This document shows, piece after piece, positions 1 through 48,842 of a stretch of 48,842 nucleotides of DNA; within the stretch, counting starts at the first letter, position 1; the number at the start of each line of letters is the position of its first letter. This DNA comes from an uncultured Bacteroidota bacterium. GTDB lineage: Bacteria > Bacteroidota > Bacteroidia > AKYH767-A > JABDAW01. Below the pieces are notes generated by a model, which had not been told where the DNA came from, made no database searches, and saw only the letters and a program-made list of their open reading frames with translations. The DNA is taken from the NCBI GenBank assembly GCA_903844645.1, contig CAIMUP010000025.1:1-48842 (forward strand), given 5' to 3'. A program made the translations under genes and the position numbers.

Positions 1-114
1 AAAAATAAAATGTCAATCTTAAACGCTATTAGAAACAAAATCATTCATCGAATCTTTGCTTGTGTCAGAGACAACAGACCGTATCAAAAAATATATTCAA
101 ATAAATTTGTTTAA
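1..114 (+). mobile_element. IS110/IS116/IS902-type transposase, C-terminal end (partial)
   Basis: An open frame enters from the left edge and ends at TAA 112-114. The 37 residues read KNKMSILNAIRNK followed by IIHRIFACVRDNRPYQKIY. The pattern of a basic NKM, an alternating hydrophobic/basic helix, RxFA and RxxPY near the terminus resembles the C-terminus of IS110-family transposases as I remember them. IS110 elements lack long terminal inverted repeats, so no right end can be marked. The rest of the gene lies outside the window, so its intactness cannot be judged. It could also be an isolated fragment. Confidence 0.55.
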
Positions 115-125
115 TCCATAGAAAT

Positions 126-148
126 CTGAAAGGAGAAAAACTTTTCAG
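126..148. repeat. Small hairpin element (REP-like), copy 1
   Basis: CTGAAAGG, a 7-nt loop AGAAAAA, then CTTTTCAG forms an imperfect inverted repeat. The same design recurs at 6234-6258, 6688-6710 and 22974-22998. The stretch from here through the terminator at 181-212 closely matches 22974-23061, including the shared linker TTCAATTATTTCATT, so the hairpin and terminator were probably duplicated together. Confidence 0.6.
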
Positions 149-180
149 GAGCATGAATTCAATTATTTCATTATAAAAGA

Positions 181-212
181 AAGCCCTCCGATGTATCTAC
201 GGGAGGCTTTCT
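181..212 (-). terminator. Rho-independent terminator of the EamA transporter gene
   Basis: On the minus strand, GCCTCCCG pairs imperfectly with CGGAGGGC across a short loop and is followed by a pyrimidine-rich CTTTCTTTT tract. It begins a few bases after the stop of the transporter gene. The GCCCTCC / GGAGGGC stem is used repeatedly in this genome, at 23031 and 32163. Confidence 0.7.
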
Positions 213-216
213 TCGT

Positions 217-1200
217 TTAATACCGGATTCCGAAGGTTATTAAATATTGGATAATGGCATCCCTCCAGATCAGGATAATCACTCCTGCTATCGCTACCAA
301 TGCTCCGAGGCTCGCCATGACGGAGATGCGTTCTTTGTAGAAAATATATCCTATCGGAAGGACAAGTACGGGGATTAAGGAAAAGATGGTTTGCGATACC
401 CCGACTTCGACATTGGCGATGGAATATCCTGCCAAGGTAACGCCGATAACAGGACCGAAAATAGTGCCTGCAACGGCATACCGAACGCCGCCGTTGTGAT
501 TCTCTCGGAAGGGGCGGGTGATGGTTCGGAAATTGCCTCGGATAAAGGTGATAAGGTATAATAAAAACGCAGCACTGAAAAGGCGTATCCAGGCAGCATG
601 TATCGGGACCATCTGTTCGTTCGGGTTGGCATTGATTCCCTTTTTATACAGCACCAATCCGGCTCCCTGGCAGATGGCGGCAAGGATGCCGTAGAAGATT
701 CCTTTCTTGATATTTCCATGACCGTGGTCAGGCAAGGCGGCGGTTTCTTTCTTGTTTAACGTCAGCCATATTATTCCGGCAACGGAGATGGATATTCCCG
801 TTAATCCTACCCAGTTCAACCGTTCGCCAAGGATGAGAAAACCTAATAACAATGCCGCTCCCGGGGCTAAGGTATTGAATACACTGCCTATTCTTGTGCC
901 TAAGATAGCGTAGGTGGTGAAGCCGAAATAATCACCCAAGGTAAGCCCTACAAATCCTGATAATCCGAGCCAAAACCAATTGTTTCCGCTGGGGATGGAG
1001 AAGAGCTGGGTTAATGAAAAGGAGAAGGCGATGATGGTGATTAAAGTTACGATGATTAAGGCGAGTACCAGCCGGAAATGATTCACCGAACTGGGTCCTA
1101 ATCGTCTCGCCGCTTCGGTGAATGGGAATACGCAGATGCTCCAGGATATGGTGGTTAATCCGGCAATGAATTCGCCTGTATAATTAGAGAAGAAGGACAT
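217..1200 (-). CDS. DMT-superfamily permease with two EamA domains
   Basis: A 327-residue inner-membrane protein with about ten hydrophobic segments in two homologous halves. The first ends near residue 140 with the LGERL motif. The second runs from about 165 to the C-terminus and holds the equivalent FYKERI. That is the standard EamA drug/metabolite transporter arrangement and length. The substrate cannot be read from the sequence; relatives export amino acids, metabolites or drugs. The ATG directly abuts the TAA of the upstream yggS-like gene, so the two are almost certainly co-transcribed and probably translationally coupled. Confidence 0.88.
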   Translation of the reverse strand: MSFFSNYTGEFIAGLTTISWSICVFPFTEAARRLGPSSVNHFRLVLALIIVTLITIIAFSFSLTQLFSIPSGNNWFWLGLSGFVGLTLGDYFGFTTYAILGTRIGSVFNTLAPGAALLLGFLILGERLNWVGLTGISISVAGIIWLTLNKKETAALPDHGHGNIKKGIFYGILAAICQGAGLVLYKKGINANPNEQMVPIHAAWIRLFSAAFLLYLITFIRGNFRTITRPFRENHNGGVRYAVAGTIFGPVIGVTLAGYSIANVEVGVSQTIFSLIPVLVLPIGYIFYKERISVMASLGALVAIAGVIILIWRDAIIQYLITFGIRY

Positions 1201-1863
1201 TTATTTTGAATAAATCCGTTCGCCAAATAATGCCGACCCGATGCGTATCAGGTTGCTTCCTTCTTCGATAGCGATCTTATAATCGGAAGACATACCCATC
1301 GAGAGGATGGTAAAGTTGGTGCTTGGTTTCATGGCATCATAAAATTGATGGAGAGAACGAAACTCGTTACGGATAATTGTTTGATCCTCGGTAAGGGTAG
1401 CTATTCCCATCACTCCAACGAGTTTTATATTCTTCATGGCTGTTGTTTCATCCGAGGTAAATAATTCCGTTGCTTCGTCGAATGACAAACCAAATTTAGT
1501 TTCTTCTTTAGCGATATGAATTTGGAGAAGGCAGTCAATAACACGGTTGCATTTTGCGGCTTCTTTGTTAATCTCTTGTAATAGTTTCAGACTATCTACA
1601 CTTTCTATTAAATTTACGAAGGGTGCAATGAACTTTACCTTATTGGTTTGCAGATGTCCGATAAGATGCCATTGAATATCCTTCGGAAGAGCTTCGTATT
1701 TCTCAACCATTTCCTGGACTTTGTTCTCCCCGAATATTCGTTGTCCGGCATGGTATGCTTCCAGAATTAATTCAATAGGTTTTGTCTTGGAAACAGCTAC
1801 TAAGGTAGTTCCTGAAGGTTTTAATTCTTCGAGAACAGCAGAAAGAGTATCGGAAATAGACAA
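1201..1863 (-). CDS. YggS/PLPBP-family pyridoxal-phosphate homeostasis protein
   Basis: The 220-residue protein has the hallmarks of the YggS/PROSC family: LVAVSKTK with the PLP-binding lysine at K26, FGENKVQEM near 44-52, WHLIGHLQTNK, MGMSSDYKIAIEEGSN and IRIGSALFGER close to the end. The family binds PLP in a TIM barrel without known catalytic activity and balances vitamin B6 and amino/keto acid pools in the cytoplasm. The start is a TTG at 1863: family members begin with MSI at this point and no in-frame ATG is seen just upstream. The gene lies 30 nt after the DUF1015 gene and abuts the transporter gene, consistent with one operon. Confidence 0.93.
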   Translation of the reverse strand: MSISDTLSAVLEELKPSGTTLVAVSKTKPIELILEAYHAGQRIFGENKVQEMVEKYEALPKDIQWHLIGHLQTNKVKFIAPFVNLIESVDSLKLLQEINKEAAKCNRVIDCLLQIHIAKEETKFGLSFDEATELFTSDETTAMKNIKLVGVMGIATLTEDQTIIRNEFRSLHQFYDAMKPSTNFTILSMGMSSDYKIAIEEGSNLIRIGSALFGERIYSK

Positions 1864-1893
1864 GAAAGAATTAGGATAAAAGGGTTGTTATTA

Positions 1894-3138
1894 TTATTCC
1901 AAGGAATGAACCACCAATCCACTGCGAAGTTTCGGCTCGAACCAGGTTGTTTTCGGGGGCATGATGTTATTGGTATCGGCAATATCAACCAATTGTTTCA
2001 TCGTTACGGGATACAAGGCAAAAGCCACCTTCATTTCTCCTGAATCTACCCTTCTTTCCAATTCACCAAGCCCTCTTAATCCGCCTACAAAGTCTATTCT
2101 TTTATCCGTCCTTAAATCTTTAATATTAAACAAGGGTGCCAGTATTTTCTCTGATAATATGGTTACATCCAATACCCCTATCGGGTCGGTATCGTTATAC
2201 GTTCCGGGCTTGGCAGTGAGTGAATACCATTGATGATTAATATACATCCCGAAGTTATGCAACGCCTTCGGGCGGTAGGTGTCGTCTTCATGATTTTCTA
2301 TTTCAAAGCTCTCTGAAATCCTATCCAATAATTCAATATCCGTAAATCCATTCAGGTCATTAATCACTCGGTTGTAATCCATAATCTGTAATTGATTATC
2401 GGGAAAATGAACCGCCAAAAAGTAATTATATTCTTCGTTACCGGTATGTTTGGAATTCTTATCGCGTCGTTCCTTACCTACCAATGCTGCGGCAGCTGTT
2501 CGGTGATGACCATCCGCAACATAGGTAGCTGGCATTTGGGCGAATAATTCGATGATATTTTTGATGGTTTCCCCATTTTCTACTGTCCAAAATTCATGTC
2601 GAATCGCATCTTCGGTAGTGAAATCATATTCAGCACTGGTGGCAGTAATATTTTCTACCAATTCATCCAGTTCTTTCTTCTGCAAATAGGCAAAAAATAC
2701 CGGTTCGGCATTCATATTTGCTACACGCACATGGTTCTTTCTATCCTCCTCTTTATCGGGGCGGGTAAGCTCATGTTTTTTGATGACATTATTCAAATAA
2801 TCATCCACCGAGGCACAGCCTACGATGCCTGTTTGCGTCCTTCCATTCATCGTCAATCGGTAAATATACAGGCATTCCTGGGCATCCTGAAAGAAGATGC
2901 CATCCTTCATTAATTGTTCAAAATTAGTCTTCGCTTTTTGATAAACCAAGGGAGAATAATGGTCCAAATCTGCGGGTAAATCTATCTCTGGTTTCACGAC
3001 ATGGAGGAAAGAAAAAATGTTATCTCCCGCCTCTATTTTTGCCTCTTCGGAAGTCATCACATCATACGGACGGGAGGCTACCACGTTCACTTTTTCCTTT
3101 ATCGGTCGGATACCTTTAAATGCTTTTAATGTTGCCAT
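1894..3138 (-). CDS. DUF1015 family protein
   Basis: A 414-residue cytoplasmic protein that matches the DUF1015 family (COG4198) in length and motifs: an N-terminal FKGIRPIKEKVNVVASRPYD, a central YVADGHHRTAAA near residue 210, and the VGGLRGLGELERRVDSGE segment near 350. The conserved histidine pair suggests an enzymatic or metal/nucleotide-binding site, but no reaction is established that I know of. It is the first gene of the minus-strand cluster and has a Bacteroidota-type promoter at 3160-3192. No signal peptide or membrane segment is visible. Confidence 0.88.
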   Translation of the reverse strand: MATLKAFKGIRPIKEKVNVVASRPYDVMTSEEAKIEAGDNIFSFLHVVKPEIDLPADLDHYSPLVYQKAKTNFEQLMKDGIFFQDAQECLYIYRLTMNGRTQTGIVGCASVDDYLNNVIKKHELTRPDKEEDRKNHVRVANMNAEPVFFAYLQKKELDELVENITATSAEYDFTTEDAIRHEFWTVENGETIKNIIELFAQMPATYVADGHHRTAAAALVGKERRDKNSKHTGNEEYNYFLAVHFPDNQLQIMDYNRVINDLNGFTDIELLDRISESFEIENHEDDTYRPKALHNFGMYINHQWYSLTAKPGTYNDTDPIGVLDVTILSEKILAPLFNIKDLRTDKRIDFVGGLRGLGELERRVDSGEMKVAFALYPVTMKQLVDIADTNNIMPPKTTWFEPKLRSGLVVHSLE

Positions 3139-3159
3139 AAATTATTGTTTGTGAGGGCG

Positions 3160-3192
3160 CAAAATTAGCAATAAAATACGATAGTAAGCAAT
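3160..3192 (-). promoter_or_regulatory. Bacteroidota-type promoter for the DUF1015 gene
   Basis: On the minus strand, ATTG (3192-3189, one mismatch to TTTG) is separated by 21 nt from TAATTTTG (3167-3160), matching TAnnTTTG. The start codon is about 22 nt downstream. The 21-bp repeat array begins 19 bp upstream of the -33 box. Confidence 0.6.
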
Positions 3193-3210
3193 ATAACAGA
3201 ATATTTTTAA

Positions 3211-3483
3211 TTCAGGTTGAATATCTTTTGCTTCAGGTTGAATATCTTTTGCTTCAGGTTGAATATCTTTTGCTTCAGGTTGAATATCTTTTGCTTCAGG
3301 TTGAATATCTTTTGCTTCCGAGTGAATATCTTTTGCTTCAGGGTGAACATCTTTTGCTTCGGAGTGAATATCTTTTGCTTCAGAGTGAACATCTTTTGCT
3401 TCGGAGTGAATACATTTTGCTTCAGAGTAAACATCTTTTGCTTCGGAGTGAATACATTTTGCTTTGGGATTAATGTCTTGCAT
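3211..3483. repeat. 21-bp tandem repeat array A, about 13 units
   Basis: Twelve clear units and one degraded unit start every 21 bp from 3211. Each carries the interrupted dyad TTCA-nnn-TGAA (TTCAGGTTGAA, TTCAGAGTGAA, TTCGGAGTGAA) and a constant ATCTTTTGC part. The left five units are nearly identical; the right half alternates variants. The array fills the gap between two divergent genes and lies between their promoters. It is open in several frames because 21 is a multiple of three, giving spurious heptapeptide ORFs that are not annotated here. Confidence 0.97.
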
Positions 3484-3570
3484 GAACTTTTTCCCGTTGT
3501 AAAACCCGATTTTAGGGGTATAAAATGGCTCTTACCTTGAATTTGGGGAGGGAGAATTTTTTCTTTGGAA

Positions 3571-3602
3571 TTTGGATTAATGAAATTTAATTCCTAACTT
3601 TG
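3571..3602 (+). promoter_or_regulatory. Bacteroidota-type promoter of the Asp-box protein gene
   Basis: TTTG at 3571-3574 and TAACTTTG at 3595-3602 are separated by 20 nt, an exact match to the Bacteroidota TTTG / TAnnTTTG consensus. The ATG at 3632 lies about 30 nt downstream. Confidence 0.75.
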
Positions 3603-3631
3603 CGGGATGTTTAACTAAATAAATTAATCTC

Positions 3632-6187
3632 ATGAAAACAAAAACTACCTTCTCGAAAGCCGCAATCTTCGTTATTGCGATCATCCTTAATTTTAATGCC
3701 GTAGCGCAGCCTGCTCACTTTCTTCCAAAGGGAATCGGGGGTGGCGGTGCCCAATTTGCTCCCAGTATTAACCCTGCCAACCCGAATGAAATGTATGTAT
3801 CTTGCGATATGAGTCCTCTGTTTCATACCACCGATGGCGGTGCTTCGTGGGATGTTGTGGACTACCATTCTATCTTCGCCAACCATGCCACGCATGTGGA
3901 ATTTACCAATAATCCGCTCATCCGGTATTGCATGAATTGCGACCCGAACAACGGTTATTATACCCCGATTAAGACTACCGATGGAGGCACTATCTGGACT
4001 CCCTTAGCCTCCGATCCATCGAGCGGAAATGCGTATTATACCATCGCCAATCCGCAAAATTCTAATCAGGTAATTGTAACATCCTATACCGATTTCTATT
4101 TATCCAATAATGGCGGGACGACCTTCGGGGCATCTTTTTATCACAGTTCTTCTGCTTATATCGCAGGCACTTTTTGGGATGGATTGAACATCTATATCTG
4201 CACCGATAAGGGTATTATTAATTCCACCAATGGCGGTGCCACTTGGAATAATAACCCGTCCATGCCCGGCATTCCGATTGATAGCCAACAAATTGTTTCC
4301 TGTGCCGCAGCCAAAGCAAATGGAATTACTCGTTTCTATTGTATTACCATGACCATCGGGAATGTGTACCCAGGGGTTGTCGGTTCCGATTGCGGGTACT
4401 TTGCAAAGGTTTATACGATGGATTTCGGCACCTCGAATTGGATTCCTAAAATGAATGGAATCACTGCCAATACCGATCATCCCTTCTGTGTCGGCATGGC
4501 GGTGAATAATATTGATGTAGCTTATATTGCAGGAGAAAATAGCGGCACCAGTTATCCCATCGTATTGAAAACTGTGGATTCGGGAGCTAATTGGGTTCAT
4601 AATTTTAATACAACAACAAATCAAAATATTAAGACCGGTTATTGCGGTTCCGGCGGCGATTTCCAATGGACTTGGCCTCAATATATTTATGGCATCAGTG
4701 TCGCTGCAAACGACCCGAATAAAGTCATCTTCACCGATATGGGCTTCACACATAAAACTACCGATGGTGGCGCAAACTGGCAAGCGGCTTATGTCCCTGC
4801 TTCTGATGTTCATCCTGCAAATGCAAGTACGCCTACCCGCCAATATTATCATGGAAATGGCATTGAACCTACCGCCTGTTGGGATATTATGTGGACTGAT
4901 GCTAATCATATTTTTGCAGGATACACCGATGTCCACGCCCTCCGAAGCAATGATGCTGGAACAACTTGGGGATTCGATTACACAGGATTGAATAACTATA
5001 ATACCACTTATAAATTCGTTAAAAACCCAAGCAATGGAGCGATTTATGCTGCTACTTCCAGCGTGCACGATATGTATGAAAGCACTCGCTTGGCAGATGC
5101 ACAATTAGATGCTGGAAGTGGTGCCATCATGATGTCCACTGACAATGGAGCTACCTTTACCACCATGCACAACTTTGCCAGACCGGTCATTTGGCTTGCT
5201 CTCGATCCTACGAATGTGAACCGTATGTATGCAAGTGTCATCAATCATCAAGGAAGTGGAAGTGCTGGCGGCATCTGGGTGTCTAATGACATTCAGAATG
5301 GAGCATCTTCCGTCTGGACACATTGCACCAATCCTGCCCGTACCCAAGGGCATCCTTTCAACATCCGAGTGCTTACTGATGGCACTGTGGTAACCACTTA
5401 TTGCGGAAGACGAACTCCAAATCCCAGCTCTCATTTCTCTGACAGTTCAGGTGTGTTTGTAAGTACCGATGGAGGCACAACCTGGAGCGATAAATCTGCC
5501 AACCCAGGGATGCATTATTGGACGATGGACTTGATTGTTGATCCTTACGATGCCACTCAAAACACTTGGTATGTTTGCGTATTCAGCGGTTGGGGCAATG
5601 CCTCTGCGGGGCAAGGCGGATTGTATCGAACGACTAACAGAGGCACTGCCTGGACGAAGCTCACTGGCAGCACTTACGACCGTGTGTATTCTCTCACATT
5701 CGACCCCGTTCATAGCGGCGTAGCATACATGACTACCGAAACAGAAGGGCTTTGGTACACTGCTAATATCAATGCTGCCACACCATCATTCTCGCAAGTT
5801 TCGGGTTACCCATTTCGGCAGCCGAACAGGGTTTATTTTAATCCTTATAATCAAAATCAGATCTGGATAAACTCCTTTGGCAACGGCATCAGAATGGGCG
5901 ATTTGACAACCGATATCAACGAATTAAATACCGCTAATGATGCCATCAACATATACCCAAATCCCACTACCGGAATCATTACCCTGAACTTCTACAACAA
6001 AGAAAATACATCCCTCAAAATTAAATTATCCAACATAAAAGGGCAACTTATTTATTCCAAAGAAAGCAAAGAAGCGGCAGGAATATATACCCACACCTTC
6101 AGCATAGATACTTATTCCAAAGGCATTTATTTTCTGACCATCATCACCGACCAAGAAACCGTTGTCAGGAAAGTCGTTTTGGAATAA
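3632..6187 (+). CDS. Secreted Asp-box beta-propeller protein with T9SS sorting domain
   Basis: An 851-residue protein. Residues 1-26 form a signal peptide ending VAQP. The body contains about ten Asp-box motifs (S/T-x-D/N-x-G-x-x-W/F), such as TTDGGASWD, TTDGGTIW, TTDGGANW, STDGGTTW and RTTNRGTAW, as in sialidase/BNR and GH74-like seven-bladed propellers. The last 80 residues are a type A T9SS sorting domain (YPNPTTGIITLNF ... GIYFLTI ... VVRKVVLE), so the product should be exported and anchored or released by the gliding/T9SS machinery. GH74 xyloglucanases share the GGGGAQFAPSINPANPN-like N-terminus, but catalytic acids cannot be assigned by eye. A carbohydrate-active or adhesive role is inference. 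Confidence 0.85.
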   Translation: MKTKTTFSKAAIFVIAIILNFNAVAQPAHFLPKGIGGGGAQFAPSINPANPNEMYVSCDMSPLFHTTDGGASWDVVDYHSIFANHATHVEFTNNPLIRYCMNCDPNNGYYTPIKTTDGGTIWTPLASDPSSGNAYYTIANPQNSNQVIVTSYTDFYLSNNGGTTFGASFYHSSSAYIAGTFWDGLNIYICTDKGIINSTNGGATWNNNPSMPGIPIDSQQIVSCAAAKANGITRFYCITMTIGNVYPGVVGSDCGYFAKVYTMDFGTSNWIPKMNGITANTDHPFCVGMAVNNIDVAYIAGENSGTSYPIVLKTVDSGANWVHNFNTTTNQNIKTGYCGSGGDFQWTWPQYIYGISVAANDPNKVIFTDMGFTHKTTDGGANWQAAYVPASDVHPANASTPTRQYYHGNGIEPTACWDIMWTDANHIFAGYTDVHALRSNDAGTTWGFDYTGLNNYNTTYKFVKNPSNGAIYAATSSVHDMYESTRLADAQLDAGSGAIMMSTDNGATFTTMHNFARPVIWLALDPTNVNRMYASVINHQGSGSAGGIWVSNDIQNGASSVWTHCTNPARTQGHPFNIRVLTDGTVVTTYCGRRTPNPSSHFSDSSGVFVSTDGGTTWSDKSANPGMHYWTMDLIVDPYDATQNTWYVCVFSGWGNASAGQGGLYRTTNRGTAWTKLTGSTYDRVYSLTFDPVHSGVAYMTTETEGLWYTANINAATPSFSQVSGYPFRQPNRVYFNPYNQNQIWINSFGNGIRMGDLTTDINELNTANDAINIYPNPTTGIITLNFYNKENTSLKIKLSNIKGQLIYSKESKEAAGIYTHTFSIDTYSKGIYFLTIITDQETVVRKVVLE

Positions 6188-6233
6188 GGTTTACAGTTTT
6201 GGATTCGACAATAAGTTTAAACTCGTGCATCCT

Positions 6234-6258
6234 CCTGAAAGGAGAAAAACCTTTCAGG
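6234..6258. repeat. Small hairpin element (REP-like), copy 2
   Basis: CCTGAAAGG, loop AGAAAAA, CCTTTCAGG: a perfect 9-bp inverted repeat 46 bp after the stop of the Asp-box gene. It could act as that gene's transcript-end hairpin, but no T tract follows. It matches copies at 126, 6688 and 22974. Confidence 0.7.
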
Positions 6259-6283
6259 AGTTTGGGTCACAAAACCATCCACC

Positions 6284-6516
6284 TCAAATCATTTACGCCC
6301 TACCTCGAATCATTTACGCCCGTACTCGAATCATATTACCAAATGATTCGAATCATATACGCCCGTACTCGAATCATTTACGCCCGTACTCGAATCATAT
6401 TACCAAATGATTCGAATCATTTACGCCCGTACTCGAATCAGTTCCGCCCAGATTCGAATCATTTACACGCTACCTCGAATCAGCTCCGCCCAGATTCGAA
6501 TCATTTACCATTTAAT
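6284..6516. repeat. 21-bp tandem repeat array B, 11 units
   Basis: Eleven units begin with TCGAATCA (the first TCAAATCA) at 6284, 6305, 6326, 6348, 6369, 6390, 6412, 6433, 6454, 6475 and 6496. Nine are 21 bp. Units 3 and 6 are 22 bp with a different interior (TATTACCAAATGAT in place of TTACGCCCGTAC). The dyad core is TTCGAA, extended to GATTCGAATC after the units ending in GAT. The array lies between two plus-strand genes. Confidence 0.96.
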
Positions 6517-6626
6517 TCGCGGATGGGCAGATTTTCCCGTTATAAAAGGCGAGAATTTCAGATTCCCCCTTGCGGCAATGATTTCCCTTTTTTCTACTTT
6601 TGCCATTCAATAAATAATTTAGGAAG

Positions 6627-6692
6627 ATGAAAACACGGATAGTAATGATGGGGATGCTTGGGTTGGTGAAGGCGTGTGTTATCGAAACCTGA
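6627..6692 (+). pseudogene. Remnant start of a secreted-protein gene
   Basis: ATG at 6627 follows an AGGAAG ribosome-binding-like sequence and a TACTTTTG -7 box (6595-6602). The frame gives a 21-residue peptide beginning MKTRIVMMGMLGLV, like the N-terminal signal sequence of the secreted protein at 22431 (MKMKTRILLIVMLAMVGL). It ends at a TGA inside the hairpin element at 6688-6710. The simplest reading is a signal-peptide gene cut off when the hairpin element arrived. A genuine tiny peptide is possible. Confidence 0.4.
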
Positions 6693-6710
6693 AAGGAGAA
6701 ATCTTTCGGG
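6688..6710. repeat. Small hairpin element (REP-like), copy 3
   Basis: CCTGAAAGG followed by AGAAAT and CTTTCGGG: a degraded copy of the 9-bp inverted repeat. It provides the stop codon of the remnant ORF at 6627. Confidence 0.5.
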
Positions 6711-7167
6711 AGTGTGACAACATTCCCTGGCATTCCAAAACCGAGTTAAGGAATTTTCAGATATATCATTCCGCAACATTTTTTTATTAAGAATAAACTT
6801 TTATAACCTTTTGCAAACCGAAAAGGTATAATGAAAACTTTTAAAAATAAATCATACCCAAGATGTCGAAAAAGTACGAACTAACCAAGATTAACGGATT
6901 GTCTTCTCTCATGGAATTTGAGGGCTGTAATAAAATGGAAAAGCCGCCACCCGGAACGTATTCCATGAAAAAGTTCCCCTACTCACAAATTCCATAAACA
7001 ATTTATAAAACCCATCTCTTGAATAAACGCTTACCATTTTTTTTGAATCCTATAAGAGGAAAACAATTGCCTCACAATATCGGTGCAAAGTCCAGAACTG
7101 CGCGCCACGGTTTAGCCATGAAATATCAATCCAAATTATATTTATGTATTACCAATTAATTAAAAAA

Positions 7168-9555
7168 ATGAAAAACTCTAACAAAAACTTAATGCTTGTA
7201 CTTGCGTTATTGCTGATGACGCAGGTTACTACAAACGCTCAATCTCAATTATGGGGATTGACTAACAATGGTGGTCATCAGTTCGGGACAATTTTCAGCA
7301 TTGCCCCTGGAGCTACGACCTTGTCGAACCAAATTGATTTGCCAGGTAATGCCGGACAAAGCTCCAACCTCCTGAATTTAGTTCAGGGTAGCGATGGAGG
7401 TCTCTACGGGATGACCCCTGGAGGCGGCGTTTGGGGAAATGGAATCATCTTCAGGTACGATCCTGCCACAGATGCCTACATTGAAAAGATTAACCTGAAC
7501 AGCACGACCGGAGATTTGCCCACAGGGTCCTTGGTAAAAGGAACAGATGGTAAGTTCTACGGAATGACCGGCTCTGGCGGCGCAAACGGAGTAGGTGTTA
7601 TCTTTCAGTACGATGCTGTGAGTAATACTTTCAACAAACTGTACGACTTTGAAGATGCTACCGGCAGCCAGCCACAAGGGTCGCTGATACAAGCAGTCAA
7701 CGGGAAGCTCTATGGCATGACACAACAAGGGGGATATTACAGCAGCGGAGTATTATTTTCATTAGATATAGCCACTATTACGTATACCGATTTGTTTGAC
7801 TTTAATGGTACCGACGGAACATTTCCGGTAGGGAATTTAATGCAAGCCAGCGATGGTAATTTATACGGAATGACCAATGGAGGCGGCGCAGATCCCGATG
7901 GATATTTGAATTTTGAACAAGGGTTCGGCGTGCTCTTCCAATATGATATCATCAATAGCCAATATACGAAGAAGATTGATTTGGCAATTGCTACTGGCAA
8001 ATGGCCCACAGGTTCTTTGTTTCAGGCAAGCGATGGTTTTATCTACGGAATGACGAATTATGGAGGACCATTGAATTCTCCTGGTTATGATAATGGAGGA
8101 CAAGGCTATGGAGTAATGTTTAAATATGACTTTAATGCAAACACCTATACCGATATATTTAATTTTAATTCTACAGATGGCAGTAATCCTTATGGAGCTT
8201 TTATCCAAGCTTTGGATGGGAATCTTTATGCCATGACAAATTCAGGTGGAATCAATAATCTGGGAACTATCTTTAAATATGATTTCACCAATGCGGTCTA
8301 TACCAAAAAGGTTGATTTAACGACTGATGGCGGGTCGTTGCCACAAGGCTCCTTGATGCAAACCAGCGATGGCAAGTTTTATGGTTTTACCAATCATGGA
8401 GGAAATGTGTTCTCGGCAGTTTTGTTTCAATACGATGCCGGAACAAATAGTTATGTCTCGAAAAAACAAATATCCTATAGCGAAGGAAGCCGTCCATCAG
8501 GCTCTTTTATTCAGGCCACCGATGGTAAATTGTATGGCTTAACTTCCAGTGGAGGAGCTTTTGGTAATGGTGTTTTATTCCAGTTTGATCCTGTAACGCA
8601 TACCTACACCGATGAAGTTGATTTATTAGATCCTACAGGAGATACCCCTTTCGGTTCATTGGTTCAGGCATCGGATGGTTATCTTTATGGAATGAATAAT
8701 TATGGAGGAGCTAATTTAGCAGGTGTTATTTTCAGATACGATCCTGTTTCGCATGATTATACGGATTTATATGATTTATCCGATGCTTCAGGGGATTTCC
8801 CTTACGGAAACTTGATACAAGGCACAGATGGAAAGCTTTATGGAATGGCATTAGGGGGAGGACAAGCAGGAGAAGGAGTCATTTTCAGATTCGACCCCAC
8901 GACAAGCGCCTTATCTACTGCCGTTGATTTATCAGATGAAATAGGGAGTTTTCCTACTGGCTCCTTGGTTCAAGCATCCAATGGAATGATGTATGGAATG
9001 ACCAGTTCCGGTGGAACAAATAGCGCAGGAGGTATCTTCCTGTTTAATCCAACAAATAATACTTACAACCTATTGGTAAGTTTAGAAGATGCTACTGGAG
9101 ATTTTCCTACCGGTTCTATGATTCAAGGAACAGATGGAAATCTTTATGGATTAACAGGTTCAGGTGGTCTTTATGGATTTGGAGTTCTTTTCAAATATCA
9201 TATCTCATCAAATGCTTATACCGAGTTGATAGATTTGACAGATGCCACTGGTAGTTATCCCGGAGGTTCTTTAATTCAGGCATTGAATGGAAAGATTTAT
9301 GGAACTACTTCATCTGGCGGTGCAAATGGTGCAGGCGTTGTATTTCAATATGACCCTTCCACAAACACCTATTCCGATATGTATAATTTTAATTACTTGG
9401 ATGGATACAATCCTTTATTCGGAAATTTAATTGAAATATGTACCCCTCCGGATGCACCGATTCTTTCAGCGAGTGTTAATCCTATTTGCCCTGGTTCGAG
9501 CACTACTTTAAGTATAAATGGTAATCTTAATAGTGCAACAAGTTGGCAATGGTAA
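7168..9555 (+). CDS. N-terminal segment: TIGR03803-like repeat protein
   Basis: About 795 residues. ATG 7168 is preferred over the in-frame ATG at 7144 because it starts a normal signal peptide (MKNSNKNLMLVLALLLM ... TTNAQ). From about residue 50 there are roughly fourteen repeats of about 50 residues with the core G-S-L-x-Q-A-x-D-G-x-L-Y-G-M-T-x-x-G-G followed by G-V-x-F-x-Y-D, matching the Gloeo/Verruco repeat type (TIGR03803), likely a beta-propeller or solenoid. The frame stops at a TAA inside the first Ig-like linker, so the product would lack the T9SS sorting domain and probably be stranded in the periplasm. Confidence 0.85.
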   Translation: MKNSNKNLMLVLALLLMTQVTTNAQSQLWGLTNNGGHQFGTIFSIAPGATTLSNQIDLPGNAGQSSNLLNLVQGSDGGLYGMTPGGGVWGNGIIFRYDPATDAYIEKINLNSTTGDLPTGSLVKGTDGKFYGMTGSGGANGVGVIFQYDAVSNTFNKLYDFEDATGSQPQGSLIQAVNGKLYGMTQQGGYYSSGVLFSLDIATITYTDLFDFNGTDGTFPVGNLMQASDGNLYGMTNGGGADPDGYLNFEQGFGVLFQYDIINSQYTKKIDLAIATGKWPTGSLFQASDGFIYGMTNYGGPLNSPGYDNGGQGYGVMFKYDFNANTYTDIFNFNSTDGSNPYGAFIQALDGNLYAMTNSGGINNLGTIFKYDFTNAVYTKKVDLTTDGGSLPQGSLMQTSDGKFYGFTNHGGNVFSAVLFQYDAGTNSYVSKKQISYSEGSRPSGSFIQATDGKLYGLTSSGGAFGNGVLFQFDPVTHTYTDEVDLLDPTGDTPFGSLVQASDGYLYGMNNYGGANLAGVIFRYDPVSHDYTDLYDLSDASGDFPYGNLIQGTDGKLYGMALGGGQAGEGVIFRFDPTTSALSTAVDLSDEIGSFPTGSLVQASNGMMYGMTSSGGTNSAGGIFLFNPTNNTYNLLVSLEDATGDFPTGSMIQGTDGNLYGLTGSGGLYGFGVLFKYHISSNAYTELIDLTDATGSYPGGSLIQALNGKIYGTTSSGGANGAGVVFQYDPSTNTYSDMYNFNYLDGYNPLFGNLIEICTPPDAPILSASVNPICPGSSTTLSINGNLNSATSWQW

Positions 9556-11367
9556 ACCGGAAGTTGCGGTGTCACATCAGTAGGAAGTGGAGCTACCATT
9601 TCAGTTACTCCAAATTCAACAACGACCTATTATGTAAGAGCCGAGGGCTCGTGTGTTTCAACAAATACCTGCGCGTCAATTACCGTAACTGTAAGAGCAA
9701 ATGCTACGCCTACTATTTTCGGCAATAATTCATTTTGTTCTGGAAGTTCAGAAGTATTAAGTGTTTCTGGATATACTTCATCGGTTTGGAGCGATGCTTC
9801 TGCTAATTCATCTTTGACCATCAATACTGATGGAACATACTTCGTTACTGTAACCGACAACAATGGTTGCACAGGAACGGCGAGTAAAACAGTATCCACA
9901 AATTCATTACCTACAGCAAATGTTACCGGAACTTGTACAGCATGCTCGTCAGTTAGTCTAACGGCAAGCGGTGGAACATCCTATTCATGGAGTGGTGGAA
10001 ATAACGCTACCTCTGCAACAAATAGCTTTAATACAAGCGGAGCATATACAGTAACCGTTACCAATAACAATGGATGTACAGGAACTACAAGCAGAAATGT
10101 AACAGTGAATCCATTGCCTGTAGCTGCGATAGCAGGGAATGCTTCTTCTTGTTCTTCTTTGACACTTACTGCATCTGGTGGAAGTACGTATGTCTGGAGT
10201 GGTGGAAGTAACACCTCCTCCGCTTCAAATACAATTACTGCAAGCGGAACATATACCGTTTCGGCTACCAATGCAAATGGTTGTGTCGGGACTGCAAGTC
10301 AGGCAATAACGATTTACTCATTACCAACTGTAAGTATTAATAGTATTGGAGCGGTTTGTGCAAGCAACGGTAATGTTACCTTATCGGGTTCGCCTGCTGG
10401 GGGAACATACAGTGGCAATGGTGTTACTGGTTCTTCTTTCAATCCCGCTTCTGCCGGTCCTGGAGCTTCAACAATCAATTATTCCTATACCGATAGTCAT
10501 GGTTGTTCAGCAAGTGCTTCTACTTCTGTAACGGTGAATGCAAATCCTACTCCTCAAATTACATCTGGTGTTAGTTCTATTTGTTCAGGGACGAATGCGA
10601 TACTTCAAGTGGCATCCATCTATACTTCTTATATATGGAATAGTAATCCCGTAAATCATACCAATGCTATATCTGTTTATGATAGTGGAAACTTTGTGAT
10701 AACAGTAACCAATGCTGCCGGATGTAGCGGTACTGCAATGCAACATATAGCCGTGATACCTTCTCCTACAGCATTTATCTCTACCTCTAACGGCTCGTCT
10801 ATCTGTTCTGGAAAGACAGATACCTTAGATGCTGGTCATTTCGATGTGTATGTATGGAGCAATGGTTCTAATAACGAATACCTGTATGCTACCACTACCG
10901 GAACATACTCCGTTACGATAACCGATGTGGATGGCTGTACTGGTGTCGCTTCTAAAGCAATTACTGTGAATGCCAATCCTAACCCTACTATTACTGCCAG
11001 TGGTACTACCACTTTCTGTACTGGCGGCAGCGTGAACCTATGTTCCGGGCAGGCATATACCAATTACAATTGGGGTGCTAATGGTGCCGGTTCTTGTATA
11101 ACTGTTAGCAATGCCGGAACTTATACCTTGACTGTAACTAACAGCAATGGCTGTATCGGATCGGCTACGCAGAGCGTAACGGTGAATACCAAACCTACCG
11201 CTACGGTTACAGCTTCGACTAATGTTACCTGTACCGGATCTACCAATGGTACTGTTACCGCATTGGCATCGGGGGGGGGAATACGCCATATACCTATTTA
11301 TGGAATACCAGCCCTGCCAAAACTACTGCTGCCATTACTACGCTTGCCGCAGGAACTTATACCCTGA
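9556..11367 (+). CDS. Middle segment: Ig/PKD-like repeats, separated by stop and frameshift
   Basis: This continues the previous frame immediately after the TAA. The first usable start codon is the TTG at 9814, so independent expression is doubtful. It encodes serial Ig/PKD-like modules of about 85 residues, with recurrent C-x-G-x-S-x-x-L-x-A, Y-x-W-S, G-x-Y-x-V-T-V-T-N-x-N-G-C-x-G and ITVNP-type linkers, as in Bacteroidota adhesins. The final residues after the G9 tract (from about 11281 to 11367) are out-of-frame sequence. No signal peptide. Confidence 0.7.
   Translation, partial: TGSCGVTSVGSGATISVTPNSTTTYYVRAEGSCVSTNTCASITVTVRANATPTIFGNNSFCSGSSEVLSVSGYTSSVWSDASANSSLTINTDGTYFVTVTDNNGCTGTASKTVSTNSLPTANVTGTCTACSSVSLTASGGTSYSWSGGNNATSATNSFNTSGAYTVTVTNNNGCTGTTSRNVTVNPLPVAAIAGNASSCSSLTLTASGGSTYVWSGGSNTSSASNTITASGTYTVSATNANGCVGTASQAITIYSLPTVSINSIGAVCASNGNVTLSGSPAGGTYSGNGVTGSSFNPASAGPGASTINYSYTDSHGCSASASTSVTVNANPTPQITSGVSSICSGTNAILQVASIYTSYIWNSNPVNHTNAISVYDSGNFVITVTNAAGCSGTAMQHIAVIPSPTAFISTSNGSSICSGKTDTLDAGHFDVYVWSNGSNNEYLYATTTGTYSVTITDVDGCTGVASKAITVNANPNPTITASGTTTFCTGGSVNLCSGQAYTNYNWGANGAGSCITVSNAGTYTLTVTNSNGCIGSATQSVTVNTKPTATVTASTNVTCTGSTNGTVTALASGGGIRHIPIYGIPALPKLLLPLLRLPQELIP
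11271..11279 (+). other. G9 homopolymer tract at a frameshift
   Basis: Nine consecutive G lie in codons TCG GGG GGG GGA. One extra G would give S-G-G-G-N-T-P-Y-T-Y-L-W-N, the usual SprB/Ig repeat text, and join this frame to the one ending at 12944. Confidence 0.9.
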
Positions 11368-12944
11368 CCGTAACAGCATCTACGGGATGCACTGGAACAG
11401 TATCAAAAGTAATTACTACTACTGCCGATGTTACCCCGCCCACGATTGCGACCAATGCAAATGCTACCGCAAATACCAGTGCCGGTAGCAGTACCGCGAC
11501 AGTGAATCTAACTACCCCTACTACTTCGGATAATTGTGGCGTAGCCTCCGTTACCAAGAACCATGCTTCTGCCTTATATCCGGTGGGTGCTACGATCGTT
11601 ATCTGGACCGTTACTGACAATGCCGGCAATACCGCAACTTCCTCTCAAACCGTAACCGTTACGGACAATCAAGCTCCTACTATCACTACCAATACTACCT
11701 TCACCGCAAATACCGCCGCTGGCTTAGCGTATGCTGTCATTACCCTGACTCCCCCTACCGGAACAGATAACAACGGCACGCCTACCATTACCAAGAACCA
11801 CGCGTCTACACAGTACCCTGTTGGGAATACGGTGGTGATCTGGACGGCTACCGATGCCAGTGGTAACACCGCGACCTCCTCCCAAACCGTTACCGTTACG
11901 GATAACGAAGCTCCCGTGGCTATTGCGAAGAATATCTCTGTAACATTAAGCGGTGGTCATGCAACTATTACCCCTGCTTCAGTGGATAACGGTAGCCACG
12001 ACAATGTCGGTATTACTTCGCAGACTGTGTCTCCGAGTTCGTTTGGATGTAACAACATCGGGGCAAATACCGTGAAACTGACCTGTACCGATGCCCATGG
12101 AAATACCGCAACGGTGAACTGTACCGTAACCGTTATCGGGGCGGTGCCTACTCGTACCATTACTTGTACGCCATCCAATAATACCTACACAGGCGGCGAT
12201 TGCAGTAAGATATATCTCGGATACGGACCCCAAACGATTACCCTGAATGGTACTTGCGGTGGCGGTACTTCCTTCACCCATTCATGGTGCGGCGGCAGTG
12301 GCTTGAGTGCTACTAACTGCCAGTATCCTACATTCACTGGTTCTTCGGAATGCCACCCGACATTCACCGTTACGACGACGAACAACTATGGCTGTACTTC
12401 TACTTCCAGTCAGGATATTTGCGTGAAGGATGCGCGTGATCATTACCATAATAACAAGGTCATCGTGTGCCATCACAACTACCGCCATTCTAGTAGCCAT
12501 TCCTCTTATTCATGCAATTCCAGCGACATTCCTTCGCATATTTGCAGCAATTCAGGTAGCCATAGCGACGACAATCATGGCGACCATCAACCTGACCATT
12601 TAGGTTCGCATTATCATCAGGATTGTGATGACCAAGGTGGCGATGACGACGACGATAGGAAGGCAGCCAGCTTCACCGATGCACAGGCAGCAGCGCATGA
12701 TCTGGAATTATTCCCGAACCCATCGAGCACGACCTCGACCATCTATTTCGATGCCAAGGCAGATGAGGCGTATATCCTCAACTTCACCGACAATACCGGT
12801 CGGATCGTGAAATCTATCCATGGAAGCAGCATCGCAGGAGAGAATCACCTGACGGTAGATGTCAACAATCTTTCCCAAGGATTCTACCTCGTTTCCCTAC
12901 AAAAGGACGATGGAATTTATAAAACCAAGTTGATCAGAGAATAG
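11280..12944 (+). CDS. C-terminal segment: HYR-like repeats, His/Asp-rich tail and T9SS domain
   Basis: The frame is open from 11280; the first start codon in it is the GTG at 11502. Two HYR-like modules follow (PPTIATNANATAN..., then APTITTNTTFTAN..., each with VASVTKNHAS / PTITKNHAS and a VIWT-x-T-D-x-x-G-N-T-A-T-S-S-Q-T-V-T-V-T-D end), then a third partial one. A segment rich in His, Ser and Asp (12424-12660) precedes the T9SS type A domain (LFPNPSSTTSTIYF ... GFYLVSLQKDDGIYKTKLIRE). It is the missing tail of the upstream segments. Alone it lacks a signal peptide and should not be exported. Confidence 0.8.
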   Translation, partial: NTPYTYLWNTSPAKTTAAITTLAAGTYTLTVTASTGCTGTVSKVITTTADVTPPTIATNANATANTSAGSSTATVNLTTPTTSDNCGVASVTKNHASALYPVGATIVIWTVTDNAGNTATSSQTVTVTDNQAPTITTNTTFTANTAAGLAYAVITLTPPTGTDNNGTPTITKNHASTQYPVGNTVVIWTATDASGNTATSSQTVTVTDNEAPVAIAKNISVTLSGGHATITPASVDNGSHDNVGITSQTVSPSSFGCNNIGANTVKLTCTDAHGNTATVNCTVTVIGAVPTRTITCTPSNNTYTGGDCSKIYLGYGPQTITLNGTCGGGTSFTHSWCGGSGLSATNCQYPTFTGSSECHPTFTVTTTNNYGCTSTSSQDICVKDARDHYHNNKVIVCHHNYRHSSSHSSYSCNSSDIPSHICSNSGSHSDDNHGDHQPDHLGSHYHQDCDDQGGDDDDDRKAASFTDAQAAAHDLELFPNPSSTTSTIYFDAKADEAYILNFTDNTGRIVKSIHGSSIAGENHLTVDVNNLSQGFYLVSLQKDDGIYKTKLIRE

Positions 12945-12970
12945 GACTTCGCTATTCTACAAAACAAAAT

Positions 12971-13003
12971 TGCCCCCGTCATTCAGTTGACGGGGGCTTT
13001 TTT
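12971..13003 (+). terminator. Rho-independent terminator after the giant T9SS gene
   Basis: GCCCCCGTC (12972-12980) pairs perfectly with GACGGGGGC (12989-12997) and is followed by six T. It lies 27 nt after the stop codon at 12944. Confidence 0.92.
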
Positions 13004-13063
13004 GATTTATAAGGTAGAATGGAATTGGTTAATCAGACCTCTTCCATCTGGTTTTTCTTCCAC

Positions 13064-13290
13064 GGGAAGCTGCTCCCATGATAAGGGGAGTCACTCCCAT
13101 TATACGGGGAATCATTCCCATTATACGGGGAATCGCTCCCATTATACGGGGAATCATTCTCATTATACGGGGAATCGCTCCCATTATACGGGGAATCGCT
13201 CCCATTATACGGGGAGTCATTCCCATTATACGGGGAGTCATTCCCAACATACGGGGAGTCGCTCCGATGTATCGGGGAGTCGCTCCCCGA
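13064..13290. repeat. 21-bp tandem repeat array C, 11 units
   Basis: Units start at 13064, 13085 and then every 21 bp to 13274. The dyad core is GGGGAATCATTCCC, with variants GGGGAGTCACTCCC, GGGGAATCGCTCCC and GGGGAGTCGCTCCCC; the spacer is CATTATAC. The array lies in the convergent gap between the giant protein gene and gldG. Confidence 0.97.
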
Positions 13291-13503
13291 CACTCTTTTT
13301 TGGAAAACCAAGGCACTTTCCTCCCTAAAAAATAGAAATATTAACCATTTCAACTTCAGCCCGACGGTTTAGGGAAAAGGGGAAAAAAGGAATTATCGGA
13401 GGGAAGGGAAGAAAAACTGGAAGTTTATTTGCGGCATCATGCCTGACGGGAGGGTTTTTAGGATTTAGGATTAAGATTTTGGATACGGCAACAACCTTAA
13501 ACC

Positions 13504-15204
13504 TCAAACCCTCCCATACTTCCTTCTCCGCATGTAATTCCTGATCACGCCGAAGAAAATAATGAATAACGAGGGGAGAATGAGGTTGATCAGTTGCCAT
13601 TTGATGCGTTCGGCATCGGCTTTGTTTTTATCTAACAGGCGCAGCTTTAATTCCTTGGACCGGACGGTTATCAAGCCCGAATCATCGCAGAGGAAATCAA
13701 CGGCATTGAGGATAAAATCGCGGTTGCCATACGTCTGCTTCGTGCCCACATCGTACCCCAGCGGAATGATAGAGCCCTTCTGCTTGCCGACATGGTTCCG
13801 AACCACGTCGCCATCGCTCACCACAAGCATCTTCGTTGCCACGCCCTTCGCTTTGAAATCAATGGCAGAATCGGTCGCGATGGTATTGGGAATTCTATTC
13901 CTGTAATTCGAGGTGAATTCCCCCTCCAGAAGGACGGCAAGCGGCTTGTATCGGTCGGTATATTGCTTCATATCGGGCTTCTGCCGCATGATGTTTAAGC
14001 TAATCAGGACGGGGGTGAACAGCACCTTCGAGAACTCGGAAGAGGCAAGCAAAACAGTCTTCGTAATGCCCACCGCCTTCACGGTATCTATCGTGCTCGC
14101 GAACTCGAACTTCACGCCGTTCAGATTATTCACAATCGGATGATTAATGACCGGGAAGGAGAGGGGAAAGTAATACCAGGGCAGCATCTCCGTCTTGTCT
14201 CGCGTACCGATACGCCCCGTAATAATCGGGATCGGCGCACAGCTAATATCCTGAATCAAGGATGGGTTAATCTTCACGCCGTATCGGAATAACATATCCT
14301 CCAGGTTTAGGTTCAGGTCTATCGACAAGGTCTTGGGTTTACCATTGAGGCTATCCATCGTCGCGTGCATCCTGTCGAGAAACCAGAGCACCTTGCCGCC
14401 CTTCATGATGTATTGGTCAATCACGAATTTGTCACGTTCATCCATCGCGGTATCGGGCTTCGCAATGATGATGGCTTTATACTCCCTCAAACTATTGACC
14501 TTGCCGTTAATCGTTTTCCGTTCCACGGTGTAGAAATCTTCGAGGTTACGCGTAATATCGTAAGTCGCGATGGTATCCAATTCCCCATGCCCTTCGATGA
14601 ATGCGATCTTCGGTTTGGTATTGATGGTAACTTGTTTGATAGCCTTCGCGAACTGGTATTCCAATGCCTCGATGGAGTTATTGAGCATCTCCTCGGGGGT
14701 AGCAATGATGCGAGTTTGCAATATTTGCACGGGGAACTTCCTCGTATTGGATTTATAGGTAAATAAGGCGGCAGGGAATATGCGCTGCACTACTTTACTA
14801 CCCTTGTCGCTGGAGTTCAGATCGGTAGGGTGCAAGCCATCTTCCATCAATTGCTGGTGGAGTTTGTCGCGTTCTTTGGCATCGGGGTTGGCATTAGGGT
14901 TGATGAATTCGTACTGCAAGTTATCGCCGCTGTATGCACGGAATTCATCGAGCATTTCCTTGGCTGAATTACGCAATCTTTTGAATGCCGCAGGGAATTC
15001 ACCATCAAGATAGATGCGAACATAAACCACATCATCCAACTTCTTCAACAAGTCTTTGGTAGCTGGGGAAAGGGTGTATCGCTTCTCGGAAGTCAAATCG
15101 AAACGAGTGAAGACAAACGTGGAGATGATATTCATGAACACCACAATCCCCAAACTCAAGAACAATTGGAGAATATCCTGACGGCGGCTACTGCGTTTCT
15201 TCAT
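13504..15204 (-). CDS. gldG: Gliding-motility ABC transporter auxiliary protein GldG
   Basis: A 566-residue protein of the ABC_transp_aux/GldG type. An N-terminal membrane anchor (LSLGIVVFMNIISTFVF, about residues 15-31) precedes FDLTSEKRYTLSPATKDLLKKLDD, the family's signature start. A long periplasmic domain includes IAFIEGHGELD, and a C-terminal membrane helix (LILPSLFIIFFGVI) is followed by a basic tail YMRRRKYGR. The start ATG at 15204 overlaps the gldF stop as TAATG, and is preferred over upstream in-frame starts. GldG works with GldF and GldA, which is not seen in this window. In Flavobacterium it is needed for gliding, though not in all T9SS bacteria. Confidence 0.93.
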   Translation of the reverse strand: MKKRSSRRQDILQLFLSLGIVVFMNIISTFVFTRFDLTSEKRYTLSPATKDLLKKLDDVVYVRIYLDGEFPAAFKRLRNSAKEMLDEFRAYSGDNLQYEFINPNANPDAKERDKLHQQLMEDGLHPTDLNSSDKGSKVVQRIFPAALFTYKSNTRKFPVQILQTRIIATPEEMLNNSIEALEYQFAKAIKQVTINTKPKIAFIEGHGELDTIATYDITRNLEDFYTVERKTINGKVNSLREYKAIIIAKPDTAMDERDKFVIDQYIMKGGKVLWFLDRMHATMDSLNGKPKTLSIDLNLNLEDMLFRYGVKINPSLIQDISCAPIPIITGRIGTRDKTEMLPWYYFPLSFPVINHPIVNNLNGVKFEFASTIDTVKAVGITKTVLLASSEFSKVLFTPVLISLNIMRQKPDMKQYTDRYKPLAVLLEGEFTSNYRNRIPNTIATDSAIDFKAKGVATKMLVVSDGDVVRNHVGKQKGSIIPLGYDVGTKQTYGNRDFILNAVDFLCDDSGLITVRSKELKLRLLDKNKADAERIKWQLINLILPSLFIIFFGVIRNYMRRRKYGRV

Positions 15205-15935
15205 TACCATTTTCTGCTTTGTAATACCGTCTTGGTGCATAATATAAAGAAGGCGACAAGCGTCATGAAGTAAACCAAATCCCGAGTATCAAGCACTCCC
15301 CGCGACATCGAAAGATAATGTGCTTTGATACCGATTTGCTGAATGATGTTGTCTGCTCTGCCGAATAATTCAAACGAACCGAGGAAATCAAATCCTATAA
15401 AAAAGAAGCCGCAGAGGAACAAGGCGATGATGAACGAAATAATCTGATTATCGGTAACGGCGGATGCAAATATCCCAATCGCAACGAAGCCTGCCCCGAG
15501 AAATAACAAGCCGATATAAGAACCCCACATCCCTCCGGTATCAATATCTACAGGCGGTTTGGCGAGGGCTTTGACAGTGAAATAATAAATCAAAGTAGGA
15601 ATCAACGAGAATAAAACCAAAAGCAATCCCGCAAAATATTTCGCGAAGATAATCTGCAAATCGCTCAACGGGCGGGTGAATAAGAGCTCAATAGTTCCCT
15701 TATTCTTTTCCTCTGCGAAGGACCGCATGGTGATTGCAGGTATCAGGAATAAATAAAACATCGGAGCCACAAAAAACAAGCTGTCGAAGTTTGCATAACC
15801 ATTATCCAAAACATTGTATTCGGTAGAGAAAACCCATATTAGCAAACCAATACTCAACAAGAAAACGAGAATAACCACATAGCCTATCAAAGAATTAAAA
15901 AAACTCCCGATTTCCTTTTTCAACAGCGCAAACAT
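15204..15935 (-). CDS. gldF: Gliding-motility ABC transporter permease GldF
   Basis: A 243-residue ABC-2 permease with about six membrane helices. The N-terminus MFALLKKEIGSFFNSLIGYVV and the segments FLIPAITMRSFAEEKNKGTIELLFTRPLSD and QIIFAKYFAGLLLVLFSLIPTL are highly typical of GldF. The ATG at 15935 is chosen; the TTG at 15938 would add one residue. It is co-translated with gldG through a TAATG overlap. The ATPase GldA must be encoded elsewhere, as is usual. Confidence 0.93.
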   Translation of the reverse strand: MFALLKKEIGSFFNSLIGYVVILVFLLSIGLLIWVFSTEYNVLDNGYANFDSLFFVAPMFYLFLIPAITMRSFAEEKNKGTIELLFTRPLSDLQIIFAKYFAGLLLVLFSLIPTLIYYFTVKALAKPPVDIDTGGMWGSYIGLLFLGAGFVAIGIFASAVTDNQIISFIIALFLCGFFFIGFDFLGSFELFGRADNIIQQIGIKAHYLSMSRGVLDTRDLVYFMTLVAFFILCTKTVLQSRKW

Positions 15936-16027
15936 CAATCAATTTTATTTACAGGTTTCATGGCTGCAATTTTACACAATCTCTCGGAATTGCCCACCCG
16001 CCTTTCCTTCATTTCATTAAATAAGAT

Positions 16028-16035
16028 TATTTTTG
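16028..16035 (+). promoter_or_regulatory. -7 promoter box (TATTTTTG) of the 16058 gene
   Basis: TATTTTTG matches TAnnTTTG and lies 22 nt before the ATG at 16058. No perfect TTTG was found 19-21 nt upstream; TTTC at 16003-16006 is the nearest. Confidence 0.5.
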
Positions 16036-16057
16036 CCGCACAAAATTTTAATGCCCG

Positions 16058-16567
16058 ATGGAAATAATCCCCCAAGAAACGATTGATATTATTGATGACT
16101 TCATCAACCACCTTAGCCCCGAACAGTTCCTCGAATTCGGCGAGCGGTACTTAGGCAAGTACGAGCATTTGGATGGTATTATTAACGCAGCTGCCGAAGA
16201 ACTCAAGAATCCCGATGCCAAAGAATTGATGGCTCGCCTGCATGTCATGACCTTGAAATGTTTCGATTATTATGCCATCGAATTGCCCGCAATTCCCTTA
16301 ACCATTGCCCAGTCAGAGATGATGAAATGGGGTTCCCACATCAGCAAAATAAACCCCAATTTCCCCGACAAAGCCAAGCTCTCCCTCTTAAGAAAATCCG
16401 TTACCCAGAGGCACCTCGCGGACTATATTTTCAATCATATTTTTGAAATACCAGAGAACCTCGCCCTATTCAAAAAGTCTGAAATACTACCCTCCGTCGT
16501 CGTTTTTTATTTAACACTCAATGTCTTCCACAATTATGTCGAATCGGTCTTGCCGAAAGAAGAGTAG
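16058..16567 (+). CDS. Conserved-looking hypothetical cytoplasmic protein
   Basis: I do not recognise a family. The product has 169 residues, no signal peptide and no membrane segment, and is predicted mostly helical (DDFINHLSPEQFLEFGERYL, AAAEELKNPDAKELMARLHV). A -7 box sits just upstream, base use matches its neighbours, and codon choice looks normal. It stands alone: the next plus-strand gene is 714 bp downstream across array D. A regulatory or scaffold role cannot be supported. Confidence 0.7.
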   Translation: MEIIPQETIDIIDDFINHLSPEQFLEFGERYLGKYEHLDGIINAAAEELKNPDAKELMARLHVMTLKCFDYYAIELPAIPLTIAQSEMMKWGSHISKINPNFPDKAKLSLLRKSVTQRHLADYIFNHIFEIPENLALFKKSEILPSVVVFYLTLNVFHNYVESVLPKEE

Positions 16568-16727
16568 GCGTATTTCTGTTCATTAAATCAAACGGTACAA
16601 GTTATAATTCATAATTCTCTCCCTCATCATCTTGTTGCTGCTCCCAAGGGGGTCGCAATCACAAAACGATGAAAAATGATTCATGCAATCGCTCAAATCT
16701 CCACATTCCAGTCAGGTTTTTGAAAGT

Positions 16728-16777
16728 CCCGACAGGTATTAAATAATAGGAATTCCTATTCTCAAAACCTGTCGGGA
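16728..16777. repeat. Nested palindromic element (REP-like)
   Basis: Outer arms CCCGACAGGT (16728-16737) and ACCTGTCGGG (16768-16777) are perfect reverse complements. Between them lies a perfect 16-bp palindrome AATAGGAATTCCTATT (16745-16760). A partial CCTTTC-type copy (AGAAAAATCTTTCGGG) follows. It belongs with the CCTG(A/T)CAGG element at 22918-22942. It is intergenic and could be a transcript-end hairpin for the gene at 16058. Confidence 0.75.
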
Positions 16778-16982
16778 GAAAAATCTTTCGGGTATATTGG
16801 ACAAAACAATCAGAATAAACAATCCTCTTCCCCATCCCTCCTTTTCTTCCATCCTCCAAAATCGTTCCGCTTTAGCTGGTAAATTTTCTCCTTTCGCGGT
16901 CAGATTTTTCTTTGAGAGGATGATTTTATTCGCTATTTACCTGTTAAATTCCCCAAAACAGCCAATTCCTTCCCGTGTACAA

Positions 16983-17135
16983 ATGGAAATTTCTCTTGCT
17001 CAAATGGGATTTCCATTTGAGCAAATGGTTGAGCCATTTGAGCAAAATAGGATTCCATTTGAGCAAATGGAAATCCCATTTGAGCAAGAGAAATTTCCTT
17101 TTGTGCAAGGGGAATTTTCATTTGTACACAGGAAT
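16983..17135. repeat. 21-bp tandem repeat array D, about 7 units, partly inverted
   Basis: The core CCATTTGAGCAAATGG (dyad CCATTTG/CAAATGG) recurs every 21 bp at 17013, 17034, 17055, 17076 (as CCATTTGAGCAAGAG) and 17097 (degraded). The array also contains a long inverted repeat: 16985-17028 and 17055-17098 are reverse complements over 44 bp with two mismatches, around a 26-bp spacer. It lies upstream of the helicase gene. Confidence 0.93.
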
Positions 17136-17248
17136 AAATTAGCCGTTTCTAATAATAAATCTTCTGAATTGGATGTTTGAAATGGATGATGCACACTACA
17201 GCATATCGCTTTTTTAATTGAATCACATTCTTGCTCGCGGCTTATTGT

Positions 17249-17256
17249 TAGTTTTG
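17249..17256 (+). promoter_or_regulatory. -7 promoter box (TAGTTTTG) of the helicase gene
   Basis: An exact match to TAnnTTTG, 25 nt before the ATG at 17282. No clear -33 TTTG at 19-21 nt. Confidence 0.5.
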
Positions 17257-17281
17257 CAGCCATAAGATACAAAGAATTTTA

Positions 17282-19501
17282 ATGACTGATGTAACAATTA
17301 ACCCTATCTTCAACGCCGCCTGGGAGGTAGTCAATTATACCGGCTTGAATGTTTTTCTTACAGGCAAGGCGGGCACAGGGAAGACTACCTTTTTGAAGAA
17401 ATTAGTAAGCGAAACTTCCAAGAAAACCATCGTCCTTGCCCCAACCGGAGTGGCTGCGATTAATGCAGGAGGTGTTACGATGCACTCCTTCTTTCAATTG
17501 CCCTTTAATGTCTACATACGGCATGGCGGATATACCCAAGGAGAAGTTCAGTTCACCAATAAAAGCGAGCTGTTGCGGACCATCCGTATGAGTAAACCGA
17601 AGCGCGATTTGATGAATGAAATGGAGCTGATGATTATTGATGAGGTGAGTATGGTTCGCGCCGATTTGCTGGATGCTGTGGATGATATTCTGCGGTCAGT
17701 TCGCGGTAATAGGAGCAAGGCTTTCGGGGGAGTGCAGGTGCTTTTTATTGGAGATTTATTTCAGTTGCCACCCGTCGTTCAGGATCAAGAGAAGAATCTG
17801 CTGAAGCAATATTATGAGAGTGCTTTTTTCTTTAATTCGGAGGTGCTTCGGGAGAGTCCTCCGGAGATTATTGAGCTGAAAAAAATCTATCGGCAGACGG
17901 AAGAAAAGTTTATCAGCTTGTTGAATAATGTGAGGAATAATACGATGCGCGATGAGGACTTTGAATTGCTGCATAGCCGCTATGTGCCCAGCATTCGGAT
18001 GGAGGAGGAGAATTTTATTACCCTCACTACGCACAACAATACTGCCGATAGAATCAACCAGGAAGAGTTGCGGAAACTGAACACTTCCGTCTTTAAATTT
18101 GAAGCAAATGTGGATGGAGATTTCAATGATCGTTCGTTCCCGACAGAGAAGGTTTTGGAGTTGAAATTGGGAGCGCAAATTATGTTTATAAAGAACGATA
18201 CCAAGGGAGGAAAATATTATAATGGGAAGCTCGCGAAGGTGATAAAGATTAGTCAGGACGAGATCATAGTGAAGCTCGCAGATACTGACATTGAGCTGCG
18301 TGTGGAGAAGGAGTTGTGGGAGAATATTAAATATGTTTTTAACAAAGAAGCCAACAAAATTGATGAACAACCGCTGGGTAGTTTCCTGCAATATCCGATT
18401 CGATTGGCATGGGCGATTACGATTCATAAAAGCCAGGGCTTGACCTTTACAAAGATGGCGATTGATGCAGGTGCTTCGTTTGCGGCGGGGCAAGTTTATG
18501 TGGCATTGAGTCGCTGTACTTCCTTGACTGGCTTGACTTTGCTGTCGAAGATTGCGCCGTCTGCTATCTCGACTGATCAACGGATTATAGAATTTATATC
18601 TAAGGAAACCGATGTTACTTTGTTGAATTTGGATCAGGAAAAATTTGTTTATTCTATCCTAAGATTAGAGAAGATTTTTAATTGGAATACGATGCTGGAT
18701 TTGATTAATGAGGCGATAGTATTTACGACGGGGAAGAAATTTGACGACAAAGAATTGGTCTTGGAAAAGCTGAATGAAATCTATAATAAATCGAAACTGC
18801 AAGCCGAAACTTCTACTAAATTTCTTAACGTTATCAATCAGATTGTGGATACTAAACCTATTGATACCGCGCTATTGACGGAGCGTGTGAAGAAGGCGAA
18901 ACCATATTTTATTGAGAAGATATTGGAAGAGATTATTCATCCTATTGTGGCGATTCGGGAGGAGATTAAGATTAAGAAACAGACTAAATTATTGGTACTT
19001 TATTTCAATGATTTGATACTTGATTTGTGGCGGAATGTGAGGTTGATTGAGAAGGCAGATGTGAGCGGATTGGATTTAAAGATAGAATATGCTTTTAAGG
19101 AAAATGTTGTTCCAAAGATTGAAAAAATTAATCCCAATCCTGTAACACAACCAAAGAATTATCCTACTAAAAAAGAATATTACAAAGCATCTCCTAAGGA
19201 AGAAGTTGGCTCATCGAAGAAGATAAGTCTGCAACTATATCAAGAGAAGAAAACTATCGAAGAAATTGCTGCGGCACGGGGTATGGCTGCTTCTACGATA
19301 GAGGGGCATCTGGCTTTATATATCCAGAGCGGCGAGGTGAATTTGTTCGATTTTATTAACGAAGAACAATTCCAAGTCATTAAAGTTGGAGTTGAGAAGA
19401 TGGGGATTGAAAACATTACCGAAGTTAAAAAGTCGGTTGGAGAAACGATCACATGGGGGCAATTGAGGATGGCGGTGAACTATCTTAGGGATAAGGAATA
19501 A
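17282..19501 (+). CDS. PIF1/RecD-like SF1B helicase with C-terminal HTH domain
   Basis: A 739-residue cytoplasmic ATPase. Walker A GKAGTGKTT lies at residues 28-36, followed by VLAPTGVAAINAGG, Walker B MIIDEVSMV near 118 and FGGVQVLFIGDLFQLPPV, the PIF1/RecD motif III. The late motif RLAWAITIHKSQGLTF and QVYVALSRCTS complete the helicase core by about residue 420. The C-terminal 90 residues (SLQLYQEKKTIEEIAAARGMAASTIEGHL) are a helicase-associated helix-turn-helix like that of RecQ/HTH_40. Such enzymes unwind DNA 5' to 3' and often clear structured DNA; the nearby palindromic array is only an association. It probably forms an operon with the next gene, 9 nt away. Confidence 0.92.
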   Translation: MTDVTINPIFNAAWEVVNYTGLNVFLTGKAGTGKTTFLKKLVSETSKKTIVLAPTGVAAINAGGVTMHSFFQLPFNVYIRHGGYTQGEVQFTNKSELLRTIRMSKPKRDLMNEMELMIIDEVSMVRADLLDAVDDILRSVRGNRSKAFGGVQVLFIGDLFQLPPVVQDQEKNLLKQYYESAFFFNSEVLRESPPEIIELKKIYRQTEEKFISLLNNVRNNTMRDEDFELLHSRYVPSIRMEEENFITLTTHNNTADRINQEELRKLNTSVFKFEANVDGDFNDRSFPTEKVLELKLGAQIMFIKNDTKGGKYYNGKLAKVIKISQDEIIVKLADTDIELRVEKELWENIKYVFNKEANKIDEQPLGSFLQYPIRLAWAITIHKSQGLTFTKMAIDAGASFAAGQVYVALSRCTSLTGLTLLSKIAPSAISTDQRIIEFISKETDVTLLNLDQEKFVYSILRLEKIFNWNTMLDLINEAIVFTTGKKFDDKELVLEKLNEIYNKSKLQAETSTKFLNVINQIVDTKPIDTALLTERVKKAKPYFIEKILEEIIHPIVAIREEIKIKKQTKLLVLYFNDLILDLWRNVRLIEKADVSGLDLKIEYAFKENVVPKIEKINPNPVTQPKNYPTKKEYYKASPKEEVGSSKKISLQLYQEKKTIEEIAAARGMAASTIEGHLALYIQSGEVNLFDFINEEQFQVIKVGVEKMGIENITEVKKSVGETITWGQLRMAVNYLRDKE

Positions 19502-19510
19502 TTATTAAAG

Positions 19511-20731
19511 ATGAATAAATTAAAAGTCGGAATCATTCGCGAAGGCAAGCTGCCACACGATAAACGAACTCCATTCACTCCTGCGCAATGCAAACAAATC
19601 GAAGCCCAGTTCCCCAATGTCGAGTTGGTAATTCAGCCTTGCGAGTACCGTTGTTATTCAGATAGTGAATACCGCACCGAAGGTATACAACTAAAGGAAG
19701 ATGTATCAGATTGCAATACCCTGATGGGTATTAAAGAGGTGCCACCAGAGCAGTTAATTCCCAATAAAAAATATTTATTCTTCTCGCATACCATCAAGAA
19801 GCAAGCGCATAACCATAACCTGTTGCGAGCAATTATTGAGAAGAAAATATCTTTGATAGACTACGAATGCCTTACTGATGAAGAGCACAATCGCGTCATC
19901 GGTTTTGGGCGGTTTGCGGGGGTTATCGGGGCATACAATGGCATCAATGCGTATGGTATTCGGTATGGTTTGTTTCAGTTGAGGCAGGCTTATGAGTTTG
20001 ATAAACTGTATGACGTGGAGAACGAGCTATCCAAAGTAAAGCTCCCCAATATCAAGATCATTATTACCGGTGGCGGACGTGTGGCGAATGGTGCTATCGA
20101 GACAATGGGCATCCTCAAGATTCGCAAGGTTACGCCGTACGAGTTCCTAAATTACTCCTTCCGCGAACCAGTTTATGTCAACCTTCATTCGATGGATTAT
20201 TACAAACCGAAGGACGGCGGTCCGTGGGTTCACGGGCAGTTCTATACGAATCCCGAAGACTTCGATTGTACTTTCATTCGGTATGCACCGGTCTGCGACA
20301 TGCTTATTCATTGTGCCTTTTGGAATCCGAAAGCCGCCCCTTTATTCTCGAAGGAGGAGATGAAATCGCCAGCATTCCACGTCAGTGTTATTGCCGATGT
20401 AACCTGCGATTTGAATGGCAGCATCCCTTCTACGACGCAGTCTTCGACTATCGAAGAACCTTTCTACGGCTACGACCCTATCACCGAAAGCATTGATGAA
20501 CCATTTGCCCGCAACACGATAACGGTGATGGCAGTGGATAACCTTCCTTGCGAGTTACCGCGAGAGGCTTCTGATGACTTCGGCAAGAACCTCATCGAAC
20601 GGGTGTTACCGTCCTTGTTTGTGGAAGATAAGAAGGGGTTGATAGACCGCGCCACGATTGTTCGGGATGGCATGCTGACCACTCGGTTTGGTTTTCTTGG
20701 GGATTATGTAGGGGCGAACCCGAATAATTAA
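19511..20731 (+). CDS. Saccharopine/alanine dehydrogenase-like NAD(P)-dependent oxidoreductase
   Basis: A 406-residue enzyme. The N-terminal alanine-dehydrogenase/PNT-type domain begins KVGIIREGKLPHDKRTPFTP, and a Rossmann segment has IKIIITGGGRVANGAIETM near residue 180. The C-terminal part (VIADVTCDLNGSIPSTTQSS, then ITVMAVDNLPCELPREASDDF) is typical of the LYS1-like saccharopine dehydrogenase/alanine dehydrogenase group. It probably interconverts an amino acid and a keto acid with NAD(H). Whether the substrate is saccharopine, alanine or another compound cannot be told. Its stop is 2 bp from the stop of the convergent gene, with no terminator between. Confidence 0.85.
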   Translation: MNKLKVGIIREGKLPHDKRTPFTPAQCKQIEAQFPNVELVIQPCEYRCYSDSEYRTEGIQLKEDVSDCNTLMGIKEVPPEQLIPNKKYLFFSHTIKKQAHNHNLLRAIIEKKISLIDYECLTDEEHNRVIGFGRFAGVIGAYNGINAYGIRYGLFQLRQAYEFDKLYDVENELSKVKLPNIKIIITGGGRVANGAIETMGILKIRKVTPYEFLNYSFREPVYVNLHSMDYYKPKDGGPWVHGQFYTNPEDFDCTFIRYAPVCDMLIHCAFWNPKAAPLFSKEEMKSPAFHVSVIADVTCDLNGSIPSTTQSSTIEEPFYGYDPITESIDEPFARNTITVMAVDNLPCELPREASDDFGKNLIERVLPSLFVEDKKGLIDRATIVRDGMLTTRFGFLGDYVGANPNN

Positions 20732-20733
20732 GG

Positions 20734-22431
20734 TTATTCCACCAGTAGCTTGCCGATACCCAAGACCTCTTTATTCTCTTCTATCAGTTTATAGAAATAC
20801 ATACCTGCGGGTAGGTTGCCACGAGGAATGGTTACTTCTTTGCTTGTGCCCACGGGTATGCTTCTTACTTCTTGCCCGAGTAGGTTGTAGATGAATAAGG
20901 AGGGGTTATGATAGGTGCCTTGAAGGGTGAGGGTGGTAGTAGTGGTGAAGGGATTGGGGTAGAGGAGAAAGGAAGGGGTTGCTGTTATTTCTTTTGAATT
21001 TGTTTCTATGTTACTTAAACCAAATTTAGCAATAAAAAATGCTTCCTCACATGTCAGTGGTAAAGAATCCGATCCAATAATAAAAGGATTTACCTGATAA
21101 AAATCTCCACAGATAAAAGCATTTCCAAAATGATCTACTGCTACATCATTATTGTCATCTGCACCGCTTGGAAATGCTGTTGCATAAAGTGCATGTCCTG
21201 TTGAATTATATTTAGTAAAAAACATAGGGTCAGTACCTCCTGGGTTTTGTACAACAATGGTATCAAAATTCATAGAGGGAGAACCAAATTCACCCGTTAC
21301 AAATATATTATCATTGTCGTCAGAGGCTACGGAATATCCTTTGTCATTACTCCCAGTTCCACCAATATTCCTTGCATAAATCACATTACCAAATGTATCA
21401 TATTTGGTTAGAAAAACATTTTGAATTCCATTATTGAAAATAGTATTTGAGCCAAAAGAAACTGAAGTTCCTGTATAATATCCTGTTGTATAAATCTTTC
21501 CCAAGCTATTTGCGGTAATGCCCAATCCGCAGCTTGTCCAGTTTCCAGTTCCAGTTGCTTTTCTTGCCCATAATGCAGAACCCGCAGGACTATATTTTAC
21601 AATATAAGAAAACGAACTTGCCGAATCCATTAAAGTAATATTGTCGAAAGATATAAACGCGGTGTTGCTATTACCAGTAGAAATATAACCGGAAATATAT
21701 GAGTTGCCAGAAATATCCGTGCAAACTGAAATAGAGGTAGCAGCTAAATTATTGGTAGAAGCTGTAGCAGTTTTGGCAAAAAGGATATTACCCGATGAAT
21801 CATATTTAACAAGAAATATAAAACTTAACCCCGTCTTTATTAAGGTATCAGAACCAAAAATTAGGGTAGGCGATTGAGAAAATCCTGTTATAATAACATT
21901 GCCAAAATCATCCGTTGCAATACCTAATGCTTTATCATTACTTGTTCCTTTTGCCCCTCTTAGCCATTGTATGACCCCTGAAGAATTATATTTAACAAGA
22001 AAAATATCATAAATGTAAAAAGGTCCAGAATTTAGTAATGTATATGGACCAAATGAAATTGAATCAGAATTGAATGCTCCTGCAACATAAATATTGCCAG
22101 CAGCATCCACAGCTACTCCAAGACCATTTGCGAAACCGCTACCATCCTTTGCAAAAATTACATTACCTGATGAATCATATTTTACAATATAAATACCTGG
22201 ATGAGTTAATGTATCTGCACCGAATATTAATGTATCACTAAAATATCCTGTTGCATAAACATTTCCTAATAAATCAGTAGTAACGCTCAAACCTTCTGTG
22301 TACATCCAAGCATTACCAATATTAGTTGCAGTTCTCGCCCAAAGCCAAGTCGGAGTTTGCGATTTTAAATTCCCGCTCAAGCCAACCATGGCGAGCATCA
22401 CAATTAATAGTATTCTTGTTTTCATCTTCAT
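20734..22431 (-). CDS. SBBP-repeat secreted protein with T9SS sorting domain
   Basis: A 565-residue protein. The signal peptide MKMKTRILLIVMLAMVGLSG ends near residue 25 (LKSQ). It has about eight repeats of the type G-N-V-Y-A-T-G-x-F-S-x-x-x-x-F-G followed by FLVKYDSSGN, the SBBP beta-propeller repeat. The C-terminal sorting domain is LLYPNPFTTTTTLTLQG ... GMYFYKLIEENKEVLGIGKLLVE. It should be exported by T9SS to the cell surface. The ligand or function is unknown. The -7 box TAATTTTG lies at 22450-22457. Confidence 0.9.
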   Translation of the reverse strand: MKMKTRILLIVMLAMVGLSGNLKSQTPTWLWARTATNIGNAWMYTEGLSVTTDLLGNVYATGYFSDTLIFGADTLTHPGIYIVKYDSSGNVIFAKDGSGFANGLGVAVDAAGNIYVAGAFNSDSISFGPYTLLNSGPFYIYDIFLVKYNSSGVIQWLRGAKGTSNDKALGIATDDFGNVIITGFSQSPTLIFGSDTLIKTGLSFIFLVKYDSSGNILFAKTATASTNNLAATSISVCTDISGNSYISGYISTGNSNTAFISFDNITLMDSASSFSYIVKYSPAGSALWARKATGTGNWTSCGLGITANSLGKIYTTGYYTGTSVSFGSNTIFNNGIQNVFLTKYDTFGNVIYARNIGGTGSNDKGYSVASDDNDNIFVTGEFGSPSMNFDTIVVQNPGGTDPMFFTKYNSTGHALYATAFPSGADDNNDVAVDHFGNAFICGDFYQVNPFIIGSDSLPLTCEEAFFIAKFGLSNIETNSKEITATPSFLLYPNPFTTTTTLTLQGTYHNPSLFIYNLLGQEVRSIPVGTSKEVTIPRGNLPAGMYFYKLIEENKEVLGIGKLLVE

Positions 22432-22449
22432 TAATTATATTGTGAGGGG

Positions 22450-22457
22450 CAAAATTA
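22450..22457 (-). promoter_or_regulatory. -7 promoter box of the SBBP protein gene
   Basis: Minus-strand TAATTTTG matches TAnnTTTG, 18 nt before the start codon at 22431. No canonical -33 box found. Confidence 0.5.
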
Positions 22458-22513
22458 TAAAATTATCTGATAAAATTCCTGTTTTCAGCTATAAAAGTTC
22501 CCTCGCAAGTCCT

Positions 22514-22849
22514 TGCGGACTTGTCGCAGGTCACTGAAGTTCTATGTTATTTCACAGCGGAGCTGCCGCATTTTTTAGCGGAGTTGGTTTACGTTGAAAA
22601 CATGAAATTGCACCTCATTGAAATTTTGCCTCTGCTGACTGAAATTTTGCCTCATTCGACTAATTTTCTATTCCAAATCAAAGAAAAGTTGTCGCCATTC
22701 GTAGCGGTGCTCTTGCTGGTGACTGATGTGTTGTGTTTTTTTGCAGCGGAGCTATGTTTTTTTGTAGCGGAGCTTCCGCATTTTTTAGCGGAGCTGTGTT
22801 TTATTCTCCCGAAGCTATGTTTTTTCCAGCCGAAGCTATGTTTTTTTTG
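22514..22849. repeat. 21-bp tandem repeat array E, about 16 degenerate units
   Basis: Units keep a 21-bp register from 22514 to 22849 although they diverge strongly. AGCGGAGC-type units start at 22556, 22577, 22703, 22745, 22766 and 22787, CCCGAAGC/GCCGAAGC units at 22808 and 22829, and TGAAATTTTGCCTC units at 22619 and 22640. The dyad is CGGAGCTTCCG in the best unit (22768-22778); the first unit has CAAGTCC-TTGC-GGACTTG at its junction. It lies in the gap between two minus-strand T9SS genes. Confidence 0.88.
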
Positions 22850-22867
22850 TGGAAAATAGTTGATAAA

Positions 22868-22900
22868 AACTTTACTAAAGCTTTGAGCTTTAGTAAAGTT
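22868..22900. terminator. Long perfect hairpin, 15-bp stem
   Basis: AACTTTACTAAAGCT and AGCTTTAGTAAAGTT are perfect reverse complements around a TTG loop. On the minus strand the stem runs into TTTTTATC, so it could terminate leftward transcription that passes the stronger terminator at 23031. It could also be a mobile hairpin element. Confidence 0.6.
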
Positions 22901-22917
22901 GAGGTCTGACCCAAACT

Positions 22918-22942
22918 CCTGACAGGTTTTTCTCCTGTCAGG
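22918..22942. repeat. Small hairpin element (REP-like), CCTGACAGG type
   Basis: CCTGACAGG (22918-22926) and CCTGTCAGG (22934-22942) are perfect 9-bp arms around a 7-nt loop. It is related to the nested element at 16728-16777. Confidence 0.7.
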
Positions 22943-22973
22943 TTTTGACTAATGGAATTCCTAAAGATTCATA

Positions 22974-22998
22974 CCTAAAAGGAGAAAAACCTTTCAGG
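22974..22998. repeat. Small hairpin element (REP-like), copy 4
   Basis: CCTAAAAGG, loop AGAAAAA, CCTTTCAGG. Together with the terminator at 23031-23061 it repeats the arrangement at 126-212, with the same linker sequence. Confidence 0.65.
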
Positions 22999-23030
22999 AG
23001 GATGGATTCAATTATTTCATTGCAAAAAGA

Positions 23031-23061
23031 AAGCCCTCCCGATAGAGCATCGGGAGGGCTT
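23031..23061 (-). terminator. Rho-independent terminator of the giant repeat gene
   Basis: AAGCCCTCCCGAT (23031-23043) pairs perfectly with ATCGGGAGGGCTT (23049-23061) over 13 bp with a 5-nt loop. On the minus strand a TTTTTG tract follows. It lies 24 nt after the stop of the gene at 23085. Confidence 0.92.
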
Positions 23062-23084
23062 CAATTTTAATTAAGAATAACTGA

Positions 23085-26000
23085 CTATTGTATTACGAGC
23101 TTGCTCTGTAATACCGCATCGCCGCTACGAAGGGTCAGCATGTAAATACCTTTCGATATCTCGGCAGTGTTCATCAAATACTGATTGTCGCCAATGATGG
23201 AGGTGGTATTTGTGGAGAATATCAATCTTCCTGTAATATCGGTCAGGCTGATCGTTACCGCTTCTTCCTTCGTGTTAGAATAGGTTACCGTAACATGGTC
23301 GTTTGCAGGGTTCGGATACACCGAGAAGATGGTAGAGCCGATCGTCGTCGCTTCTTCTTCCCTTGCATTGCAGGCTACGACTACGTTGGTAGTGGTGCTC
23401 ATACATCCGTTAGCATCTTTTACTTTTATCGAATAAGTGCCAGGGGCAAGGCTGCTGAAGGTGTATCCCGTTTGCCATGCTCCGCCATTATTCTTTGAGT
23501 AATTATACACACCAGTTCCGCCTGTTGCATATACTATGATACTCCCTGAATTGTTGATGCAGGTGCTGGATTTCACAGTAGCAGTGGTGAAGGTAATCGG
23601 GGTAGGCTGTGTAATAATCACATTCAACGAAGTGCTCAAACAACCGTTTGCATCCTTCACCACGCAGGCATAAGTGCCAGGGGCTAATGACGAGAAAGCA
23701 TTGCCAGCTTGGTAGCTGCCACCGTTGTTATCAGAATATGTTTTAACACCCGTTCCTCCGCTGCCCGTGAGGGTTATTACACCATTGTTAGAGCCATTGC
23801 AAGTAACATTTGTTTTGGCTGCCGTCAAACCTACTGCCGATGGCTGCGTGATGATGGAGTAAGTTACATTAGGCACTATTTGCGAAGGACATCCTGTAAC
23901 ATCCACAATTTGCAACTTGTATTGCGAAGGTGTTAAGCCTGTGAATGTATTAGTCGCTTGGGTCGTGGTAATATTGTTCAAAGTGTTGGTAGCCTTGTAC
24001 GTGTATGACGAATTTCCTGCACCAGGAGTAATGGTGATGGATCCTGTATTACCGCCATTACAAGCTACATTGGTAGAAGTAAAGGTGAAGGTAGGATTAT
24101 AAGGTGTTACCGTTACCGAACTGGTGGCGGTGCATCCATTAAGTGTTGCCGTTACGGTATAAGTAATGGGGCTTAATGTAGTAGGATGGCTGTTCACCAC
24201 AGCACCGGTTACGGTGTTTAATCCCGTAGAAGGAGACCATGAATAGGATGTTGCGCCACTTGCCGTAAGGGTTGTTGTATTCCCAAAACAAACGCTCCTA
24301 AATCCTGCAACAGTAAGGTTAATGGCAGCCGGTTGTGTAACCGTTGCAACAGAAGTTGTGGTACAACCATGCGCATCAGTAACGGTTACGGTGTAGCTTC
24401 CTGCTGTCAAAGTATTGATGGAAGAAGTGGTTGCAGCAGTGCTCCATGAATAAGAATATCCTGCTGTGCCCCCACTTGCAGATACACTTGCAGCACCGTT
24501 GTTACCGCCATTACACGGCGAAACATTGGTTGAAGAAGTAGTCGCAGACAACGCTAATACAGGTTCGTTAATAGTGATGGTCGTCGTTGCCGTACTGCCA
24601 ACATTATCGGTAACGGTATAGGTGTAAGTTCCTGCATTCACCGTGAATAAACCTGTTCCGGTGTAAGGCGAAGTGCCTCCCGTTGCAGAAACGGTAACCG
24701 ATGTTGTTCCACCATGACAATTAACATTAGCTCCAGAAGAAGATGCTGTAAGCGGTGTTGAATTCGCTAAGATACCAACTTCTACATCACCGAACGTAGT
24801 GCATCCGGTAGCTTTGGAAGATGTTGAAGTCAAGGTGCTTACAGTAGCCGATGTCCAAGTGTTAGGATTAAATTTCTTGATGACAAACAAGTTAGGATTC
24901 GCACCACCAATAATGTTTCCTGCCTCAAAGTTGAAGGTAATATCATACGTTCCCAAACTGCTTTGCGAACCCACAAGATACCAGTAACGGTTAATCTTTC
25001 TACTTTGATCAATTCCTGAAATATATGATTCATTGGCATCGCTTGCACCAACGGTTATGGTAATATACCCGCTTGCCGTTGTATTATAGAATTGAATATC
25101 CAAGCCACCATATAGGGCATCACCGATAGGCGCAGTCTTAGAACAAGTACAGCCATTAGGCACATTTAATTTGATAATACCTGTGGTGTATTTACCAGTT
25201 CCGGCACCAGAACATGAAGCGTTTTCACCTAATTCCATCGTGTGAACACCTGTGGCAATCTTACCATTGGTGTATGTAAGGACTGCATTAATGATGATAT
25301 TATCGTTCAAGGTAATCCCAGCAGTATTGTTGATGGTGAAATTATAATAGACACTAACTCCTGTAATGAATTGCGCAACCGTTCCATTGAAGATGATGGT
25401 GCAGTTGTTGTGGTTCCAAGTACCATTGTTAATCCAGTTGCCAGCAATGTAAATGTTCGTTGAAGAAGATCCTGTTAAGATGCCGCTAATGGTTATATGA
25501 TAAAAGGAAGAAGCCGATGAACCAGCAATCAACGTAGTTCCATCAAAGGTACATTTGCCATTGTTATGATTCCATGTTCCATTGTTTGTCCAATTGCCAG
25601 CAATGTGCATGTCCGTAATATGCCCGGTTAATATACCAGTTATGAATACATCAAAGAAAGATGATGTTGAAGAACCACTAATGGTTGTTGTTCCATTGAA
25701 GGTACAGCCGCCATTGTTATGATTCCATGTTCCATTATTTATCCAATTACCTGCAATATAAATGTTCAAAGCCGAAGGTCCTGTTAAGATTCCAGTAATG
25801 GTAATATTATAGAAGTAATTCGTTGAAGAACCACTGATAGTAGTAGTACCATTGAAAGAACATTTACCATTGTTATGATTCCATGTTCCATTATTTATCC
25901 AGTTACCTGCAATCCACATATTTGTTCCATGCCCGGTCAATGTTCCGGTGATGGAAATATCATAAAAGAAAGTTATGGAAGACCCGAAGATAGTTGATGT

Positions 26001-28079
26001 TCCATTGAAAGAACATTTACCGTTGTTATGATTCCATGTACCATTATTAGTCCAGTTTCCTGCAATGTAAATGTTAGTAGGATGCCCTGTCAATGTTCCG
26101 GTAATGAATACATCGAAGAACGATGTTATCGAAGACCCGAAGATAGTTGATGTTCCATTGAAAGTACACTTGCCATTGTTATGATTCCATGTCCCGTTGT
26201 TAGTCCAATCACCAGCAACAAACATGTTGGTAGTATGTCCTGTTAAAACCCCAGTGATGAATACATCAAAGAATGAAGAAATAACAGTTCCGTCAATCAA
26301 TGTTGTTCCGTTGAAAGAACATTTGCCATTATTATGATTCCATGTGCCGTTATTAGTCCAGTTACCGCCGATGTACATATTAGTAGCATGTCCTGTAAGT
26401 GTTCCGTTAATGATAATATCGAAGAAAGAAGTTATCGAAGAGCCATTAATGGTAGTAGTTCCAATAAAAGTTACCAAACAATTATTGTGATTCCAAGTTC
26501 CGTTATTCACCCAATTACCTCCTATATATACATTAGAAGAAGAAGGTCCGGTTAAGATACCGACAATCGTAATATCAAAGAAGGAACTGTAATTAGAGCC
26601 CGCTATCAGCGTGTTTCCGTTAAAGGTAATCTTGCCGTTGTTGTGATTATAAACCCCGTTGTTTATCCAGCCATTGGCAACGTAATAATTAGTAGCATGT
26701 CCTGTCAATGTACCTGTTATGGTGATGTTATAATAGTAACTTATTGCTGTGCCGCTAATCAAAGTTGTTCCGTTGAAAACAACGGTGCCGTTGTTATGAT
26801 TCCAAGTACCGTTATTTATCCAGTTACCATCAATATAAATATTGATTCCTGATGGTCCCGTTAAGATTCCGACGATCTGAATGTCATAAAAGTAATTAAT
26901 GGTAGTGCCGCTAATCAAGGTTGTTCCATTAAAGGTACATTTACCATTGTTATGAAGCCATGTTCCGTTATTTACCCAGTTGCCATAGATATAAAGGTTG
27001 GTTGCATGCCCCGTTAATATTCCATAAATATAAATATCGAAGAAGGAAGTAATGGTTGATCCTGTAATGATTGTAGTTCCGCTAAAGCTGACAATTCCGT
27101 TGCTATGATTAAAGGTTCCGTTATTCACCCAATTTCCATACATATAGAAATTAACTGCTGGAGCTGTCAATATGCCGCTAATATTAATGTTATAAAACGA
27201 GAAGGTAGAAGTACCGCTCAAGGTGGTATTTCCATTAAAAGTAACAGTTCCATTATTATGGATGAAAGTTCCATTATTTATCCAATTTCCATTAACCGTT
27301 ATTGCACCTAATGAAGGACAGGTCAGCGTTCCAGTGATAGTGATATTGTAGAATGTATAAATAGCAAATCCGCTAAGGGTCGTAGTTCCGGTGAAGGTAA
27401 CAGTACCGCCATTGGGGATGAATGTACCATTGTTATTCCAGTCGCCTGATACATTAATATTCTGTCCTGATGGTGCCGTAACCGTTCCATTGCTGATGGT
27501 AAAATTACCGGAGAAATCTACAGGGTTGGAGAAGCTCCAGCCGCCACCTGCTCCATTAAAAAAGATGTAGTAAAAGGCATTGGCACCTGTTAAATTTCCG
27601 CCGATAGTATGCCCGCCTGTCGTGGCATTGAAGTAAATGGAAGCATTGTTGTTCGTGAAGGTGCCAGTGTTATACCAATTGCCGGCACAATAGAAACTTG
27701 CAGCAGAAGGTCCTGTCAATATTCCGATGATGGTAATATCAAAGAAGTAATTGATAGTCGTTCCACTTATCAAGGTGTTTCCATTGAATGTAACGCCACA
27801 ATTATTATGATTCCATGTACCATTATTTATCCAATTACCGCCAATAAAGATATTCCCTGACGATGGTCCGGTGAAGATACCGATGATGGTAATATCGAAG
27901 AAGTAATTAACCGTAGAACCGCTGATAACAGTCGTTCCATTGAAGGAGACTTGTCCGTTGTTGTGGTTGTAAGTTCCATTGTTTGTCCAATTGCCTCCGC
28001 AATAGAAGTTCGTTGATGGTCCTGTTAAGGTACCAGTAATAAATACATCGAAGAAAGAAGTGGTGGATGAACCACTCAT
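23085..28079 (-). CDS. C-terminal part: 51-residue repeats, SprB-like modules and T9SS domain
   Basis: 1,664 residues from the first ATG after the TAG. Residues 1 to about 900 are some 17 repeats, each with N-W-x-N-N-G-T-W-N-H-N-N-G, F-N-G-T-T-x-I-S-G-S, S-F-F-D-I-x-I-x-G-x-L-T-G. The spacing suggests a regular beta-solenoid or filament. After a domain with CTCSKTAPIGDALYGG and a RKINRYWYLVG segment come SprB/Ig-like modules (VNCHGGTTSVTVSATGGTSPY and relatives). The last 80 residues are a T9SS type A domain (VYPNPANDHVTVTY ... GIYMLTLRSGDAVLQSKLVIQ). There is no signal peptide, so on its own it would not be exported. A structural or adhesive role is inference. Confidence 0.85.
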   Translation of the reverse strand: MSGSSTTSFFDVFITGTLTGPSTNFYCGGNWTNNGTYNHNNGQVSFNGTTVISGSTVNYFFDITIIGIFTGPSSGNIFIGGNWINNGTWNHNNCGVTFNGNTLISGTTINYFFDITIIGILTGPSAASFYCAGNWYNTGTFTNNNASIYFNATTGGHTIGGNLTGANAFYYIFFNGAGGGWSFSNPVDFSGNFTISNGTVTAPSGQNINVSGDWNNNGTFIPNGGTVTFTGTTTLSGFAIYTFYNITITGTLTCPSLGAITVNGNWINNGTFIHNNGTVTFNGNTTLSGTSTFSFYNINISGILTAPAVNFYMYGNWVNNGTFNHSNGIVSFSGTTIITGSTITSFFDIYIYGILTGHATNLYIYGNWVNNGTWLHNNGKCTFNGTTLISGTTINYFYDIQIVGILTGPSGINIYIDGNWINNGTWNHNNGTVVFNGTTLISGTAISYYYNITITGTLTGHATNYYVANGWINNGVYNHNNGKITFNGNTLIAGSNYSSFFDITIVGILTGPSSSNVYIGGNWVNNGTWNHNNCLVTFIGTTTINGSSITSFFDIIINGTLTGHATNMYIGGNWTNNGTWNHNNGKCSFNGTTLIDGTVISSFFDVFITGVLTGHTTNMFVAGDWTNNGTWNHNNGKCTFNGTSTIFGSSITSFFDVFITGTLTGHPTNIYIAGNWTNNGTWNHNNGKCSFNGTSTIFGSSITFFYDISITGTLTGHGTNMWIAGNWINNGTWNHNNGKCSFNGTTTISGSSTNYFYNITITGILTGPSALNIYIAGNWINNGTWNHNNGGCTFNGTTTISGSSTSSFFDVFITGILTGHITDMHIAGNWTNNGTWNHNNGKCTFDGTTLIAGSSASSFYHITISGILTGSSSTNIYIAGNWINNGTWNHNNCTIIFNGTVAQFITGVSVYYNFTINNTAGITLNDNIIINAVLTYTNGKIATGVHTMELGENASCSGAGTGKYTTGIIKLNVPNGCTCSKTAPIGDALYGGLDIQFYNTTASGYITITVGASDANESYISGIDQSRKINRYWYLVGSQSSLGTYDITFNFEAGNIIGGANPNLFVIKKFNPNTWTSATVSTLTSTSSKATGCTTFGDVEVGILANSTPLTASSSGANVNCHGGTTSVTVSATGGTSPYTGTGLFTVNAGTYTYTVTDNVGSTATTTITINEPVLALSATTSSTNVSPCNGGNNGAASVSASGGTAGYSYSWSTAATTSSINTLTAGSYTVTVTDAHGCTTTSVATVTQPAAINLTVAGFRSVCFGNTTTLTASGATSYSWSPSTGLNTVTGAVVNSHPTTLSPITYTVTATLNGCTATSSVTVTPYNPTFTFTSTNVACNGGNTGSITITPGAGNSSYTYKATNTLNNITTTQATNTFTGLTPSQYKLQIVDVTGCPSQIVPNVTYSIITQPSAVGLTAAKTNVTCNGSNNGVITLTGSGGTGVKTYSDNNGGSYQAGNAFSSLAPGTYACVVKDANGCLSTSLNVIITQPTPITFTTATVKSSTCINNSGSIIVYATGGTGVYNYSKNNGGAWQTGYTFSSLAPGTYSIKVKDANGCMSTTTNVVVACNAREEEATTIGSTIFSVYPNPANDHVTVTYSNTKEEAVTISLTDITGRLIFSTNTTSIIGDNQYLMNTAEISKGIYMLTLRSGDAVLQSKLVIQ

Positions 28080-28277
28080 TGAGGTAGTTCCATTGAAATG
28101 AACTCCGCAGTTGTTATGATTCCAGGTTCCATTGTTAATCCAATCGCCTCCACAATAAAGATCTCCTGCCGAAGGACCAGTTAAAGTTCCGGAGATGGTA
28201 ATATGATAGAATGAATTGGAGGAAGAACCACTAATACCTGTTGTTCCATTGAAATAGACACCACAGTTATTATGAAT

Positions 28278-29768
28278 CTAGGTGCCATTATTCACCCAAT
28301 CTCTTCCACAATACATATTCCCTGAACTCGGTCCGGTGAGGCTGCCGATGATGTAAATATGATAGAAGTAATTAATCGTGGAACCACTGATAACCGTAGA
28401 GCCATTGAAGTTAACCGCTCCGTTGTTATGATTCCAAGTTCCGTTGTTTACCCAATTTCCTCCAACATAAATATTCCCTGAAGCAGGACCTGTGAAGATA
28501 CCGATAATGGTAATATGATAAAAATAATTTATCGTCGTGCCGCTGATGGTGGTTGTTCCATTGAAATTAGTAGTACAGTTATTATGATTCCAAGTTCCAT
28601 TATTCAACCAGTCGCCAGCACAATAAATTGCTCCTGATGCAGGACCTGTCAGTGTTCCATAGATATTGATATGGAAGAAATAGTTCGTGGTAGTTCCGCT
28701 GATGGTAGAGGTTCCGTTGAATACAACGGTGCTGCTATTTGCTGTGAAGGTTCCGTTATTTATCCAGTTGCCATAAACGGTAAATACATTCGATGTGGCA
28801 ACTTCTAACGAAGCACTGCCGCTAATGGTGATATGATTACAAACCGCTCCTGCTCCATTAATCAATGGTTGGAAGGGTGTGCCGGAAGCTATGATTACAT
28901 CAACCGAAGAGGTAGGTATTACGCCGCCACACCAGTTTGCTGGGTCGAACCAATCATTCGATATTCCAAGCCAAGCACCTGGAGCATTGATGGTGAAAGC
29001 CCCTGCGCTGAAACCATTCCCGGTAGGCGTTGTTACGCCGATCGCTCCTGTAGTTCCTGATGCAGGTACAGCCGTTATTTGTCCATCATTGTCAACGGTG
29101 AAGGATTGGGCTTCTGTACCACCGAAGGTTACGGAGGTAGTTCCCGTGAAGTTAGACCCTGTTATTACGACTGGAGTAGAACCTCCGCAACCGTTATTCG
29201 GGGAGAAATTGGTAATGTTAGGAGTGGAAGCAAGGGTAATATTCACGCTATAATCTTCTACTTCGCCGAACAATGCCTCGCCGCATGGGTCGAGAGGATT
29301 GATCGGGGTGTAGGTCATTCTGATACGCATCGTTGTGTTTCCGGTTAATGCCCAATTAGGGATTAAGATATTCCCTGTGGCGGTCTCGGCAGAGGTGAGG
29401 ACGAGTTTCTCATAGTCATCGAAAACGCCGTTGTGGTCGAAATCAATCCATACCCCGAAGTCGTCATCCGTACCGAAGTAGTAAGGTGCCGTTACGCTGA
29501 TGTCATACGATTGTCCGCGGATAACATCGGTGGAGATACCGGTGAAATCTTGGTACTGATTGCCCCCATCGCAGGTGGAGTTGTTGTTAATTGTTCCGAA
29601 GGTAACATTGCTGATACTCTCGGTGGTATTGTCGCAGCCATTGGTGGTGGCGTAGGCGGAGCAATACTGCGCATTACTGGTAGTGGTCATCATCCCCAAG
29701 ACCATCGTTAAGATACAAACCAGATTCAGGAATCGTGGTGTAAAGAATTTGTTAATTTTTTGTTTCAT
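28278..29768 (-). CDS. N-terminal part: GEVED and IPT/TIG domains plus first repeats
   Basis: 496 residues. ATG 29768 is preferred over 29813 because MKQKINKFFTPRFLNLVCIL begins a clear signal peptide ending SNAQ. A GEVED-type domain follows, with DDFGVWIDFDHNGVFDDYEKL and FGEVEDYSVNI, a likely calcium-rich surface. Next is an IPT/TIG-like domain (ITNFSPNNGCGGSTPVVITGSNF), then a G8/pectin-lyase-like stretch (NDWFDPANWCGGVIPTSSVDVII) and the first four 51-residue repeats up to the in-frame TAG. Its promoter is at 29839-29871. As it stands the product would be truncated and lack a sorting domain. Confidence 0.85.
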   Translation of the reverse strand: MKQKINKFFTPRFLNLVCILTMVLGMMTTTSNAQYCSAYATTNGCDNTTESISNVTFGTINNNSTCDGGNQYQDFTGISTDVIRGQSYDISVTAPYYFGTDDDFGVWIDFDHNGVFDDYEKLVLTSAETATGNILIPNWALTGNTTMRIRMTYTPINPLDPCGEALFGEVEDYSVNITLASTPNITNFSPNNGCGGSTPVVITGSNFTGTTSVTFGGTEAQSFTVDNDGQITAVPASGTTGAIGVTTPTGNGFSAGAFTINAPGAWLGISNDWFDPANWCGGVIPTSSVDVIIASGTPFQPLINGAGAVCNHITISGSASLEVATSNVFTVYGNWINNGTFTANSSTVVFNGTSTISGTTTNYFFHINIYGTLTGPASGAIYCAGDWLNNGTWNHNNCTTNFNGTTTISGTTINYFYHITIIGIFTGPASGNIYVGGNWVNNGTWNHNNGAVNFNGSTVISGSTINYFYHIYIIGSLTGPSSGNMYCGRDWVNNGT

Positions 29769-29838
29769 TATTACTATGTTTAATGTTCGCTTACTCTGTA
29801 AGGTTTTCGGCATCCCCTTTTGTTTAATTATTACGTGG

Positions 29839-29871
29839 CAAAAATAGATAAATTATTGTTAGTTTCACAAA
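29839..29871 (-). promoter_or_regulatory. Bacteroidota-type promoter of the giant repeat gene
   Basis: Minus strand: TTTG (29871-29868), 21 nt, TATTTTTG (29846-29839). Both boxes match the consensus exactly. The chosen ATG is about 70 nt downstream. Confidence 0.72.
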
Positions 29872-29876
29872 TAAAA

Positions 29877-29903
29877 AAGAGCGATAATCAGATTACCGCT
29901 CTT
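29877..29903 (-). terminator. Rho-independent terminator of the PKD/Ig-like T9SS gene
   Basis: AAGAGCG and CGCTCTT form the base of the stem, extended by TAATC/GATTA near the tip. On the minus strand the stem is followed by TTTTTATTTG. It lies 40 nt after the stop of the gene at 29944 and just upstream of the next gene's promoter. Confidence 0.85.
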
Positions 29904-29943
29904 AGTCCTTATTCTTCATGTTCTGTTTTTCCTTGTGCCGCCC

Positions 29944-30975
29944 TTATTCTTTGATGAACCGCCCTCTGTTTCCGTTGATCTCATAGAAATAAATCCCTGC
30001 CTTCAATGCAGAAATATCTAACCAAGTATCCTTCTGGGAGAGGCTTTGGCGGAATACGGTACTGCCTAAAATATTCGTGATGGTCAGCCGCCCCGATGCC
30101 GAGGGAGTATGAATGTTCAGATGATCCTTGGTCGGGTTTGGATAAACCGATATTCCAAAATCATCTATGCAGTCGCAGATTCCGGTATTGAACGGATTCC
30201 GAACCGTAACCGTAGCCATGGTATTAGAAGATAGTCTCGCGACATGATATCCCGTAAGGCAGAATTGATTACTGCATGCGGCGGCATCGGTTATCGTTAA
30301 GCAGATAGTATAATAGCCAGTATCGGCGTAGGTATGGGTAGGGTATGGAATGGTATCATGCAGGCTGTCTCCCCAGCTCCAATCGTAATGAATAGGAGAT
30401 ACGCCGATGGCATTATTGATGATGATATAATGATGCGGAATAGTGTCCACATCCATCAGGAAGGCAGCCGAACAGGGGGTAACCGTAACAATTTGCGAAG
30501 CCGTTCCGGTGCAGCCATTATTATCGGTAACGGTTACCCAATAGCTGCCTGTGGCAGTTACCGTGATAGCCTCCGTGGTTGCCCCATTACTCCAAACATA
30601 ATTGGGATACACCCCTGCATCCAAAATAACTGAATCGCCAATAGCGAAGGTGGTCGGTCCGCTAGGAGTAATCATAACGATAGGATTCATAACGACCGTA
30701 ACTGTTTGCGAATTGACTCCCGTACATCCCATACCATCAGTAGTGGTAAGCCCATAAGTACCCGAAGTAGTAACAGTTATGGAAGGGGTCGTTGCCCCAT
30801 TGCTCCATTGGTATGAAGCATACGTCGCGGAGGTAAGTATTAGGGAATTCCCTACACAAAACGTAGTCGGACCGCTTGGGGTAATAACAGGAGTGTAAGT
30901 AGTACACGCATTACTAAAATTGCTCCAGCCGATGAATGCGGCGAACAGGAACATTGTTGTAAAGATTTTCTTCAT
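29944..30975 (-). CDS. Secreted Ig/PKD-like protein with T9SS sorting domain
   Basis: A 343-residue protein. The signal peptide MKKIFTTMFLFAAFIGWSNF ends near residue 23 (SNAC). Two Ig-like repeats of about 80 residues follow (ITPSGPTTFCVGNSLILTS and ITPSGPTTFAIGDSVILDA, each with YQWSNGATT or YVWSNGATT and a GxYxxTxTDxxGCTG end). A PKD-like domain (YDWSWGDSLHDTIPYPTHTYADTGYYTICLTI) is next. The type A sorting domain ends the protein (VYPNPTKDHLNIHTPSASG ... GIYFYEINGNRGRFIKE). It is a likely small surface adhesin or matrix protein exported by T9SS. Confidence 0.9.
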   Translation of the reverse strand: MKKIFTTMFLFAAFIGWSNFSNACTTYTPVITPSGPTTFCVGNSLILTSATYASYQWSNGATTPSITVTTSGTYGLTTTDGMGCTGVNSQTVTVVMNPIVMITPSGPTTFAIGDSVILDAGVYPNYVWSNGATTEAITVTATGSYWVTVTDNNGCTGTASQIVTVTPCSAAFLMDVDTIPHHYIIINNAIGVSPIHYDWSWGDSLHDTIPYPTHTYADTGYYTICLTITDAAACSNQFCLTGYHVARLSSNTMATVTVRNPFNTGICDCIDDFGISVYPNPTKDHLNIHTPSASGRLTITNILGSTVFRQSLSQKDTWLDISALKAGIYFYEINGNRGRFIKE

Positions 30976-31015
30976 GATATTATTAATTAGTGTCTGATAA
31001 AATTTTTATAGGATG

Positions 31016-31047
31016 CAAAAATAGGAAATCAGGATGACATCTCCAAA
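31016..31047 (-). promoter_or_regulatory. Bacteroidota-type promoter of the PKD/Ig-like T9SS gene
   Basis: Minus strand: TTTG (31047-31044), 20 nt, TATTTTTG (31023-31016). An exact consensus match, about 40 nt before the ATG at 30975. Confidence 0.75.
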
Positions 31048-31194
31048 ATCAGGATGCCTTGAATTTGAAAAACAGGGTGGGGGGAGATTGAAAGCTCCTC
31101 CAAAACTGAAATTACTAATAGAAACCCTGTATTTAATTGGGCGCAAGCCCCTTTTCTATCGTTAAATACCCCTAAAACGACCCTAAAAACCGTC

Positions 31195-31383
31195 AAAACC
31201 TAAACCCGTTTTGTGAAAACCTAAACCCGTTTTGTGAAAACCTAAACCCGTTTTCCGAAAACCTAAACCCGTTTTCTGAAAACCTAAACCCGTTTTCCGA
31301 AAACCTAAACCCGTTTTCCGAAAACCTAAACCCGTTTTTTGAAAACCTAAACCCGTTTTCCGAAAACCTAAACCCGTTTTTTG
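31195..31383. repeat. 21-bp tandem repeat array F, 9 units
   Basis: Nine exact 21-bp units share AAAACCTAAACCCGTTTT and vary only in the last three bases (CCG, GTG, CTG or TTG). Across unit junctions the dyad GTTTTC-C-GAAAAC or GTTTT-nnn-AAAAC forms. The array lies in the divergent gap between a T9SS gene and the gene at 31493. Confidence 0.98.
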
Positions 31384-31492
31384 GGATGACTAAAATTTCC
31401 TTGGAAGAAAAGAATGCACGATAAAAATCTTGGAAAAGTTGGTTTAATGGATTTAATCGTATTATTGCAGCCTTAATAAAATAAATAAAGAT

Positions 31493-32134
31493 ATGCATAC
31501 ACCAAAATTAATTGAGTATTTCAAGGGCAAGACCCTCGAGGAGATGCGGGAGATTTACGTCAAGGTCAACCGGACCTGGGTAGCAGGCTCTACGGGTATT
31601 CATCTGAATCCTAATTTTACTTGGGATGCTGGCACGGAGGCGACGTGTAACTCGACAGGGTCTGCGTGGCATGAAGCGGATGAAATCGGCATTACGGGCA
31701 CCGATATCCAGAAAGAGGAAGCCCAAGAACTTTTGGTGCCTTATCAGGATGCTTTGTCGGTCATCATGACGAAGGCTAATGTGCTTCATCTTGGCGTGCT
31801 GTCGAAGTTGGAGAGTACTGGTGGAGTGATGGCTGAAACAGGCGGAGAAGTAGGCGTGATGGCTCAAGCGGTAATTAAAGATATTGACCCTGTTAAAGGT
31901 GTTTCAGGAATGTTTAAAGTCGCGATTGTGCCTTCAGAAAAGCATTGTTTCGGAACGCACATCCGTATCACGAATCTCTCCACTGGCGCGGTTCGCGAGG
32001 TACATGTCCACGAAAAAAGTCATTTAATAATTACCGATTGTCCTGGCGGAACTCGCTACAATTTGGAGGTTGCTTACGATGGAGCCAATCCATTAAAAGT
32101 TTGGTCTGACCCAAAACCTTTCTGGGGACAGTAA
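31493..32134 (+). CDS. Hypothetical cytoplasmic protein, 213 residues
   Basis: I do not recognise a family. The N-terminal half is helical/basic, then Gly/Thr-rich. A short Gly/Val/Met stretch near residue 105-125 (STGGVMAETGGEVGVMAQA) separates it from a C-terminal half with beta-rich text (GTHIRITNLSTGAVREVHV, then GTRYNLEVAYDG) that could be a fibronectin-like fold. There is no signal peptide and no membrane segment. A near-consensus -7 box (TATTATTG, 31460-31467) precedes it, and a strong bidirectional terminator follows. Array F lies 110 bp upstream. Confidence 0.7.
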   Translation: MHTPKLIEYFKGKTLEEMREIYVKVNRTWVAGSTGIHLNPNFTWDAGTEATCNSTGSAWHEADEIGITGTDIQKEEAQELLVPYQDALSVIMTKANVLHLGVLSKLESTGGVMAETGGEVGVMAQAVIKDIDPVKGVSGMFKVAIVPSEKHCFGTHIRITNLSTGAVREVHVHEKSHLIITDCPGGTRYNLEVAYDGANPLKVWSDPKPFWGQ

Positions 32135-32162
32135 AAAAGAAATCGGTTTTTCGTTTAATAAA

Positions 32163-32193
32163 AAAGCCCTCCGATGATGAATCGGAGGGCTTT
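32163..32193. terminator. Bidirectional rho-independent terminator
   Basis: AAAGCCCTCCGAT (32163-32175) and ATCGGAGGGCTTT (32181-32193) form a perfect 13-bp stem, flanked by A-runs on the left and T-runs on the right. It serves the convergent genes ending at 32134 and 32216. Confidence 0.95.
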
Positions 32194-32215
32194 CTTTTTT
32201 AAGGGATATCCGTAT

Positions 32216-32830
32216 TTAATTCGTGATGGACTTTAAGGTCATCGTCCAGCCCATATTCATCTGCACGATGATAGGGAAGTCTTTAGAATCCAGCACCGTG
32301 ATGGTTTTTTTTGTGGCATCCGTCATCCCGTTATGTATCGTAATGGTGGATAGTTGGGCATCCTTTCCATCAATTAATACCTGCAATGGCGAAGGGGTAT
32401 CGTGCATTACTTTGCAAGCAAGTGCGTTGCCATCCACGGTCATTAATATTCCTCCGGCATTCTTTATTTTATCCATCAGGGTATTGCTCAACCAAATCGC
32501 GGTCAGGTCATGCAGATTCACCATGCCTTCCCCGAGGTTGGTAATGATGCCTCCGGCAGATTCTCTGGCATCGGGCATCAGGGTCATAATGCCGTTTTTA
32601 TTCATCGGCGCAGTCATATCCCACCGGAACCGTACATCCGGCGTAAGACCGAGAATCTGAATGTTAAGGTCATACTTTTTCCCATCCCTCTCGATGGCGT
32701 AAACCAACTTAGTCCCGGCTTTCAGGTAAGTCTCTTTATCTAATTTTAAGGACGTCCCGGCAATAGCGGCAGGAGCACAAAACAGTACCGCCAGCAGCAG
32801 CACCAAACTGATTGTTGTTAATTTCTTCAT
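32216..32830 (-). CDS. Exported hypothetical protein, 204 residues
   Basis: A signal peptide at residues 1-24 (MKKLTTISLVLLLAVLFCAP ... AIA) precedes a soluble domain of unknown family. The strand-rich text (LVYAIERDGKKYDLNIQILGL, VRFRWDMTAPMNKNGIMTLM, LQVLIDGKDAQLSTITIHNG) suggests a single beta-sandwich or lipocalin-like domain in the periplasm. There is no T9SS sorting domain and no lipobox. It has its own promoter at 32887-32917. Function unknown. Confidence 0.75.
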   Translation of the reverse strand: MKKLTTISLVLLLAVLFCAPAAIAGTSLKLDKETYLKAGTKLVYAIERDGKKYDLNIQILGLTPDVRFRWDMTAPMNKNGIMTLMPDARESAGGIITNLGEGMVNLHDLTAIWLSNTLMDKIKNAGGILMTVDGNALACKVMHDTPSPLQVLIDGKDAQLSTITIHNGMTDATKKTITVLDSKDFPIIVQMNMGWTMTLKSITN

Positions 32831-32886
32831 TCTTTTTATTGTTAAATTATTTAATAAATGTTTATCTTGTTTTTTATTTCAGAGTG

Positions 32887-32917
32887 CAAAGTTAAAAATT
32901 ATTATTGACATTTCAAA
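32887..32917 (-). promoter_or_regulatory. Bacteroidota-type promoter of the exported 204-residue protein gene
   Basis: Minus strand: TTTG (32917-32914), 19 nt, TAACTTTG (32894-32887). An exact consensus match. The -33 box touches the stop codon of the upstream peptidase gene, so the two genes can be transcribed independently. Confidence 0.72.
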
Positions 32918-34972
32918 CTACTTCAGCGTTCTTCCCAACCAATCGAAGAAGATACGTTGCCACAGCACCGAGTTTTGTGGTTTCAGCACCCAGTGATTCT
33001 CATCCGGGAAGCATAAAAACCGGCTCGGGATATTCTTTAACTGGGCAGCCGTGAAGGCTTCCATACCCTGCTCTACCGGTACGCGGAAGTCCTTTTCATT
33101 ATGGATGATCAGTATCGGGGTATCCCAATACTTCACGAAGTTATGCGGCGAGAACTTGGCATAACTTTCGGGCATCGGGGTCTTCCAATAAGGTCCGCCA
33201 AGGTCGTAATCAGGAAACCAAAGTTCTTCGGTAGTTCCATACATACTGGTCAGGTCGAACACGCCATCGTGGGCAATGAAGGTCTTGAATCTTTTATTGT
33301 GATGCCCCATTAACCAATACACGGTGTACCCGCCAAAACTGGCACCTACCGCTCCCAATTTTTCTTTATTGATAAAAGTTTCTTTGGATACATCGTCAAT
33401 GGCACTTAATAAATCTTTCATAGCCTGTCCGCCCCAATCGCCACTAATCTCTGCATTCCATTCCTCCCCGAACGAAGGAAGTCCGCGACGGTTCGGGGCA
33501 ACAATAATATACCCATTGGCAGCCATCAACTGGAAGTTCCATCGGTAAGAAAAGAACTGGCTTACGGTGCTCTGTGGTCCTCCTTGGCAATACAGCAAAG
33601 CAGGATATTTCTTGGTCGCATCGAAATCGGGAGGGTAGATAACCCATGTGAGAATGTCCTTGCCATCGGTAGCCTTTACCATGCGTTTCTCGACCTTGCC
33701 CATCTTTATTTTACTCAAAACATCACGATTCGTGTAAGTTATTTGGGTGGCGGCTCCGGTGGTAAGGTTAATATTGAATAACTCGGTAGGTAAGGAGATG
33801 GACATCATGGAAGTTACCATTACATTCTCATGCCCGTTATTCACTAAACTAAAGTCGGTGTGATCGGCATTATCATTCGTAATTTGTTTGATGGTATTTT
33901 TCCCATTCGCCTCCATTGTTAAGGAATACACCTGCTCGGTGGCATTAATCCCTGCGAGGAAATAAATCACCTTTCCATCAGGACTCCATTCTGCCTTCTC
34001 GACACTGTATTTGAAGCCTTCGGTAAGTTCTTTCTTGGTCTTGGAATCGAAGTCATAGAGGAAAAGCCTGTTTCTGTCGGCTTCATATCCTGCCGTTTTC
34101 ATGCTCATCCAAAGAATCTTATGTCCATCGGGAGAGAACCGTGGATTGACATCATACCCCATCATCCCTTCGCTGATATTATCCGTCGAGCCATTAATGA
34201 TATTCGTTACATAAATATCCGAATTGGTGGTTGTGGCGTAGTCCTTCCCTGACAATTTTTTGCAGGTGTAGGCAATCCTTTTTTCCTCGTGGCTCCAGGT
34301 TATTTGTTCCTCGCCGCCATGCGGTTTCATAGGACAATCGAAGCGTTCTCCTTGCATCATATCGCGGACACTTTCATTAAGCATCTTGCCGTCTTTATAG
34401 GCTGCCATAAATACATGCGAATAAGTGCCGTCTGCCCATTCATCCCAGTGGCGATACATTAAATTATCAATGATTCTCCCCGTTGCTTTCGGGAGGTCGG
34501 GGTAAATATCTTGCGTTGTTTTATCAATCTTTACATCGGTCGTGAACCAGAGCATCGCCTCATGGGCGGACATCCCATAGTTGGAAATATCGCTGCTATA
34601 GTTACTTACCTGAATCTTGTTGTCGCCATTGGCATCCATCCGCCAGAGTTGGGTGCTGCCGGTTTTGTTGGATAAATAAAATATCTTGCTGCCGTCTGCG
34701 CTCCAGCGGGCTGCTGTTTCATTGGCTGAATCTCCGGCAAGGAGCACTCGGGCACTACCATCAACATTGATGCGATAAATATCCGAGTTCCCTTTGTTGC
34801 TTTGCAGGTTGTAGGTTCGGATATTATAGACGATCACTTTCCCGTCTGGCGATAGTTGTGGTTCGCTCACTCTGCCGAGCTTAAAAAGTGTTTCCGGAGT
34901 CATGTTTTGGGCTTCGCCAGGGAGGATGCCGATGGTGAGGAGCATCAGAAGAATTAGTTTTATGGTTTTCAT
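32918..34972 (-). CDS. S9 family prolyl-oligopeptidase-type serine peptidase
   Basis: 684 residues. The signal peptide MKTIKLILLMLLTIGILPGE puts it in the periplasm. Residues 25 to about 400 are a WD40-like/TolB-type propeller (SPDGKVIVYNIRTYN, WSADGSKIFYLS, FSPDGHKILWMS, WSPDGKVIYFLAG). The C-terminal alpha/beta hydrolase has its nucleophile in GASFGG (S545), with D628 (NEKDFRVP) and H660 (DENHWV) completing the triad. Such acylaminoacyl-peptidase/DPP-like enzymes trim short peptides. The -7 box TACATTTG lies at 35001-35008. Confidence 0.93.
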   Translation of the reverse strand: MKTIKLILLMLLTIGILPGEAQNMTPETLFKLGRVSEPQLSPDGKVIVYNIRTYNLQSNKGNSDIYRINVDGSARVLLAGDSANETAARWSADGSKIFYLSNKTGSTQLWRMDANGDNKIQVSNYSSDISNYGMSAHEAMLWFTTDVKIDKTTQDIYPDLPKATGRIIDNLMYRHWDEWADGTYSHVFMAAYKDGKMLNESVRDMMQGERFDCPMKPHGGEEQITWSHEEKRIAYTCKKLSGKDYATTTNSDIYVTNIINGSTDNISEGMMGYDVNPRFSPDGHKILWMSMKTAGYEADRNRLFLYDFDSKTKKELTEGFKYSVEKAEWSPDGKVIYFLAGINATEQVYSLTMEANGKNTIKQITNDNADHTDFSLVNNGHENVMVTSMMSISLPTELFNINLTTGAATQITYTNRDVLSKIKMGKVEKRMVKATDGKDILTWVIYPPDFDATKKYPALLYCQGGPQSTVSQFFSYRWNFQLMAANGYIIVAPNRRGLPSFGEEWNAEISGDWGGQAMKDLLSAIDDVSKETFINKEKLGAVGASFGGYTVYWLMGHHNKRFKTFIAHDGVFDLTSMYGTTEELWFPDYDLGGPYWKTPMPESYAKFSPHNFVKYWDTPILIIHNEKDFRVPVEQGMEAFTAAQLKNIPSRFLCFPDENHWVLKPQNSVLWQRIFFDWLGRTLK

Positions 34973-35000
34973 TTTGTCTGTAATTAATTTAATAAGGCGG

Positions 35001-35008
35001 CAAATGTA
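35001..35008 (-). promoter_or_regulatory. -7 promoter box of the S9 peptidase gene
   Basis: Minus-strand TACATTTG matches TAnnTTTG, about 29 nt before the ATG at 34972. No -33 TTTG at 19-21 nt was found. Confidence 0.5.
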
Positions 35009-35183
35009 TAAAAAAAATGGGTTCTTCGCTTCTTCCGGTTCGGCATTGCTTTTAAAAAAATTATTGCCATAAAAATCCTATTCCTTATTCCCCGAAGAAA
35101 TAGTACCTATACTATAGGAGTGGATTCCTCCCAAAAAGTTTCCATTCCTCCCCCAAATTCCTGCAAATTCTCCTAAAAAATCT

Positions 35184-35393
35184 TTAGGCTTAAGGAAAAT
35201 TTCCTTAAGGTTAATGAAATAATCTTTAAGCTTAAAGTGCTGCACTTTAACCTTAAAGATTATTTCTTTAAGCCTATTGAAAATTCTATTAAGCCTAATG
35301 AAATTTCTATTAAGCCTATTGAAATTTCCATTAAGGTTAAGAAAAATTCCATTAAGGCTGTAGAAATTTATTTGATGCTTACGGAAGGTTTTA
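35184..35393. repeat. 21-bp tandem repeat array G, 9-10 units, with inverted section
   Basis: Units begin with TTAAGG, TTAAGC, TTAACC or TTAGGC at 35184, 35205, 35226 and so on to 35352; a tenth, degraded, starts at 35373. Within it 35217-35240 and 35242-35265 are reverse complements over 24 bp with one mismatch around one base, so the centre is a near-perfect cruciform. Looser repeats (ATTCCTCCC) precede it from about 35129, and CCTATACTATAGG at 35106-35118 is a 13-bp palindrome. The array lies in the divergent gap upstream of nuoM. Confidence 0.94.
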
Positions 35394-35468
35394 GCTTATA
35401 AAAGGATAAAATTGGGGCTTTTGGAGGCTCCAAAAAGAGGGTTGGAGAATTTTTCACAGGAATGTTTG

Positions 35469-35501
35469 GTTGTTTCAAAGATTATTTTTTTTCTAAATTT
35501 G
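35469..35501 (+). promoter_or_regulatory. Promoter of nuoM-nuoN
   Basis: TAAATTTG at 35494-35501 matches TAnnTTTG. GTTG (35469-35472) with 21 nt spacing is a one-mismatch -33 box. The ATG is 46 nt downstream. Confidence 0.55.
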
Positions 35502-35546
35502 CGCCGCTTAAAAATAACAGGTCTGAATATCCAATAACAATCCCTA

Positions 35547-36980
35547 ATGCTCACTGCCCTCCTAATAGTTCCGCTTCTCGCTGCCCTGATTGTCTTTGCA
35601 ATCAAATCCGATAAAGTCCGTAATCTTGCTTTAGGATTCTCAATTATAGAGCTGCTCATAACCTTAGTTATCCTTTTCCAATTCGATAAAAATGGTGGCG
35701 AACAATTCATCACTAACTGCTCCTGGGTTCATTCTCTTGGTATCAATTTCAATGTAGGTTTAGATGGCATCAGCCTTATGATGGTACTTTTAACAACCTT
35801 CCTGACACCACTGATTATCTTCTCTTCCTTCACTAATAACATCAAAAACCCAAGTGCATTTTATGGATTATTATTGCTGATGGAGATGGCATTGGTGGGC
35901 GTTTTCATCTCCTTAGACGGGTTCCTTTTCTATGTCTTCTGGGAGCTTGCATTGATACCGATTTACTTCATCGCAGCCTTATGGGGTGGCGAAAACAGAA
36001 TCCGAATCACCTTCAAATTCTTCATCTATACGTTGTTCGGAAGTTTGTTGATGCTCGTCGCATTAATTTATTTATACAACCAAACACCAGACCATTCATT
36101 CGCCCTTAAATCCTTAACCGGATTGACCTTACCAAGAGGCGCAGAGGCATGGATATTCTGGGCATTCTTTATTGCCTTCGCCATCAAGATTCCGATCTTT
36201 CCATTACATACATGGCAGCCCGATACCTACACCAATGCACCGACTTCCGGCACCATGATGCTCTCCGGAATCATGCTTAAAATGGGCTTGTTCGGATTAC
36301 TTCGCTGGTTACTTCCAATCGTACCAAATGCTGTTGAAGACTATGCAAAGTATGCAATACTATTAGCAGTCATCGGAGTGATTTATTCCTCGTGCATTGC
36401 ATTAATTCAATCGGATTTAAAACGATTGATAGCATACGTTTCCATTGCCCATGTGGGATTAATAGCAGCCGGTTTACTCTCCCAAAAGCAACAAGGATTA
36501 TCCGGAGGTGTCTTGCAAATGCTTACCCACGGTGTCAATGCAGTCGGCTTATTCTTCATCGTTGACATCATCGAAAGAAGAACAAAAACAAGAACCATTT
36601 CAGAACTTGGAGGCATAGCAAACGTCAATCCTTTATTCGCAATATTCTTCATGATTATTCTTTTAGGAAGCGTCGCATTGCCGCTAACCAATGGCTTTCC
36701 CGGCGAGTTCTTAATCCTCACCGGACTATTCCAATACAATGCCTGGATAGCAGCATTCGTTGGATTAACAATCATCCTTGGAGCTTACTACATGCTCAAA
36801 TCTTATCAAAGGGTTATGCTGGGAACCACAAATTCCATCACCGAAAGCTTCAGGCCATTAACCACCGTCGAAACCTCTGTTCTGCTTATCATCTGCGCAC
36901 TTGTTTTCCTCATCGGTATCTACCCGAATCTATTCTTAGAATTTATCAATCCCGTCGTCCCAAATTACATGAGCCATTAA
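35547..36980 (+). CDS. nuoM: NADH-quinone oxidoreductase subunit M
   Basis: A 477-residue antiporter-like subunit of respiratory complex I with about 14 membrane helices. Diagnostic stretches are VGLDGISLMMVLLTTFLTPL near 72-91, the conserved glutamate in YVFWELALIPIYFIAALWGG near 130, and PLHTWQPDTYTNAPTSGTMMLSGIMLKMG. Later comes LIQSDLKRLIAYVSIAHVGL. The conserved Lys and Glu residues form the proton channel in the inner membrane. It has its own promoter, and nuoN follows after 6 nt. Complex I genes nuoA-L are not next to it, so the operon is split here. Confidence 0.95.
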   Translation: MLTALLIVPLLAALIVFAIKSDKVRNLALGFSIIELLITLVILFQFDKNGGEQFITNCSWVHSLGINFNVGLDGISLMMVLLTTFLTPLIIFSSFTNNIKNPSAFYGLLLLMEMALVGVFISLDGFLFYVFWELALIPIYFIAALWGGENRIRITFKFFIYTLFGSLLMLVALIYLYNQTPDHSFALKSLTGLTLPRGAEAWIFWAFFIAFAIKIPIFPLHTWQPDTYTNAPTSGTMMLSGIMLKMGLFGLLRWLLPIVPNAVEDYAKYAILLAVIGVIYSSCIALIQSDLKRLIAYVSIAHVGLIAAGLLSQKQQGLSGGVLQMLTHGVNAVGLFFIVDIIERRTKTRTISELGGIANVNPLFAIFFMIILLGSVALPLTNGFPGEFLILTGLFQYNAWIAAFVGLTIILGAYYMLKSYQRVMLGTTNSITESFRPLTTVETSVLLIICALVFLIGIYPNLFLEFINPVVPNYMSH

Positions 36981-36986
36981 ACCTCG

Positions 36987-38366
36987 ATGAAAGCAATAAT
37001 CATATTATCAGCATTAGGTCTCGCCACGATGTTCGTTGGGGTTTACAACTTCAAGAAGGCGTTGCTGCCAATGATTTTACTGGGACTGTTAGCGGTGATT
37101 GGCATCAACACGATGGAATGGAATACCAATATCCATTATTACAACGACATGCTTTATTTTGATAATTGGGCAGTCTCATTTACCAATTTAATCCTTGCTG
37201 TTTCAATCCTCGTATTCCTTCTTTCAGGACAATATTTCAAGAAAAATACCGACCATCTCGAAGACAATTATTCCATCATCATCTTCACCATCATCGGTGC
37301 CATATTAATGGTTTCTTATTCCAATCTCGCCATGTTATTTATCGGCATCGAGACGCTTTCCATCTCGTTATACATATTAGCAGGAAGCAAGAAAACCAGC
37401 CTGGCATCTAATGAAGCATCGCTGAAATATTTCCTCATGGGATCCTTCGCCACGGGATTCTTATTGTTCGGAATCGTGCTGTTATACGGTGCTTCTGGCA
37501 CTTTCCACTTACATGGAATCAAGGATTATGTCATCGAAAATCATGCCTCATTACCCACAATATTCTATGTCGGAATTTTATTAATGATGGTAGGTTTGGC
37601 ATTCAAAATATCCATCGTTCCATTCCATTTCTGGACGGCAGATGTGTATGAAGGCAGCCCAACATTAATTACTGCATTCATGGCAACAGTCGTCAAGATC
37701 GCTGGATTTGCAGCCTTCCTGCGATTGTTCTTCACCTGCTTCTCGAGCATCACCGAACACTTCGTTCCAATACTATGCATCCTGGCAGTCCTCACGATGT
37801 TCTTAGGGAATATCACGGCGGTCTATCAAAACAATTTCAAACGAATGCTTGCATTCTCAAGCATCTCACATGCCGGATATATGCTGCTTGCTATTATTGC
37901 TTTAAAAGAATCTTCCTTCATCGCCATATTGCTTTATACGGCAGCTTATTCTGTTGCGACCATTACCGCATTTGCAGTATTATTAATGATAAAAGCAGCA
38001 CATCAAGAGAATGATTCTATAGATACCTTCAATGGTTTAGCAAAGCGAAGTCCCTTCATGGCATTTACCTTGACTATTGCTATGCTATCGTTAGCTGGTA
38101 TTCCAATTACCGGAGGTTTCTTTGCAAAATATTATCTTTTCGCCAATACTATCAGTGCTGGTTATACATGGTTAGTTGTTTTGGCAGTTTTCAATTCTGC
38201 AATTGGTGTTTATTATTATTTCAAGGTCATTATAGCCGCTTATTTCAAAGAAGGAAGCGAAGAGAAATTAAGCATCTTTCCTGCATACCAATTGGTCCTT
38301 ATCATTACCGCCATCGCCACGTTATTACTCGGGATATTGCCTGGACTGATAACGGAAATGATGTAG
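36987..38366 (+). CDS. nuoN: NADH-quinone oxidoreductase subunit N
   Basis: 459 residues, about 13-14 membrane helices, the other antiporter-like complex I subunit at the end of the usual operon. Key text: LFIGIETLSISLYILAGSKKTSLASNEASLKYFLMGSFATG near 115-155, FKISIVPFHFWTADVYEGSPTLITAFMATVVKIAGF near 205-240, and FKRMLAFSSISHAGYMLLAI near 290. It pumps protons across the inner membrane with NuoM. The family is usually 470-490 residues, so this is slightly short. It is co-transcribed with nuoM and close to the next gene (12 nt). Confidence 0.95.
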   Translation: MKAIIILSALGLATMFVGVYNFKKALLPMILLGLLAVIGINTMEWNTNIHYYNDMLYFDNWAVSFTNLILAVSILVFLLSGQYFKKNTDHLEDNYSIIIFTIIGAILMVSYSNLAMLFIGIETLSISLYILAGSKKTSLASNEASLKYFLMGSFATGFLLFGIVLLYGASGTFHLHGIKDYVIENHASLPTIFYVGILLMMVGLAFKISIVPFHFWTADVYEGSPTLITAFMATVVKIAGFAAFLRLFFTCFSSITEHFVPILCILAVLTMFLGNITAVYQNNFKRMLAFSSISHAGYMLLAIIALKESSFIAILLYTAAYSVATITAFAVLLMIKAAHQENDSIDTFNGLAKRSPFMAFTLTIAMLSLAGIPITGGFFAKYYLFANTISAGYTWLVVLAVFNSAIGVYYYFKVIIAAYFKEGSEEKLSIFPAYQLVLIITAIATLLLGILPGLITEMM

Positions 38367-38378
38367 GAATTTACCTTC

Positions 38379-38867
38379 ATGAAAACCCTTCTTCTTGTTC
38401 GGCATGCCAAAGCGTCCAAGGCTATGTTCGACATTCAAGATGTTGATCGCACCTTGGAGGAAAGGGGTGTTGAAGATGCTTGTTTGATGGGAAAATGGTT
38501 GAGGAAGCACAAGTATTTCCCCGATGTAATCATTACCAGCCATGCCGTGAGAGCTAACGGCACAGGCTCGATAATAGCGTGGATGCTCGGGTATCCCAAT
38601 GACGATATTCTGATTAATAAAAGCCTGTACGAACACGGAGTAGCGGGCTATCGGGATGTTTTATCCTCTCTGGATAAGGATTTGAAAATGGTGATGCTGG
38701 TAGGGCATAACCCGGATATATCATCCTTCGGTGCGAGCCTTTGCAACGAATTCCAAATGGATTTCCCTACCGCCGCCATCGCGGGTATTGAATTAAAAAT
38801 AAAGGACTGGAAGCAAGCTCGCGATACCCAAGGAAAGTTGAAGTTCTTTGAATATCCGCCTAAATAA
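38379..38867 (+). CDS. SixA-type histidine phosphatase family protein
   Basis: A 162-residue cytoplasmic protein. LVRHAKAS gives the RHG-type motif with catalytic H9 and R8, and LVGHNPD the second histidine (H110), as in SixA phosphohistidine phosphatases. SixA removes phosphate from histidine-phosphotransfer domains, but members also act on other phosphoesters, so the substrate here is open. The start ATG lies 12 nt after nuoN, so it may be transcribed with the complex I genes and with the downstream ogt gene (3 nt gap). Confidence 0.87.
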   Translation: MKTLLLVRHAKASKAMFDIQDVDRTLEERGVEDACLMGKWLRKHKYFPDVIITSHAVRANGTGSIIAWMLGYPNDDILINKSLYEHGVAGYRDVLSSLDKDLKMVMLVGHNPDISSFGASLCNEFQMDFPTAAIAGIELKIKDWKQARDTQGKLKFFEYPPK

Positions 38868-38870
38868 TTT

Positions 38871-39359
38871 ATGCCTCAAAATACTTATCAATCCTATTTC
38901 AAAAGCCCGATTGGGACGATGGAATTGGTAGCTACTGATGTCGGTCTTTCTTCGTTAATTTTTCTTGATAAAGATATAACTTCGGATACTATTACCCCGC
39001 CTGAATTGCGGGATGCAGCAACTCAAATCAAGGAATATTTCGAGGGTAAGCGTACGGAATTTGATTTGAAATTAGACATCCAGGGTACCGAATTTCAACT
39101 AACGGTTTGGAAGAAATTGATCGAGATTCCATACAGCGAAACCATCTCTTATCTTCAATTAGCGAAGCGCATCGGCAACGTAAAAGCCATACGAGCGGTG
39201 GGTACTGCCAATGGTCGGAATCCGATTTCCATCATTACTCCATGCCACAGGGTGATCGGGAGTAATGGAGATTTAACAGGATATGGCGGAGGGCTTTGGA
39301 GAAAAGATTGGCTGCTGAAACTCGAAAACAAAGTGTCCGGCAGGGAACTGTTCGATTAA
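38871..39359 (+). CDS. ogt: Methylated-DNA-[protein]-cysteine S-methyltransferase
   Basis: A 162-residue Ogt/AGT-type protein that repairs O6-methylguanine by suicidal transfer to a cysteine. The active-site PCHR is at 124-127 (C125), in ITPCHRVIGSNGDLTGYGGG. The DNA-binding part carries VGTANGRNPISII. The N-terminal ferredoxin-like domain is shorter than in Ada, so it is the Ogt form without a separate regulatory domain. It follows the sixA-like gene by 3 nt. A strong hairpin is 32 nt after its stop. Confidence 0.93.
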   Translation: MPQNTYQSYFKSPIGTMELVATDVGLSSLIFLDKDITSDTITPPELRDAATQIKEYFEGKRTEFDLKLDIQGTEFQLTVWKKLIEIPYSETISYLQLAKRIGNVKAIRAVGTANGRNPISIITPCHRVIGSNGDLTGYGGGLWRKDWLLKLENKVSGRELFD

Positions 39360-39390
39360 TTCTTAATTACTACGAACTTCCCTCTCACCT

Positions 39391-39413
39391 GGGCGGGATT
39401 GCGAATCCCGCCC
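39391..39413. terminator. Strong hairpin between convergent genes
   Basis: GGGCGGGATT (39391-39400), loop GCG, AATCCCGCCC (39404-39413): a perfect 10-bp GC-rich stem. No T-run follows on either strand, so it could be a terminator-like or mobile hairpin. It separates ogt from the small lipoprotein gene. Confidence 0.65.
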
Positions 39414-39416
39414 TAC

Positions 39417-39542
39417 TTAGCCTACTACGGTCTTGGCAGGAGTTCCTTTACTTCCATAAGCGGGGCAACGCTCATGGGCTTTGCATGATACCAGCCCCAT
39501 TACGATGGCGGCAATTGCGATTACTAAGATTGTCTTCTTCAT
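39417..39542 (-). CDS. Small lipoprotein, 41 residues
   Basis: ATG at 39542 begins MKKTILVIAIAAIVMGLVSC, a lipoprotein signal peptide with the lipobox LVSC, so the mature part would start at C20. The rest (KAHERCPAYGSKGTPAKTVVG) is about 21 residues with a CPAYG motif. I recall short Bacteroidota lipoproteins of this kind, with CPAY after the lipobox, but know no function. It would be attached to a membrane by lipid. It lies alone on the minus strand between plus-strand repair genes. Confidence 0.75.
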   Translation of the reverse strand: MKKTILVIAIAAIVMGLVSCKAHERCPAYGSKGTPAKTVVG

Positions 39543-39610
39543 TGTGGCTATTTTTTTATTAATTTCTTTTAACGGTTATGGACGGAAAATGTTATCCTGT
39601 TTTTTTATTC

Positions 39611-39644
39611 TTGGTATTTTATAAATTTTAAAACTGTAATTTTG
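39611..39644 (+). promoter_or_regulatory. Promoter upstream of the leader ORF and ung
   Basis: TAATTTTG (39637-39644) matches TAnnTTTG. TTGG at 39611-39614 is a weak -33 candidate at 22 nt. Confidence 0.5.
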
Positions 39645-39667
39645 CTTCTTGGCGACCATGCAAAATT

Positions 39668-39763
39668 ATGAAATTCTACGATAAGATAATTCCCCGTAAC
39701 CCGAAATCTTTTAACAATGGATTGTTCGAATCTCCGTTCATTCTTTTTAATACTAATCCATGA
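39668..39763 (+). CDS. Possible 31-residue leader ORF overlapping ung
   Basis: ATG 39668 opens a 31-codon frame beginning MKFYDKIIPRNPKSFNNGLF that ends at TGA 39761-39763, overlapping the ung start in ATGA. It follows a TAATTTTG box by 24 nt. The tight overlap is what one expects of a translationally coupled leader, but the peptide has no recognised family. A shorter ORF at 39658 (MQNYEILR) also exists. It could be random sequence. Confidence 0.35.
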   Translation: MKFYDKIIPRNPKSFNNGLFESPFILFNTNP

Positions 39764-40449
39764 CCAATATTAATCCTCAAATAGAAGATAGCTGGAAACA
39801 GCACCTCCAAAAAGAATTCCGGAAGCCTTATTTCGCGGAATTAAAATCGTTTCTTATCCATGAAAAGAATAACGGAGCGGTGATTTTCCCTCCCGGGCAG
39901 CAGATATTTAATGCCTTCAACCTTTCGCCCTTCGATGCGGTGAAAGTGGTGATTCTCGGGCAAGATCCTTATCACGGAATGGGGCAGGCGCATGGTCTTT
40001 GCTTCTCGGTTCAGGACGGAATCAAGCTGCCACCATCCCTCCTGAATATTTATAAAGAGATTGAAGCCGACCTGGGGATACCGATGAATTATTCCAATGG
40101 AAACCTCGTTCCGTGGGCAAGGCAGGGGGTCTTTTTATTAAATGCTATCTTGACGGTGAAGGCAGGTACACCCGCCTCGCATCAGGGCAAGGGCTGGGAA
40201 GTATTCACTAATGCCGTTATCCAGAAATTGTCCGATAGTCGCAAGGGGTTAATTTTTCTGCTTTGGGGTGGATATGCCAAACAAAAGAAGGTGCTGATTG
40301 ATGAATCGCGGCATACCATTTTACAATCTGGGCATCCCTCTCCCATGTCTGCCAATCAAGGATTGTGGTTTGGCAACAACCATTTCTCGAAGACCAACGT
40401 ACTATTAAAGCAACAAGGATTACAGGAAATCATCTGGCAGATACCATGA
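39760..40449 (+). CDS. ung: Uracil-DNA glycosylase, family 1
   Basis: 229 residues, the usual length. The catalytic water-activating motif GQDPYHG has D69, and the conserved HPSPMSANQG carries H192. LLWGGYAKQKK and the FPPGQQIFNAFNLSP region are also typical of Ung. It excises uracil from DNA in the cytoplasm to start base-excision repair. Its neighbour ogt also repairs DNA bases. The stop TGA overlaps the next possible ATG (40446) as ATGA. Confidence 0.96.
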   Translation: MTNINPQIEDSWKQHLQKEFRKPYFAELKSFLIHEKNNGAVIFPPGQQIFNAFNLSPFDAVKVVILGQDPYHGMGQAHGLCFSVQDGIKLPPSLLNIYKEIEADLGIPMNYSNGNLVPWARQGVFLLNAILTVKAGTPASHQGKGWEVFTNAVIQKLSDSRKGLIFLLWGGYAKQKKVLIDESRHTILQSGHPSPMSANQGLWFGNNHFSKTNVLLKQQGLQEIIWQIP

Positions 40450-42512
40450 GATTAGGTTTTATGAGGAATTTATCCGGTCGGTTCAGAGTTTTTTCCGTAC
40501 GGAGCACCAACTTTTCCGTACGGAGCACCAACTTTTCCGTACGGAACACCAACTTTTCCATACGGAACACCAACTTTTCCGTACGGAACACCAACTTTTC
40601 CATACGGAACACCAACTTTTCCGTACGGGTCACCAACTTTTCCGTACGGAACACCAACTTTTCCGTACGGAAAAGTTGGTGTTCCGTACGGAAAAAAGGT
40701 CATTCGGCAGGGTATAAAAGGTCTGTAGATGGACTTTGTTGCCTTTTAATGTTCCTTGGAATCTTTACTTTTCAGGTGAATGCCCAATCGAACTACTCAC
40801 TTCAAATAGTTCCTACGGATACTTCTACTACTAAAACCTTCACGGAAGTCATCAATCAAATCGGGTATAAAAAGTCGTTCCCAAATCTTATTCAGCGGAA
40901 CAAAGAACTCCAATCGGTGCTTTTTAAAATCTATGATAGGGGATATATTGCCGCCTCTTTCGATAGTATTTCGGGTGATTCGTTGAATCAAATCGCCTTT
41001 CTGAATATCGGTGCGGTGGTTCATTGGGCAAAGATTGAAAAGGGGAATGTTGATGAAGGCATCTTGAGCGAAGTGGGTTTCCGCGATAAATTGTATGCCG
41101 GGAAATCGTTCAACCAAACCCAAGTGAGGCGGTTGCAGGAAAAGATTCTGAACTACTGCGAAAACAACGGCTATCCGTTTGCTTCGATCAAATTAGACAG
41201 TATTTCTTTTGATCAAAATAATATCCATGCCAGGCTCGCACTGACCAAAAATATGGTGGTAAAAGTGGATAGTATTCTCATTAAAGGCACTGCCGATGTG
41301 TCGGATCAATATCTCTACAATTATCTCAGAATAAAACCTGGCGACGCTTACAACGAATCGTTGGTTATTAAAATCACAGACCGTTTGAAGGAACTGCCCT
41401 TTGTGAATATCATGCAGCCATTCAAGGTTATTTTTCTGGAGAAGAATTGCAAAATATTGCTCTATATTGATAACAAGAAAGCAAGCCAGTTCGATGGCGT
41501 TATCGGCATTGTTCCGAACAATACCGCCCCTACAATTGCCGGTGGCAACCCTACCGTTGCGAAGGTGCAGGTTACAGGGGAGGCTCATCTTCGATTAAAT
41601 AATTCATACAGCAAAGGCGAACTCTTCGACCTCAACTGGCAATCGCCACAACCGCAAACACAGGATTTGAAAGTTCAATTTAATATGCCCTTTGTTCTTC
41701 GCAGTCCGTTTGGTTTCGATTTCCATTTTTCATTGTTCAAGCAAGATACCAGCTACCTGAATCTCGATGAAAACATCGGGCTGCAATACCTCCTCTCGGG
41801 AGGGAATTATTTTAAAGTCTTTTACAATCATAAATCCTCCACCATCATTTCTGCCCGTGGTTTGGATAGTATTACCGTGTTGCCTTCGTTTGCCGATATA
41901 TCCAGCAATCATTATGGCATCGGGTATCGGACTGAAAGGCTGGATTATCGCCTGAATCCGCGATCCGGATATTCGTTTGAAGCAACGACTTCGGTAGGAA
42001 CAAAAACCATCCACAAAAATGCCAAGATCAATGCCGAGGTCTATGATTCCCTCCGATTAAATTCCACCGAATACCGTGCCGAATATACCTTCGATTATTT
42101 CATTCCCCTTTCCCAGCGAAACGTGATAGACCTCGGGGCGAAAGGTGGTTACATCCAGGCTCCTGATTTATTCCGCAACGAACTATTTCGCTTTGGCGGC
42201 TTGAGAACTTTGCGGGGCTTCGATGAGCAATCGTTGTACGCCTCGAATTACCATATCATAAAAGTAGAATTCCGGTATCTGATGGAACAAAACTCTTTCC
42301 TATTTGTGTTTTACAATCAGGCATGGTATAAAAATCTGATGCGGAATAATCCATCCATCAACACCGATACTCCTTATGGGTTCGGGGCAGGGAGTACCTT
42401 CCAAACAAAGCTCGGAATTATGTCCGTCAGCTATGCTTTGGGAAGTGAATACAACCAAGCCATCCAATTCAAGAGCGGAAAAATCTCGTTCGGGTTAGTG
42501 AATTATTTCTAA
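40446..42512 (+). CDS. Omp85/BamA-TamA-like outer-membrane protein with repeat-encoded N-terminus
   Basis: From the ATG at 40446, which overlaps the ung stop, the frame gives 688 residues. Residues from about 16 to 85 are array H translated: seven-residue units of the FSVRNTN type. The signal-like segment LCCLLMFLGIFTFQVNA comes only near residue 95-110, then POTRA-like text (ILNYCENNGYPFASIKLDSI, LYNYLRIKPGDAYNE) and a C-terminal 16-strand barrel with FGGLRTLRGFDEQSL, the Omp85 LRGF motif. The only in-frame ATG after the array (40749) would give a very short signal peptide. Either the array is a real N-terminal extension, or translation starts at an unrecognised codon. Role: assembly or export across the outer membrane, inferred. 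Confidence 0.75.
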   Translation: MRLGFMRNLSGRFRVFSVRSTNFSVRSTNFSVRNTNFSIRNTNFSVRNTNFSIRNTNFSVRVTNFSVRNTNFSVRKSWCSVRKKGHSAGYKRSVDGLCCLLMFLGIFTFQVNAQSNYSLQIVPTDTSTTKTFTEVINQIGYKKSFPNLIQRNKELQSVLFKIYDRGYIAASFDSISGDSLNQIAFLNIGAVVHWAKIEKGNVDEGILSEVGFRDKLYAGKSFNQTQVRRLQEKILNYCENNGYPFASIKLDSISFDQNNIHARLALTKNMVVKVDSILIKGTADVSDQYLYNYLRIKPGDAYNESLVIKITDRLKELPFVNIMQPFKVIFLEKNCKILLYIDNKKASQFDGVIGIVPNNTAPTIAGGNPTVAKVQVTGEAHLRLNNSYSKGELFDLNWQSPQPQTQDLKVQFNMPFVLRSPFGFDFHFSLFKQDTSYLNLDENIGLQYLLSGGNYFKVFYNHKSSTIISARGLDSITVLPSFADISSNHYGIGYRTERLDYRLNPRSGYSFEATTSVGTKTIHKNAKINAEVYDSLRLNSTEYRAEYTFDYFIPLSQRNVIDLGAKGGYIQAPDLFRNELFRFGGLRTLRGFDEQSLYASNYHIIKVEFRYLMEQNSFLFVFYNQAWYKNLMRNNPSINTDTPYGFGAGSTFQTKLGIMSVSYALGSEYNQAIQFKSGKISFGLVNYF
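40491..40695. repeat. 21-bp tandem repeat array H, 8 direct units plus an inverted copy
   Basis: Units start every 21 bp at 40491-40638 with core TTTTCCGTACGGAACACC (variants GAGCACC, GGTCACC, CATACGG). The dyad is TTCCGTACGGAA. At 40638-40695 the last unit meets an inverted copy to form a perfect 58-bp palindrome centred at 40666/40667. The array lies between ung and the Omp85 gene and is in frame with the latter. Confidence 0.97.
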
Positions 42513-42530
42513 TAAAACTTAAACTTTTAT

Positions 42531-43055
42531 TTATAATTTCACAGGCGGTTCCATCACGGTGCCGCATTGTGTGCAAGTCCGCAAGTCCAAGGAAGAATAA
42601 AATTTATTCATGATCGGAGGCAGTTGTTTCACCAAATCGGTGATGTGCGCATATTCCTCATACAGCTTATTCCCGCAGCTCTCGCAATACCATAGAAAGC
42701 CGTCCTGTTCCTGACTCTCGCGAATGACCTCCATCACCAAGCCGACTGTGTTGGCTCCGCGTTGTGGCGAATGTGGCACTCGGGAAGGCAACAAAAATAT
42801 CTCCCCTTCTTTGATCGGAATATCTACCGGCTTACCATCTTCTATAATCTTCACAATGATGTCGCCTTCTATTTGATAAAAAAATTCTTCGCCTTCGTTC
42901 AGGTGATAATCTTTCCGCGAATTCGGTCCGCCAACGACCATCACGATAAAATCATCGGTGTCAGAATAAACGATTTGATTGCCCACCGGAGGCTTCAGCA
43001 GATGACGGTTTTCGTCAATCCATTTCTTAAAATTAAATGCTCTTCGTATTGCCAT
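42531..43055 (-). CDS. 3-hydroxyanthranilate 3,4-dioxygenase
   Basis: 174 residues, a cupin enzyme that opens 3-hydroxyanthranilate to 2-amino-3-carboxymuconate semialdehyde, leading to quinolinate and NAD or to catabolism. Iron ligands are visible as H51, E57 and H95, and the C-terminal rubredoxin-like pairs CxxC (C124, C127 and C161, C164) are the second metal site of the bacterial form. N-terminal MAIRRAFNFKKWIDENRHLL also matches. No other kynurenine pathway gene is here. The gene is convergent with the Omp85 gene (18-bp gap). A -7 box lies at 43083-43090. Confidence 0.95.
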   Translation of the reverse strand: MAIRRAFNFKKWIDENRHLLKPPVGNQIVYSDTDDFIVMVVGGPNSRKDYHLNEGEEFFYQIEGDIIVKIIEDGKPVDIPIKEGEIFLLPSRVPHSPQRGANTVGLVMEVIRESQEQDGFLWYCESCGNKLYEEYAHITDLVKQLPPIMNKFYSSLDLRTCTQCGTVMEPPVKL

Positions 43056-43082
43056 GTTAGTTACTTTTTAATGATTCGATGG

Positions 43083-43090
43083 CAAAACTA
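43083..43090 (-). promoter_or_regulatory. -7 promoter box of the 3-hydroxyanthranilate dioxygenase gene
   Basis: Minus-strand TAGTTTTG matches TAnnTTTG, 27 nt before the ATG at 43055. No clear -33 box. Confidence 0.5.
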
Positions 43091-43138
43091 ATAAACTTTT
43101 CGGAGCTTTCTCGAGGGATCACATCCAAAATATACGAC

Positions 43139-43201
43139 ACCCTATTCCAAAAACTCGACACCATTTTTCAAAAACTCGACACCATTTTTCAAAAACTCGA
43201 C
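43139..43201. repeat. 21-bp tandem repeat array I, 3 units
   Basis: ACC-CTATTCC/ATTTTTC-AAAAACTCGAC units start at 43139, 43160 and 43181, with degraded half-units on either side (43118 and 43202). The dyad TTTTT-C-AAAAA appears in units 2 and 3. It is the shortest array, in the gap before the 3-hydroxyanthranilate dioxygenase gene. Confidence 0.9.
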
Positions 43202-43212
43202 ACCTTATTCCG

Positions 43213-43935
43213 CTAATATGCCCCCGGGCTGACATAAACCGGTGGGCATTTGTCGCTCGTGCCGCCATGAAACAAGAATTTGAAGCCCAACCGCACCTCG
43301 ATACCGATATTCCTGACGTGTAGGTTTTTGTAAGCATCCCTTTCATTCACATAAGCCTCGAACATGGGCAGCGGCAGGTCAGTAAAATATTGCACCTCGA
43401 GGAACGGTATCACCGAGGAATGGATGAAAAACTCCATCCCCACACCTCCCGAAATGCAGGCATGGATGGTCGCGAAGTTGGAATTGTGCACACCCTCTGT
43501 ATCGGTATATCCACCGTCTATCACGCCCATTTTATACTCCAGCCGCCCTCCGATAATGGCATAAGGCGTGGTATTATCCAGCTCCTTCCGGAATTTCGCG
43601 TAGTTATTCCAAGAGATATACGTAATCTCATTATTCTTTTTGATGTCCAGCCGGAATTCATCCATCGCCCCCTTCCGATTATACATAATCTCCGAAATCC
43701 AACGGATATTATAATAATCCCCCATCTCGAAAAATACGGCAGCATTCGTCCCGATATGGAAAAACTTGGTTTCCGTCGCAGAGATATTCTTGAATTGGAA
43801 ACGCTGGTTGCTGTAAGTTCCGCCAATCGCGATGCCATATCCCTGGATAAACTGGGCTTTGGAATAATTAGAGGTCATCATCTGAATAACGATGATGATT
43901 GAAACGATGCGAAGAAGGTTTTTTGTTAATTTCAT
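43213..43935 (-). CDS. Outer-membrane beta-barrel protein (PorT-like), 240 residues
   Basis: From the ATG at 43935, MKLTKNLLRIVSIIIVIQMM is a signal peptide ending near SKAQ (residue 27), then a beta-barrel with aromatic-rich alternating strands (GYGIAIGGTYSNQRFQF, AVFFEMGDYYNIRWISEIMY, VEVRLGFKFLFHGG-like end). It resembles PorT-family or OprF-type small barrels, but assignment is not firm. An earlier in-frame start would overlap rodA and lacks a signal. It ends 12 bp from array I. No own -7 box was found, so it may be read with rodA. Confidence 0.75.
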   Translation of the reverse strand: MKLTKNLLRIVSIIIVIQMMTSNYSKAQFIQGYGIAIGGTYSNQRFQFKNISATETKFFHIGTNAAVFFEMGDYYNIRWISEIMYNRKGAMDEFRLDIKKNNEITYISWNNYAKFRKELDNTTPYAIIGGRLEYKMGVIDGGYTDTEGVHNSNFATIHACISGGVGMEFFIHSSVIPFLEVQYFTDLPLPMFEAYVNERDAYKNLHVRNIGIEVRLGFKFLFHGGTSDKCPPVYVSPGAY

Positions 43936-43963
43936 AATGTAATAAAATTTTATATTTAATAAT

Positions 43964-45226
43964 TTAAGACAATACCTGCAACCGATGCGCATCCAGCCGG
44001 ATAAAAACAAAAAGCATCATCGTGAATGCCAACAACGACGACCCGCCATAAGTAAAAAACGGCAACGGAATCCCAATCACTGGAGCCAACCCGATCGTCA
44101 TCCCAATATTCACCATGATATGAAAGAAGAGGATGGATGCCACGCCGTAACCATAGATTCTCGAAAATGAACTGCGCTGCCGCTCGGCAATAAAAATAAT
44201 ACGCGCCAGCAGAATCATGAACAAACTGATGACTACAAACACTCCCACAAATCCAAACTCTTCCCCCACCGTACAAAAAATAAAATCCGTGCTTTGTTTC
44301 GGCACAAAATCGAAGGTCGTCTGGCTTCCCTTTAAAAATCCCCTGCCAAAAAACCCACCATCGCCAATCGCTATCATGCTCTGATGAACATTCCAACCCT
44401 TATCTTTTAAGTCCTGCTCCTTCCCCAGCAACACATTTATTCGCGTTCGTTGATGTTCCTGCAATACATGATTAAAAACATAGTCCACGCTCAATACCAT
44501 CCCCGAACAGATTAAAAATATTCCGACTAATGAAAAAATATTCCGCTTCGTTTTCCGAACCAAAACAATAAACGCCAAAACAATAGAGCCAAAGATGATG
44601 ATAAGCGTTATTTTATCCACCAACAAAGCCAAAATAAAGATAACGATAGCTGCAAAGCCAAGTAAAAGGTAATTCCCACTTAAGCCCTCACGGTACAATA
44701 CAAAGATGAACGAGAAATAAACCAATGCCGAGCCGGTATCGTTCTGCAAAAGGATTAATGCTATCGGTAATAGTAGCAGCGCAATGGCATACAGTTTTGT
44801 TTTGTTTTGTTTTAATTTAATATTAGGGTTAGAAAGGAATTTGGCAAGAGCCAATGTGGTAGAAAACTTAGCAAACTCGGCAGGCTGAAGTTTAAAACTC
44901 CCTATCTCAAACCACGACTGCGAGCCTTTCACTCTCCTTCCTACTAATAGAACGATGATCAAGAGTACCAGCGTTACCCCATAGATGATATATGCAAATG
45001 CAGAGTAGAATTTTCCATCCATAATAAGGAGTAATAAAGCGATTAATAAGCCAGCCCCAATCCATATTAATTGTTTCCCATGATTCAGGTTGAAGTCTAT
45101 TAATTTATTGTGTTCCTCATTATATACAGAGGCATAGATACACATCCAGCCCATTGTTATAAGAACAAAATACAGGGTAACCATCACCCAATCTATATGT
45201 TGAAGAATGCTCTTATTTTCTCTCAT
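43964..45226 (-). CDS. rodA: Rod shape-determining peptidoglycan glycosyltransferase RodA
   Basis: 420 residues, about ten membrane helices of the SEDS family, which polymerises lipid II into glycan strands during elongation together with PBP2. Signature text: ILLQNDTGSALVYFSFIFVLYREG near 156-180, GWNVHQSMIAIGDGGFFGRGFLKGSQT near 270, and VIGIPLPFFTYGGSSLL near the end (PFFSYGGSS-type motif). The ATG at 45226 overlaps the mrdA stop as TAATG, so the two are translated together. Confidence 0.96.
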   Translation of the reverse strand: MRENKSILQHIDWVMVTLYFVLITMGWMCIYASVYNEEHNKLIDFNLNHGKQLIWIGAGLLIALLLLIMDGKFYSAFAYIIYGVTLVLLIIVLLVGRRVKGSQSWFEIGSFKLQPAEFAKFSTTLALAKFLSNPNIKLKQNKTKLYAIALLLLPIALILLQNDTGSALVYFSFIFVLYREGLSGNYLLLGFAAIVIFILALLVDKITLIIIFGSIVLAFIVLVRKTKRNIFSLVGIFLICSGMVLSVDYVFNHVLQEHQRTRINVLLGKEQDLKDKGWNVHQSMIAIGDGGFFGRGFLKGSQTTFDFVPKQSTDFIFCTVGEEFGFVGVFVVISLFMILLARIIFIAERQRSSFSRIYGYGVASILFFHIMVNIGMTIGLAPVIGIPLPFFTYGGSSLLAFTMMLFVFIRLDAHRLQVLS

Positions 45227-47058
45227 TAATTCACTATAGGTTTTGGAGCAGGGAGAATCACGCCATCCATCATTCTTTTCTCAATTTCAGGGCGAGCAAT
45301 CGTTCCTGTCAAATACTTTTCAATCATCAAAGTTGCTATAGGAGTCGCCCAATCCGCACCCCATCCACCGTGCTCCACAAGAACGGCAATCGCTATCTTA
45401 GGATTATCTTTAGGAGCAAAGCCAACAAAGACCGAATGTGATTTTCCTGGATTCTCTGCGGTTCCTGTCTTGCCGCAAATGGTAATGTCTTTAACTTTGG
45501 ATGCCGCAGCTGTACCGCTTTCAACAGCATCTTCCATACCTTCAATAACCACATAAAAATAATCTTGATTGACGGTAGTATAATTCTTGGTCGTGTATTT
45601 CTCAAATTGGAATTTCTTATCCCCAATTGATTTTACCACATGTGGAATATAATAGTAACCCCTGTTAGCTACAATTGCCATTACATTTGCCATTTTTAAT
45701 GGAGAAGCTCCCAACTCTCCCTGTCCTATTCCGAGTGAAAGGATGGTAGAAGACTTCCAATGGTTTTCTCCAAAGACTTTATCGTAATGCTCGATAGTGG
45801 GTACGCCGCCTGATAATTCTGTAGGAAGATCAACACCTAACTTCCTGCCGAAGCCGAATGAAAGTACATGCTTACGCCAGTTCTCAAAACTCTCTTCTGA
45901 ATTGGAAAATTGCTTTTTATCGAATACGCTTTTGAAAACGTAAGAGAAATAAGAGTTGCATGAATACGCAATTGCCTGTACCAAATCAAGCGGCGACGGA
46001 TGGACATGACAAGCGGGCTTTCCTCCGCCGGGTGGGTATCCATGAGCACATGGGTATCGGGTTTCGGGAAGGAGCACTCCTTCTTGTTGGGCAATAAGTG
46101 CCATCATGATTTTAAAAGTGGACCCAGGCGGATAGGCAGATAACAAAGCTCGATTATACAAAGGCTTCAAAGGATCAAACAACAAGGTCGCGTAATTCTT
46201 GGCACGAATACGTCCTACTAAAAGATTGGGATCGTAAGAGGGTGTGGATACCATTGCCAGTATTTCTCCTGTAGATGGTTCAATGGCAGCTATCCCTCCT
46301 ATCTTATTCTGCATTAACGATTCGCCATACGCTTGTAAATCTGCATCCATCGAGGTCGCGAGATTCTCTCCACCAACGGCTAAGGTATCGTACTTGCCTT
46401 TCTCGAAGCTCCCCATCAATCGTCCATGCACATCTACCATCATCAGCTTCGAGCCGCGTTTGCCACGAAGCTCCGGCTCATAGGTCAACTCTATTCCACT
46501 CTTCCCGATGTAGTCGCCATCGCGATAATATTTACTGGTCTTGATGGTGGCGGAATCTACCTCGCCTATATCGCCCAGAAGATGGGCTGCGGTTTTGTCA
46601 TTATACCTTCGCAAGGTTCTCGGTTGGACAAAGAATCCAGGATAATTGTCGAGCTTTTCCATCAGCGTACCGTAAGTTTCTTTGGAGAGTTGTTTCTCGA
46701 AGGGCGAGGGAATGTCCTTTGAATATTTCTTTGCCAGGCGGAGCTTCTTATCGAACTCTTCTTTATCAATGCCGATTAGCCCGCAGAACTCTACCGTGTC
46801 GATATGTTTTATCAGCTTGGGGGTAACCATTAAATCATATACCGGTTCGTTATAGACCAACAGTTTTCCTTTTCTGTCATAGATTAATCCGCGAGAGGGA
46901 TACTGCGTAACCGGACGTAAGAAGTTGTGTTGTGCCGACTTGAAATAACTATCATCAATTACCTGGATATAAAACAAACGAGCCAAGAATATCAGCCCTA
47001 CCGAAAGGAAAATGGCGATTATAATATACTTCCTGTTGGTTGAAATGCTTTGTATCAT
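45226..47058 (-). CDS. mrdA: Penicillin-binding protein 2 (elongation transpeptidase)
   Basis: 610 residues from ATG 47058, which overlaps the mreD stop as ATGA and begins MIQSISTNRKYIIIAIFLSV, a membrane anchor. The earlier in-frame start at 47238 lies inside mreD. The dimerisation domain holds YPSRGLIYDRKGKLLVYN. Transpeptidase motifs: STFK (S313, K316), SCN (S366) and KTGTAE (K530). It crosslinks peptidoglycan in the periplasm as part of the elongasome with RodA and MreCD. Confidence 0.96.
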   Translation of the reverse strand: MIQSISTNRKYIIIAIFLSVGLIFLARLFYIQVIDDSYFKSAQHNFLRPVTQYPSRGLIYDRKGKLLVYNEPVYDLMVTPKLIKHIDTVEFCGLIGIDKEEFDKKLRLAKKYSKDIPSPFEKQLSKETYGTLMEKLDNYPGFFVQPRTLRRYNDKTAAHLLGDIGEVDSATIKTSKYYRDGDYIGKSGIELTYEPELRGKRGSKLMMVDVHGRLMGSFEKGKYDTLAVGGENLATSMDADLQAYGESLMQNKIGGIAAIEPSTGEILAMVSTPSYDPNLLVGRIRAKNYATLLFDPLKPLYNRALLSAYPPGSTFKIMMALIAQQEGVLLPETRYPCAHGYPPGGGKPACHVHPSPLDLVQAIAYSCNSYFSYVFKSVFDKKQFSNSEESFENWRKHVLSFGFGRKLGVDLPTELSGGVPTIEHYDKVFGENHWKSSTILSLGIGQGELGASPLKMANVMAIVANRGYYYIPHVVKSIGDKKFQFEKYTTKNYTTVNQDYFYVVIEGMEDAVESGTAAASKVKDITICGKTGTAENPGKSHSVFVGFAPKDNPKIAIAVLVEHGGWGADWATPIATLMIEKYLTGTIARPEIEKRMMDGVILPAPKPIVN

Positions 47059-47573
47059 TTGTCGGTGGTGTTGCGGATGAATAAATACTGACTGATCAAG
47101 ATTAAAACCACCGTCAGGCTGCTGCTTAATATTACGCGGAGCATCGTTCCGAAGAATTCCCCGAAGCTGAATGCCTCGATAAAGAATAAAACAAAGTGAT
47201 GCAGCAACACCATGATGATGGTATAAGATAAAAACCACCGCAGCCCCATGTGTTTCAGACTCGGGACAGCTTCCGATTCGTATCCGTCGCGGGGGGAAAT
47301 AAACTTAATGATGCGAGGACGGACATATCCCAAAAAAACTGATGCCGCAGCGTGCATCCCCAACGTATTCGAGAACATATCTACCGTGATCCCGATACCA
47401 AAAGAGGCTACCAACAGCACCCAGCCCGGAGTTTCAAACGGAAGCAGCATAATGAACAGGACATACATAAACGGATTCAGGTAGCCATTCAACTGCACAT
47501 TGTTCAATATTAATACCTGCACCAAAACAAGGGCGAGGAAACGGATAAAATTCGATACGACCTGGTTAATCAT
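47055..47573 (-). CDS. mreD: Rod shape-determining protein MreD
   Basis: 172 residues, five or six membrane helices, no obvious enzymatic motif. Size, hydrophobicity and position between mreC and mrdA are typical of Bacteroidota MreD; a helix reads VLILNNVQLNGYLNPFMYVL near 20-40. It helps link MreC and PBP2/RodA in the inner membrane. It overlaps mreC by 8 bp and mrdA by 4 bp. Confidence 0.9.
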   Translation of the reverse strand: MINQVVSNFIRFLALVLVQVLILNNVQLNGYLNPFMYVLFIMLLPFETPGWVLLVASFGIGITVDMFSNTLGMHAAASVFLGYVRPRIIKFISPRDGYESEAVPSLKHMGLRWFLSYTIIMVLLHHFVLFFIEAFSFGEFFGTMLRVILSSSLTVVLILISQYLFIRNTTDK

Positions 47574-48399
47574 GCTGCGGTATTTTAGTTTCCAGATTCA
47601 CTTGCTCGTTTTTCAAGAGGTTATTCACGATATACACATACGTTACGTTGCCAAACGTGGTCGAAAGATGCAGCGTAATGTTATAAAAGTTCTGCCCGGG
47701 CTTCAGCCCGAAATGCGCAATCGTCCCCAACGTAATCCCTTCAGGATAAATGGGCGAATACGAACTCGTACATACCGTATCGCCAACCGCAATCGGGACA
47801 TGCACCGCAATATCATTCAAAATGCCCTCCGTCGCCGCGCCGCCCTCCCAGGTGAGCGATCCGAAATACTTATTCTTCTTGATCCGCGCACTCACCTTCG
47901 TATCTTTATGCAGCAGCGACATGACGACGCAGAAGTGCTCCGAAACATACTTCACTTTGCCCACCACGCCGGTCGAGGTAATGACGCCCTGCTCCGGTTT
48001 TACGCCATCGGCATAGCCCTTATTTAAGGTCAGATAGTTGCTTCTGCGGTTAATGGAATTGTTGATGACATGTGCCGGAATGTACCGATATTCTTGCATA
48101 TAATTCGTATCCTTGACGGAGATATTGGTGGACTTGCTGATCATCGAAGTATCCATCACCATCTGCCGGAGCCGCGCATTTTCTTCCGCCAAATGTTGGT
48201 TCGTAATCTTCAGATTCATAAATTCATTCATGCCCCCGATGGTATTATAAATCCTCCCGACCATCACATTCGATGAATTAAAAAAACCTGCCCGTTGATA
48301 GCTGTTATTCTGCACTAAGAGATAGGTACAAAGCCCCTCGATCAACAAAAAGAAGATCAACAGATGGAACTTATAAATCAGCAAAAAGATATTACGCAT
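47566..48399 (-). CDS. mreC: Rod shape-determining protein MreC
   Basis: 277 residues. A short cytoplasmic end and one membrane helix (FHLLIFFLLIEGLCTYLLV) are followed by a coiled coil near 60-85 (KITNQHLAEENARLRQMV). The periplasmic beta domains carry NYLTLNKGYADGVKPEQGVI and GVVGKVKYVSEHFCVVMSLL. It binds PBP2 and organises the elongation machinery. Its -7 box TAAGTTTG lies at 48441-48448. In most rod-shaped Bacteroidota mreB is directly upstream; here 443 bp upstream hold no gene on this strand. Confidence 0.94.
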   Translation of the reverse strand: MRNIFLLIYKFHLLIFFLLIEGLCTYLLVQNNSYQRAGFFNSSNVMVGRIYNTIGGMNEFMNLKITNQHLAEENARLRQMVMDTSMISKSTNISVKDTNYMQEYRYIPAHVINNSINRRSNYLTLNKGYADGVKPEQGVITSTGVVGKVKYVSEHFCVVMSLLHKDTKVSARIKKNKYFGSLTWEGGAATEGILNDIAVHVPIAVGDTVCTSSYSPIYPEGITLGTIAHFGLKPGQNFYNITLHLSTTFGNVTYVYIVNNLLKNEQVNLETKIPQHD

Positions 48400-48440
48400 C
48401 GGCGAGAAAACGGAGGAAATTCGGTGAATATTACGAGCCG

Positions 48441-48448
48441 CAAACTTA
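48441..48448 (-). promoter_or_regulatory. -7 promoter box of the mreC operon
   Basis: Minus-strand TAAGTTTG matches TAnnTTTG, 41 nt before the ATG at 48399. No good -33 TTTG was found at 19-21 nt. Confidence 0.5.
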
Positions 48449-48578
48449 CCAATAAATCAAGGATTAATTTAGGGGATGCCAAAAATTCGCTCCCGCCCCG
48501 AAATTCTTGGAGCTATGATGAGGACATTCCCCGAAAAAAGTCAAATGCAAGAAAATGCTTGTTTGTTATTAATTAAAC

Positions 48579-48586
48579 TATCTTTG
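48579..48586 (+). promoter_or_regulatory. -7 promoter box reading rightward into array J
   Basis: TATCTTTG matches TAnnTTTG; transcription would start near 48592 and read through array J. An ATG at 48596 opens an 81-codon frame through the array to 48841 (beginning MNQIMPYNSTAAALNKGG, then seven-residue GTLISNW/GTLISDW units). Whether it is a gene is unclear, since array frames are open by construction. Confidence 0.35.
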
Positions 48587-48664
48587 CGCCCCAGAATGAA
48601 CCAAATAATGCCATACAATAGTACCGCCGCCGCCCTGAATAAAGGCGGAATGAGCGGTTTTAAT

Positions 48665-48790
48665 GGTACTCTAATTTCAAATTGGGGTACTCTAATTTCG
48701 GATTGGGGTACTCTAATTTCAAATTGGGGTACTCTAATTTCGGATTGGGGTACTCTAATTTTGGATAAGAATGTTCCAATTCCAAATGAG
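48665..48790. repeat. 21-bp tandem repeat array J, 5-6 units
   Basis: GGTACTCTAATTTC-nnATTGG units start at 48665, 48686, 48707, 48728 and 48749, with a degraded sixth at 48770. The dyad is AATTT-C-AAATT or the wobble form AATTT-C-GGATT, which alternate. The array lies upstream of mreC at the right edge, so its full context is unseen. Confidence 0.95.
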
Positions 48791-48842
48791 AACACCATTA
48801 TTAGATTTGAGGTCTTAAAAATTAACAATAATAATAACTAAT

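Follow-up and report, generated by a model that had tools for sequence, protein, structure and literature searches.

Large secreted surface proteins encoded by genes with G tracts in or near them, either intact or broken by stops and frameshifts, are known from Campylobacter. The inactivation of the autotransporter genes capC and capD was put down to lineage-specific decay and not to tract length, and premature stops and frameshifts explain most of it (PMC7168839). This decay is the closest published parallel to the locus described here. However, capC and capD are autotransporter genes of Campylobacterota studied in many strains, whereas our gene encodes a Bacteroidota cargo of the type IX secretion system (T9SS), is seen in one genome and one orthologue, and would be at an earlier stage, with no decay. 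The second comparable system is the poly-G contingency loci of Campylobacter, Neisseria and Helicobacter (PMC6321876, PMC8355987), which resemble our locus in that the length of a coding G tract, here G9, sets the frame of a surface protein. Unlike in those loci, the tract described here has no counterpart in the orthologue, and it is kept from switching by a stop upstream. The recent inactivation of a T9SS surface-protein gene is a known kind of event. Slipped-strand switching of T9SS cargo was not found in the literature searched.

We analysed a stretch of 48,842 nucleotides from an uncultured Bacteroidota bacterium (the window). An earlier note on this DNA had described a giant surface-protein gene broken by a TAA and a G9 tract, with three frames joining into one protein. 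Both the TAA and the G9 are present in the sequence (Table 1), and the pieces do form one split gene, being collinear with a single ORF of a relative, residue after residue. However, these are three pieces in two frames, as the TAA is in frame. The first ORF has 803 codons and ends ...SATSWQW* at the TAA. Beyond it the same frame reads TGSCGVTSVGSG... and is stop-free to 11367, past the G9 tract, while the frame of piece 3 is open from 11223 to its stop at 12944. Since the two open frames overlap in 11223-11367, the frame change must fall there. A codon-usage decoder placed it at about 11260 and the alignment to the intact relative placed it at the G run.

Table 1. Features of the split gene, other broken T9SS genes, poly-G tracts and 21-bp arrays. 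Positions refer to the window or to the named stretch of the same genome.
Feature	Stretch	Position	Strand	Description
Piece 1	window	7144-9555	+	signal peptide, 14 GloVer (TIGR03803) repeats, first part of Ig-like domain; closed by the TAA
In-frame TAA	window	9553-9555	+	within Ig_7 (CHU_C-associated) domain; orthologue TTT (Phe), paralogue TAC (Tyr)
Piece 2	window	9556-11270	+	Ig_7 / PKD-like / SprB-like repeats; frame as piece 1; no further stop
G9 tract	window	11271-11279	+	site of frame change; orthologue TCTGGCGGTTCC, two bases shorter
Piece 3	window	11280-12944	+	SprB-like repeat end, two HYR domains, His/Asp-rich stretch, T9SS type A sorting domain
Second broken T9SS giant repeat-protein gene	window	23085-29813	-	ORFs 28278-29813 and 23085-28079 (open to 28277)
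In-frame TAG	window	28278-28280	-	internal repeats of the same gene have TGG (repeat text NNGTWNHNN)
T9SS-tail gene	L121 (contig C39)			frameshift at about C39:9440, 895 + 1041 aa
Kelch/T9SS gene	L039			broken by frameshift
T9SS-tail gene, about 2,800 codons	L232 (contig C1)	50127-58531	-	TAG after 887 codons (at about 55868), then 1913 aa
G14	L045	5177-5190 (C104:76676-76689)		in T9SS cargo gene (745 aa), 37 nt past its ATG; in frame in assembly
G17	L036 (C39)	5323-5339 (C39:27322)		48 nt after ATG of TPR membrane protein; out of frame
G11	L041 (C82)	3965-3975		48 nt after ATG of TPR membrane protein; out of frame
G10	L038			in short Ig-like lipoprotein; in frame
21-bp arrays	window	3199-3464, 6283-6508, 13073-13287, 16980-17124, 22734-22847
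21-bp arrays	window	31195-31380, 35264-35356, 40491-40672, 43135-43211, 48665-48766

The three parts make up one T9SS cargo of about 1,930 aa, which consists of a signal peptide, 14 GloVer repeats, Ig-like repeats, two HYR domains and a T9SS sorting domain. All the parts of a T9SS type A cargo (TIGR04183 / PF18962) with GloVer repeats (TIGR03803) are present and in order. Unlike a typical cargo, the gene is split over three pieces, and the TAA and the frame change put its sorting domain out of frame with the signal peptide; in the orthologue the two are in frame. Piece 1 scored 508 bits for GloVer over 14 stretches and also carries the hydrophobic leader. It is weakly similar to Kelch beta-propellers of known structure, and its structure prediction without an alignment was too poor for use (mean pLDDT 37.9). 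The sorting domain on piece 3 scored 41.4 bits for PF18962 (cut-off 27 bits) and 36.1 bits for TIGR04183 (cut-off 23 bits). The TAA sits just behind the GloVer repeats. The adjoining gene is gldG, in convergent orientation.

We compared 60 related genomes and found a clear orthologue in a genome of the same genus (G001), where it is a single open ORF of 1,904 codons. It is 52-59% identical across all three pieces, which follow one another along it residue by residue, and relative to this ORF the window gene has two disabling lesions. A genome-collection search with the sorting-domain region returned one distant locus only. In G001 the orthologue and gldG lie on separate contigs, each ending just past the 3' end of its gene, which fits the convergent gene order of the window.

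The orthologue bears on both lesions. The earlier note had read the TAA as a tyrosine codon, and an aromatic residue is indeed expected there, although it is Phe in the orthologue and Tyr in a paralogue (L052) from the window's own genome. The proposal that one G is missing from the G9 run is not parsimonious, as the intact relative has two bases fewer there; adding one base and removing two are equivalent modulo 3, and the SprB-like text A-S-G-G-x-T-P-Y fits the shorter version. Since the orthologue is shorter there, the G run of the window is derived, having grown from a Gly-Gly codon pair. Its simplest history is the gain of two bases, or else another change with the same effect modulo 3.

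We then have to ask how old the lesions are. Against the G001 orthologue, pN/pS was 0.38, 0.37 and 0.40 for pieces 1, 2 and 3, and the frames downstream are undecayed, as had been claimed. Equal constraint in all three pieces means either a very recent loss or a gene that is not inactive, and because of it the lesions are taken to be recent. The roughly 1,120 downstream codons contain no additional stop, which limits neutral divergence since inactivation to less than about 1.7% per site (95%). The dS to the sole orthologue is saturated, so the timing comes from the absence of further stops and is no finer than this limit.

The undecayed downstream parts, and the nine-G run as a possible slippage site, could also point to recoding, in which readthrough of the stop, together with slippage on the G9 by the ribosome or during transcription, yields the full-length protein. 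We regard this as extremely improbable. Two events would be needed in one message, while the orthologue uses neither device; the broken T9SS genes carry different stops (TAA, TAG) in place of different residues, and an unusual tRNA was not found in the sampled part of the genome.

Our results suggest that a T9SS surface-protein gene was probably inactivated recently by two independent mutations. The presence of a separate nonsense codon speaks for inactivation, which the earlier note had named alongside consensus error. Before that, the gene would have specified a repeat protein of about 1,930 aa, secreted by T9SS to the cell surface. One lesion would be a substitution which created the TAA in the first Ig-like domain, and the other a slippage indel in the Gly-Gly codon pair, which by then had become a G run. 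We infer that the lesions sit in the cells and not in the consensus, that the gene is off and that replication slippage gave rise to the G run; any order of the two lesions is likewise inferred. Translation would end at the TAA, upstream of the sorting domain required for T9SS export. The truncated product would thus lack the sorting signal, and at best a short unsorted propeller fragment would be made. Slippage alone cannot switch the gene on, because the TAA lies upstream of the G tract, and tract length alone does not decide the reading of the whole protein. This looks like ordinary recent gene loss rather than a working on/off switch. A loss of mismatch repair behind the slippage was unsupported, as open frames for MutS (867 aa) and MutL (657 aa) are present.

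The TAA and the G9 length could also be artefacts of a consensus or assembly error, or of a consensus of mixed strains, with the gene intact in the cells. This is unlikely, though it deserves serious weighing, as both lesions fall in a single gene with undecayed surroundings, a long G run is the likeliest place for an error, and the genome is a 143-contig draft which may mix strains. However, a homopolymer error does not account for a substitution to TAA, and the adjoining gldG, as well as MutS and MutL, are intact. Homopolymers of 5-8 within genes almost never break the frame in this genome: among about 245 intracoding homopolymers in 577 kb (A/T of at least 6 and G/C of at least 5, inside scorable coding sequence) the frame was kept in all but a handful, and these exceptions were mostly gene boundaries or low-complexity repeats. 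The frame changes flagged in L126, L119 and L127 look like ordinary gene boundaries and were rejected.

The distribution of lesions makes the consensus error proposed as one option in the earlier note less likely. Besides the window gene, four T9SS-tail genes are broken (TAG at 28278, L121, L039 and C1), the stop in C1 being an additional case met by chance. In-frame stops flanked by coding sequence with no start nearby were found only at 9553 and 28278 of the window, apart from the one in C1, and all belong to giant T9SS-tail genes. In the first sample, 4 of the 29 T9SS-tail genes were broken, whereas among 470 other coding segments at most about 1 was (Fisher p about 4e-5, approximate and indicative as this sample was partly chosen for G tracts). 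The genome was surveyed through sampled stretches, and a small further frameshift candidate lies in L233. T9SS cargo makes up about 15% of coding bases, yet the clear lesions are concentrated in it. Since they cluster in T9SS-tail genes and other genes are almost lesion-free, a random consensus error is argued against, while strain mixing at variable surface genes could pick T9SS cargo. The split gene with its G9 tract is itself more than chance, as the pieces are collinear with one ORF and there are only 17 runs of at least nine Gs in 3.84 Mb. None of the 13 T9SS-tail ORFs in 366 kb of G001 is broken. The recent inactivation of the window gene is probably one case of a broader turnover that affects the giant T9SS cargo genes of this genome.

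Phase variation would explain the locus as one caught in the OFF state, where the tract toggles the frame and so the attachment of the sorting domain, and the TAA is a later hit in an OFF lineage or a minority allele in the consensus. We find this quite improbable, as no switching can occur at present with a stop ahead of the tract, and a tract deep in the gene and missing from the orthologue is not a conserved switch. The points in its favour come from other genes. Start-proximal poly-G tracts, in the position typical of contingency loci, are present elsewhere in the genome (L045, L036 and L041), and its 17 tracts of at least nine Gs compare with 7, 1 and 7 in the nearest relatives. The products of L036 and L041 are paralogous and O-mannosyltransferase-related (TMTC/PMT_2), with an ORF of 630-670 aa behind the tract; the two tract lengths differ by 6, and about 17 paralogues of this TPR family in the genome are without a tract. 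T9SS-like genes of another genome of the same order, G022, add to this. It has five near-identical secreted-protein genes of about 541 codons with a weak T9SS tail (L188, L190 and L191); in every copy a G10-G12 run lies 23 nt behind an ATG in the same context. The start-proximal tracts of L045, L036, L041 and the G022 genes resemble contingency loci. ATG-proximal G9 runs were nevertheless not enriched across the order, with 33 against 34 in the reversed-pattern control. The long G runs in L035, L043 and L049 were rejected as switches, as they lie in terminators or intergenic DNA.

It is conceivable, but in our opinion doubtful, that the genus displays stochastically switched, fast-turnover giant T9SS surface proteins by means of G tracts and frequent stops. 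Tracts placed just after the start codon, or in front of the sorting domain, would then decide whether the cargo arrives at the surface, and for many of these genes intact and broken alleles would coexist in the population. Returning to recent inactivation of the window gene, by itself it is of little significance, as it adds only another surface-protein gene that was broken recently. Of more note is the wider pattern, since the broken genes found in this genome are almost all T9SS cargo and several envelope genes have G tracts of 10-17 in contingency positions. If the tracts prove length-mixed, this would be a surface-variation system for uncultured Bacteroidota, testable from existing metagenome reads.

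The interest of the case lies in this genome-wide setting of broken T9SS cargo and start-proximal G tracts, and also in a set of 21-bp tandem arrays, unrelated to it. These mostly intergenic arrays have a period of exactly 21 bp with unrelated unit sequences, and are found throughout the genus. A length of 21 bp corresponds to two turns of DNA. They are possibly the most unusual feature of the genome; nothing on them was found in the literature searched. Besides the window, they occur in L036, L041, L042, L044, L116-L122 and others. No 21-bp array was seen in the 24 kb of G003, while all three arrays in the 21 kb of G002 have this period. In 366 kb of G001 we counted 38 arrays of period 21 and 12 of period 42. 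Of about 142 arrays in 637 kb of the window genome, 113 show period 21 and another 22 period 42, roughly one array per 5 kb.
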